From Nymphaea colorata (lineage: Eukaryota; Streptophyta; Magnoliopsida; Nymphaeales; Nymphaeaceae): DNA of 64,000 nt. Under the pieces are notes generated by a model. That model made no database searches. It had not been told where the DNA came from and saw only the letters and a list, made by a program, of their open reading frames with translations. Made by a program: the position numbers and the translations under genes. Shown here one piece after another: positions 1 through 64,000 of the stretch; the stretch's first letter is position 1; every line of letters begins with the position of its first letter. The stretch covers positions 11,640,106-11,704,105 of the forward strand of contig NC_045141.1 in assembly GCF_008831285.2 (NCBI RefSeq), given 5' to 3'.

Positions 1-3000
1 GTGCTGGATCTTGCTACTGCCTTTTGCTTTCGACAACTCCAAGACACAAGATTACGTCCAATGAAAATACAAAAACCAGAAATGGACTTTCTTTGATCGG
101 GATCTCCAGCCCAATCTGCATCTGTGAATGTCATAAGTTGATGTCCAGTAGTTATATTTTCACTCTTACCATAAACTAAGCCATCTCTTGCTGTCCCTTT
201 AAGATATCTTAATATTCTTTTGACAGCATCCATGTGAGTATCTCTAGGTGCATGCATAAATTGGGATACTTGATTCACAGCATATATAATATCTGGTCTA
301 GTAAATGTAAGATATTGAAGTGCCCCAACAATACTTCGATATTGCGTAGGATCTTCATATAACTCCCCATCTTGAGCACTTAGTCTTTGATTTAGAACAC
401 TAGGAGTTCCAACAGGCTTACAATCAGACATACCTGACTTTTTCAACAAATCCAACGTGTATTTCTGTTGTGTCAATGTGAGGCGATTATTGTGCCTATC
501 AATCTCCACTCCAAGAAAGAATCGTAAATCACCAAGCTCTTTCATTTTGAAGTTTTGCATCATCAAAACTTTAGCTTCTTCTATGTGTTTTTCTGAATTG
601 CCTGTGATAACAATATCATCAACATATATAAGAAGTAAAGTAAATATGTTTTCCTTTCGATAAATGAAAAGAGAGTGATCTAGAGGACATCTCCGAAAAC
701 CACATTCTTGAATCTTGCAAGAGAAACTGTCAAACCACGAACGTGAGGCCTGTTTAAGTCCATAAATAGATTTTCTTAGTTTGCAAACCCATGCATGAGA
801 GTCTCCTTTCGTGTATCCTGGAGGTTGTTCCATATATACTTCCTCCCTTAAATCACCATGAAGAAAAGCATTCTTCACATCCATTTGATGTAGTCTCCAT
901 CCATATTCAACTGCCAATGATATAATCACGCGAATTGTTCCCATTTTGATCACAGGGCTGAATGTCTCATCATAATCTTCTCCATATTGTTGTGTAAACC
1001 CTTTTGCTACTAACCTTGCTTTGTGTCTTTCTATGCTGCCGTCAGGTTTGTATTTAATTTTGTATACCCATTTGGAGCTCACTACGTTCTTTTCGTGTGG
1101 CCTCGGAACGATCTCCCATGTTCCACATTCATGCAAGGCATCCATTTCTTCTTTCATAGCCTTTCTCCAATGATGTGATTTTGATGCTTCATCAAATGAA
1201 GTAGGTTCTTCCTCCTTGCCAACTTTTGCCATGAATAACTGAAAATCAAGTGATAAAGAATCATAGCTAACCCACCTGTGAATGGGATGACGAATGCGTT
1301 GGGATCTTCTAAGGTGGGGCATGTTGTCTTCTTCACTGTGAGCATCTCTGTCCCTTAGTCGTCGACTGTAGATAAGACCCGAATACCGATGTGCATCGTT
1401 GCTCTGTTCATTATTGTTTTCGTGATGACTTAATGACTGTGTTGGATCTTCTTGATTTTCACTTTGAGCCATATCCGACGGTTGTATTGCTCTCTCTGAA
1501 TCTTCACTTTGAGGCACATCATTTTCTATAACAGGATCTGCATTGAATAACTGTGTACTGGTCCAGGGATCATAAGATTCAATGGTCATAGGCATTTCAT
1601 TTGTATTATCAAAACTATGTTCATCAAAAATGACATTTCTTGAAGTTTTGATACGTTTAGTTGTTGGATCATAGCATCGAAAACCTTTATATTCATCAGC
1701 ATATCCAACGAATCTACATTGAATAGCTTTGTCTTGAAACTTGTTCCTCAAGGCAGCATCAACGTGAACATAGCATACACAACCAAAAACCTTCAAGTTC
1801 TTGTAATCAGGTTGTTTGCCTAAGAGTGTAAAATATGGCGATTTAGACATCAAGAGTGTCATAGGCAAACAATTTATTATGTATACAGCAGTATGGAAGG
1901 CTTCAGTCCACAAGGAAATGGGCACATTAGTATCATGCATCATGCTCATGGCGCTTTCAACTATATGTCGATGTTTCCGCTCAACTACACCATTTTGTTG
2001 TGGTGTGTAAGGGCAGGAAATTTGTCTAGTTATCCCTTTTTCACGTAGTGTCATAGGCAAACAATTTATTATGTATACAGCAGTATGGAAGGCTTCAGTC
2101 CACAAGGAAATGGGCACATTAGTATCATGCATCATGCTCATGGCGCTTTCAACTATATGTCGATGTTTCCGCTCAACTACACCATTTTGTTGTGGTGTGT
2201 AAGGGCAGGAAATTTGTCTAGTTATCCCTTTTTCACGTAGAAATTCAATAAAATCAAGCGAGGAATATTCTCCCCCTCCATCACATTGAAAATGCACCAC
2301 ATTGGATGAAAATTTAGTTTGAATCATGGCATAGAAGTTTCGAAATATGTGAGGTACTTCTGATTTGTGTTTCATGAAGTAAATCCAGGTGAAACGTGAG
2401 TAAGAGTCAATGAATAAGACATAATATCTTGACCCAGACATGGAATCAATAGGGGCTGGCCCCCATACATCAGAAAAAATAGTTTCAAAAGGTTTGGAAG
2501 CCCTTTGATTTATATTATGGAAAGGTAAAACATGACTCTTACAAAGTCCACAACTTGAACATTTTTTGACACTTGAAGTAAGAGGTAAACTTGATCTTGG
2601 AATGAGACTATCTGTCACAAGTTTTTCAATGAAATGTCGACCACAGTGTCCTAGCCGACTATGCCACAAATCAGACTCCAAAAATTGGTTAGGGCCCCTT
2701 ACTTTTGATTGAAAATGGCAAGAACTTGGCACTGATGACGCATTATGAGAAAGAGAAAATGTCTTCAATCCTATATCAAAAGTGGATGAATCCTTGGGTA
2801 GACATTCCTTGAGGACGTACATATTCCCTTGACGCTCCCCTCTAGCGAACATTTTCTTCGTTTGGAGGTCCTTGACATAGACAGAAGAAGGTGTGAATTC
2901 AACAGAAGAGCTTGTATCATCAATGAGTTTAGAAATGGATATGATGTTCTTTTTGATATTGGGAGCAAGAACAACATTAGACAGTGATAGAGACGAGGAT

Positions 3001-4157
3001 GACAATGGAATATGTGCATTTCCAATATGTGTAATAGGATGAGATTTTCCATCACCTGTTATAATGCAACTTCTACCGTAATGAGGGGATAAGTTAGTCA
3101 ATTTACCTGCATTTCCTGTCACATGGGTAGCTGCACCTGAATCCAAGAACCATTCTCCCTGCTCATTTTGCTTTATAGTCATCTTTGAGAATGCGGCCAT
3201 CAATAGCTGTTGCATATCTTCAGTGGTGGATTTAGAACTTTGTCCTCCTTGTTTATAATCATGTCTTACCCCTTTGTTTTTATTTTGAGGATTAAACCAA
3301 CATTGTGCCTTCATGTGTCCTTTCTTGTTGCACTGAAAACAAATTGGTATTTTTCTTGAAGTATCCAAAAGAGACATACCTTGGTTATGTGGTGTTGGTA
3401 GAATGCCACGACCACCATGGTTGGAGTTCCCATGGCTCTTACCAAACTTTACATTCATAGCCAACACATTTTGGGAGTTCCCTTGATCAGTCCTTTCAAT
3501 GACTCTTTTCATATTCATTTCATGTTGGAGAAGTTTACCTTGTAGTTCGTTGAAGGAAGGCAGAACAGGAAGGACCTCAAGAGCTGTAATAAAAGCATGA
3601 TAATCATGCCCAAGTCCATTCAAGGTTTGCTGCACCTTTTCCTTATCAGAAATGTTATTCCCTGAGGCAGCAAGTTGGTCTGCGACGGCCTTAATACGCC
3701 CCAAATAATCCATGATAGACGTTGAACCTTTGCTCAAATTCTGAAATTCTTTCTTTAAGTACATAATTCGAGCTTCTGATATTTGGGAAAAGGTATCAGC
3801 AAGGGTTTCCCATAATTCTTCTGCAGTACAATCATCAGAAACTGAAAGTAACACTTGTTGAGATAAAGTGGACAAAATATACGCAACCAGACTTTGATCA
3901 CGTCTCATCCACATAGCATGTTCAGGATTGTTGTCTTCATGAACAGCAATAACTTCTCCTGCCTCATTTTTTATTTCCTGTAAGACGGATATTGGTGGAG
4001 CCTTTGTTGAACCATCGAGATGTCCAAAGAGGCCTTGACTTCTTATGAAAGGCATGATTTGCCTTTTCCAGATCAGATAATTCTCATGGTTGAGTTTTTC
4101 GGTAATAAGGTGAGGAAGAAAACTTGAGGACATGCCAGAATGCGAAAGGTTTTCCAT
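1..4157 (-). CDS. Copia gag-pol polyprotein, element 1 (partial, open to window edge)
   Basis: This frame starts at Met 4157 (next Met at 4133) and I found no stop down to position 1, about 1385 codons. The order is: gag; a CX2CX4HX4C zinc knuckle (CFQCNKKGHMKAQC, about 3300-3341); protease DSGA near 3130-3148; the GAG-pre-integrase HxxxH/CxxC region about 2545-2680; integrase catalytic Asp (SDVWGP near 2460, CDGGGEYSS near 2270) and Glu (NGVVERKH near 2170); RT (ARLVAKGFTQ near 1000, YVDD box 612-626); and RNase H (SWSCRKQKAVARSS at 3-41). A perfect 192-bp tandem duplication (1855-2046 and 2047-2238) adds 64 codons in frame and gives a second copy of the integrase Glu block. Stops were checked by hand at many points, not by computer. 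Whether the integrase still works is unknown. Confidence 0.88.
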   Translation of the reverse strand, partial: MENLSHSGMSSSFLPHLITEKLNHENYLIWKRQIMPFIRSQGLFGHLDGSTKAPPISVLQEIKNEAGEVIAVHEDNNPEHAMWMRRDQSLVAYILSTLSQQVLLSVSDDCTAEELWETLADTFSQISEARIMYLKKEFQNLSKGSTSIMDYLGRIKAVADQLAASGNNISDKEKVQQTLNGLGHDYHAFITALEVLPVLPSFNELQGKLLQHEMNMKRVIERTDQGNSQNVLAMNVKFGKSHGNSNHGGRGILPTPHNQGMSLLDTSRKIPICFQCNKKGHMKAQCWFNPQNKNKGVRHDYKQGGQSSKSTTEDMQQLLMAAFSKMTIKQNEQGEWFLDSGAATHVTGNAGKLTNLSPHYGRSCIITGDGKSHPITHIGNAHIPLSSSSLSLSNVVLAPNIKKNIISISKLIDDTSSSVEFTPSSVYVKDLQTKKMFARGERQGNMYVLKECLPKDSSTFDIGLKTFSLSHNASSVPSSCHFQSKVRGPNQFLESDLWHSRLGHCGRHFIEKLVTDSLIPRSSLPLTSSVKKCSSCGLCKSHVLPFHNINQRASKPFETIFSDVWGPAPIDSMSGSRYYVLFIDSYSRFTWIYFMKHKSEVPHIFRNFYAMIQTKFSSNVVHFQCDGGGEYSSLDFIEFLREKGITRQISCPYTPQQNGVVERKHRHIVESAMSMMHDTNVPISLWTEAFHTAVYIINCLPMTLREKGITRQISCPYTPQQNGVVERKHRHIVESAMSMMHDTNVPISLWTEAFHTAVYIINCLPMTLLMSKSPYFTLLGKQPDYKNLKVFGCVCYVHVDAALRNKFQDKAIQCRFVGYADEYKGFRCYDPTTKRIKTSRNVIFDEHSFDNTNEMPMTIESYDPWTSTQLFNADPVIENDVPQSEDSERAIQPSDMAQSENQEDPTQSLSHHENNNEQSNDAHRYSGLIYSRRLRDRDAHSEEDNMPHLRRSQRIRHPIHRWVSYDSLSLDFQLFMAKVGKEEEPTSFDEASKSHHWRKAMKEEMDALHECGTWEIVPRPHEKNVVSSKWVYKIKYKPDGSIERHKARLVAKGFTQQYGEDYDETFSPVIKMGTIRVIISLAVEYGWRLHQMDVKNAFLHGDLREEVYMEQPPGYTKGDSHAWVCKLRKSIYGLKQASRSWFDSFSCKIQECGFRRCPLDHSLFIYRKENIFTLLLIYVDDIVITGNSEKHIEEAKVLMMQNFKMKELGDLRFFLGVEIDRHNNRLTLTQQKYTLDLLKKSGMSDCKPVGTPSVLNQRLSAQDGELYEDPTQYRSIVGALQYLTFTRPDIIYAVNQVSQFMHAPRDTHMDAVKRILRYLKGTARDGLVYGKSENITTGHQLMTFTDADWAGDPDQRKSISGFCIFIGRNLVSWSCRKQKAVARSS
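1855..2238. repeat. Perfect 192-bp tandem duplication within integrase
   Basis: Positions 1855-2046 and 2047-2238 are identical by eye over the full 192 bp. 192 is 64 codons, so the polyprotein frame is kept. On the minus strand the unit runs from LREKGITRQISC through QQNGVVERKHRHI to NCLPMT, so it includes the third catalytic residue of the DDE integrase. Confidence 0.95.
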
Positions 4158-4365
4158 GACAGCAGAAAGGAATGGTATATAGGTAGAAGATGAGAGGGAA
4201 AGAAGACACGATATAGCAAGATGTGTCCTTGGTAAGCAAGAAGAAAAAGGAACAAGAATTGCGCAAGAGACAAGTAAATTCAGGATAGAGACAAGATGAG
4301 AAAAGAGTTCTAACCAGATCAGACCTGTTTGGGCATTTCGTTTGGTAGAGATAACGTAACCTGGC

Positions 4366-4377
4366 GCTCTGATACCA
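4366..4377 (-). other. Primer binding site, element 1
   Basis: The minus strand reads TGGTATCAGAGC, complementary to the 3' end of plant initiator methionine tRNA, directly next to the LTR end. This is the usual minus-strand primer site of plant copia elements. Confidence 0.9.
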
Positions 4378-4429
4378 TGATAGAAATGTAGCACCAATAT
4401 CTGTAACCCGAAAACAGCACTCACGCAGG

Positions 4430-4469
<40 letters not shown>

Positions 4470-4826
4470 ACAAGAAGAAACTGAGGAGAAGAAGCCGTAG
4501 CCAAAATGGTTTGCACGGCCTCTATTTATAATCTCATTTTCAGAATTCTAAGAGTCTCCAATTGTAGAATCCTAAGAGATTTCACAAGCTCCAAGGACAT
4601 TAATTACATCATAGAAACCTAAGAGACTTCACATATTACAAGGATATTAACTACAACATAGAATCCTAGGAGACTTCCCATATAACAAGGATATTAACTA
4701 TAACATAGAATCCTAGGAGACTCTTCACATGTCACAAGGACATTAAATATTTTAACACATTCTACAAGGAGGTGGAATCCTAAGAGACTCCTCTTCAACG
4801 TGCTGGTGAAGGCTTTATATTTTAAC
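4378..4826 (-). repeat. 5' LTR of copia element 1
   Basis: About 449 bp, bounded by TG...CA on the minus strand. It contains a TATAAATA box (4523-4530) that could drive transcription leftwards. A (CT)n tract on the minus strand lies downstream of that box (about 4435-4463). Boundaries follow from the adjacent primer binding site and from the abrupt end of element 2 coding sequence at 4827. The 3' LTR is outside the window, so boundaries and age cannot be checked by LTR comparison. Confidence 0.82.
4523..4530 (-). promoter_or_regulatory. TATA box in LTR of element 1
   Basis: TATAAATA on the minus strand within the LTR, about 365 bp upstream of the gag start, followed by a pyrimidine-rich leader. 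The position fits an LTR promoter. Assigned by motif only. Confidence 0.55.
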
Positions 4827-7800
4827 ACTTCTTACTCTTCCATGTAACCAAGTTGGATCCAATAAACACACAAAACCCAGTAGTGGATTTTCTGTCAAGG
4901 TGACATCCCGCATAATCAGCATCAACATACACAGATATAGTGAGAGATGTACCATTTTGAAAGAAGAGTCCCATTCCTGGTGAATTTTTCAGATACCTGA
5001 GAATCATCATGGCAGCATCCCAATGGACTTTCTTGGGCTTATCCATAAATTGACTCACTCTGCTGACAGCATAGGCAATATCAGGTCGAGTAACAGTGAT
5101 ATATAGGAGCTTCCCAACAATCCCTCTATATTGTCTAGCATCAACATCTTCAGTATCATCATCATACAAGCGAGTATTGATGTCCATGGGTGTAGAGGCA
5201 GGTCGACATCCTAGCATACCTGTCTCTTGCAAGACATCAGTAACGTATTTCCTTTGGCACATGATAAGACCCTTCTGATTTCTGGCAAACTCAATACCTA
5301 GGAAATAGCGTAGCTCACCAAGATCCTTGGTGACAAAGTGTCGTCCAAGGACGCCCTTGATGTTGGAAATCCCCTGAATATCATCCCCTGTAACAATGAT
5401 ATCATCAACATAGACAAGAACTATCACTGTACCTGTAGAAGTTTTCTTGACAAAAAGGGAATGATCAGCCGAAGAACGTCTGAAGCCCTCATACTCAATA
5501 TTCTCTGATAATTTTTGAAACCAAGCTCGAGGACTTTGTTTCAGACCATAAATTGCCTTTCTCAATCTACACACTTTCTGACACTCCCCCTCAGCAACAA
5601 ACCCTGGTGGTTGCTGCATATACACTTCTTCATGTAGGTCACCATACAGAAAGGCATTTTTGACATCAAGCTGTGATAGAGACCAATTCTTGCTGACGGC
5701 AACAGCGAGAAGAACCCGTAAAGAAGCATGTCGGGCCACAGGAGAGAAGGTATCATAATAATCAACCCCATAAGTCTGAGTATAGCCTTTTGCAACCAAG
5801 CGAGCCTTATATCTCTCAATGCTGCCATCTGCTCTGTATTTAACAGTAAATACCCATCGACAACCAACAATAGCTGCATCAGATGAAGGAGTAACTAGTG
5901 TCCAGGTGCCTCTAGACTGAAGGGCATCCATCTCTTCTTGCATAGCTGCGGCCCATTTGGGATCAGAAAGAGCGTCCATAGGAGTCTGTGGAAGAGCTAC
6001 AGCCGACAGTCCCTTGACAAACTGGCGGTAAGTAGGAGTGAGTCGAGCCATGGACAAATGACCAGAGAGAGGATGCATAGTGCAACTGCGTTTGCCTTTC
6101 CTTTGAGCAATAGGCATATCAAGTTCATTAATATGAGGACCAGTAGCATGCTCTGGAGAGTCCCCTGTGGCATCATCACATAAAGAATGGTCAGCAGGAT
6201 TTGTGTGTTCAGGAAGTACCTTGGGCATGCTGGGTGAAGGCACAGGAGCACAGGGGGCAGGTTGAACAGGTTTAGTGCGACGTTGGTAGATAGCCCCAAA
6301 ACGCGAAGCAACGGGTTGTGGATAACTCATGAGAGGTAAAGGAAGGTGGACTTCATCACTAAATTCAGGCACCCTTAATTGAGTTCCATTGGGAGAGAAA
6401 TAAGAGGTGGACTCAAAAAATGTAACATCAGCACTCACATAATATCGACGAGTAGAAGGATCATAACAACGATATCCCTTTTGAGTGCGGGAATAACCAA
6501 CAAAGATCGTTTTGATAGCCCGAGGGGATAACTTATCTCGCCCAGGACCAAGTAACTGAACAAAGGCAACACATCCAAAAATACGAGGTGCAACAGAAAA
6601 CAATTCTCTGTCAGGAAAAAGAACAGAGAAAGGAATAAGATCTCCCAACACGGATGACGGCATGCGATTAATAAGATAGCATGCTGTAAGAACAGCATCT
6701 CCCCAATAAGAATGGGGAACATGGCTGTGTATGATAATGGTTCTGGCGACATCAAGAATATGGCGGTGTTTTCTTTCAGCAACCCCGTTTTGTTGAGAGG
6801 TATAGGCACAAGAAGTTTGGTGAATGATACCCTTATCCCTGAAAAATTGTTCTAAAGAGGAAGCACAGAACTCAAGAGCATTGTCAGAGCGCACAATCTT
6901 GACACAAGTATCAAACTGAGTCAGAATTTCATTGATAAAATTTTTGATTACATGACCCGCTTCAGATTTGTGTTTCATAAGAAAAACCCAACTAACACGA
7001 CTGTAATCATCAACAGCAACAAGATAATACCGATGACCCTGAAGGTCAGGAGTACGACTCGGGCCCCAAACATCAAAATGAAGTAACTCAAACACAGAGT
7101 GGCTACTTCTACTAGACCGCGGAGGAAAGGATGACCGATGGTGTTTGCCTAACTGACAAGACTCACATTGAAAAGACGACTTATGAGACAGCTGAGGGAG
7201 AACATGCAGCAGTTTCTGAAACGGGAGATGTCCAAAACGTAAATGCCAAGTATAAGCCGAGGATGAGGACGACCCCGACGAGGTAGATCCAGCAAAGGGA
7301 AAGGAGTGCACTAGCCTGTAGAGACCTCCCTGTTCACGGCCACTGCCAATCACCCTGCCCGTCAGTATATCCTGAAACACAAGAGAGGAAGAGTCAAATA
7401 TAGCACGACAATTTAATTCTCTGGTAATCTGACTGATAGAAAGTAGGCTATGGGGGAATTCTGGTGCATGAAGAACGTGCTGCAGCGGCAATGATGAAGT
7501 AAGTTGGACCTCTCCATGTCCAACAACTGGTGAATCTTTTCCATCTGCTAGAATAACCGAACGACCCGGTGGAGTAGGGACGTAAGAGGTGAATTGCATC
7601 TTATCCCCACAGAGATGTGTCGATGCACCAGAATCAATAAGCCAATCTGTAGTGTCAGGAGGAGAGCAGACTGTACAAGCAGAATACATACCAGATGAAG
7701 AAGCACTCGCAGCGGTAGGAACAGTAGAAGTGGTCGGACCAGGGGATGGATGGGCGCTGTCGCCAATCAAGTGCCTCAACTGAGAGAGAATGTCATCTAC

Positions 7801-8697
7801 ATGCAACTCACTGGAGGATACCATGTGCTGAGGCTTAGGCTGCTCAGGAGAATCAGTAGATACAGTCTGATTTGCAAAAGCTGGACGACCATGTTTCTGC
7901 CAACACTTATCCACAGTATGACCAATGCGGTGACAAAACTGACATACAGGGCGCGAAGGGGTATTGCCACGGCCACGGCCCCCTCTTCCTCTGGCAAAAA
8001 AGGGTCCTCCTCTGCCACGAGTAGCAAGCATAGCAGAAGTGGTATCAGGAACAGTCGATGCAGAGATCGGAATTCTGCTGAGCCTACTGTAAGCCTCATC
8101 AATAGGAGGAATCGAGGGACTAGTAAGCATTTGGTTCTTTGCGGATTCATAAACAGAGTCTAAACCAGAAAGAAAGACCCCTACCATAAGCATATCTCTG
8201 TATGCCTTTTGTTGTTCACACTTGCATGCGGGAAAGTAGCTATTCAGTCTCTCAAACATGGACTTGAGACTAGAATAATAAGTGTGAAGAGGTCTGCCAT
8301 CTTGGCGCATCTGATGGATATCATGATGAAGCTGCATAATGCGCGTTTCATTTCTTGCCTGTGAATAAGTGGCAGCAAGGGAATCCCACATATCCTTTGC
8401 ACTGTCCTTGTGCAAGACTTCATTTGCAATTTCTTGTGAGAGAGTACCAACAATCCATACCATAACCAATGAATTATCTTTAAACCAAGTAGTATATTTT
8501 CCTACCTTCTGTACGGGCTCGGGCTCCAATATGAGATGTTCCTTCTCATGGGCGATCAAAGTTCTTTTTACTTGCATGGCCCACATCTCGTAATTACCCC
8601 CATCCATTTTGGTGATAATGCTGGAAAATGGGGAACTCTTCATCTCTCCCGACGATACAAAGGAAGAGGTATTAGCGCCACTACTAATTTCAGACAT
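4827..8697 (-). CDS. Copia gag-pol polyprotein, element 2 (3' end displaced by insertion)
   Basis: A 1290-codon uninterrupted copia polyprotein. In order: UBN2-type gag (residues about 25-200); RGRGG-rich linker; zinc knuckle CQFCHRIGHTVDKC (252-265); protease DWLIDSGAST (Asp 355); GAG-pre-integrase WHLRFGH; integrase with FDVWGP, RSDNALEF and NGVAERKHRH; RT with ARLVAKGYTQ and YVDDI (5397-5414); and RNase H YVDADYAG up to VTWKSKK. The frame runs 5 bp into the LTR of element 1, giving an artificial Cys-stop ending at 4822. All catalytic motifs seen are intact, so the only obvious lesion is the insertion. Start Met 8697 is followed by a typical copia gag N terminus. Confidence 0.95.
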
Positions 8698-9309
8698 CTT
8701 TCAACACAAAGGAGGAAACCGAGCCACGGAATAGGAAGTGCAGGCAAAAGAATACAATCACATATCGAAAGACAACATGCTGATCATGAAGCAATATGTA
8801 GTTAACGCAGGTAGCAATCCAGAAGTCCGATCGGCGAGAAGAGGCAACAGCAGAGCTGAACGAAGAGAGATACCAGAGACGACGGTGAGAAGAAAATCAG
8901 CGTGCAGAACCACGGGCAGAGCAGCGGCGGAACAGCGGCGGAGCAGCGTGCAGCGGAGGAGCAGCGTGCAGAGCAGCGGCGGAGCAGCATGCAGCGGAAA
9001 GACGCAGAGAGGAAAAAATCAGCGTTGAGGCGGCGGCGAAGGCAGACGGGCGGCGGCGGCGCAGGCGGACGGGCGCAGGAGGACGGGCGCAGGGAGACGG
9101 GCGGCGGTGGCGCAGGCGGACGGGCGCAGGCAGACAATGGGTAGGGCGACGAGGGGCAGCAGGGATGGATCAGGCGGCAATGGACAGGGCGGCAAAGGGC
9201 GAGGCGGCAATGAACAGGGCGGCACAGGGCGGCGGCGGCGACTGACGCCGATGAGGCGGCGGCGGCGCCGCTCAGTCGGCGACAACTCGCTGAGGAGGAG
9301 ACGGCTGGA
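8698..9309 (-). other. GC-rich leader of element 2
   Basis: The untranslated leader between primer binding site and gag is far richer in G and C than its surroundings, with many CGGCGG, GCAGCG and GGGCGCAGG motifs in imperfect tandem (about 8920-9290). Open frames across it on both strands are low-complexity by-products. It may fold strongly in RNA. No conserved protein is visible. Confidence 0.6.
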
Positions 9310-9321
9310 GCTCTGATACCA
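9310..9321 (-). other. Primer binding site, element 2
   Basis: The minus strand reads TGGTATCAGAGC, matching initiator-Met tRNA and identical to the site in element 1. It lies directly next to the LTR. Confidence 0.88.
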
Positions 9322-9485
9322 TGATAAAGTTAAGAGAACTAATCTTTGATTAACATCGAAAGAATCCCTAACTCCTCTTTATATAGACTAGAGGAGAGGG
9401 ATAAGTTACAAGAAAGTCATTAAAAGAAACATTATTACACAAGTGCCCTCTCAAGCCTAATACTGAGTATAAACACGTCTTAACA
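9322..9485 (-). repeat. 5' LTR of copia element 2
   Basis: A short LTR of about 164 bp with TATATAAA on the minus strand (9378-9385). The inner edge is set by the primer binding site. The outer edge is inferred from a TGTTAAGACG start and could be up to 8 bp further right. The partner LTR is not in the window. Confidence 0.65.
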
Positions 9486-9616
9486 CATGTTACATAGCTT
9501 GACATATTAACATAACTAAACAAATTATAAAAAAAATTTGGTTGCCTTTTTTGCTTGGACCTGCCTAGTGCCTGGTACCTTGACAACGTAGAGAGTGACA
9601 TGTGTCAGGCTGTCAG

Positions 9617-9966
9617 CTATAAATCATTGTCACAAATATTGTTTTCAGGTATTAAACAACGAGGTTTTTTTAGGTATAATATGATAAAAGTTTTTTTTGG
9701 AAAAATATCAGAAAAACTTGATAAATTTTTAAAAAGTTGAAAAAGGAAAGATCATAAAATAACATGTGAAAAATGTGAAAATAAAAATCTGGTAACTAAA
9801 AAATGTAAAAGACACAAAAATTGGAAAAATGAAAAAATAAGAATATACAAAAAAACGAGGTTTGCATATTTTCCTTTTTGGCATTTTTTTTTTAAAAAAA
9901 TGCCTTTTTTTCTTTTTGGCTGACCCATTTGTCCCATTCTTTCCAAACTGTGACAATGCTATAAAC
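9617..9966. mobile_element. MITE, CATTGTCACA family, copy 1
   Basis: A 334-bp AT-rich element (9625-9958) with inverted ends CATTGTCACA and TGTGACAATG. It is flanked by CTATAAAT (9617-9624) and CTATAAAC (9959-9966), an 8-bp target duplication with one mismatch. The interior carries a GGTATAATATGA start followed by A/T-rich sequence alignable to copies at 23455 and 57891. It has no coding capacity. The 8-bp duplication fits a hAT-type non-autonomous element, by inference. Confidence 0.8.
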
Positions 9967-10329
9967 TAATTTTAAAATGTTTTTAAAGTTTTAGTTAATT
10001 TTTATATAAAAAAATAAATTTTTTAGAGTAATTTCTTACTGATACACAATGGCTTCACTGGATCAGTTCACTGATCAGCAGCTCCCCTGATTTGGATCCG
10101 ACTTTTACAATACTGGCTGGACGTATATCTGCTCACTAGTAATTTTTAACTGGTACTTTCTTAACCTTTACATCTCCAGATCACAAGGGGTGATGAAATG
10201 GAAATTTTGATAGTGATAAAATGCCTGGTTAACTGAAGTATCATAATTCACCAGAATGTCAGTTTGGTTCTCAACCTTTTTTATGGGCAATAGTTTAAGA
10301 CTTTTTCCTGTCAACTTTTATCTATGCAG
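9967..10329 (+). other. Presumed intron sequence before first visible ClpB exon
   Basis: AT-rich, without coding signal, ending in a pyrimidine-rich tract and TATGCAG acceptor at 10329. Because the next exon starts in the middle of a conserved ClpB domain, this is read as the 3' end of an intron that also holds the MITE and nested copia elements. The upstream exons are not visible. Confidence 0.65.
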
Positions 10330-12655
10330 GTGCTATGAATGGAGCAATGGATGCAGGAAACTTGTTGAAACCAATGCTGGGTCGCGGAGAGCTCCGATGT
10401 ATAGGAGCCACAACATTGAATGAGTATAGGAAATACATTGAGAAGGATCCTGCTCTAGAGCGCAGGTTTCAACAGGTGTATTGTGGTCAGCCATCTGTTG
10501 AAGATACTGTTTCGATTCTTAGAGGATTACGTGAACGTTATGAGTTGCATCATGGAGTTAGAATATCAGATAGTGCACTTGTTTCAGCTGCCATTCTTGC
10601 TGATCGCTACATCACAGAGAGGTTCCTACCTGACAAAGGTAATGTAGTCATGACAGGATTCTTCAAAACTCTTGTTGTTTAAACTTTTAAAGGCTAAAGC
10701 ATTTCTACGAATATTCATGGGAGTGGAAAGTTCTGTTCTTATCTGTGGCTAGCTGATTGCAGCTATTGACCTTGTCGACGAAGCTGCTGCAAAGCTGAAA
10801 ATGGAGATCACCTCCAAGCCTATTGAATTGGATGAGATAGATCGAGCAGTTCTGAAGCTAGAGATGGAAAAGTTGTCTTTGAAAAATGACACTGACAAAG
10901 CTGCTAAAGCTCGTCTAACCAAACTGGAAACTGACCTTGAGACACTTAAACAAAAGCAGAAGGAGCTGGCAGAGCAGTGGCAGCATGAAAAAGGCCTTAT
11001 GACTCGAATCCGATCGATCAAAGAGGAGGTAATTTATCGATTAATTACTGTTTCTAATCTTATCTGTTTGACCGTTTGATCTTCACTTGCTGAAACTCAT
11101 TGTTCTCTGATTCCACCAGGTGGATAGAGTCAACTTAGAGATGGAAGCTGCAGAACGTGAATATGACCTAAACCGTGCTGCAGAGCTCAAGTATGGAACC
11201 TTAATTTCACTTCAAAGGCAGCTTGAAGAGGCAGAGAAGAACCTTTCTGAATTTCAGAAATCTGGAAAGTCACTACTTCGAGAAGAGGTCACTGATCTTG
11301 ATATCGCAGAAATTGTGAGCAAGTGGACTGGAATTCCATTATTGAACTTGCAGCAATCTGAAAAGGACAAGCTAGTTTTACTAGAACAGGTTCTTCACAG
11401 AAGGGTTGTTGGTCAGGATATTGCAGTTAAATCTGTCGCTGATGCAATTAGACGGTCAAGGGCTGGATTATCAGATCCCAATCGTCCAATAGCAAGCTTC
11501 ATGTTTATGGGTCCAACAGGTGTTGGTAAAACAGAGCTTGCGAAAGCTCTTGCTGGGTATCTCTTTAACACAGAAAATGCCCTTGTGAGGATTGACATGA
11601 GTGAGTACATGGAGAAGCATGCAGTTTCCCGCTTAATTGGTGCACCTCCTGGTTATGTGGGCTATGAGGAAGGGGGGCAGTTGACTGAGGTTGTTCGCAG
11701 GAGACCCTACTCTGTTGTGCTCTTTGATGAAATTGAAAAGGCACACCATGATGTTTTCAACATTCTTCTTCAGTTATTGGATGATGGAAGAATAACTGAT
11801 TCACAAGGACGTACTGTGAGCTTTACAAATTGTGTTGTCATAATGACATCAAATCTTGGGTCTCACATAATTCTAGAGACACTTCGGAGTGCAGAAGGTT
11901 CAAAAGATGCAGTCTATGATATCATGAAGAGGCAGGTTGTAGAATTAGCTAGGCAGACGTTCCGTCCAGAGTTCATGAACCGTATTGATGAGTATATTGT
12001 CTTCCAACCGTTGGACTCAAAAGAGATCAACCGTATCGTTGAAATACAGGTGACAGCCTTCTCTCACTGAACCTAATCATGATCTCTTGTTCCTGTTTTA
12101 CCATGCAAACAACTTGTCTTTGGTCATTCAATTTAGGAAGAGTGGTCTCTTGTCATTCATCCTATAATTCGTCTTTGTTGAGTTACCTAAATTGCTTCAG
12201 TACTTATTTTATTTTTGTCTTGAGTTTCTGAATTTTTCACAGCACTTAATTTTGCTGCATCTAGCAGTCCTCCCCAAATGTGAAGAATAGTTTTATAGTC
12301 TGAGACTGATGAATCTTGCCATGGCTTGTGTTGGTTTTTCCAGCTCAAACGCTTGCAAGATCGGCTTAAACAGAAGAAGATAGACATTCAGTTCACAAGT
12401 GCTGCAGTTCAGCTCTTGGGCATGCTAGGGTTTGATCCTAATTTTGGTGCTCGGCCTGTCAAGAGAGTGATACAGCAGATGGTGGAAAACCAAGTAGCTC
12501 TCGGTGTTCTGAAGGGGGATTACAAAGAAGATGACTCTCTGTTGCTAGATGCAAACCTGTCCCCTGAATTAAAGGATGTCAGTCTTCCCAACAGACTGGT
12601 GATTACCAAAATCGATAATGCTTCTCCGAAGGATGAGCTGGTAGCAGCTAGCTAA
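10330..12655 (+). CDS. CLPB4: ClpB/Hsp100 AAA+ disaggregase, mitochondrial CLPB4-like (3' part)
   Basis: Four exons with GT-AG introns: 10330-10638, 10763-11028, 11120-12049, 12344-12655. They encode about 605 residues, the C-terminal 60% of a roughly 970-residue protein. The first exon covers the end of the first AAA+ domain ([13 protein letters not shown], arginine finger ALERRFQQV). Exon 2 and the start of exon 3 give the coiled-coil middle domain. Exon 3 has the second Walker A (GPTGVGKT), Walker B ([11 protein letters not shown]), sensor 1 (MTSN) and [12 protein letters not shown]. Exon 4 has sensor 2 (GARPVKR). ClpB is an ATP-driven disaggregase working with Hsp70. From knowledge of the plant paralogues, it is closer to mitochondrial CLPB4 than to chloroplast CLPB3, for example in [11 protein letters not shown] and ILETLR. 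The N domain and first Walker A are absent and expected left of the window. No internal lesion was seen. Confidence 0.93.
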
Positions 12656-12720
12656 CTGCTATTATCTCTCCACTGTTGCCTTTAGAGATACAGCTTAGTT
12701 GCCCTTTTGTAAATTTCTTC

Positions 12721-12726
12721 AATAAA
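12721..12726 (+). terminator. Polyadenylation signal of the ClpB gene
   Basis: AATAAA 66 bp after the stop codon, preceded by T-rich sequence. Its position and context are typical of a plant near-upstream polyadenylation element. Confidence 0.6.
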
Positions 12727-14310
12727 CAGTATATTGGTAACTTGCATGGCACCTTTTGGGCAGTGTCTGGCTTTTTTGTGCCATACTTTCACAGTTTCTG
12801 AGTTCTTTAGGTTCTTGTCTACTGTGTAACAGAATGTTACAAGAGCTTTGTTAAGACGTCCTCATTCCTCTGTTTCCCGATCCCCATGATGATCCTGAAT
12901 GGTTATTGTTCAGGAACAGGTCAATGTTTCCTTGTCTAGGTTTAGGCCAGAGAGCTGAGTCTGGTTTCACCGACCTTTTAGTCTAAATGACAGGCAATAA
13001 CTGATTAGGATGGATCTTGGTCAGTCAATAGAGGAAGTTTCAGCTAGCTCGTGACAGATCTATAAACGTTTCAGCCTGTTAGATCTATCAACCTTATTGG
13101 TATCTGGTATTCTGCCCTTTTGTTGCTTATGCTCAAAGGAGCCCATGTATCTCAGTACTTGCTATGCCCAAAAGATTGTACTCTTTGAAGCCTGTCCATG
13201 TATTGGTGGTTATTTTCAGCGAATACATCATCAGTCAGCTCATGGAAGATGAAAGCGGTTAATGATCAGTATCGGGGGATACAATCTCTGCACCATATTT
13301 CATTACTCAATTCCAAACAGTTCTCAGCTCCCAAAAGAGAACACTGGTAGTTGGCCTTAAGAGACAAAAGGGGAAACTGCACCACAATCGCAAAACTAGT
13401 GATAACTGGCCTTACGTGCCCTGTCCAGGCCTGTCAATGCAATGATGAACAGTTTAGGAGGCGATAACTTGAGTGCTGATTCATTATCAAAGTGATCGAT
13501 CCAATTGGTGAATTCTTTGCTAGCTTCCCTGTCAGTTCTGAGAACGGTTCAATAACGAGGCCAGCACCGTGACAGGGAAATTGTATAAAAGTTACAAAAA
13601 AAGTGTTGATGGCCACGGATACTACATCCAAGGCTGATACATCATAAGTTACTAGCTTTTCTTCAATTTACCATAACCACCATGTACAATTTATCAATAT
13701 GTTTGGATGGATAGGAAGACAAAAGTTCTGAAGGAAGAGAAAGAAAAGGAAAGAAATTGATTAATGAAGTGAAGAGAAGGAAAAGAAAATGAAAAAAAAC
13801 CATTATAAAAGCTTGTTTGGATAAGAAGGAAAGGAAATGAAAGGAAAAAAATTAACTTAATTAACGTTAATGCCCTAACATCCTCAAAATTAAAACAGAT
13901 ATGCTTTTTATACAAGCTAAAAAATATTTTAAACATGGAATCATCAAATACCAAATACCAACTTTTCTGCACAAGAGCGATAAGTGGGTGCACCTCGCAC
14001 AAGGGACGAACATGGCGTGAACGGAGATGAACATTGGCCTGCTTTGTCCTACACTGACAATTGTTCGAGAACCCTTGTCAGAAGATTCTCTGACGAATGT
14101 GCTTTCTGATTTTCTTAATAAATATAGAATTGTAGGGAAGCGCAGGCCAGATCAACAAATATACAAGCTTTGACAATAAATGTGTTTCCGTTTCGACGCC
14201 TCCTCCCAGAAGGGAGCGCGTTCCGTATACGCATGATTTGTAATTAAAAATATGAAAGAAAAGGAAACCAGTCGAGCGGTGGGTTTTCCCCGCCCGACGG
14301 TCCGTTTCAT
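12727..14310. other. Intergenic sequence, no gene seen
   Basis: No open frame with recognisable similarity. Positions about 13690-13850 are strongly purine-rich on the plus strand, with TTTGGATA-type motifs at both ends (13698 and 13815). These resemble the TTTGGATA-rich stretch in the tandem duplication near 55.7 kb (opposite strand) and may be an old MITE. Confidence 0.5.
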
Positions 14311-14340
14311 TGTTACGGTGAAACCTTTACCACCGTAACA
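14311..14340. repeat. Short inverted repeat
   Basis: TGTTACGGTG and CACCGTAACA form perfect 10-bp arms around a 10-bp loop. A third GTTACGGTG follows at 14343. Function is unknown; it could be the end of a transposon. Confidence 0.55.
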
Positions 14341-14348
14341 CTGTTACG

Positions 14349-14454
14349 GTGCAACCTTCATCCGTCGCTGGAGGCTCGGAGCTGCTGCCGCTGTTGGTGG
14401 AGCCACCCGCTGGAATAATCGCTGCTGCTGCAGCTGGTGGAGCCACCGTTCAAG
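14349..14454 (+). other. Possible first exon of an unrecognised transcript
   Basis: A GC-richer stretch in AT-rich surroundings encodes a short Ala/Gly/Pro-rich peptide from ATG 14349. It ends at a good donor-like site (CAAG/GTAGGT) just before a long (CT)n tract. A second candidate exon lies at about 15222-15318 (after TTTCAATAG). No family is recognised, so this is a weak call. Confidence 0.22.
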
Positions 14455-14469
14455 GTAGGTCCCTTTTCG

Positions 14470-14474
<5 letters not shown>

Positions 14475-14528
<54 letters not shown>
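14475..14528. repeat. (CT)n microsatellite
   Basis: About 27 uninterrupted CT units. It gives rise to Ser/Leu-repeat or Arg/Glu-repeat open frames on both strands that are not real genes. Confidence 0.95.
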
Positions 14529-14532
<4 letters not shown>

Positions 14533-17529
14533 GTGTGTGTATGTGGCCATGGACGTCCATGGCTGGCCTTCTGCCCTTTACCGACATGCATTAAGGGATT
14601 GCTATTAACAAATTTTGTCTTTTTGAGTTGCCTGCTGATTTTACTATCTCGTGTTCATTTATCTTCAAGTATTCTATAAATGTGTTTCCAGTGGATGCCT
14701 CTTTGTTGTAATTTCTCATGTTCTTCATACTAGCATGTATAGATGCTTAGAGACTGTTGTTAGTGCCCATGATTCTGCATGTTTATGTTATTAACAAAGA
14801 ACATGAATATTAACTTCATTTTGTTGGGGTTGGATGTGTAGCCTTAACATGATGAACTCAGATTTCCTGTTTCACATGTGTCACTTGGGCAATTTTACTC
14901 CAACCAATGATCCAACTTCCTGAACTTGCGCATTGAACGTGCGCAAAATTTTGGGATAGTGGTTATATAGATTGGTAGTCTTTCTGAAATTCAAGGTGAT
15001 TTTAAGATTTGCCGGTAATCTTTGAGTTTTTCATCTATACTTTTCACTCCGGAAAGTTGGCGTTCATTGTTCACTTCTGTTTAATGATCTTCCTGGATGA
15101 TCTACCTAGTTATTCTTTTTTGGAAGGCTCAATGATAGCTGTTCTTCAAACTAACTGCTATTCACACTTTATTATTTTACACGATTCTTTATTAAGTCTT
15201 CTTGCTCACCATTTCAATAGACAGTGACAAGGTAGCTCCACCAATTTGCAATGAAGAAGCCTCTAAAGGAGTTCATATAACACATTGTTCTCTCTTCCTT
15301 TTGCATCATAAAACAGAGGTACTAGATTTTCTGAGTATATCAAAATTCCTTATTCACTGTATTGTAGTTTTAACTATATTATGTCATTACTCATTTGGCT
15401 ACAGTTGATTTAATCTAGGAATTAGATGCTTATTGAATTTGTCATATGTTGTTAAGATTTTCAGTTTTTTATATTGTTAATGATTGTTATATCGTGATAT
15501 GTGTCAATTAAGCGGGCATTATTTATATTGCTCACATTTGTGCAGGTCGAGCCATGTATCTGTTTGTATTTGCAAGTGATTGTGATTTGCACGTGCATGC
15601 ATATTATTCTTCATTGATATGCTTGTTATTTTAGTTATTTTTTCAATTTTCTCATTATTTTTATAAATATTATATAATTGGCAGATGTGACCATGAAGCT
15701 TACGCTTCAATCAATGCCTTTCTCATCTTGCTTCATTGCCTCTTCCTCCTGAGTGCTTTTTTGACAGCATATATCACCTTCCTGTTGATTCACTGTCATC
15801 AACCTATGCATTCTGATTAGATCTGCAATATATTATCGACAGTTTCTCCTTATCAAGGTCCCCAACAACTCTATCAAAAGAAATCCCCAGTTCAGACACG
15901 ATCTTAAAATTGATTGGCTGCCTCTAACCTCCTTCCAGTCTGAAGGGATCTGCAGTCATTGACATGTTCTCCTAGATAAACCATATAAGCCTTCTAAGAC
16001 TTGGGCGTGATAACTACCAAAAGCCTCCAATATGCTCACCTCAGAAAGCAAAATTACACTGTGAGCCCATTGAACAATATGAATGCATAATCATAAGGGT
16101 GAGCAAAAGAAATATTTCATCCTACCATCCAAAGGAAAGTTTATGCTTCTACGAAACTCTTCATTCTTTTAGGGGCCGTTTGATGGATTTTAAACCTGGA
16201 ATTGGAAAAATATTTCTGGAATAAAGGAATAGGAAAAATCTTTTCGATTCTCATTTTGATGTGTGTGTGATGACAGAAATAAATTTCTAGAAAACTATTT
16301 CTTAGTTTGATAATAAAGAAACATATTTCCAGATTTACAGAACACCTTTTACTAAAGCCTTTAAACTCAATGTTTCAATCTACACTTCCACTGATGAACA
16401 AAAACTACGATCTATTTCCGGCACTGATATGTGGTCTACCCCACAAGATGTTGTTTCACCTTTTGATCAATTAAAGCTTTGCGTTTGCTGCTCTTCAAAC
16501 TGTTGATAATAGGAGCGCACATTTGCCTGACAAAAAGAGAAAGATTAACCGTATACCACTAAAAGTATATGATCAAATTCATGGAATTAGATTTTGAGAA
16601 TGAGACCTTGTGCTTGTATCATGCCTTGTGCTGCTTTCTAACAGATGGCTGGTATTAAAAGACGGAGACATCACAGATGTTAGCGACAACATGAATTAAA
16701 ACCAAAGTTGAAGTAGCCAACACAACAACTCCCTTCGATCTTTGGGTTGCAGACAATAAATCCTGCCTTCATATCTGGCGGCCACGGGCAATGGTCATGG
16801 TGACCGAAACATCCTTGTGAAGGAAAGTGCAAATAATACAACTTCGACAACAACTAAACAAAACCAACAACGAAAAAAGGAGACGAGATAAATGATGGGT
16901 TGAAGGTAAGCCCCAGTAGACCAGAAGATAAGAAGCTCGCCAGCTCGTGCAATAACAGAAGAAAAAAAAAACCCTAGAAAGAAGCGATCAAGGATGAAGA
17001 GTGGAAGCATTCCCTTTGATCAGAACCCCTTTCCTCAAGGAATAATATGCAGATGCAGACATGGGAAAAATACGAAATTGCTGCCTACCTCTGTGGGGGG
17101 AAACAAACGCCCTCAGCCTGAGAATGAATCCCCCAAAAGCAAAAGAGAAATATCTAGGCTTCTTTTTCTTACCATTTCGACAAGTTGAACCCCTTAAAGA
17201 ACAAGGCTTCTCAAGATCGGTGTTTGAGAATCTCTGCGCTGAAGCAGAGAAGAAGGCGATGGATATTGAAGGGAGCGAAGGAGGAAGAGGACAAGTCGGT
17301 GCCTCCAAGGCCCTCCTCCGCACGATGAGTGTGTGCCCTAACGGGCAAAAAAAAAAACCTGAAAATAATCTTTCCACCTCTCACGGTGGAAAGATGTTTT
17401 CGGAAATAATTTTCTAAAATCACCAACAATGGTCGATTTTTTTTTCTTGGATTGATGGAATGGAAAAATTTTAAAAATTTGAAACTTTTTTCCTCCTGAA
17501 CAGTGTATTTTCAACTCAGCAAACTTGCT
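14529..17529. other. Intergenic sequence with weak gene-like remnants
   Basis: No recognisable gene. On the minus strand, 15700-16100 has short coding-like runs broken by many stops. A transposon-end motif, GGGGCCGTTTGATGG, starts at about 16173 but no partner end was found. Positions 16900-17340 contain CTAGGGTTT on the minus strand and a GC-richer stretch like a 5' untranslated region, without a supported reading frame. Confidence 0.4.
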
Positions 17530-19495
17530 CTTAGAGGTCGTTTGATGGGCACTGGACACGGAGAACAGGACATGCGTGTCCTGTATAATTGATTTTGTTA
17601 TCAAACGCTGTCCACGGTACACGATGGACAGAACGGACAATTAGACAGGAGTATAAATTTAACCCCTGTTCTTCGCTGTTCCGAGCTAACCCTCGGAACA
17701 GCGCCTCGGAACAGCGTGGCCTGCTCACCCCCGAGCGCATCCCTCGACTCCCGAGCGTCCCCCGCGTTTTCCCCTTTCTCCTCCTCCGACTCCCGAGCGT
17801 CCCCCGAGTTTTCCCCCATTCTCTGCATCTGACTCTCCCTCTTCTCTTTGAGTCTCCCCTTTCCACTGCTTTACACCTCTCCCTTTCCACAGCTCTATGC
17901 CTTCCTCCCCTGCTTTACGACTTCATCTCGAGCGATCACCTCATTTCTGCAAGTCCATAGTTGGGTGAACAACTTTTTTCAGGTGATTTTTCTCCCGTTC
18001 TCTTGTTTTCTCTCTCGCTCGCTCATTCTTGTCTCTGATTTGCAGTTGATTTACAGTAACTAGGGTTGCCTCGTAGGCCCTTCTTGCCTGCGGAAAGAAA
18101 TTTTTTAAGTTATGTGCATCGAAAACATTTTTTGTGGCTGCGTATCCATCTCTCTGTCTTTTTGTCTTCCTCTCTGTCTTCCTTTCTGAAACACCCGAAA
18201 GGTCGCCCACAAGGCTGTTGATCGGCTTTGCCTTTCCTCTTTGCAGGTGTCTTCCGTACTTCCTCGCAATTTCGAATCTGTGGAATCCCGTTGCTGAGGA
18301 AGAGGTAAATGCGTTTCCCCTCTTTGCTTGCCCGTCTTCTCTCTTTCAACGGCTGAAATCTTATTTGAAACGTAATTTATCTGTGTGTGTGGTTATGTTT
18401 CATGAATGCCCCTCTATGGGGAAAAAGAAAGCAGACAAAAGTGAACCTCTAACTTTCAGCTGATTTTGATGGGAACCTTCGAGCGCTATTTTGTTCTAAT
18501 GTTTTTGATTCGACTTAAGGCTTCTCAAGACGAGAAGCGTATGAATAGCATGGCGAAGGCTTTTGCAGAAAACGTTGCTCCAGTTAGAACAGAAAAATGC
18601 TACGTATCTTTCCATTCTGAATCTGTTATGTTTAACATGCATGGAAACTTACCTGAAGTTGTGGATATTTGTAGATGCAGTTGAAAAGCTTTTTTGTGAT
18701 AAATTTTAGTGCATTTGAAGGTATTAATACCAATCAAAAGGTTATTTCTGCAGCCTATCGCAATCTGTCCTTTATTAAGTTGCTATTGAGCTTTCTTCTT
18801 ACGCTTCAAAGAATTGATATACTGTAAAGGCTTTTCATGCATTTTGAATCGCTAATTTTACATGTTCTGCCTGCTGTTCCTTCTGTTCATATCTTTGTAG
18901 TCCAAGCTTTGGTTTCCTCGCATCTTTGTTGTGCAGTTTTTCATCGTATGCCCAATTTGCCAGATTTAAAGCACTTGACTTGGCTTGAGATTCTTTGTTC
19001 TTCAGAAAATCTGTGCCATTTTTCTTATCAAATTTGATTGCCTTCAAAGAATTTGTAGCCTCAGCTAGGCTATTTATAGCCAAGTCAGAATATTTGACCT
19101 CTCTCTACCATCTTTCATCTAACCTTCTCATCTCTCTCTCTCTCCCTCCCTTTCTTCTGCTCATCAAAGAGATGGCACTCTTGGGAGAGTTCATTACATG
19201 GGTCATGAAAGGCATGGAGTTTGGGAGAGAGAGACTCCTTATATCTCTCTCTCTTCTCCAAATCTGCTATTAGTCTGTCTTGATCTGCCAAAGGTTTCGC
19301 TCTCATCTTTCTGATGCAGATCGAGGGGAGTCTTTGGTGGGAATGAAGCAGACCGGCAAGTCAAAAACGGGCATGGGGGACTTACTAATGGTCTTCTCCA
19401 GTTTCCACTGCTATTAGATTAGGACCAAGAACTGCAAGAAATAAGGAAGCACTGATGATCATGCGTCGGAAATGATCTTGTCCTTTGACGACAAC

Positions 19496-19500
<5 letters not shown>

Positions 19501-19564
<64 letters not shown>
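19501..19564. repeat. Compound (CT)n(TA)n microsatellite
   Basis: About 14 CT units followed by about 18 TA units, inside the candidate transposon. Confidence 0.93.
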
Positions 19565-19566
<2 letters not shown>

Positions 19567-20219
19567 CATTTCCTGTCCTCAACCAGCGTAGACATATGGT
19601 TTTATTTGCATCTTTTTCAACAGTGGGGCTGCTATATATATGGTGACAACTTGACAGTGATTTTTTTGAGACCACCATTCCTCATCACTGCATTAGTATG
19701 ATGGTGAACCACTGCATTAGTTCCTCATATTCATTTTTGGTGAACCACTGCATTAGTTCCTCATATTCATTTTCTTAATCTGCCTCACTTGTGATTCAGC
19801 TGTAGTATAGGTAATAAAAAGATTGTCTTCCAGAAATTTGAATTTCATTAAAAGTTTTATTACTATCATGTAGTGCCATGTAGAAGGAAATGCTCATAGT
19901 TTTGTACAAATATTATAATGTAGTTTGTACTGCTTGCAAATATTTCATCATTCGATCTTCCTCCATGTTTTTTATCATATATGATACACACAATAAGTCA
20001 ATTGTGTAAACGTATTTCATATAACTAAATTGCTTGATCTTATTGTACTTCTATTTGTTAAATTTAGATGAGTAGTCACCATGACAAACTACAGTGGGAA
20101 GAAGATCAAGTGCAGTTTTTGTTTGACATGATGTCATTGTTTTAATTATATTTGGTTATTTTAATATTTTATGATGATAATCTAATTATTTGTTTGTCTT
20201 TTAAATTTCTAAAATGCAG

Positions 20220-20303
20220 GAACCAGACGGTGATGCATCTTTTAAAGTATCACATGGATTTGATGAGAAGGGTAGTGTGCAGGACAGAAGACTAGTTATC
20301 TAA
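20220..20303 (+). other. Splice-like terminal exon inside the TIR element
   Basis: It follows TAAAATGCAG and gives an open frame, EPDGDASFKVSHGFDEK and 10 more residues, to a TAA stop. A preceding piece at 20068 (MSSHHDKLQWEEDQVQFLF) follows a TTTAG acceptor. No protein family is recognised. It could be a remnant transposase-accessory gene or a captured host exon. Confidence 0.25.
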
Positions 20304-21110
20304 CAAGTTGTCATAGTTGTTTTTGTTTTATGGCTTAGAACAATTGAATATTTTAAACAATTTGTACGGGACCATGGTGTTTTAACATGTTAATACTTGT
20401 TAACATTGATAGAGAAAATTGTGAGATGTCCGTTTTTGTACTATGGCATTCAGGAAGAATGATTCATTTTATGTTTAATTGAAAGTCTTTCCTGCTTGAA
20501 CTGTTAAGATATTTGAAGAGATGTCATGTTATGGCTAAGAGACCCGCCAGATCTCTTTCTTTCCATCACATTCTTGTGGAAGTGTCAACTGTTCTTCCAA
20601 TTTTTCATAAAAGCTTTGTCACAATTGTGGTTGTCATTCTGAACTGGTTCCTGTGTATTTGATTAAATGTATTTTTTTACTCCTTACAAGAAGAGTTCAT
20701 TTGAAATACTTTCAGAACCGAGGTGAAGGGCGCACGCTCTTACAATATTTGAACATGTTCATTCCAATGTGATGTGAATGCATTTCCCTTTGTTCACTGG
20801 CTTTTGTATTGCTTTCTGATAAAAGACTTCTAAGTTTTTTGTTCCTAAACAATGGAAGACACAAACATCGGACAGATCGGACAAGACGAAAACAAACGTC
20901 AGACAGGACGGACAGAACAGACACACACGATACAAACACTGGACATGAAGAACATAATGTTCTGTTCCTAAAATCATCAAATGTTCTTAAAATCATCAAA
21001 CGGTGGACAAAGAACACCATTGTCCATGAGGACAGAACAATGGTGTAATGGACAAGACGTCCTGTCTGTCCTGTCCCAATAGACAACAATCAAACGACCT
21101 CTAAGGGATG

Positions 21111-21250
21111 TTCAACGAACGGGCCAAGCTTGAGCTCGGCTCAACTCGCATGTTGCTTTACTCGAGTTCAAGTCGAGCTTTATGAACTGAGCTCGAGCTC
21201 GGCTTGATGAACCAAGTCTGAGCTTGACTCGTTTAAGCTCGTTTACATGC
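21111..21250. repeat. GAGCTCGAGCTCGG-type subterminal repeats
   Basis: Multiple overlapping palindromic AGCTCGA / TCGAGCT motifs. Related GAGTCGAGTT motifs occur at 27480-27540 in the opposite direction, beyond element 3. Such arrays are known at the ends of some plant DNA transposons. The two arrays may be the ends of an older element into which element 3 inserted. Confidence 0.4.
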
Positions 21251-21422
21251 ACGTAAAAAAGGCAAAGCAATTCATGTTTTGATTCTAACAAAGGTCATGG
21301 AAATGATGTGTTATTCCTCTCTTTCAAGTGGGAGCTTCAGTTTATAAGTTAATCTATGATTCAATAACCAAGTTTACTCTCATTTGTATACCCAAAACAT
21401 AGAAATGCACAACAATAATATA

Positions 21423-21626
21423 TGTTGCGTGAAGCCAGAAGGGGGGAGAGAGAGAGATAAACAAATTTGATACTCATGAATCTGCCTTAATCTCATGTTA
21501 AAGGAAAATTAGTGTGAAACCAATAAATTACAAAGTAAGTCCAACACTAAAATAATTATTAATAAAAGTTGTTCCTAAAACTTTTAAATATTTAAAATAC
21601 CACCTAACATAAATATTGTTCAACCC
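21423..21626 (-). repeat. 3' LTR of copia element 3
   Basis: It aligns to the 5' LTR (26727-26932) over its whole length: TGTTGCGTGAAGCC versus TGTTGCATGAGGCC at one edge and GTTCAAC versus GCTCAACA at the other. The terminal CA of the left copy is altered next to the polypurine tract. Confidence 0.9.
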
Positions 21627-22218
21627 CCCTCCCCCTCAAGCTGGATGCTCAGCTTGTCACAACATTTAGAAAACTCCGCAATAAGGAAAGCTTTAGTAAA
21701 TATATAAGTTGTTTGATCTTCTGAGACTACATGTATGATGGAGATGATTCTCCCTTGAACCATGTCACTGATGTAATAGCAATCTACTTCAATGTGTTTT
21801 TCCTCTCATAAAATACGAGATTATTTGTAATGTAGGTAGCAGTTCAGTTATCACAAAACATTCTCATAGATATAAAAGTAAAATACCAAGACTCTCAAGT
21901 AAGAATCTAGACTACGTCATTTTGGCAGCAGTTTGAGCCATAGTGCGATACTCCACTCAACACTGGACATAAAAACAACATTTTGTTTTTTGATCCTTCA
22001 AGATATGAGATTTCCTCCCACACACACACAAAATCCTGTGATAGACTTTATGTCATCAACTGAGTCTGCATATTCAGCACTGCTATAAGCTTCAACATCA
22101 AGCATTGCTATAAGCTTCAACATCAAGAGATGTACTTGTTTTGCAAAAAAGGCCTTTGCGAGGGGAGAACTTTAAATACTTGACAATCATCATAGTTGCA
22201 TCTCAATGTGACTTTTTT

Positions 22219-25200
22219 TTATCTTTTCATGAATTGACTTAGTCTTCCCACAACAAAGTTAATATCTGGCCGAGTCACTATCACATAAAGAAGCTTACCA
22301 ATCAACGATCTGTAGAATCGTGAAGCTATCTCTTTGGTGTCATCACCATATAGATAGTGAAGATACTTTCTTTGTGATAACACCACTTCTTTATTACTAC
22401 GAACAACTTCAATGCCAAATAAATACCGTAGTTGGCCAAGATCCATGGTAACAAAGTGTCTTTGTAGAAATTCTTTTGTTAGTGTTACCTTTTGCTCACA
22501 TTTACCTGTCAAAACAATATCATCAACATACATCACTAAGACAACTCTGCTTCTAGATCCTTTCTTGATGAACAACGAATGCTCCACTTGAGACCTCTTA
22601 AAGTTACATTCTAACACAATTTTGGAGAATTTGTAAAACCAAGCACGAGGACTTTGTTTCAAACCATATATAGTTTTCTTCAACCTACACACCTTATCAC
22701 ACTCCCCTAACGTTCAATACTAGGAGGTTGCTGCATATAAACAGTCTCATCGAAATTCTCATATAAGAAAGCATTTTTGACATCCAACTGATATAAGGGC
22801 AAATCATTTTTGACACAATAAGAAGTATAGTCCTCAACTGCCCACAGGAGAGAATGTCTCAAAGAAATCGATGCCATATGTTTGTATATACCTTTTTGCT
22901 ACAAGACAAGCTTTGTAGTGCTTCACTGAGCCATTGGACAGATACTTTATGATGAAGACCCATTTGGAGTCAACGACATCACAATGGGAAGGGGGATCAA
23001 CAAAGTCCCATGTCCCCCATTACAGTAGAGTTTCCATCTCATCCTCTATAGCTTGCTGCCACCTCAGGTCAAGTAATGTTTGCTCGTGACTAGAGGGAAC
23101 AAAGTTCACGAACAAGGCAGACACAAACTGTTGCAGGCACCAACACTATCAGTAGAAACAAACTTAGAAATAGGATGAAGACTACACTATCGTTTGTCTT
23201 TGCGTAAGCAATAGGTAAGTCTAAAGACATTTTAGAAAAAATCCTGAAGAGGAGGACCAATGAGGTCAGGTGTACTTTACATCATGAGAAGCAATTGGTG
23301 GGCAGACATGAACACAAGCACGTCGGCAGGTGTAGACCAGTGGGAGATCATGGAATCTACTTACACTTAGAAAAGAATCACAATGAGTAGACTGAAGGGA
23401 AAATGGTGGTATCGATAAAGGAATAGATGATGACATGTCTGATAGTGGTGAAGTCATTGTCACATAAAATGTGTATTATTTAAAAAACAACGCAAATAAT
23501 ACTCGAGAAGTCAGTCGTATAAAATGGCAATTAAACCCATTTTTTTCCAAAAAACACCAGAAAGGAAAAAGCATGAAAAGAAAATGCTTATTATACATGT
23601 TTTTTGTATTTTTTTATTAATTTTTATTTTTTATAATTTTTAGGATTTATTAATTGTTTTAAATTTTTTAAAAATTTACCGAGATTTTTCTGAGATATTC
23701 TGAGATATACAACTTTGTCGTATTATGCCCAAGAAATTTCTCATCGTATAATACTTGTATATGATATATGTGACAATGGGTGAAGTAGACAGAAAATAAG
23801 GACGTGACTCAAAGAATGTAACATATGTATTGATGTACTGCTTATTAGAGAGTCAAAATAGATATAAACCTTTTAGTTTTTTGGGTAGCCAATGAAAACA
23901 CATTAAATTGATTGAGCACCAAGTTTATCTTTATTGGGGGCTAAGGATGCAAACAAAGCAAGTACACCCAATGACTTTGGGTGGAGAAGAAAACAAGAAT
24001 CTATCTGGATAGAGAAATTGAATAGGAATTTGATTGTCAATAATGATGATGGAAGTTGGTTAATTAGGTAACATACAGTGAAATGACATCACCCCAAAAA
24101 TGAGTTTGAACACAACTATGTAATTGAAGATGTTTACATTCGGCAATGCCATTTTGTTGAGAAGTATGAGGACAAGTAAATTGAGGGCAAATTCCATATT
24201 TGGTGTAAAAGTGCAATAATGTATTGGATTTAAACTCAAGGGCATTATCAGTGCGAATGTTTTTTACAATGGAACCAAACTGAGTCTTTATTTTAATAAT
24301 GAAATTTTTAGGAACAAATAACATCAGACCTATCTTTTAACAAGAACACATGACTAAGATGAGAAAAACATCAACAATAACAAAATAATACTTAAACTTG
24401 GCCCGACTTATCCGGCTAGGCCCCCAAACATGATCATGAGTAAGATAAAAAAAACATGACTAGATGGGCTAATACTGAAAGGGAAACTACTTTGACAGGC
24501 CTCACACTGAAATGACTTTCATACAAAAATATTAGGTATGGCACCATGAAGCTTGGACAATAATGGATGTTCTAGTCGGAGATGCCATTGATATAGGATA
24601 GGCTTTGATAGAGCAGTAGGTGCTACAATCTTCATTAGTTTCGACAATATGTAAACTCTCTTGTGCTCATGGCTACTACTAATCGTCTTCCCAATTTGCC
24701 TGTCTTGAAATAGGCATGAACCAGCATCAAATATAGCTCTACAACACAAATCATTTGTCAAGTGAGTAACAAAGAGATGGAACTAGAGAGTTTCACATCC
24801 CCAACTCCCATAATAGGACAAAGTTTCCCGTTGGCAAATTTAACATGTTAGGTTGTGAAAAGTGATGCAATGATGCAAATAAGTTAGGGTGACTGCAAAA
24901 ATGTTTCGAAGCTCCAGAATCAACAATCCACACGGTACCTGGTTCACGGGAAGTACTACCGACAAATAAAGAAGAATCCATCACACAGTGGAGACAACTG
25001 CAGACGTCATGTCAAGGAGAGAACCCTGGGCCATAAGTTGATCATGCTTTACCTTGCTCATGGTCATAGTAGAGACATTAGGAGTCGTCATGGAAGGAGT
25101 CTCTCCAAGTGGTGTCTTAGCTAGGGCAGTACCTATAGGAATCTGAGAAGTGAAGGGCCCTCTACTACCTGAAGTACTAAATCCTCTGCCTTGAGAAGTG

Positions 25201-25966
25201 AAAGTAGGACGACCATGTTTGTCCCAATACCTATCTTCTAAATGTCTCAATTTTATATAGTATGTACACTGAAATCGCCCTCTACCCCCTACACCATGAC
25301 ATGAGCCTCTTCTCCTTGTGGCATGTCCACGTCCTCCAAACACAACTAAGGCAGCAGCAGAAGCCTCACTCTAGGTTTGAGAGAGAGATACAACCAATCT
25401 ATTGAGTCTATTATATGCTTCAGCAAGATCTCAAAATCTCTACTTCAATAAGCATCTATACTTTAGCTACCTCAAACTTAGGTGATAGACCAGCAAAGAA
25501 CTTTGTCATCATTGTCTGCTCAAAATGAGTCTTGTAGCATGCTTGATAAGAAGGTCGAAGGACCTTCAATTGTTCGTACGCTGCTTTAACTGAAGCAAAG
25601 TATTGAGACAATTTCATAACTCCTCGACTTATAAAATTTTTGAAACATTTTTGTCATGAGAATAAGTCTGTCTCAAAAATGTCTAGGTGTTTGGCAATCA
25701 TGTAGCAAGCAAAGGTAGGAGAAATATTATACTAAACACTAAACAATACTATTATCTTCTTTCTATGTGGTATATCTATCTGCTTTAACAATTGATTCAT
25801 CTTCTTCAATGATGTGGCCTTTTCGATGTGCTATTATAGACATTATGAACATACGTGACCAAATTTCATAGTTGTGATCATCTAATTTCATAGTAGGACC
25901 ATAAAAGAAGAGATTCCCAACAACTTTGTATTCATTATTAGACTCAACCTTATGGTTGCCTGCCAT
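22219..25966 (-). pseudogene. Decayed copia gag-pol of element 3
   Basis: The parts are in order but in different frames with stops between them. Gag N terminus is at 25966-25763 (LDDHNYEIWSRMF). The gag linker and degenerate zinc knuckle are at 25343-24981 (CTYYIKLRHLEDRYW, two cysteines lost). Protease (TVWIVDSGASKHF) is near 24930. GAG-pre-integrase (YQWHLRLEHP) lies at 24761-24519. Integrase (RTDNALEF, QQNGIAECKH with Arg changed) lies at 24324-24064. RT (IYGLKQSPRAWF, YVDDI) lies at 22692-22219. A relic of RNase H continues to about 21960. The element cannot be autonomous. Confidence 0.9.
23447..23786. mobile_element. MITE, CATTGTCACA family, copy 2 (inside copia element 3)
   Basis: A 324-bp AT-rich element (23455-23778) with perfect ends CATTGTCACATA and TATGTGACAATG. 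It is flanked by perfect 8-bp target duplications GGTGAAGT (23447-23454 and 23779-23786). Its interior, read on the minus strand, aligns with copies at 9625 and 57891 (AAAGTTGTATATCTC, CTCGGTAAATTTTT). No coding capacity. It is younger than element 3, since it interrupts it. Confidence 0.88.
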
Positions 25967-26714
25967 ATTAGACTGCTATCCAAGGTCTCTCATGAAACAG
26001 AAAAGACAAAACTACATAGTTGACTAGAATATGCAACAGTAAATAGGTATTTCCCATGGATTGACTCTTAACCAAGCAAATAGCACTTTATAACGTAGAG
26101 GGTTGGTCCACGGCAGATAAAAAACTTGTCATCATAGGTCACTTCTCCTTTGCCATGCCACCAGTTGAGGGCTGATCACATATTCCACATCGACATGATC
26201 AGACTCTTCTAACGCATTGTTCCCATGATCGGCAGGAGGCCACAATACAGAAGACTAGGCAGGGGAGAGAGGAGAGAAGAGAGATGAAGGAACTTAGCAA
26301 GGACTGACCAGCGGCAAGGAAGAAGACGCCTATGATGGTTGACGTGAACTCTGAGCCATGCTGCTCGACTGATATATTTTGGCGTCCATCCAACTTGAAG
26401 ACCAATTAACTACGTTGCATTCACGTCCATTTCAACAAGGCATCGATCTAGGGTTTTGATTTTTTTGTTGAGAAAACCCTAGATTGAGCTCAATAAGTAT
26501 CCAACTTGAAGACCAATTAATTCCGTTTCATTCACGTCCACTTCAACAAGGCATCGATCTAGCGTTTTGATTTTTTTGTTGAGAAAACCCAAGATCGAGT
26601 TCAATAGGTACGATCCAACTGTTTTACCCACAACGATAATAGAAGAAAAGGAAAAGATTGGAACAATGAGAAAGGCGATGGAGAGCAATAGGTGTCAGTC
26701 CCAAAAAAGATTGA

Positions 26715-26726
26715 GTTCTGATACCA
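26715..26726 (-). other. Primer binding site, element 3
   Basis: The minus strand reads TGGTATCAGAAC, one base different from the tRNA-iMet site of elements 1 and 2, directly next to the 5' LTR. Confidence 0.85.
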
Positions 26727-26932
26727 TGTTGCATGAGGCCGAAAGGGAGAAAAGAAGAAGGGGGGAGAGAGAGAGAGAGAGACAAATTTGATACTCATTA
26801 ATCTTCCATAATCCCATGTTAAAGGAGAAATAAACCAACAAATTAGAAAATAAGTCCAAGAATAAAAAAATTATTAATAAAGAGTTGCTCCCAAAACTAT
26901 TAAATATTTAAAACACCACCTATTGCTCAACA
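26727..26932 (-). repeat. 5' LTR of copia element 3
   Basis: 206 bp, starting TGTTGAGCAATA and ending GGCCTCATGCAACA on the minus strand. It contains a (GA)n tract shared with the 3' LTR. It is followed by target duplication ATATA. Confidence 0.92.
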
Positions 26933-26999
26933 ATATACACACAACAATAATATATGATTCAAAAAAACTAAACCACAGTAATATACCATACACAACATA

Positions 27000-29900
27000 G
27001 AAATGCTGCAATCATGCATTTCAGCAAGTGTACACTTGGTGAACATCTTGGCAAGTCCATGAGAACCGGCCGGGAGAAAAAGAGAGAGAGATTCCCCATA
27101 CCTCTCAAGTCTCACCGGTGGATGCTGATGCACGGAGGAAGAGACCTTCAGTTGCAGTTGCCTGTTGGCGAGGAGGAGGAACCTTTTGTTGGTTTGCTGC
27201 ATTGAAGACCGCCCACAAACATCAGTGTGTCGGAAAAGCAATAGATTTCTAAAGCTGTTGGTCAGTTGCTGCTAGCCTGCTGCTGCCTGCACGTGCAGGC
27301 AAAGACGGTGGGTCGGTGACTAGCCACAAACGGGCCAAGATTGAGAGAGCGAGAGATCTGAGAGAGGAGAATGGAGAGAGAGAGAGAGAGAGAAGGCAAG
27401 CTGTTTTGCTTTTTGTTTTTTCAATTTGGAAATAAGGTTTCTCCAAGATGCAGGTAAAAGTTTTCGTTTAAAAGAAAGATAATCGAGTCGAGTTCCATCG
27501 ACTCCAACTTGACTCGTTTACAAACTTGAGAACTCTCACTTTTTCCGGATTCAGGATGTTCCTTGAACTCAAGGAGAATGTAGCTGACTGCATATGGCTA
27601 TTAAAATGACAGTAAACCCATTTAGAGGCTTGGTTTTAGCATCATAACTGTACAAGAAAACTTGGTTTGACTCAAAATCTAGGTTTGTAACACACAGTGA
27701 GTCGCCATGTAAACTGGTGATCGATTCAGGTTTCAAACTCCACAATTTTTGTGTGATGCACCCATGGTCCCAAGAGCCGCTGGTGTTTCCAATCTAGAAA
27801 ACGTTGGTGCCTTCTAGAGATGACTCCAGCCCATACCAACTGCTTGCCTTCAAGCTTCCATTAACTGTTTGCCTTCTAATTATACAGACACAGCCCAGAA
27901 CAAAGTAAGAAAAGGCACACACTTGAACATAACTCTCAAGAAAAAGAAAAGAAGTGGAATATGAGACTCTCTCTCTCTTTCTCTCTCTTCTTGCTCCTCC
28001 CCATAAGTCATGAACTGGAGAAATAAAGTTAAGAGATAGATAATCAAGAAAAGCAGATAAGGGTCAATAGCACTTCTTTTCTCTCATTTATCCCAAGAAA
28101 ACTATTTTCTGTGAAGTCAGAAAAAGCATCACTTCACCATTTATTTTTAATATGCAAGAGGGACTGATAGTATTTTCTAGTAAAATAGAAGAGACTTGTC
28201 ATCTTGTTCTGTTTATCCACCTCATGAAGAGAATGGAGCAAAAGGACGCCACATGATCGCACCTCATGTGGGTAGAGATCAAGTCACCATTCTAAGAGCC
28301 CTCTATATGCATTGCCACTGTTACTCTCATCAGTAACCTACCCTACGCAGCAATAAAATCACTTCATCTGTGTTCACTCATCTGGGTTTGTTATTGTACG
28401 TACATCAGTAAACTAACAAGTATGCATAAGCAGATGTGTGGTTCGATTTAGCAAGTGACCCGATCTTGATTCCACCTCACGTTAGCAGTAATGCTCATGG
28501 AATATAAGCTGCTGCTAGTGAGGCCATCACATTTTCTAACTGAAAGCACGGTCCATCTACATGTTCAACTGCCACAAGCTCCTACCTAAGCACCATCCTT
28601 CAAATGACCTACTCTGCCCACTGTTGCTGAAGACCCTTTTGCCAAGAGATGACATGTAAAGTTGCTGCTGAGAAGTGTGAAATCATTTTGCAAGAGTTGG
28701 AGTCGCTCCCGTTGAACATCCTTCTTCACAGGCTCACCTGACTCACCCCACATGACCTGTTTGTGCCTGACCGGCCAACTGCTCCATCATGTCTGCAGCC
28801 GTGCTTGCAGCACTTTCCACTGCCATATAAGCAGGCATTTTGCTTCCACTGCGCAGTGGCTTATGCCCAGGTTATAGGTGCATAGCAGACCTCGTTCGGC
28901 CTAAATACATCACCAACATTGTAGCAAAACCCCACAATGCGTCACAAACCAAGCCATATCACATCAACACCTACGGAGCGTACTCCACTGCTTAACTTCC
29001 ACATCTTACACATATTATGGTCATCTTGCCCAGTTTAAATGCCTCAGCCCACAATCACAACCCCATTAATGAAATTCTAAGTTATTTACAAATGCTATTG
29101 CTTTTGCCACGTATATCCATTCATTTTATGTACAATTTTGAAAATAATCCAGGTCCACCGTCCACCACCATTATCAAAGAAAGCAAAAGCTGCTTCCAGA
29201 ACCAAATCACCCTCTTGAGTTTTGGCCAGTCAAGAAGATCCCAAGGGAGCCCTCCAGGGCTTCTCATCGAATAGATGTCCTCCTTTCCTCACTAGCGCCT
29301 GTGAATTGTACAGCTAGGAATTCATTTTAATAATTTTCATCCCTGGAAATAAAGGAACACAAAGATGGAAAGCATCAGCAACAAGCCCTGAACAGTTTCG
29401 TTACCATTCTTTCTCAGGGTTTTGCAATAAAAAAGGATTTATGCTGGGCATTTAACAACTTACTAGTTCAATCATTTTATGGCTACTTAGTTCTGCCGTG
29501 AAGTAAAAACTTCATCCACATCAAGACGATCAACAGTATTGATTTGCTACACCAACAAACAAGCTTCCAGTTCTTTCCAGCCACACTTTCTACCCATCAT
29601 TAATAAGCCTCCATTCTTTCCAGCCATATTTCTAAGCAAGCGAAATGGGGAAACCATACCAAAAATGGTGAAAAGAAGAAACCGTACCAAAAAACATGCC
29701 GATGCATTCCTCTTTTTCTCATCTCTGTTGCCAACATGAGCTACCTAGGATCAAATTGTCTTTCCATTTTTCTGCGCAAAATTCAACCATGGTAATCACA
29801 TACATGTCCCATGCTGTCATTCTGTGCAGAAAAACAAAGAACATGTGAGGCAGCACAAACCCTTAAATCCTTCAGCTATCATCGTACAAATTCTCAACAA

Positions 29901-30950
29901 GCACCCTCCGGCCCAAAACTATAGCACTAGGGGCAGTCCTAATGCCCAGATATCCTAAATCCTACCTACAGAAGTTCCAGCTTTTTGTAGCAATGCAAGT
30001 ACAGAACAGGCACACTGAAAACTACAACGCCGTCTTAACCCTCTACACCATTGAAAAACTTCCATTCCCATAAAATGACGACAGATGAGATTCTTAATGT
30101 TTCCAAGATCACCTCAGTGCAGTAATCAGCAGCTGATAATTCTTTACGTTATGCAGTAGTATAAACAGAAGGGCACATACTACTTAGCAGCCAGTCCTGT
30201 GTCTGGATGCCAAAGATACTAAGAGTCTAAGATACCCTGCTCATCTAACCAGTACTCTTTCTCCAAACAGCTGAAGAACCAGCAGATCAATTCTTTCAGA
30301 TGGTAGACTGGGTGTTTTCGTATTTTGCATCCAGAACAAAATAACAAGAAAAACCAACCTGGTATGAATGGTCTCATAGGGAAGGAAAACAGCAAAAGAA
30401 CAGCCATCCTATCTGCATGCCGCCACATACACAATTTTGAGAAAAGAAGTCCAAATTTCATAGAAGAATAACTCAATGAACATCACAAATTGTTTGCACC
30501 AACAATAGAGAAATTATTCGTTCTAATCTCTAGTTATCACAAGTTATTCACTATTGCAGGATAGTGCACAATAAACACCTGTCTATCTGCTGGTAACTTC
30601 CAATAAAAAGCTTGCCAGGAGTTAGGCTACCACCCGTCTATTATGAAAGAATGAAATTAATTACTAGCGTTCAATTAGTGTTTTTCTTCTATGAGCTTAA
30701 AAATCTGCAAGTACTACCATCTTGTAAAGAATCAAAATTTTCTCTTGGACCCGCTTAAATCTTTGAAGATCAATTGAAAATTAAAAGACAAATAGACATA
30801 CTAAAAGTTTGCACGAGAGGATACAAAAAACTGCAGGTATAAAGAAGAGAAGGAATAAAAGGAAAATTCCATAACTAGAGTGGGACAAACTTGCTTTTCA
30901 TTTCCATAAGTGTACAATGGAGATAGAATGGAGATTCATGACTGCAAATA
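27000..30950. other. Intergenic sequence, no gene recognised
   Basis: No supported gene. It contains GAGTCGAGTT repeats near 27480 and short pyrimidine tracts (27966-27990). Some minus-strand stretches (28560-28860 and 29155-29290) have coding-like composition but many stops and no recognised family. They may be decayed genes, or spliced 3' sequence of the CAF1 transcript. Confidence 0.4.
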
Positions 30951-31036
30951 TGAGTAACACTTACAACACTATGTTTTTCTCTTTTCATGGTTTTTTCTGT
31001 GCATATCCTTTCCGCGTGCCTCATTATTATCATTTC

Positions 31037-31855
31037 TCAATGCCCATTTTCTACTCCCAAGCCGTACAATACGCCAGCGTATTTTTCGGTCGACCCATTA
31101 AAGAATGACTCCTTCAGCTTCCTGAACGTACATGAAGTTAGCAGGCTATCGGACCCCGCCTGATGGCAGATGCCGATTCTCTCCACATCCAACAATTCAG
31201 CAAGCTTGTTGAGTCCTCCGTGGAGGCTGTTACAGAATTTCATCAAGTGTTTGATGTCGTAGACGGTCGGAAAATACATCTTAATCAGGTTGAAGAATCC
31301 CGCCTGCGTCTCCGGCAGGTTCTGACAAGTCAAGAGCTTGAGCAAGTACCCGAAATCATACCCGCTGTGGAAGGTGACCCAATGAACAGAATCGTTAAGA
31401 ACGATTCCAGATGACATGAGAAGCTCCGCGAACCTCTGCGCGTCCACCCCCTTGTCATTGTTCTTCTTGAAGTCGATGCCGCTCTGTCGGAGAAGCTCGA
31501 TAGAATCGTTGGCATAGACGTCCTCGGCTACATTAAACTCCCGGAAGTTAAACTGCCAGATGCAGAATCGATCGGTGCCGCAGGTCGGAAGGTTGCCAGA
31601 GTCGTCGGAGAAGGTAAGGCCCAACTGGATCAGCTTGAGCAGGTCAACGTTCGCTTTTAGGGTCTTGTAGTGGTATTCCGAGCTCGTCTTGAAGTTGCCC
31701 ACTGGACGGAGAACAATGCCGGGAAATTCTGTGTCCATGGCGATGTAAGGATAGTCATCAACAATCTCCCTAATTAATGCGAACTCATCCTCCAGATTAT
31801 CCGCCCAGACCTCGCGGATATGGATCGAATCATTTTTTGGAAGGATCGACATAAT
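31037..31855 (-). CDS. CAF1: CAF1/POP2 deadenylase, CCR4-NOT catalytic subunit
   Basis: An intronless CDS of 272 residues, the usual plant CAF1 size. CAF1 is a DEDDh 3'-5' exoribonuclease that shortens mRNA poly(A) tails within the CCR4-NOT complex, in cytoplasm and P bodies. Counting from the chosen start, all five catalytic residues are present: Asp41 and Glu43 (AMDTEFPG), Asp167 ([10 protein letters not shown]), His231 and Asp236 ([11 protein letters not shown]). The frame also contains a Met 9 codons upstream (31882). MSILPKND is preferred because it matches the conserved plant N terminus and because a 3' splice-like site (TTTCCTAG/G) ends at 31883, implying a 5' UTR intron. No lesion seen. 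Several CAF1 paralogues exist in plants, so the exact orthologue is not assigned. Confidence 0.95.
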
Positions 31856-32225
31856 CCACCACAAAAGCCCCCCAACCCCCACCTAGGAAATGGAAAGAAC
31901 ACACAGCAAAAACAGATAAAGGAGAAAAGAGGTCCGCCCAAATACCGCAAGTAAAAAAGGAAACAGAAGCAAGCAGATCCAAAGAGGGGACAAAGGAATC
32001 AGGACGCAATCTCAGCGAGATGGAAAACCCTAACCCCTAACCCAAGATCAGAAAATGATTAGAAATCCTACCACTCCCCGAAGATACCCTAGAAGAACCA
32101 GAGATCCTGTGGCGGAGAAAAAGAGCGGAAAGGTCACAAGGAAAACCCTAGATCCTACGACAAGGAACCACCGGAATCATGGCGGTGGAGTTTTGAGACG
32201 GAAACAAAAGAGAAAGAGGGGGAGA
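31856..32225 (-). other. CAF1 5' untranslated region with probable intron
   Basis: On the minus strand, a likely 5' UTR exon contains CTAGGGTTTTCC. A possible donor, GTAGGATTT, lies near 32077, and an acceptor TTTCCTAG at 31883-31890 precedes the coding exon. 5' UTR introns are known in plant CAF1 genes. The donor is the weaker part of the call. Confidence 0.5.
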
Positions 32226-32249
32226 GAGAAAGGAAGAGATGATTGAGGA

Positions 32250-32256
32250 CTATATA
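32250..32256 (-). promoter_or_regulatory. Probable TATA box of CAF1
   Basis: TATATAG on the minus strand about 395 bp upstream of the start codon, followed by a GA/CT-rich leader. Start of transcription would be near 32220. Motif and position only. Confidence 0.45.
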
Positions 32257-34880
32257 CTTTATCTTCCCACTGGCAGATTTTTGAACCATTTTCCATTTTT
32301 TTTTTTCCTTTTTCAGAAATGGTGTTTGGTGCAGCAAGAAAGAGGAAGTGGCGCCCGTTGTTTTTATCCTTCTAAGATGAGCACTTGTTCTAACCAAACA
32401 CGTGACTCATCAATAATATTAGTCACAATATTCACCCATTTAACTATTACCAGGAATTTGAAGTCGATTTAATACAAAAAGTTAATTTACTTAATAGCTC
32501 AAACTGGAACTAGACACTAATTAAAGTAATTTCTAATTTATTGTTTCTCCATGCCTACAATCACCTCCATAAATGAAGTTGGAAATTATCACCAGTCATT
32601 TACCAGCCAAAGGGCCTTCAACTGTATTATTATCAAAAACAATTTTTAAATCAAATTGAAAAGCCTAATTATGTGTTTCTAATTTAAAAAACTATAAAAG
32701 TTAAAAATTGTTCATAATTAAAAAAGCAATTGCCGTGGCCTCACGATCCACAGACAAGTGCTTTTAACTTCAGTACAGGTCTTCCAAATATTTACTTTTG
32801 ATGGGAATTCCTCAAGGATTGGGATAAGATAGACGTGGACATACATTTATTTGAGACTATCCATGTGCAACTTAAAATTTGACATAAGTAAGCATGATCA
32901 GAACCTCCTTCCTTTATTTTTGTCAGAATCAATGGCTGCCTTCTCCTTTTTCTTCTTCGCCTTAACTCTTTCTCTCTCTCTCTCTCTTTCTTCCACATTG
33001 CTTCACTAAACCTTGACCTCCCCAAGTTCAAAGAGGCAGTAATGCAATTTGGGCATATTTCTTTTCAATGACGATCGCTTCTCTTCGTCTGATGCGGCCA
33101 TTAGGATCACTACTGGATCATCTCCGAGCTCCGGCCGTGTTGTTCTCCACGTGAGCCCCACCGAGAGATGTTCTGTGGGGAATCCAAGCTCCTCTTTCCT
33201 TCTTCTCCTCCTTTCTCGGCACCTGTTTTTTACGTCATGAGGGGGAAAATCAGTGAATTGCCTCGAATCGCCTGATTCTTTTTCGATTTGGGCTATCCAT
33301 GCAAAAAACAGCCAATAATCGGCCTTTGAAGCAAATTGAAAGGGAGATGATTTCAATCGATCTTAACGGCACTAATATTAACCTCCTTTTGGATTCAGTT
33401 TGCCAAATTCATATTTTTCCATTCCATGTTCAGCAAAAATGGTCATAACTTTATGTGGTTTTGAGTCTACTGCTACAGCATATCAAACTATCCATGTAAA
33501 GATATTGGCTATTTCAATTATGTATGTTTTACCGTGCTTAGTCTACAAACATATTTTGGAGTTGAGTTTTCGCAAAACATAGTGTGTGGATGTATCTCAT
33601 GTTTAAAATCCTAAAAATCAACATCAAATATGCTGCTTTGATGTATAAACCATATTATAATGACCTCTTAGGCAGTTTACCTTTTTGAACTCATAAAATG
33701 TGATGTGTGTTCGAACGACATCAAAGAAGACGCTGCAGGCTCAAAGAGTGTCACCTTTTTATCAACTTGATCCAGATTAGTCTGAAGGCATTGGACATTT
33801 ATTTATGAATGTTGGAGTTGCTCTTTTCATAAAAGTGCTTCATTTTTATGTAAAGAATACCATTCGCTTCCTGCTTTGGTTGATCTCTCACCATGTGATC
33901 CTCCTTGCGCTTGCTCCCTTATAAGTTACATCCCAAAGCAGTCTCGTTACCATCGCCACTGGCCTAAGTGCATGGCTGCCAGCCGGTCATGTATTCTATA
34001 CATTGGTCTGCCATGGAAATGATATGTTGATAACTAAACGCAAGTATGATACAACTAAATTAGTCAAGCCAAGTGTCTATAAATGAAAACTGGGTAAATG
34101 AACTTCTAAGTTGGTTAGAGTCATGAAGTAGTCAAGTACTAAAACGCAGGATTAACTGTTTAATTCGACTACAAGTTACACTGGAAACACACAATTGAGA
34201 TAAGACAGGGGAATCTAGTTGCAGCTCATGGCATTCCTATGGTTGTTTTAGAGGTAAAAAATTCTCCAAAATAATCCACCCACGATTACAGGAGATCTCT
34301 TCATAAGGAAGGCGTCCATTATGAGTTAATCACCCTAAGATTAGTTTGCGGAAACACCCGCACTTGGGTGAAGCACATACTAAAAATATTATCGCAAACT
34401 CATGCAAACGTAAACACAAACAGAGGAGCTGCTCCTCGGTAACAGTCCACACCTAAATTACGTAAGTACATTGGCAATAACGCTCTTGATGGTCTACCCA
34501 TAAAGAATGAGGCTCCAGGAACAAGTTATGCAGGATTAGTTTCTTTAAATTTGGTATCTGACCAAGTTATAAGATGCCATTGTTATTTTGGGTTCTGTTT
34601 AAAGTTTTTCTAGTTTCTGTAATTATTTCCTACAAATCCACAATATTGTGTACATACACACACATATAACACCAACATGCTGGCTGGGACCCAGATGAGA
34701 TGAATGTTGGCTTGACAAGAGTCTGAATAACAAGGGAGCAAATCTAACAGTTAACGATGGAAAGTAAACATGGCACTAGCTAAGCCAAGTAAACTGCCAT
34801 CATTGGAAGAGTGCAGACACAAAGCGGTTAATCTTAGCATCTCATCAGCCTTAGTCATAGCATCCCATCAATGGTAATTC
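32257..34880. other. Intergenic sequence
   Basis: Mostly AT-rich with no recognised gene. A GC-richer island at 33006-33356 holds a 116-codon minus-strand open frame of basic, unrecognised sequence (contains RRRRRK and DDPVVILMAAS). It is the only plausible small hypothetical gene here, and the evidence is weak. Confidence 0.4.
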
Positions 34881-35158
34881 ATTTGGGGATTCTTCTTTCT
34901 TTCAGAAGCAGTGCAGGAATAAGTTACAGGAAAATATCAAAACACTATTCTGAAAAAGCTGAAGTCTACCAACAGGCTCAGGTGGCCTAAACTGTTAATC
35001 GAGAGAACATTGAAAATAAAGGAATTAATCTTTGAGAGCATCACGGATGCCCTTCATTATGGTATCCTAAAAGTTACTTATTTCAAGATTCCTTTCCTTT
35101 CACCCTGGAAGTGTAGGGATAAATACAGGAGCACATCAGAACATCATCCTGGAAGAGG

Positions 35159-35299
35159 TGAAAAACAGAAGGGGTTTGCTTTCTTCGTGGTACTAGGAAG
35201 TTGATCCTCCAACAACACCTCACAAGTATTAAAAAACATAAGGGTTTGGCTTTCTTTGTGGTACTGGGAAGTGGATCCCCCAACAACACCTCAGGAATA
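35159..35299. repeat. Imperfect 70-bp tandem repeat
   Basis: 35159-35229 and 35230-35299 share TTTGCTTTCTTCGTGGTACT / TTTGGCTTTCTTTGTGGTACT-type sequence and the CAACAACACCTCA end, with scattered substitutions. A more distant copy of its left half may lie at about 34915-34965. Confidence 0.75.
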
Positions 35300-35316
35300 C
35301 GAAATATTCATATTAC

Positions 35317-37244
35317 CAAGGCTAGATAGTGGTTGTTTTAAAATTCCTTGCCGTTTCTCCACAGTGTTGAATCTGCAACATAAACAAATGATTGATATAC
35401 AAATGCTACAAACCAGTGAAATGCATTTAATTTTACGATACCAACACAGTGATTCTAAACAAGGAAAATCCGAGCGCACATTCTTTGAAAATAAAATATG
35501 ATGTGAAGTTAAATTTAAAAAGTTAAAATGCTGGTGTCTAAATGTGAAATTGCACTACTCAGGAGAAATCTAGAAAAAAAATCACAGTGAAAACCTGACT
35601 TTTCTGCTCTTTTTGGGTGGTCGTGACATAACAACATACAATATAATCAATTGAACATGGACAACGAAAGTCTTATGAACATTCCACAGCAAACTAACAA
35701 AAGGTGACTATGCATGTTCAAGTAATTAGTTTTTTTTTTTCTCAACATGCAAAACTTGCACAGGCACCACTTTGATATACTAGTTCGGTACTTCCAACTC
35801 AAAAAGTTGACAATCAGATATTACTTGAATTCAGTAATGATCAGATAGATACTTCTAAAGCGGACCTACTTTGACACATGCTGACAAGGCTAAAGTGGTG
35901 ACTTAATGAATAGAACATAGCATGAGTTTGACCAACTTTCTAAGATCCATGTGCACTTTATAAACCAGTAAAGCAAGGTTTAGGAAAGGAAAAATGGCTG
36001 ACCTTTCAGTTGTTACAATCATAAAATTAGACGTTTGCAAGTAAAGAACAACTAGGCTTGCAAACGAACCTTGACAAGGTTTCCAAGGATATTAAAAGCT
36101 AGTCAATGTCATCGATCATGTTAAGCAAGTTTTGCTGCAAACCATTTTGTGTTCTGTTTGTATATGTTATTGCTTTAGAAGACCATATGATTGTTTCCAT
36201 CTTGGCCTCAATTCTCATGCCACTCTTGGATATAACTTCATCCACTGGACTCCTCTTTTTCCCATTTAAGAAGCCCATTCAGAAGTTTCAACAACAACAA
36301 CACCAGGCACATTGAGTTCTGAAGCACCTTAATCTCTGATATCATGTTTGTCAGTTGTCACAGTATCCAACAACATGGTAACCCTCCCCTTTCCCCCCTT
36401 CCATCCTCTCCATTATTACTTGTCCCCCCACAACCACAAGATGTAGCACATATCCTTCCCCTGTACCATTACCAAAGAGCTTTCCAAAGTAAAAAAAAAA
36501 AAAAAAAAAAAATCATATTGCTTTTTTTTTCAAAATATCGTGATCTTTTCCTTTTCGTATTTTCTTTTGTTAATATATAAATATTCTTTTAATATTTTTG
36601 GTACGAGATCACAAAGCCTAAAATTTGAGGAAAAGATATAGAGAACAGAAGAGAGATATTACTTTTGGTAATTTTCTTCTGAATGACAAAACAAACTAAG
36701 GGCTAACAGAAAAATAATAAGAACCTAAAAAAAATCGAAAATACTGCCACGAAACCATGAAAATGTACATGATCAGTATTCTGAACTTACCGAAATATGT
36801 TTAATTTTTTAATTTCTTCCATTATAACATGACAGTAAGGCAACTTTTTCAGACTCCTGGCAAGGAATCATCTGTTTTACAAAAGAAACAAGTTCCGGCA
36901 CACCAGGACTCAAATACAATGAGAAAGAGTAAATGATTGTACAGCAAGGTTTACCTGTGAACACCACATTCATCGAAGTAGCTACCGGTTACTTCTGAAA
37001 CGCCTAAACCCACTGAAACATATTAGCTAGCGAGGAGAAAGGGTTTCCGGCAGCTATGGCTTAGGTTCTGATAAACTAATGTTCACAACAAATTCATTTT
37101 AACAGTTTTTAGCTAGTTAATTTCCAATTAAAATTAAGAAACACGATGTGATGTTTCAAATGACTGTCCAAAAATAAAAATAAATCTTACCTCTGGCACT
37201 ATAATCGGGCACCCCAATCCAATTCCCGATGGTACTCAAAAGCC
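35317..37244 (-). other. Splice-like exons downstream of the L7/L12 gene
   Basis: Three short minus-strand blocks have GT-AG borders: 37191-37244 (54 bp, acceptor TTCAATAG, donor GTAAGA), 36955-37012 (58 bp, acceptor GTTTCAG, donor GTAAAC) and 35317-35372 (56 bp, acceptor GTTGCAG, donor GTAATA). The first two stay open in one frame when joined (DYSAR then GLGVSEVTGSYFDECGVH). No family is recognised. They could be a spliced 3' UTR of the ribosomal protein gene, a non-coding RNA, or part of an unknown gene. Confidence 0.35.
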
Positions 37245-37532
37245 CTATTGAAAACCAAAATAGAGTGTGCTCACCAGTTAGAAGAGATATGGTAGCTTCA
37301 ACGATTAAAACTCTTGCAAAACGCAGAGACTTTACAGGAAATACAAACATTGCACAAGCGCGTCATAAACTTGCGCTATCTAATGCAATAGAATGATAAC
37401 CAGACAGAAAGAGAATTGAATCACGGAATAATATTCAACCTAGTCCATCAACTGTTATTCCTTCGGATCGCTTTCTTAGCATTTGGGAAAAAAGTTACAG
37501 CAATTAGTATTATTGCTTCATACCAATCAACT

Positions 37533-38042
37533 TCACTCTAGGATGACGGCGGCTCCCAACTCCTTGAGCTTCGCAACGATCGGCTCCGCTTCCTCCTTCG
37601 TCACTCCCTTCTTAAGCACGACAGGTGCCTTCTCCACCAGATCCTTGGCCTCCTTGAGCCCCAAATCCGTGAATGATCTCACCTCCTTGATGATCTTGAT
37701 CTTCGCCGCTGCGTCGAACTTCTCGAGCTTGATGTCGAAGGCGGTCTTGTCGGCGGGCTTCGCCTCCGGCGACGCCGCAGAGCCCGCGCTGGCAGATGAG
37801 AGAGAAGTTGATAGGCCGGCGCCGACAGGACCGTATTTCTGGAACCCTAGTTTGTGGCGGAAGAGGATGGTGTAGTCGTAGCGCTCGAGCTTGGTGAGGC
37901 TGATGAGCTCGTCGGCAATGCGCTCGAGCTTCTGAGACTGGGTCTCCGTGGCCGGCTCGGAAGAGAAAGGGAGATGCCGGATTCGGTCGAAGAGAGCCGT
38001 ACGGAGGAGCGGTGAGGAGGCTGGTCTCCTGACTATCATCAT
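37533..38042 (-). CDS. Mitochondrial ribosomal protein L7/L12
   Basis: An intronless CDS of 169 residues. The first 30 residues are rich in Arg, Ser and Leu without acids ([19 protein letters not shown]), typical of a mitochondrial presequence. The N-terminal dimerisation helices follow ([19 protein letters not shown]), then an Ala/Ser-rich hinge (residues about 77-98), then the conserved C-terminal domain (about 99-169) with [32 protein letters not shown] and [13 protein letters not shown]7/L12 forms the flexible ribosomal stalk that recruits translational GTPases. Two consecutive Met codons (38042 and 38039) leave the start ambiguous by one residue. No lesion. A plastid location is less likely given the presequence and length. 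Confidence 0.93.
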
Positions 38043-38128
38043 CTATGCCAAGCTGCTGCTTCTCCTTCTTCTGCTTCTTCTGTTCTTCTTCGGAAAAGAA
38101 AGAGGGACGCCTTCCGCAGATGCCTTGC

Positions 38129-38135
38129 TAGGGTT
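38129..38135 (-). promoter_or_regulatory. Telo-box-like element upstream of L7/L12
   Basis: AACCCTA on the minus strand about 90 bp upstream of the start codon. Telo boxes (AAACCCTA) are common in promoters or leaders of plant translation genes, so the context fits. Assigned by motif only. Confidence 0.4.
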
Positions 38136-38259
38136 CGATCACAAATTTGTCCCATGCTTGAATAAATTTTCGTTTTCTTTACACGAAGTAAACCCCTATG
38201 AAACGAGAGACTTGGAACTTGCGGATTTTTCAACATTTCAACCAAAGTTCCGTTTGTAA

Positions 38260-40583
38260 AGGGCCTTAAAAATCAAAATTTTCACATTCTTCAAGTATAT
38301 AAATCTGAATATAAAGTCTTTGTAAACTAATTATCGTTTGATTAACGTTGTTAATCGTTATGAAATTGCTGTTGGCAAAGTTACTTTTGTAAAAGGTGAA
38401 TGACAAAAAGCACTTTGTTGCCTTTAAAAAATACTTCTGTATGTTTTACTTTATACGTGTTATCACTAGGCAACCAATTCATATTTACTTTTATTTTTAA
38501 TTTTCAATGTTTATTGAGGAGAAACTATTTTACTCCATGGTCATATCTTTTACTTTCAAGGTTTTGGCTTGTTTCTTGTGGATCTAGAGTATATCTTTTA
38601 ATTATAGTGTCAAGTTTGCTACTATTTGTAGTTCAAAGGAGTAACACACTAAAATATAATAACAACGATGACATTCAAACCTTGAATCTCTTGAGTGTAA
38701 GCTGTCTTGCCGCCTAGTTGCACTCCGCTCAATTCTTATTTATTTAATTTATGTATTTTATGAACTATATACATTACATACATATTGCATATCTTAGGCT
38801 GCCCAATGTGTGCCATTGCCACCTACCATTTTTGGGAAATTCAATCTTATTGCCGAAGTGCGCCATTGCTGCCAGCCGTTTTTAGGAAAACGAGGTCAAA
38901 ATGCCCAAATTTCTGTAAAAATTAACATTGAAGTCTTTAATACATAAACATTGAAATCTTTAATGCATAAGCTCTCTTAACCATAATATGTTAAATGCAT
39001 TTGCAACTTTTGCAAGGGGAATCTAATTCAGTGCAACCTGGAGTTGTTATAAAGTAGGCTTACCCACCTAGTGCAACTCATATGAGTTCTAGGTGGATTT
39101 TTTGGTAGTTATGGCATAATGAGGTCCTGCATAGTAGATTGATACACAAGTTGAATTACAGAGATATTATTTATCAAGTTATCTTAATGCAATTCAAACG
39201 TTGGTTTTGAGTTTGGGCTAAAAGACATTAGTGTTTGAGGGCTATTTATCTTAAAGTCATATAGTTAAGTGGCTGAGAGTAGTATTTGTGTGCATTCGGA
39301 ACCAAAGCTTCTTGGAAAAGCATGTTGTTCATAGACTTGAAACTTTGCAAAATTGAGAATCTTGGTAGAGAAGAGAATTTATATTGTTGATTCTGGAAGA
39401 AATGAAGAATGAACCAGTGAGAACAAGAATTTGACAAGAGAGATATTGATAGCCATCATAGGAGAAGGGATTTAAAGAGAGAAAAATGATGCGGAATTAG
39501 CCTATGTGTTTGTGTGCATGTTGCAAGTGAATTTTTAAATGAAAACTTGCCACATGTAAAATTGAAATAATGTGCTTTTAGAACATGCTAGATATTATGT
39601 GGTATGGCATGTGGTTGTATAGGAAGTATCAGTAGGTACATAAGATACTTTTGTTTAAAAGATATTATATAGGGCAGGTCGATTTATACTTTACATTGTT
39701 TATTTGAGTTTTGTATTTGTTTCTATGTTATCCAGCGAAAGTGGGGTGTTATGTTAGATGGTTATACACGAATATGTTATAGTTCAACCTAATGTTTTGC
39801 CCAATATGCTATTCATCAACCAGATACATTGAGATATAATGTTATCACTTGAGTAGAATGTGAGCTATGATGTATGATTATGTAAATGACTTTTAAAGGT
39901 AATAATGTGTATGTTGCCTAGTGAGACATTACAAAATGATGTTTTACATCTTTATGACCAAATCTACTTTATGAGTTGAGCTCATTTTAGAATGGAGTTT
40001 TTTTTTTTTTTGGTGATAGATTGTCTTCACTAAAGAGGTGAGGGTCGGGTCCTCTTTTGTGGCTGGACCTGACCCAACAATTGGCATGAATGATGATGCC
40101 ACATTGCCCAACCCGAAGCTTAGAGGGCTTGTGCTACAGATTCCTACTTGATAAATTTTATGAACTACTACCATAGAAAACACTGTGAGTTGCTTAAAAA
40201 TAATGGAACACCAAGTTCTTCCACTCCATGGTTAAGGGCAGACAGAGAAAAAATTGAATTGGTGTGACCTTACATGAGAATAGAACAATAATGGAGATAG
40301 AAAAGATATTTGAAACTAGTATTCATTATTTTTGCAATCTATTGGGTCGAGATCAAGCCTTGGGCAGACTTCCAATGGAGATTGGAGCTGGCCTTCTAGT
40401 CACTCACAAGGAAATCAAGATGCCCATGGGTACTATTTATAGGAAGAGATTCAACGAGCTATCATGCAATTGTTGTAACAATAGACTTATCGACCTATAT
40501 TAGAGTAATGTTAAGGAAAATGTCTTCGATTGATATAAGAAACTTCTTTGTGATAGGTTGTCTTGTGAAAGTCATTAGCAAAA

Positions 40584-40662
<79 letters not shown>

Positions 40663-42330
40663 TTATTCAAAAGGTGATAAGGGCTTGCTAGATGAAAAAA
40701 TTAGGCTTATATATTCATGTAATAGTATTCTTAAGTTCACCACTTGGAATATGGTTTGTTGACTCCAACCAACTTTGTTTAGCTCATGTTCAATTTAACT
40801 ACTGGTTCATTTTTTTTTTAAGAATAATTTGTCTATGCCTCCCAAAATTATTCAAATTTATCTTACAAATGAGCTTCACTTTCAGGATTAAGTTTGTTTA
40901 TATTTAGTACTTGCTAGTTATAAAGATATCTAAACTTCACTAGACTTTTCTAGCAAATTACATCCTATTATCTTAGATATAGATCTTTTTTATACTAGTT
41001 TGGATATGTATTGGTTGTTTGACTACTATACCCTGGTATTGTGTTGGGAAAGGATGATGCTATTTTCTCGATCAGAATGTGAGAGTGCATAATATTGTAT
41101 GGAGAACTCTATTAGTGAAGAGAATATGCTTTTAGTGCTCAAGTATTAAACATAGATGAACATAGGTTACCAAGCCCACCTAGCTGGTGTTATTGTATGA
41201 ACTAATGCTTGGAAATCATCAAGCAAGTTAATTTGATGGTTCACAAAAAACATCCATAGTCATCACTTCTATGGAACCAATTTTATGAACAATCACATTT
41301 AAAATAAAAGCATTCAACTTGAATGCATAATAGCTCGAAACATATTAATACTTCTTAGAACCATGTAATCTCTTTTGTATAGGTAAGCTAAGGTTTGACA
41401 AATCTCTAACAGTTTATTCAAAATTCAGCATTATACATTAGTGTCAAAATTGAAAGGATAATCTAGTGGTTTATCCTTTTAGTGTCCATCAGGAGTTGTT
41501 AGGTTTATGGAATGGTTAAATATTGTTCTATGAAGCTGCCCCAAAAAATAGGACCCATTCTAGGAACATTAGCTTTAGCAATTCATGAATCTACTCAAGT
41601 TTTTAGAGTACGTTCATGAAACAATATGTAAGCATTCTGTTAGCCAAAAGATACTTTAGAAGCGTATGCCATGATGACTGAAAAAAAAAACTTTAAATTC
41701 CTATTTTAATTCACATAGTTCATTATCATATCATCAAAATTATACAAATTTTCTTTCACGTTATTTTTTATTTTGTACTCGCCCCATTAGGGCCTAGCTC
41801 ATGAAAACAATTGCATCTTTTCCTTATGTTTCTATTTTAGCTTCGGGTCCTTCAACATTTCCTTCCACTGGTTTGATTCCCCATGACTAAGGACTTCAAA
41901 AATCTCTTAACGTGTAACTTTTCTCCCACTAAAAGATTAAAATATGGAAGAAGATGCAAGAAGAACATCATATTTTCATGCTTTGAGCAGTATACACACA
42001 AGCACACATGTGTATGTGTGTATGTTTATTGATGTCAACTACCTCTACTTTATAACACATATATATGATATGCATAAATAGTTAAGTCTTTTTCTTTGAT
42101 AAGGATGTGAACAATATGTGATTATCAACAATATCAACTTGATCTTTCGCAATAATTGTGTTTTATCTTCAACAATCTCCTTCTTGTTGTTATTTTCAAT
42201 ATTTGATCTTTTGTTTTCATCCTTTTATCTTTTGTACTCATCCATGATTATAGTAACTTGATGGCTTGCATCTTTGTCAAGAACTTTTACAATATGATCT
42301 TTAGAATGTTGCCTTTTCTTTTTTTGAGCA
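38260..42330. other. Intergenic sequence, no gene recognised
   Basis: AT-rich and without a supported gene. It includes the (TA)n(TG)n array at 40586-40662. A 79-codon open frame at 40264-40503 has no recognised similarity and is treated as chance. Confidence 0.45.
40586..40662. repeat. Compound (TA)n(TG)n microsatellite
   Basis: About 25 TA units (40586-40636) followed by about 13 GT units (40637-40662). Confidence 0.95.
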
Positions 42331-42359
42331 TTATCAACGGCAGAAAGCTTGTGCGACGT

Positions 42360-43510
42360 ATTATGCCTTGGTTAACATCCTTTGTAAGCTTATTGCATCA
42401 TGGATAGATGATCTTGAAGAGATTAAGTGTGTTAGTCATTTGCTTCATGAAAGGCTTGGTAAGAGTGTCAACAACCTAATCATTGTTAAAAATATAGTTG
42501 ATAGTCATTTCCTCTTTTGCAAGCTTCTATCATTCAAAATGCAAGTCGATCTAAATATGTCTGTGTTGAAGATGATAAACTATGTGAATGCTACATATGA
42601 GGTGCCATTATTCTCATAACACAACAAGTTTTTTTTCTTACATTATACCAAATTCTCTTGAAGAAGAAAACGGACCTATGCAATTTTTACTGTAGTATTG
42701 GCAATGGGTTGGTATTTTCATTTTCTACTTAATCATAATAATCTTGGAGGTCCATGATACGAGATTGCATGCATCTAACAAAATTTACATATCCTCCAAT
42801 CAATTGTTTGTCATTTAAGTCTGGCCTAGTCAAGATCATTGTATGTTGCAATATCAAAACATTTGAATCAGTAAAAAATCTGTAGTTAATAGTATTTTTT
42901 AAATATTTTAGAATATATCTTTCATGCTCCACTACTTATCTTAGGTCTATGCAAGTATTGACAAACATTCTTCACTGCAAATGAAAAAACTAGCCCAGTC
43001 ATAGTGATACATTGTAGTTTTCCCACTATGCTTCAATATACAGTGGAATCATGAATGCCTAATCTGGATTGAACAATCAAACCAAAAAAAGCAACTATTG
43101 TCTAATGGTCCTTGTGACAACCATATTTGTTACTTCGAGGTTCAATATATATTTTTGTTGTAAGAGAACTTAGCCTTCTTTGTGGTGCCCGGTTTTAATG
43201 CTTAGAAGGTAATGAAGCTTTCCTATGTCTTAAATAGCAAACATAGGGAGAGACCTAGAAATAAGTTTCAAAATATTTTCAGTTAAATTTCCTATAAGAT
43301 TGACATCAACAACATAAACCAAAACACGTAATGATTTGCCTTTTCTGAACAAAAAAGAGAGAAGTGTGTTTAAAACAAAAGAGTTGAGCCATGCAAAAAG
43401 CTCTTGTTGCCTGTTCTAGGCTATATAAAGCTTTTTACTACATACAAATTTGATGTGGAAATTGTAAGCTATCAAACCCAAGGGGCTGCTTACTCGACCT
43501 TTTATGCCAA
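42360..43510 (-). pseudogene. Degenerate copia reverse transcriptase / RNase H fragment
   Basis: Minus-strand translation in shifting frames gives the copia RT block (KALYSLEQATRALF for the usual ALYGLKQ, LVYVVDVNLIGN for YVDDIILTGN) at about 43500-43200. The ILKYLKNTINYRFF block follows at 42932-42860. The RNase H C terminus (DLHFE, KLAKEEMT, VVDTLTKPFMK) lies at 42580-42440. Many stops and frameshifts, with no LTRs seen nearby. A fourth, older copia copy, unrelated in position to elements 1-3. Confidence 0.78.
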
Positions 43511-44926
43511 CTACTCAAGAAGAAGAAAAAAAATTTACACATCTATTTAATGTATTGTTCATTTTTTGTTCAAACCTGTCGAAAGCATTCGCAACTTCAA
43601 ATTGCTGAAGCTTCTGAAGGTCATGTCAGAGCAAAGCCCTCTTGTGAAGAGGGTTTTGCTCATGACGTGACGTGACGCTGGGGACTTTGCTAATTTCCAT
43701 CACGACTAAAAGGAAGGAGTGAGGCTGACTTCATCCAAGTCAGCGAAACTCGGAATGTATCACAAAATGACTAAACGCTTTTGTGTAGTCCACCCCTTCC
43801 CTTTTATTGTATCAGTTGGCAACTAAACATGTTTTCTGGCATTCTAAAGTTTCATATGTTCTTTCTTTCGTTTTACACACTCATTTACATCCTACAACAT
43901 GCTTGGCATTTTGTGCGAAAATGAACGCCCATGTCTAGTTTCAATTAAAATCATGTCATTCTAACACTATGGTTTCTTTACGTCCTTTATTTTGAAGAGC
44001 TTCCATGTAATTTGTGGGTCAGATTCTTGAGCAAGAGTGATGGCTAAGGCTTTTGAACAAAGAATGTTTACTATAAAAACAGAGTGGAGAATCATACAAC
44101 TTAGGATTAGCCTTGATCGTTCCAGCTTATGATGCCTGACCATGCATATGATGAGATTTGATTGGGTTTCTCATATGGACATTCAATAGGACAAGATTCC
44201 ATCCCAGCATAGTTCTTATTTGAGATAAAATGGTGTTGGAACTTGGTTAAATCCTTCCTTGATGAATGATGCCTTTACTACTCAAACTTATTTATACTCG
44301 GTTGAGCCATGAAATGGAACTTTGATTCACAAAAAATTAACATGGGGAATAGAACAGAAAAAATGCTGTTATCTGACTGGAAATCCATTTTATTGTTCAA
44401 GGAAGGACAGCACAAACATCTAAAAATTTTCAAAAATTGTACTTTGCTACTTCTTTGAAGGGTTTTACTACAGGAGAAAAGAAAGCAAAAACTTTGGTAG
44501 GCTCTCTATTGATGGGGTACATTGCAACAATGAGATGCCAGAAGCTGCATCACAAGTGCAATTCCATTTAATGGTCAAAACTGCGACATGTACAACAGAA
44601 AAGAGCACTATAAACACATTGAATCCTTGTCAGAAGGTGCGGCCTTGGCTCGTCACTTAGAAAAGGTAAAAGCTAAAAAATAAGGACAAAGAACACATTC
44701 TACATTTCAAGGATTGAGTCATATTAGCAGTGTACACTTGACACGGTGAAAACAGAATATTGCCTGGAGTGTTCCATATAGTGGTTACCCTGGACCATTA
44801 CAAGGAGAAAAAACATGAGAACAACTCTGCATACAAGGACAAGGACATGCCAAACGTGGAAGCATTAGCTAAACATTAACAACTTCATTCTGCTCGTGTA
44901 GCGACAAAGTTTGCTCGAACTGGAAT
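43511..44926. other. Intergenic / 3' flank of squalene epoxidase
   Basis: No coding sequence. It contains a hairpin at 43621-43665 and, near the right end, the presumed 3' untranslated region of the squalene epoxidase gene (minus strand). No clear polyadenylation signal was chosen. Confidence 0.4.
43621..43665. repeat. Hairpin-forming inverted repeat
   Basis: AGCAAAGCCCTCTT and AAGAGGGTTTTGCT pair over 14 positions with one G-T, around a 3-nt loop. Outer TCATG/CATGA also pair. Too short for a typical plant microRNA precursor. Function is unknown. Confidence 0.6.
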
Positions 44927-52004
<7,078 letters not shown>

Positions 52005-52340
52005 TTTTCCTCCTCTCCCTCTCTCTCCCTCTCTCTCTTCTTCTTCTTCTTCTTCTCCTCGGAAGAGAAGAAAGGAGGAGGAGGACCAGCTCCCTGCAGA
52101 CGGAAACGGAAAGGACAACCAAGCCCACCGAGAGAGAGAACGAAATAAAGAACGAGACACGGAGGGAGAGATCCGGTCCTCGACTACTCGTGCAACAAAG
52201 GAAACAGAAGACCCAACAAGGAAGGCGGAGACAGGTCAGAATGCAAAAGCCAGAGAAGGGAGGAGGATGAAAGAGGTGACGACGAGGTCGATGAAGAAGA
52301 CGGAGTCCCTCTTCTCTTCTCTGGCTCGTTTTCTCTCTCC

Positions 52341-52348
52341 TCTTTATA
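52341..52348 (-). promoter_or_regulatory. TATA box of squalene epoxidase
   Basis: TATAAAGA on the minus strand, about 340 bp upstream of the start codon, followed by a GAGA/CT-rich leader. This places transcription start near 52315 and a leader of roughly 310 nt. Motif and spacing only. Confidence 0.6.
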
Positions 52349-52419
52349 GCCGTCGAGTCCCCCATGGCTTCCTGGGGTTTCGGGTGTGTGGAGACGGGGT
52401 GGCGTCGCTTCCATTGTGA

Positions 52420-54899
52420 TCGACGGTGAAGGCGATAGGCAACTGGCAGTTTAAGAGGCTGCGCGAATGCCGCGTGGAATTTTTTGGATTTTTTGGACCA
52501 GAGTGGGCTCCGCTGGTGCGGGAAACCTCTCATTCACGTGATGCATGGCTGTTTGCGGTGAAATCTTTTGGGGCTATTGTCCTCTCCCCTCCCACCTGCT
52601 GCAATGCAATGCAATGCAACCCCAGATTTTGCATCCTCTACCTTTCCCCTCGCTCTCCGATTGCGTCACTTAAAGTACGTATTAACTGCCTTCATCAGTC
52701 GCTAAAAGTTCGGCCATAAGTTTATAGTTTATTTGTGGCATTCTTACTTGTTTGATACACATTACTTTATTCCACGAAAGTTTAGTCATCAATTCGATTT
52801 CTATCTTAATATTACTATTAAGCGCAAATGACGCGTACCTAACATTTTAATGAAAAAGTGTATTGTGTTTTATTTAAATCTGAAAACAACTCCAAACACT
52901 GACAGGAGGAAGGAAAATTGAGTTGCTTTCGTTTCTTGGGGTTGTTTCCTTCCCCACCTTTTCCCCTCCCTCCAACTCTTGCTCACTTGTTACTTACTTA
53001 ATAGAAATCCTAAATGAAATCTTATAAAAGTTTTGGACACAATTAAATAATACGTTAACGTTTGATTTTTCTTACTTACTAATACACTTGAAGTATGATT
53101 AAATGGTGGGAGAACGGTCACCAGTTTTATTCATAAATGTTACTTTTTCAGGCTAAATGAAAGTATACCACCTCCACTTTAGGAAGGGGTGGAGCCAAGG
53201 ATGGCCCGCCCTGGCTTCACTTCAAAATTTTTTTTTAATTTATATGTAAATTTTAAGAAATTTCACTTGTTTTATACAACAATTTTGAAAAATGATATTT
53301 TGAAACGTGTCAAGATTTAAAAACTTTAAATTGACCAAAAAATTCTATCTCCCCCCCATGACTTTAAGCCTTTGATACAATCCTTAACGTTGAAAATATG
53401 AAGAGCTTTGGCTTCTAGTGCCATTGGCATTAAAACCGAAACAAATTTGTTTAGAAATATTTTTATGTGAAATAAGATGTCCAATAGTTTTTGTTTTCAG
53501 TGAACCGGAGGTTACCTTATTTAATAACCCTTCCATTTCTTTTACTTTTAGGGTATTGAACTCTATAAAGACCTGCATACTGTATGCATACTGTATACTG
53601 TATACCTTTCAACTTAAGTGTTTGTGCTTTGTTAATTAAAACATCGAAAAAAGAATACAATTTTATTAAAAAAATGCAAAGATATGCAATGGCACGTCAT
53701 GAGCCAACGGATATCTTACATAAATTCACTTTTATGAAGTTCGATTTGCAACTCAAATTTTTTTATTTAATTATATATGTTTGAATATTTTTAACACTTT
53801 CATAAGACCTATTTCTATATGCCTCACCATATATATGGGATGGCATCTACCTTACCCTCCTGCAAGATACCACCCCTTATGCAAAAAGCACGTATATAAT
53901 CTCCTCTGCTTTCCTCCACTCATTCATTGGTCGTCGTAGATTTATGAAATCTAAGTCCAAACGATACTGCGAATGTCAAAATATACACATATAAAGGCTG
54001 AGCTTCAATCATAAGTCTCTTTCAAGAAGGATGCCGTAAGACATGGAGCCAAGGGTAGGAAAGCAAGGCTGAAGCTGGGCCCCCCTCAATTTTTTAAAAT
54101 TTATATCTAAATTTAAAAAAATATTTATTTTATATGAAAATTTTAAAAAATTATATCTTAACGTTCCTGTCAAGATTTTGAAACTATAATTCGACCCTTC
54201 TCATAAAAAATTCCTGATTTCAATCCTACTTGCAACCAGGTTGAATCTCGACTAAAGTTCTCTAATCTCATACTCTTCACAATTTTCATTTGACCACCAA
54301 TCTAATATTCTTTCTTTATGAAGCTCAATATATTTTTTTTACCACTAATCCAATATTCTTTCTTTCTAAGTTCAATATATTTCTTTTTGACCACCAATAT
54401 AAAGTTCTTTTTTTTTAAAGTCTAATATCGTTCATAAAGATCAACCCATGGAGACCTAAGCGGTTAACATTTTTTTTTATTATTATTATTGAGGCGAGTG
54501 ATTTGCATTCGCCATATATACTGTCCGGCCTGAACAAATCTTTTTGTCATGGGACATGATTCCTGAACATAGTTTAATAGAATAAAAACTTGAAGGGACA
54601 CACATACACACACTAGCTATCTATTTAGATGTCTCACAGTTGAAAGCTTTCTGGCCTTTCATACACACACACATTATATATGATGTGATTGTGATTGAAC
54701 AATTGGTTAGGATATTTTTTACTGTTGCAAGTTGCCTGTTATGATGAACTCGGTCCAATCACAACCACCTTATGTATTGCCTCATATAGGTGAATGATGT
54801 GATTGAACATACTATCCAATGCAATACATCAAACAATTTTTTGTGAGAAGTTGGAAGATTTCTCCAGCCAAACTATAAAAAAATCCACAAATTATAATC

Positions 54900-54944
<45 letters not shown>

Positions 54945-55240
54945 CTTGTATAAGAGAATACTTTTGATCAATGCCATTGCATTATATGCAACAAAATCAC
55001 CTTATTAGAATATTAATCATCAGAGTTATTTTTCCAATGATGTTTAGACTGGATTAACCACCATAAGGATTTTAAATGTTGGTCAATCATTAATCCCAAG
55101 TTCTAACTTGGGCCAGTTGAGGTGATTGATAACGAAGTTGGATAACGTGCTTTCTTTTTTTTAGGAGGGTGATCATTCTCGATGCCCGTGAAAACTCAGT
55201 TTGAGCACAAAATCTTGGATTTATTTAAGATATTGTTATT
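52420..55240. other. Intergenic sequence, no gene seen
   Basis: Mostly AT-rich. It contains a short GCAAT repeat (52602-52619), two related fragments with GGAGCCAAGG (about 53190-53330 and 54040-54200) suggesting an old repeat, and a (TA)n array at 54902-54941. No coding potential recognised. Confidence 0.45.
54902..54941. repeat. (TA)n microsatellite
   Basis: About 20 TA units. Confidence 0.92.
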
Positions 55241-57174
55241 ATTACAATTTAAACTAATTCTTTCTTAATATTTTTTGATTTTTTATTTTTGCTCAGTTTT
55301 TCACATTGCTGCTTTGTAAATTTAAAAGACATTTTTGAGGTACTAAAAACAGGTCATGCATCTTAAAAAGTTATTTAACAGATAGAACACTTTGTGAACA
55401 TATAATGAATCTGTCATAAAGGTTGGCACAGATTGTTGAATACCTAATTCTAATGTTCTATGAATTTATCTCAAAGACGAGCAAATTTATAAAACATTCA
55501 CAAAATGGTTCACTACCAAACAACCTCTATAAGATTGGTTGGGCGGGGACTTTGGCTCTCTCAATAGCTTGGATTTGTTGTTCGATTCAATTGCTAAATC
55601 ATTAAGCAAAATCAATTTTGAGAATATTGATCGAGCGCACTAGCAAACAAGCTATTTAATTTTTCTTTCGTTTCCTTTAATCTTAATTTAGATAATCTAA
55701 CAAGCCTTTTTATTTTTTCTTTCATTTCTTTTCATCTTAATTTAGCTAACCAAACACGTGATTGATTACTTTTTCCCTCTCTTTCATTCACTTTCCATCT
55801 ATCCAAACAAGACATTGAAGTTTTGTTTCTTCTCTTAAGTTTCTAAACTAAAGCCCAAAAAATGATCTGGAGACAATTGAAGGCGCATTTGATGGACCAA
55901 AGAAATCATAGAAGGTGCTGATTTGATATAGCAACATGTTTCAGAGATCGGTTTCCATCGTTGTCACATATATAGTGTACGGGTATTATACGGAGAGGTA
56001 TTTCTTCGTCCAGGTTGCTAACATGGCAGCTGTATTCTCATTTTCTCACTTTATAATTAGAGTGTCATTTTCGTAATTTTCTATGGTAAACCATTTGGCT
56101 CCTACTCAAGGGGAATCTGGCGTTTAACCAACAACTGTATTTTAGATATTGTTAGTTCATACAAATAACTTGCGTCGTGCGTTATGTTAGTGTGATACCG
56201 TTTTGATTAGTTATAAAAAACTGGCATATATATATATTGTATTTCGACCCTTTTTAATACTTTGAAACTATAATTTGGCCTTTACAACAAAAAATTCCTA
56301 ACTCTGCCCTTAAATTTGACTTCTTTTGCCTACTACCCATATAGTTAATGTATACAACGGCTACCAACACGGTTAGTTGTCCAATTAATGTATGAGCTAC
56401 CAGTGTTACTATGTCACTTTTAATCATTTCAACCAAAGAAAATAAGTTGATCAAGAATTCTTTTGTTTTCGGGGCCCAATGAACGAGACCATCGGAAGTG
56501 ACCAAACTTTGCTTCCAAAGGGCCATGTCTTTGCTGCACTTTCCTATACTTCACAAAGCACAATTCCCTAAAAAGTAAAATGACCATTCTCCTTTGTTTA
56601 CGTCTGCCACATGTCATTTTGAAATCCATGTGTATGACAGGTACCTATAAAAGAGGGTCAAGGGTAGCAGGTGTTGTATTAAAAGCTCCTCCGCCATGCA
56701 CAGCCATGACACGTAGCTCATGCTATTTACCATTGTGCCCCATATCAAATGATTTTTTGTATTAATTTGGCATGCTTACTACCTACCAACAACATTTGAA
56801 AGGTCACCTCCGTGTCCTTTCCCTCTCCACGCATTGGGTCAATCTGTGACTTGGACCTAGTAATATATGCACTTAACTAGACGTCTCTCCTTCAGAATTT
56901 ATTAGACTCACTTGTTTTCTATCTTTTTGTAGACCCAGTGTTGTCTTCTTAGCTCCAATAGTAATACATAAAATTTTTCTAATGATAAAAGAACATTTAG
57001 AGGCTGTTTGGCATTAGGATCGATCTTGTAAGTCATGAATCTATCATACAATTGAGGTAGATTCATAAAATACTACTGTTTTATGAGTGTACTCCAAATT
57101 TTGAGGCAGATTTGTGGAACATCCACTTGTTGTTCCTAATGTCAAAAGGTTTTGATATTGTCAAATTTTCTTTT
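55241..57174. repeat. Tandem duplication, unit A (1.9 kb)
   Basis: It begins ATTACAATTTAAACTAATTC and ends TATTGTCAAATTTTCTTTT. Unit B follows directly and repeats the same order of blocks at high identity. Unit A holds a deleted relic of the CATTGTCACA MITE (about 55954-56015) and one short (TA)n. No gene is supported. Confidence 0.88.
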
Positions 57175-57890
57175 ATTACAATTTAAACTAATTCTTTCTT
57201 AATATTTTTCGAATTTTTTTTATTTTTGCTCAGTTTTTTCACATTGCTGCTTTGTAAATTTAAAAGACATTTTGAGGTACTAAAAACATGTCATGCATCT
57301 TAAAGAGTTATTTAACAGATAGAACACTTTGTGAACATACAATGAATTTGTCATAAAGGTTGGTGCAGATTCTTGAATACCTAATTCTACTGTTCTACGA
57401 ATTTATCTCAAAGATTATCAAATTTATAAAACATTCACAAAATGGTTCACCAACAAACAACCTCTACAAGATTGGTTGGGCGGAAACTTTGGCTCTCTCA
57501 ATAGCTTGGATTTGTTGTTCGATTCAATCGCTGAATCATTAAGCAAAATCAATTTTGAGAATATTGGTCGAGCGCACTAGCAAACAAGCTATTTAATTTT
57601 TCTTTCGTTTCCTTTAATCTTAATTTAGATAACCAAACAAGCCTTTTTATTTTTTCTTTCATTTCTTTTCATCTTAATTTAGCTAACCAAACACTGGTTA
57701 TTTTTTCCCTCCCTTTTATTCACTTTCCCTCTATCCAAACAAGACATTGCAGTTTTGTTTCTTCTCTTAAGTTTCTAAACTAAAGCCCCAAAAATGATTC
57801 AAAGACAATTGAAGGCACGTTTGATGGACCAAAGAAATCATAGAAGGTGCTGATTTGATATAGCAACATGTTTCACAGATCGGTTTCCAT

Positions 57891-58215
57891 CATTGTCACA
57901 TATATTGTGTACGAGTATTATATAGAGACATATTTCTCAGGTATAATATAACAAAGTTGTATATCTCGAGAATATATTGGAAAAACCTCGGTAAATTTTT
58001 TAAAAATTTAAAACATTTAATAAATTATCAAAATTAATAAAATAAAAATTAATAAAAAAATACGCAAAAAAACAGCATACAATACACATCTTTTCACTTT
58101 TTTTTTATTTTTTGTTTTTTTTTTAAAAAGCCGCGTCTAATTGCCGTGTTATAAGACTGACTTATTTTTCACGTATTTAACACGTTTCTTTTTATTAATA
58201 CGTGTTTTAAGGTCC
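57891..58215. mobile_element. MITE, CATTGTCACA family, copy 3 (right end lost)
   Basis: It begins CATTGTCACATATATTGTG and carries the family interior (GGTATAATATAACAAAG, TTGTATATCTCGAGAATAT, CCTCGGTAAATTTTT, ACTGACTT). The expected TGTGACAATG end is not found; homology fades near AATACGTGTTTTAAGG. In unit A the same locus keeps only the left 50-60 bp, so about 250 bp was lost there. Confidence 0.7.
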
Positions 58216-58427
58216 TGTAGGTTGCTAACACGGCGGCTGTATTTTCATTTTCTCACTTTATAATTAGAGGGGCATTTTCGTAATTTCCTATGGTAAACCA
58301 TTTGGCTCCTACTCAAGGGGAATCTGGCGTTTAACCAACAACTGTGTTTTAGATATTTTTAGTTCATACAAATAACTTGCACGAGCGTTATGTGAGAGTG
58401 AAGTGTTTTGATTAATTATAAAAAGCA

Positions 58428-58431
<4 letters not shown>

Positions 58432-58490
<59 letters not shown>

Positions 58491-58615
58491 AGGCTTTCAA
58501 GAAAAATGGTAAAACCTCTTAAGATGACGGTATTTTAGATATTTTTAGTTCATAACAAATAACTTGCGTAGTGCGTTATGTGAGTGTGATGCGTTTTGAT
58601 TAATTAAAAAAAACT

Positions 58616-58702
<87 letters not shown>
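58432..58702. repeat. Paired long (TA)n arrays
   Basis: Two arrays of about 28 and 42 TA units, each preceded by a copy of the same ~95-bp block. Tyr/Ile-repeat open frames across them are artefacts. Confidence 0.93.
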
Positions 58703-58704
<2 letters not shown>

Positions 58705-59663
58705 CCAGCCATGGCCCTTGCTGACATTTTTTGAAAACTAAAAAAATTTCATTGTAAATTTAAAAAATAAGTAGCGTAACCTATATAAAAAGTTTTATGA
58801 AAAATTTGTATTTTGACCCTTTTTAATACTTTGAAACTATAATTAGGCCTTTACAACAAAAAATTCCTAACTTTGCCCTTAAATTTGACTTCTTTTGCCT
58901 ACTACCCATTATAGTTAATGTATACAACGGTTACCAACACGGTCAGCTGTCCAATTAATGTATGAGCTATGAGTGTTACTATGTCACTTTTAATCATTTC
59001 AACCAAAGAAAATAAGTTGATCAAGATTTCTTTTGTTTTTGGGACCCAATGAACGGACGTCATGTTTCCGCCCAATGGGGTGAAGTGACCAAACATTGCT
59101 TCCAAAGGGCCATGTCTCTGACTGTTTCCACGTGTTCCTTGTTTGCTGCACTTTCCTATACCTAACAATGCACAGTTTTTAAAAAGCAAAATGACTATTC
59201 TCCTTTGTTTACATCTGTCACATGTCATTTTGAAGCTGGTTAAATCTTTTGTGTACCTTTGCATTGTGTACAGGTCCATGTGCATGATAGGTGCCCATAA
59301 AAGAGGGTCAAAGGTAGCAGGGGTCAAGGGTAGCAGGTGTCGTGTATTAAAAGTTTTGCACCCATAAACAATCATGACATGTAGCTCCCCTCTCTTGCTA
59401 TTTACCATTGTATCCCATATCAAATGATTTTTTGTATTAATTTGGCATGCTTACTACGTACCAACAACATTTAAAAGGTCACCTCCATGTCCTTCCCTTC
59501 TCCACGCATTGGGTCAATCTATGACTTGGACCTAGTAATATATGCACTTAGCTAGACGTCTCTCCTTCAGAATTTATTAGACTCACTTTTTCTATCTTTT
59601 TGTAGACCCAGTGTTGTCTTCTTAGCTCCAATAATAATACATAAAATTTACTAATGATGAAAA

Positions 59664-60058
59664 AACGTTTAGAGGCTGTTTGGCATTAGGATCGATCTTG
59701 TAAGTATTCATGAATCTATCATACAATTGAGGTAGATTCATAAAATACTACTGTTTTATGAGTGTACTCCAAATTTTGAGGCAGATTTGTGGAACATCCA
59801 CTTGTTGTTCCTAATGTCAAAAGGTTTTGATATTGTCAAATTTTCTTTTACTAGTTTGTAAAAAGAAAAAATTGGCAATTGTTCCTAAGAGACAGTTGGC
59901 ACCAATAGCATATTGTTATTATTCACTGAATTCGCTCTAAAATTTGGGTAGATTCGTAAAACCATGTAACATAGTGTTTCATGTATAAATTTTTAAAACA
60001 GATTGGTTGGATAGTATCAATCTGTTGCTAGTGTCAAACAACTTGAAATGACCCTCAA
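59664..60058. mobile_element. Possible MITE with TTTGGCATTAG-type ends
   Basis: Left end TTTAGAGGCTGTTTGGCATTAG at 59664. The right part GCTAGTGTCAAACAAC...CCTCAAA (to about 60058) is an imperfect inverted match. The first ~190 bp is shared with the end of unit A (from 56998), where the duplication breakpoint cuts it. No target duplication confirmed. Confidence 0.4.
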
Positions 60059-63000
60059 AGTAGGGTTGGTCATCCTCAAAGAACAAAATTAAACCACAAT
60101 ATAATGAAGGGGCGTTTGTGTACTTTGGATATAAGGTATGAGGTAATTTGAAATATGAGGATCTTATATTTAAAGATTTGATGTTTGACCCCTTTTATCG
60201 GACCTTAAATATGAGTTTTTGCTACTTACTGAAGATCTCAAATTCTCTTTCTTTCTTTTTTTTATAGATCAGAAATCTAGTGTTTATTTACTATGTAGGT
60301 GCTACTACATAAAAAGAATTTGAGAAAGTCTTCGGATCTTAGATTTGAAACTATAAAATACACTCCTGAAGGTAAAAAAAAAAAAAAAAAAGCTTATCAA
60401 CTCTACTTTTTCTTGCTTTGCGACCAAGGAACGAATAATACTGCAAAAGGTGTTTGAATCTTGTTGAAAAAATAAGTTGAAAAAAGAAAAGGAACTGAAA
60501 GTTCGAAAAAGGAAAAAGGCCAACACGAAGAAAGGACAAATATTTTAGTCATGTTGACTCATCAAAGCACTTAGAGTTTGAAAAACAAACGTGCTTTTGA
60601 ATTTTTCATTGTATATATCCTTTTTGGGAGTTCCGGGAAGGGCTCATGCTTCATGTATGGCAAAAGGCTCCCTAACTCCATATCTTTTTGCGATGTATAC
60701 CTTAACACTTAGAACAATTCCCGAAGCAGTCCTCAAAGTTGTGTCATTCTTCATAAATCTAACTACGGAAATGCTATTTTGTGTAAAATGGTGGGAATCA
60801 AGATAAAAATCATGAACTTCCTTAGTTCGCATTTTTTTACGAGGCAAAAAGCTGATTCCATTTTCAAAAAACTTTATATATAGTATGATTCAACTTGAGT
60901 TTTGAAGGGGCTACGAAATATCATTTTTCAAATTTTTTATATATGACAAGTAAAATTTTTTAAAATTTACATATAAATTTTTATTTTTTATTTTTTGAGG
61001 GGGACGAGGGTCCTTACGTGCCCTCCCTTGGCGCCCCTAACGAGGACAAAGCACATTCAACTCCGTACTATGACTCACGCTACAATGTTTAGGGAAATAG
61101 CATTCACAGGAATCAAACGAAGACCGGTATCGTGCACGGCTACAACCTTCCATCCTACAATTATCTAAGTAACTTTAACAACTTTTTAGCAAAAGAAGTG
61201 ACATGCAGAGTGGTTCAAAAGATAAAACGCTAATTTGCAGAACGACATAAAAACTAGACTCGTTGTTTTCAATTACATGGTTCTCATGCATGGCGTGCAT
61301 TATTTCGTAGAAAACTCTAAAGAGAAAGAAGAAATAAAAAAGAAGGCTAGCTACAACGTTGACACATGAATAAATGTGACAACTTCTGGAAAATGCACGG
61401 CGCTTAGAAACAAACAAAGAAAACTAACATTCACTGACGGTCCCGTCCTCTTCATTTCAGCATCATGAGCGTAATGTGGTGAAAGATCGGGAGCCATTAA
61501 TGACACTAATAAATGCAAGAACGCTGTCCTTTTAATGTGCATGCATGACACATGCAGTGGGCCTCGTAATGTAAATATGAATAAGAATCGACAAAATTTG
61601 TACTACTTACTGCAGCATAATGTGCGGTGCATGCGGTCCTAGTGCCTCTTTGGTGACTGAAACAAATGTTATCCGGATTTAGGGACGGTAACGGATAAGA
61701 TTCGAATCTGATATCCCTTTAATTTTTCAGATATCCACATATTTGGTTTCCAAATCAAAATCAAATATGCACCCAAAAAGTTCATATGTGATTCAGAATC
61801 CAAAACCTGATTTTACAATCCAAATCTGAACTTTTGAATGGAATCTAACTGATTCCAAAATGTAAGAGCATTAAATATACTATATTTATTTAAAATTGAA
61901 CTCCATCCAAATGTGAATTGAATCGGATTTTTATGTATATCCAAATCCAAATTGAATCCAATCATATGTCGTTTCTTAAATTATAATTGAATCTGATATC
62001 TTAATCGGATATTAAAAACAGTTCGGTCCGATTCAAATACCCAAATTTCAAGATTAAAAAAGCAAACCTTGAATAATTTATCTGGATTTTGTTCATGCAA
62101 ACTTCCACCACAAGGAGATTTCACAAAAGCAGCTAGCCTTCCCCCTTGGAGGTCTATTGTCCATTATTTTAACATTCATCTCTTTAATTGATCGAGGAAA
62201 CTATAATTGAACTCCTCCTTCTACTGTAACTCCTATCAAAGACTTAGACAACAACCCCTCCTGCCTGTTTCGATAACTAACTGCAGAGTCTTCTTCTTCA
62301 TTTCATATCAAAGACTTATACAACAACCCCTCCTGCCTGTTTCAATAACTAACTGCAGAGTCTTCTTCTTCATTTCATTCACCATGACTTGCTCAGACCA
62401 GGATCGTGCTGTGTGGACCATTCTTGTCCCTTTGCTGTATATCTTAGACTGCATCTTCCTTCGAAAGAACAGTCACGTTCAATGCAGAGCATCTAATAAA
62501 AGGGAGCCTGCTAACTACCACCATCCGTGTAAGAGCAAGCCAGTTCATGATCTCCTTCCAGGTTCTCAGCAAGTAATCTGAAAGTGACTCAACTAAAGTT
62601 TGTCTTCTGAGGTGCTTCTGAGAATTGCTATACCAGTGGTGGAAACACATGTGGTGTCGGCAATTGCCCGCACCAGCCCCATAAAATACCTTTATTTTAG
62701 CAGTGCCGCCTCTCTAAGGCAAAAGAGTTTTGAATTAATGCCCCTTCAGCCAAAATTTCTGGTTCCACTACAATTCAATACCAACCAAATCAGCTACTTT
62801 TGATGATTGACGAAGATAGAATTCAATTCACATCTTATGTCTGCCGCTGGCCCGGTCCAGCCATTGCTTTCCCTTTACAGAAAGGAGGAGAAAGAAAAGG
62901 GTTTCTGGTCTGAATTGCTTATAGTGTCAACATTGGCGGAGCTCCGCAGCTCTTCCTCCAACTTTGATCGCCGGAGAGGTTTGATTGATGCATGGAGAGA

Positions 63001-64000
63001 AGACCCGTTGCCAATGATCCAACGGTGAAAGTGTTAGCTGTAAAGTATGCCCTTTTAGTAGAATCTTGCTTTGAGATCGACTTCAGCTTCACAACGGAAT
63101 CATTTATGTATAAAAAACTTAAAGTTTCAAAGGTTCAAAATTATTCATATATAAAAACTTGGTTGAAATTAGTTTTGCTTTCATGTGTGATAACTTGTAT
63201 AAATCGAATACAATCCAAAATTAGGAGGTATTCTCTTTTGTTTATAGAGTGAAGATAACAATTGTAGCATCATGAGTTATGACTCCTATATGTTTTGGCA
63301 CTATAGTGCACATCTCAAAAAAATGATCAAGAAACTTGTGAATGAAGAAATCTTAGGATCTATAAATTTCACATATAGTTATCCGTTTATGTGTTGTATA
63401 AGGGCAAAACAGTGAAACATTATACATACATCTTTTACCTCCTATTATGTGGGTGAGAAGTATTTTGTCACCATTAGTTGATGATTATTCATAATTTTTG
63501 TATTTTTCATTATTTTTTTAGAAATATGATGTTTGTCAAATTTTTAGTAAGAAAGAAATAGAGAAATGGACTAGTGACCTTATCAAGATAGTTTGGTCTT
63601 ATGTATGTGGCAAGTATTACATAAGATCTATTGAGATGAGGGCAAAGTGGAGGACCATTAGTGCGTTTCAGAACTAAGAAGGTATATTGTACCTTGCATG
63701 TGCCTAAACAAAGAAATTGCATGCTTAAGAAAACCATGATAATAGTGTTAAACTACTCTGTATTTCCTATAACAATGTAAGGGTGAAGTTCTTAGAATAG
63801 CGTTTTTTGAATAAGATTCTTACAAAAAATATATTTAAAGTTCATATGATTATGGACAAATAGAAAGTCTTCTCCCTTATAAATACCCATATGGTGTTAT
63901 TCAACATAAACCAAATTACGAAGTGTTACCCAAAAGTCTTTGATCATAAAACAACCAGTTACTTACTTAGAAAAATGAAAAAAAATATAGATTTTACTAT
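60059..64000. other. Intergenic, repeat-rich right end
   Basis: No recognised gene. Positions 61670-62045 are dense in ATCCGAATC / GATTCAATCC-type direct and inverted motifs, as in subterminal regions of known plant transposons. A perfect-length 72-bp tandem repeat lies at 62234-62377. The remainder is AT-rich without supported coding sequence. Confidence 0.45.
62234..62377. repeat. 72-bp tandem repeat in a short open frame
   Basis: Two copies (62234-62305 and 62306-62377) differ at two positions. 72 bp is 24 codons, so a 124-codon plus-strand frame (62207-62581) has a repeated YQRLxQQPLLPVSITNC peptide. No family is recognised. The opposite strand is also open in part, so coding status is doubtful. 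Confidence 0.75.

Follow-up and report, generated by a model that had tools for sequence, protein, structure and literature searches.

A high-copy MITE family of Nymphaea colorata shares its ends with a 3.3-kb element that has hAT transposase domains

The question raised by positions 9617 to 9966 of this stretch is what kind of mobile element lies there and which transposase is likely to have moved it. A sequence-only reading of the window (the whole stretch of 64,000 nucleotides, C4:11640106-11704105 of a 407.8-Mb assembly of 783 contigs, which was the genome searched) had described a discrete 334-bp element with recognisable ends and 8-bp flanking repeats, and this description stands. The element, referred to here as copy 1, has exact 10-bp TIRs (CATTGTCACA at 9625-9634 and TGTGACAATG at 9949-9958), a G+C content of 24% and flanks that agree at seven of eight bases, agreement being far poorer at lengths 2-7 and 9-12 than at 8. 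Its parts are as follows:

9617..9624, no strand: left 8-bp target duplication CTATAAAT of copy 1, 7/8 bases identical to the right flank
9625..9958, plus strand: copy 1, a complete 334-bp MITE, from its ends and flanks; by the tree described below, of the copy1-type (apparently older) subfamily
9959..9966, no strand: right 8-bp target duplication CTATAAAC of copy 1, 7/8 match to the left flank

The window was scanned for pairs of 10-bp inverted repeats without mismatches, 80-1500 bp in span and flanked by 8-bp repeats with at most one mismatch, low-complexity words being excluded. Three pairs were returned: copy 1, 38502-38956 and 23455-23778, of which the last alone has 8/8 flanks. In 40 Markov-3 random windows exact pairs were absent and pairs with up to one mismatch averaged 0.125 per window, so the pair at 38502-38956 may be due to chance. 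A special foldback structure was looked for in the MITE and dropped as an explanation because fold energies fell just mildly below those of shuffled sequences (z -1.4, with 8/100 shuffles as good, and z -2.0, with 5/100).

Copy 1 has a copia element on one side and exons of a ClpB-like gene on the other; the copia frames (3-4547 and 4825-8700) and the MITE lie upstream of these exons (10299-12652). None of 10 peptide words from the N-terminal and first-AAA part of ClpB matched anywhere in the stretch; the gene may accordingly have its 5' part outside the left window edge, or may have lost it. The copia polyprotein frame 3-4547 (minus strand) also contains a perfect 194-bp tandem duplication (1855-2240) with identical head-to-tail copies, the result of a very recent event or of an assembly error.

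The same ends and interior had been said to recur at 23455 and 57891, giving three to four copies in 64 kb, and both statements have to be modified. At 23455 there is indeed a complete insertion with a perfect 8-bp duplication and 12-bp TIRs, but it lies in the opposite orientation to copy 1 and is only 61% identical to it (189/312 aligned bases in a global alignment; local similarity E 9e-13 over 123 bp). At 57891 the left end is present and the sequence follows the family profile in alignment, but TGTGACAATG is absent on the right and there is no recognisable duplication. A fourth copy, at 55959, is a duplicate of the one at 57891, the two being paralogous via a local duplication whose units are spaced about 1.93 kb apart; the window therefore holds three independent insertions. 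The G+C content of copies 1-3 is 23-24% (A+T 76-77%). The additional features are:

23447..23454, no strand: target duplication GGTGAAGT of copy 2, left side, 8/8
23455..23778, minus strand: copy 2, a complete 324-bp MITE of the copy2-type (apparently younger) subfamily in a copia relic, from ends, flanks and alignment
23779..23786, no strand: target duplication GGTGAAGT of copy 2, right side, 8/8
57891..58218, plus strand: copy 3, a copy2-type MITE without a right terminus or recognisable duplication, from alignment and tree
55959..56008, plus strand: copy 4, an internally deleted paralogue of copy 3, from the local duplication 55239-57178 / 57173-59853

Copy 2 also allowed an empty site to be reconstructed. 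When copy 2 and one GGTGAAGT are removed, a copia frame is open across the junction (VTFFESRPYFLSTSPLSDMSSSIPL), and the filled site has stops in all frames; the same frame carries a stop further upstream in the relic, and a reverse-transcriptase piece and an integrase piece (the latter below its cut-off) lie nearby on the same strand. The local duplication at 55239-59853 consists of one unit of roughly 1.9 kb and another of roughly 2.7 kb, with pieces 84-93% identical and MITE remnants inside, and includes a 182-aa open frame without a Pfam match.

That the family is a high-copy one, as had been proposed, was borne out by the whole-genome search. Copy 1 as query gave at least 42 matches (the best 40 of 441 candidates being scored) and copy 2 at least 41 (the best 40 of 914). 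At three mismatches or fewer, 219 genome sites match the 35-bp left end of the younger subfamily and 15 that of the older one, the reversed pattern giving 0 in both cases. Thirty-seven copies are 301-369 bp long and lack coding capacity (longest stop-free run 107 aa); short, A+T rich, noncoding and present in many copies, the family answers to the description of a MITE. When 37 two-ended copies and copy 3 of the window were placed in a tree, 18 formed a copy1-type group (median distance 19% to their own majority sequence) and 20 formed a copy2-type group (10.9%); this difference in divergence suggests an older and a younger wave, with the split being partly a sampling effect of drawing the groups from two best-match searches. 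A subterminal GTATTA occupies its expected position in 23/37 copies on the left and in 11/37 on the right (left in 10/1850 shuffles); this is weak evidence because the copies are related by descent, and inside single copies GTATTAT is clearly enriched in copy 2 only.

Several observations on the arrangement of family members may be added here. Two loci, L109 (C6:25258895-25259794) and L110 (C3:7474408-7475307), are 900-bp stretches that are 94.7% identical, flanks included, and their 35-bp terminus recurs in at least three further places (C3:13497341, C6:25076175 and C6:25221579); these are MITE remnants within a bigger repeat and owe their spread to another mobile or duplicated unit. Close pairs of family members, about 80-400 bp apart, occur at G000:C8:24051108-24051588, C12:15910108-15910950 and C1:37651680-37652304. 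One pair is inverted, and inverted neighbours of this sort could give rise to hairpin transcripts.

The 8-bp duplication had been taken to point to mobilisation by a hAT transposase, and tabulating the flanking 8-mers supports this. Among 69 loci (L001-L069), ends chosen blind to the flanks could be placed within two mismatches each in 52, window copies 1 and 2 included. Eight-bp flank repeats matching at seven or more positions were found in 24 of the 52 (11 perfect), as against 0.68% agreement at 8 bp when left and right flanks of different loci were paired. No other length (4-7 or 9-12) stands out, with 0-5 of 52 loci at one mismatch or fewer. In a further 12 loci chosen for their terminus (L100-L111), eight had both ends at MITE distance (L100, L102-L104, L106-L108 and L111), six of these eight with a flank repeat of 7-8 of 8; in L105 the right end was not found in the fetched locus. 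Thus, the ends and the duplication recur in the family overall, yet 17/69 loci are without such an end pair and 28/52 are without a clear 8-bp repeat.

The 24 targets show a preference of their own. Nineteen of them have T as the second base and 17 have A as the seventh (backgrounds 0.34 and 0.33), 14 having both, and the favoured letters, in contig orientation, form the palindrome GTTTAAAC. The pattern nTnnnnAn outnumbers nnnTAnnn by 14 to 7. It is a preference here rather than a rule, the copy 2 target GGTGAAGT being a misfit. There is precedent for such a preference in Hermes and hobo, for which nTnnnnAn is described in excerpts of two papers (PMC10368747, PMC8961557).

Some copies clearly did arrive by other routes. 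Copies 3 and 4, three locus pairs recognised by flank homology (L006/L019, L011/L017 and L051/L056) and the L109/L110 stretches, alike over the full 900 bp fetched, are what would be expected if transposition had played a minor part and most copies had been carried along in segmental or tandem duplications or within other repeats. We nevertheless regard this as very improbable as the main route. Setting aside L011, L056 and two loci in AT repeats (L050 and L052) leaves 20 cases with 8-bp repeats (16 with T as the second base, 13 with A as the seventh) whose 300-bp flanks do not match one another, and copy 2 has its empty-site copia frame.

The sequence-only reading had also proposed a search for a larger element that shares these ends, and this search was successful. 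The lead came from L101, where the recurring terminus has DUF659 and other transposase-like pieces on its inner side. With a 1500-bp query running inward from this terminus, the terminus was seen to adjoin the same interior at no fewer than 16 places besides itself (best 40 of 537 candidates scored), the pieces being 81-94% identical. Two copies were delimited:

L112:101-3407: larger element, 3307 bp, exact TIRs, perfect 8-bp duplication GTGTGAAT on both sides
L113:101-3401: larger element, 3301 bp, exact TIRs, perfect 8-bp duplication GTTTAAAC on both sides

These are 98.7% identical, their similarity ends within 3 bases of the element ends, and their TIRs are the same 10-bp CATTGTCACA as in the MITEs. 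In L113 we detected zf-BED (PF02892, 27.6 bits, cut-off 20.6), DUF659 (PF04937, 161.4 bits, cut-off 34.7) and Dimer_Tnp_hAT (PF05699, 49.1 bits, cut-off 21.4), with BED and DUF659 on a 589-aa piece and the hAT dimerisation domain on a 136-aa piece of the minus strand; L112 has the same BED, DUF659 and hAT dimerisation pieces above the Pfam cut-offs. The pieces share one frame, with a single intervening stop in L113 and a pair of them in L112; these stops may be true interruptions or may lie in an intron. Neither fetched copy has an uninterrupted transposase frame.

Other approaches to a larger element gave negative results. No exact family end was present within the 1.5-kb flanks of the 30 best PF05699 loci (a one-mismatch match in five), several of which form families with other downstream sequence. 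Among 206 end pairs 421-3200 bp apart in loci fetched earlier there was no convincing duplication, one agreeing at 7/8 in an A-run. None of 148 strong PF05699 matches (of 150 listed places, two on small contigs being excluded) had a listed terminus or copy within 6 kb, against a random expectation of 0.75 and with 100 of the 219 termini compared. The larger element was probably missed by this route because its dimerisation piece scores 49 bits and the weakest listed match 76.

Two further observations concern hAT sequences in this genome. At L101:101-183, the position where a decayed hAT copy ends, there is an 83-bp near-perfect palindrome in which two left-end termini lie face to face, with no clear duplication. 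There are also other multi-copy hAT families (L071, L072, L077, L080 and others) with different sequence downstream of the transposase, some locus pairs being 99% identical over about 3 kb.

How closely the MITEs match the 3.3-kb element differs between copies. In several MITEs, L106, L111 and L065 for example, both ends were aligned to the larger element by BLAST: (i) in L106, bases 1-159 match 1-151 of the element and 192-326 match 3160-3307; (ii) in L111, bases 1-153 and 253-294 align to its two ends and (iii) in copy 2, bases 1-182 match 1-176 (E 4e-14) and 286-324 match 3270-3307 (E 2e-4). With the TIR excluded, the left 60 bases of eight of nine copies beat 200/200 shuffles, the exception being copy 1 (24/200 as good). 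At the right end, the number of shuffles as good of 200 was 0 for L103 and L111, 1 for L106, 2 for L065 and 5 for copy 3; similarity was not significant in L062 (9), copy 2 (16) or L043 (53). These left- and right-end matches identify the younger copies as deletion-type relatives of the larger element, sharing up to about 130-180 bp at the ends.

For copy 1, once the TIR is passed, neither end is significantly similar to the corresponding end of the larger element (left 24/200, right 29/200). It is tied to the larger element by the TIR and by its similarity to copy 2, and we infer its descent on these grounds. When MITE left ends were compared with the right end of the element, copy 1 was matched by 1/200 shuffles and the other eight copies by at least 9/200 each; the copy 1 resemblance may be chance among 27 comparisons.

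Taken as a whole, the evidence leaves us nearly certain that copy 1 belongs to a non-autonomous hAT MITE family, derived by internal deletion within the lineage of the 3.3-kb element and presumably multiplied by the transposase of that lineage through insertion into 8-bp targets. The 8-bp duplication, the short TIRs, the nTnnnnAn preference and the BED and hAT dimerisation domains of an element with the same ends are all features of hAT transposons. The TIR length lies within the 5-27 bp given for hAT elements in part of a Drosophila study (PMC3517528). One point does not fit. The TIRs of hAT elements start with C/T-A-R-N-G, a rule from which members depart, and the CATTG of this family has T instead of A/G as its third base. 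The ends had been called unfamiliar for a hAT element; they are indeed one base off the hAT start, but the larger element that bears them has hAT transposase domains, and this coding evidence outweighs the misfit.

P elements too begin with CA. They and their MITEs also make 8-bp duplications, according to the portion of an Anopheles paper that treats them (PMC1562414), and plant MITEs of the P and Novosib class are mentioned in excerpts of two others (PMC7385995, PMC10004981), so that a P-superfamily MITE had to be considered. However, the Anopheles excerpt gives P TIRs of 27-31 bp, as opposed to 10-12 bp here, and the P transposase domain PF21787 had no match in the genome, an absence that is unproved as the control genomes were silent as well. 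The hAT domains of the larger element with the same ends largely refute this reading, to which we give very little credence. Slighter still is the chance of a Mutator-like MITE with shortened duplications: such MITEs are prevalent in plants (PMC12550479, in part), but the larger element has hAT domains and the duplication length is 8, grapevine MULE duplications being 9 bp in the section concerned of PMC2528002 and length 9 giving 0/52 perfect and 1/52 at one mismatch or fewer here.

The hAT MITE reading also has clear parallels. An 8-bp duplication, the T2/A7 preference and short TIRs are common to this family and to Hermes, hobo and Ac-type hAT elements, and BED and hAT dimerisation domains are found both in the hAT superfamily and in the 3.3-kb element; the ends CATTGTCACA and the DUF659 in the transposase set it apart from Hermes, hobo and Ac-type elements. 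The quasi-palindromic subterminal repeats of Hermes, as excerpted (PMC10368747), recall the inverted GTATTA/GTATAAT motifs here, a resemblance only. In Brassica nigra, BniHAT-1 and BniHAT-2 (673 and 666 bp; TIRs of 25 and 12 bp; 8-bp TSD; 70 and 75% A+T; PMC7385995, in excerpt) are, like this family, under 1 kb, A+T rich, flanked by 8-bp TSDs and present in hundreds of copies; set against them by description only, the present family is shorter (301-369 bp in 37 copies). Another parallel is Mar, a hAT (Buster) MITE of Drosophila with a relic full-length partner (PMC3517528, in part), the common features being a MITE and a full-length hAT element with the same TIRs and an 8-bp TSD. The TSD consensus given there for Mar is nnnTAnnn, whereas nTnnnnAn is the commoner pattern here.

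According to part of a survey of 207 plant genomes (PMC12550479), hAT MITEs are prevalent in nearly all species. A full-text literature search for the end CATTGTCACA, with most subscription journals outside its scope, gave no plant transposon paper among the matches listed, and one for CATTGTCAC with 'transposable' and 'inverted repeat' returned a match on Trichomonas Mutator-like elements and no plant transposon. The anatomy fits a known kind, the plant hAT MITE, and we do not claim that the family itself is undescribed.

The most likely scenario for the origin of the family is that internal deletion in the lineage now represented by the 3.3-kb hAT element with CATTGTCACA TIRs gave rise to the MITEs. 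The shared ends and equal target duplications suggest that the hAT transposase of this lineage would excise them, by a chemistry presumed to be that known from Hermes. Cut-and-paste insertion would then take place into 8-bp targets resembling the palindrome GTTTAAAC, with gap repair producing the 8-bp duplications. The products of MITE insertion are directly visible at the loci described above.

The finding leaves hAT biology as known unchanged. What it provides is a link from a high-copy MITE family with hard-to-recognise ends to an identified larger element of its own genome, together with measurements of the target duplication and of its base preference, which makes it possible to annotate hundreds of copies and to study how a hAT MITE originates. 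We would also raise, tentatively and as something we think somewhat doubtful, the idea that the 3.3-kb CATTGTCACA element represents a hAT lineage that was recently, and perhaps still is, mobile and that has driven several MITE waves (an older copy1-type, a younger copy2-type and a AAAAAACGTG-type). If this is true, the genome of this early-branching flowering plant would record one transposase lineage swapping its passengers over time.
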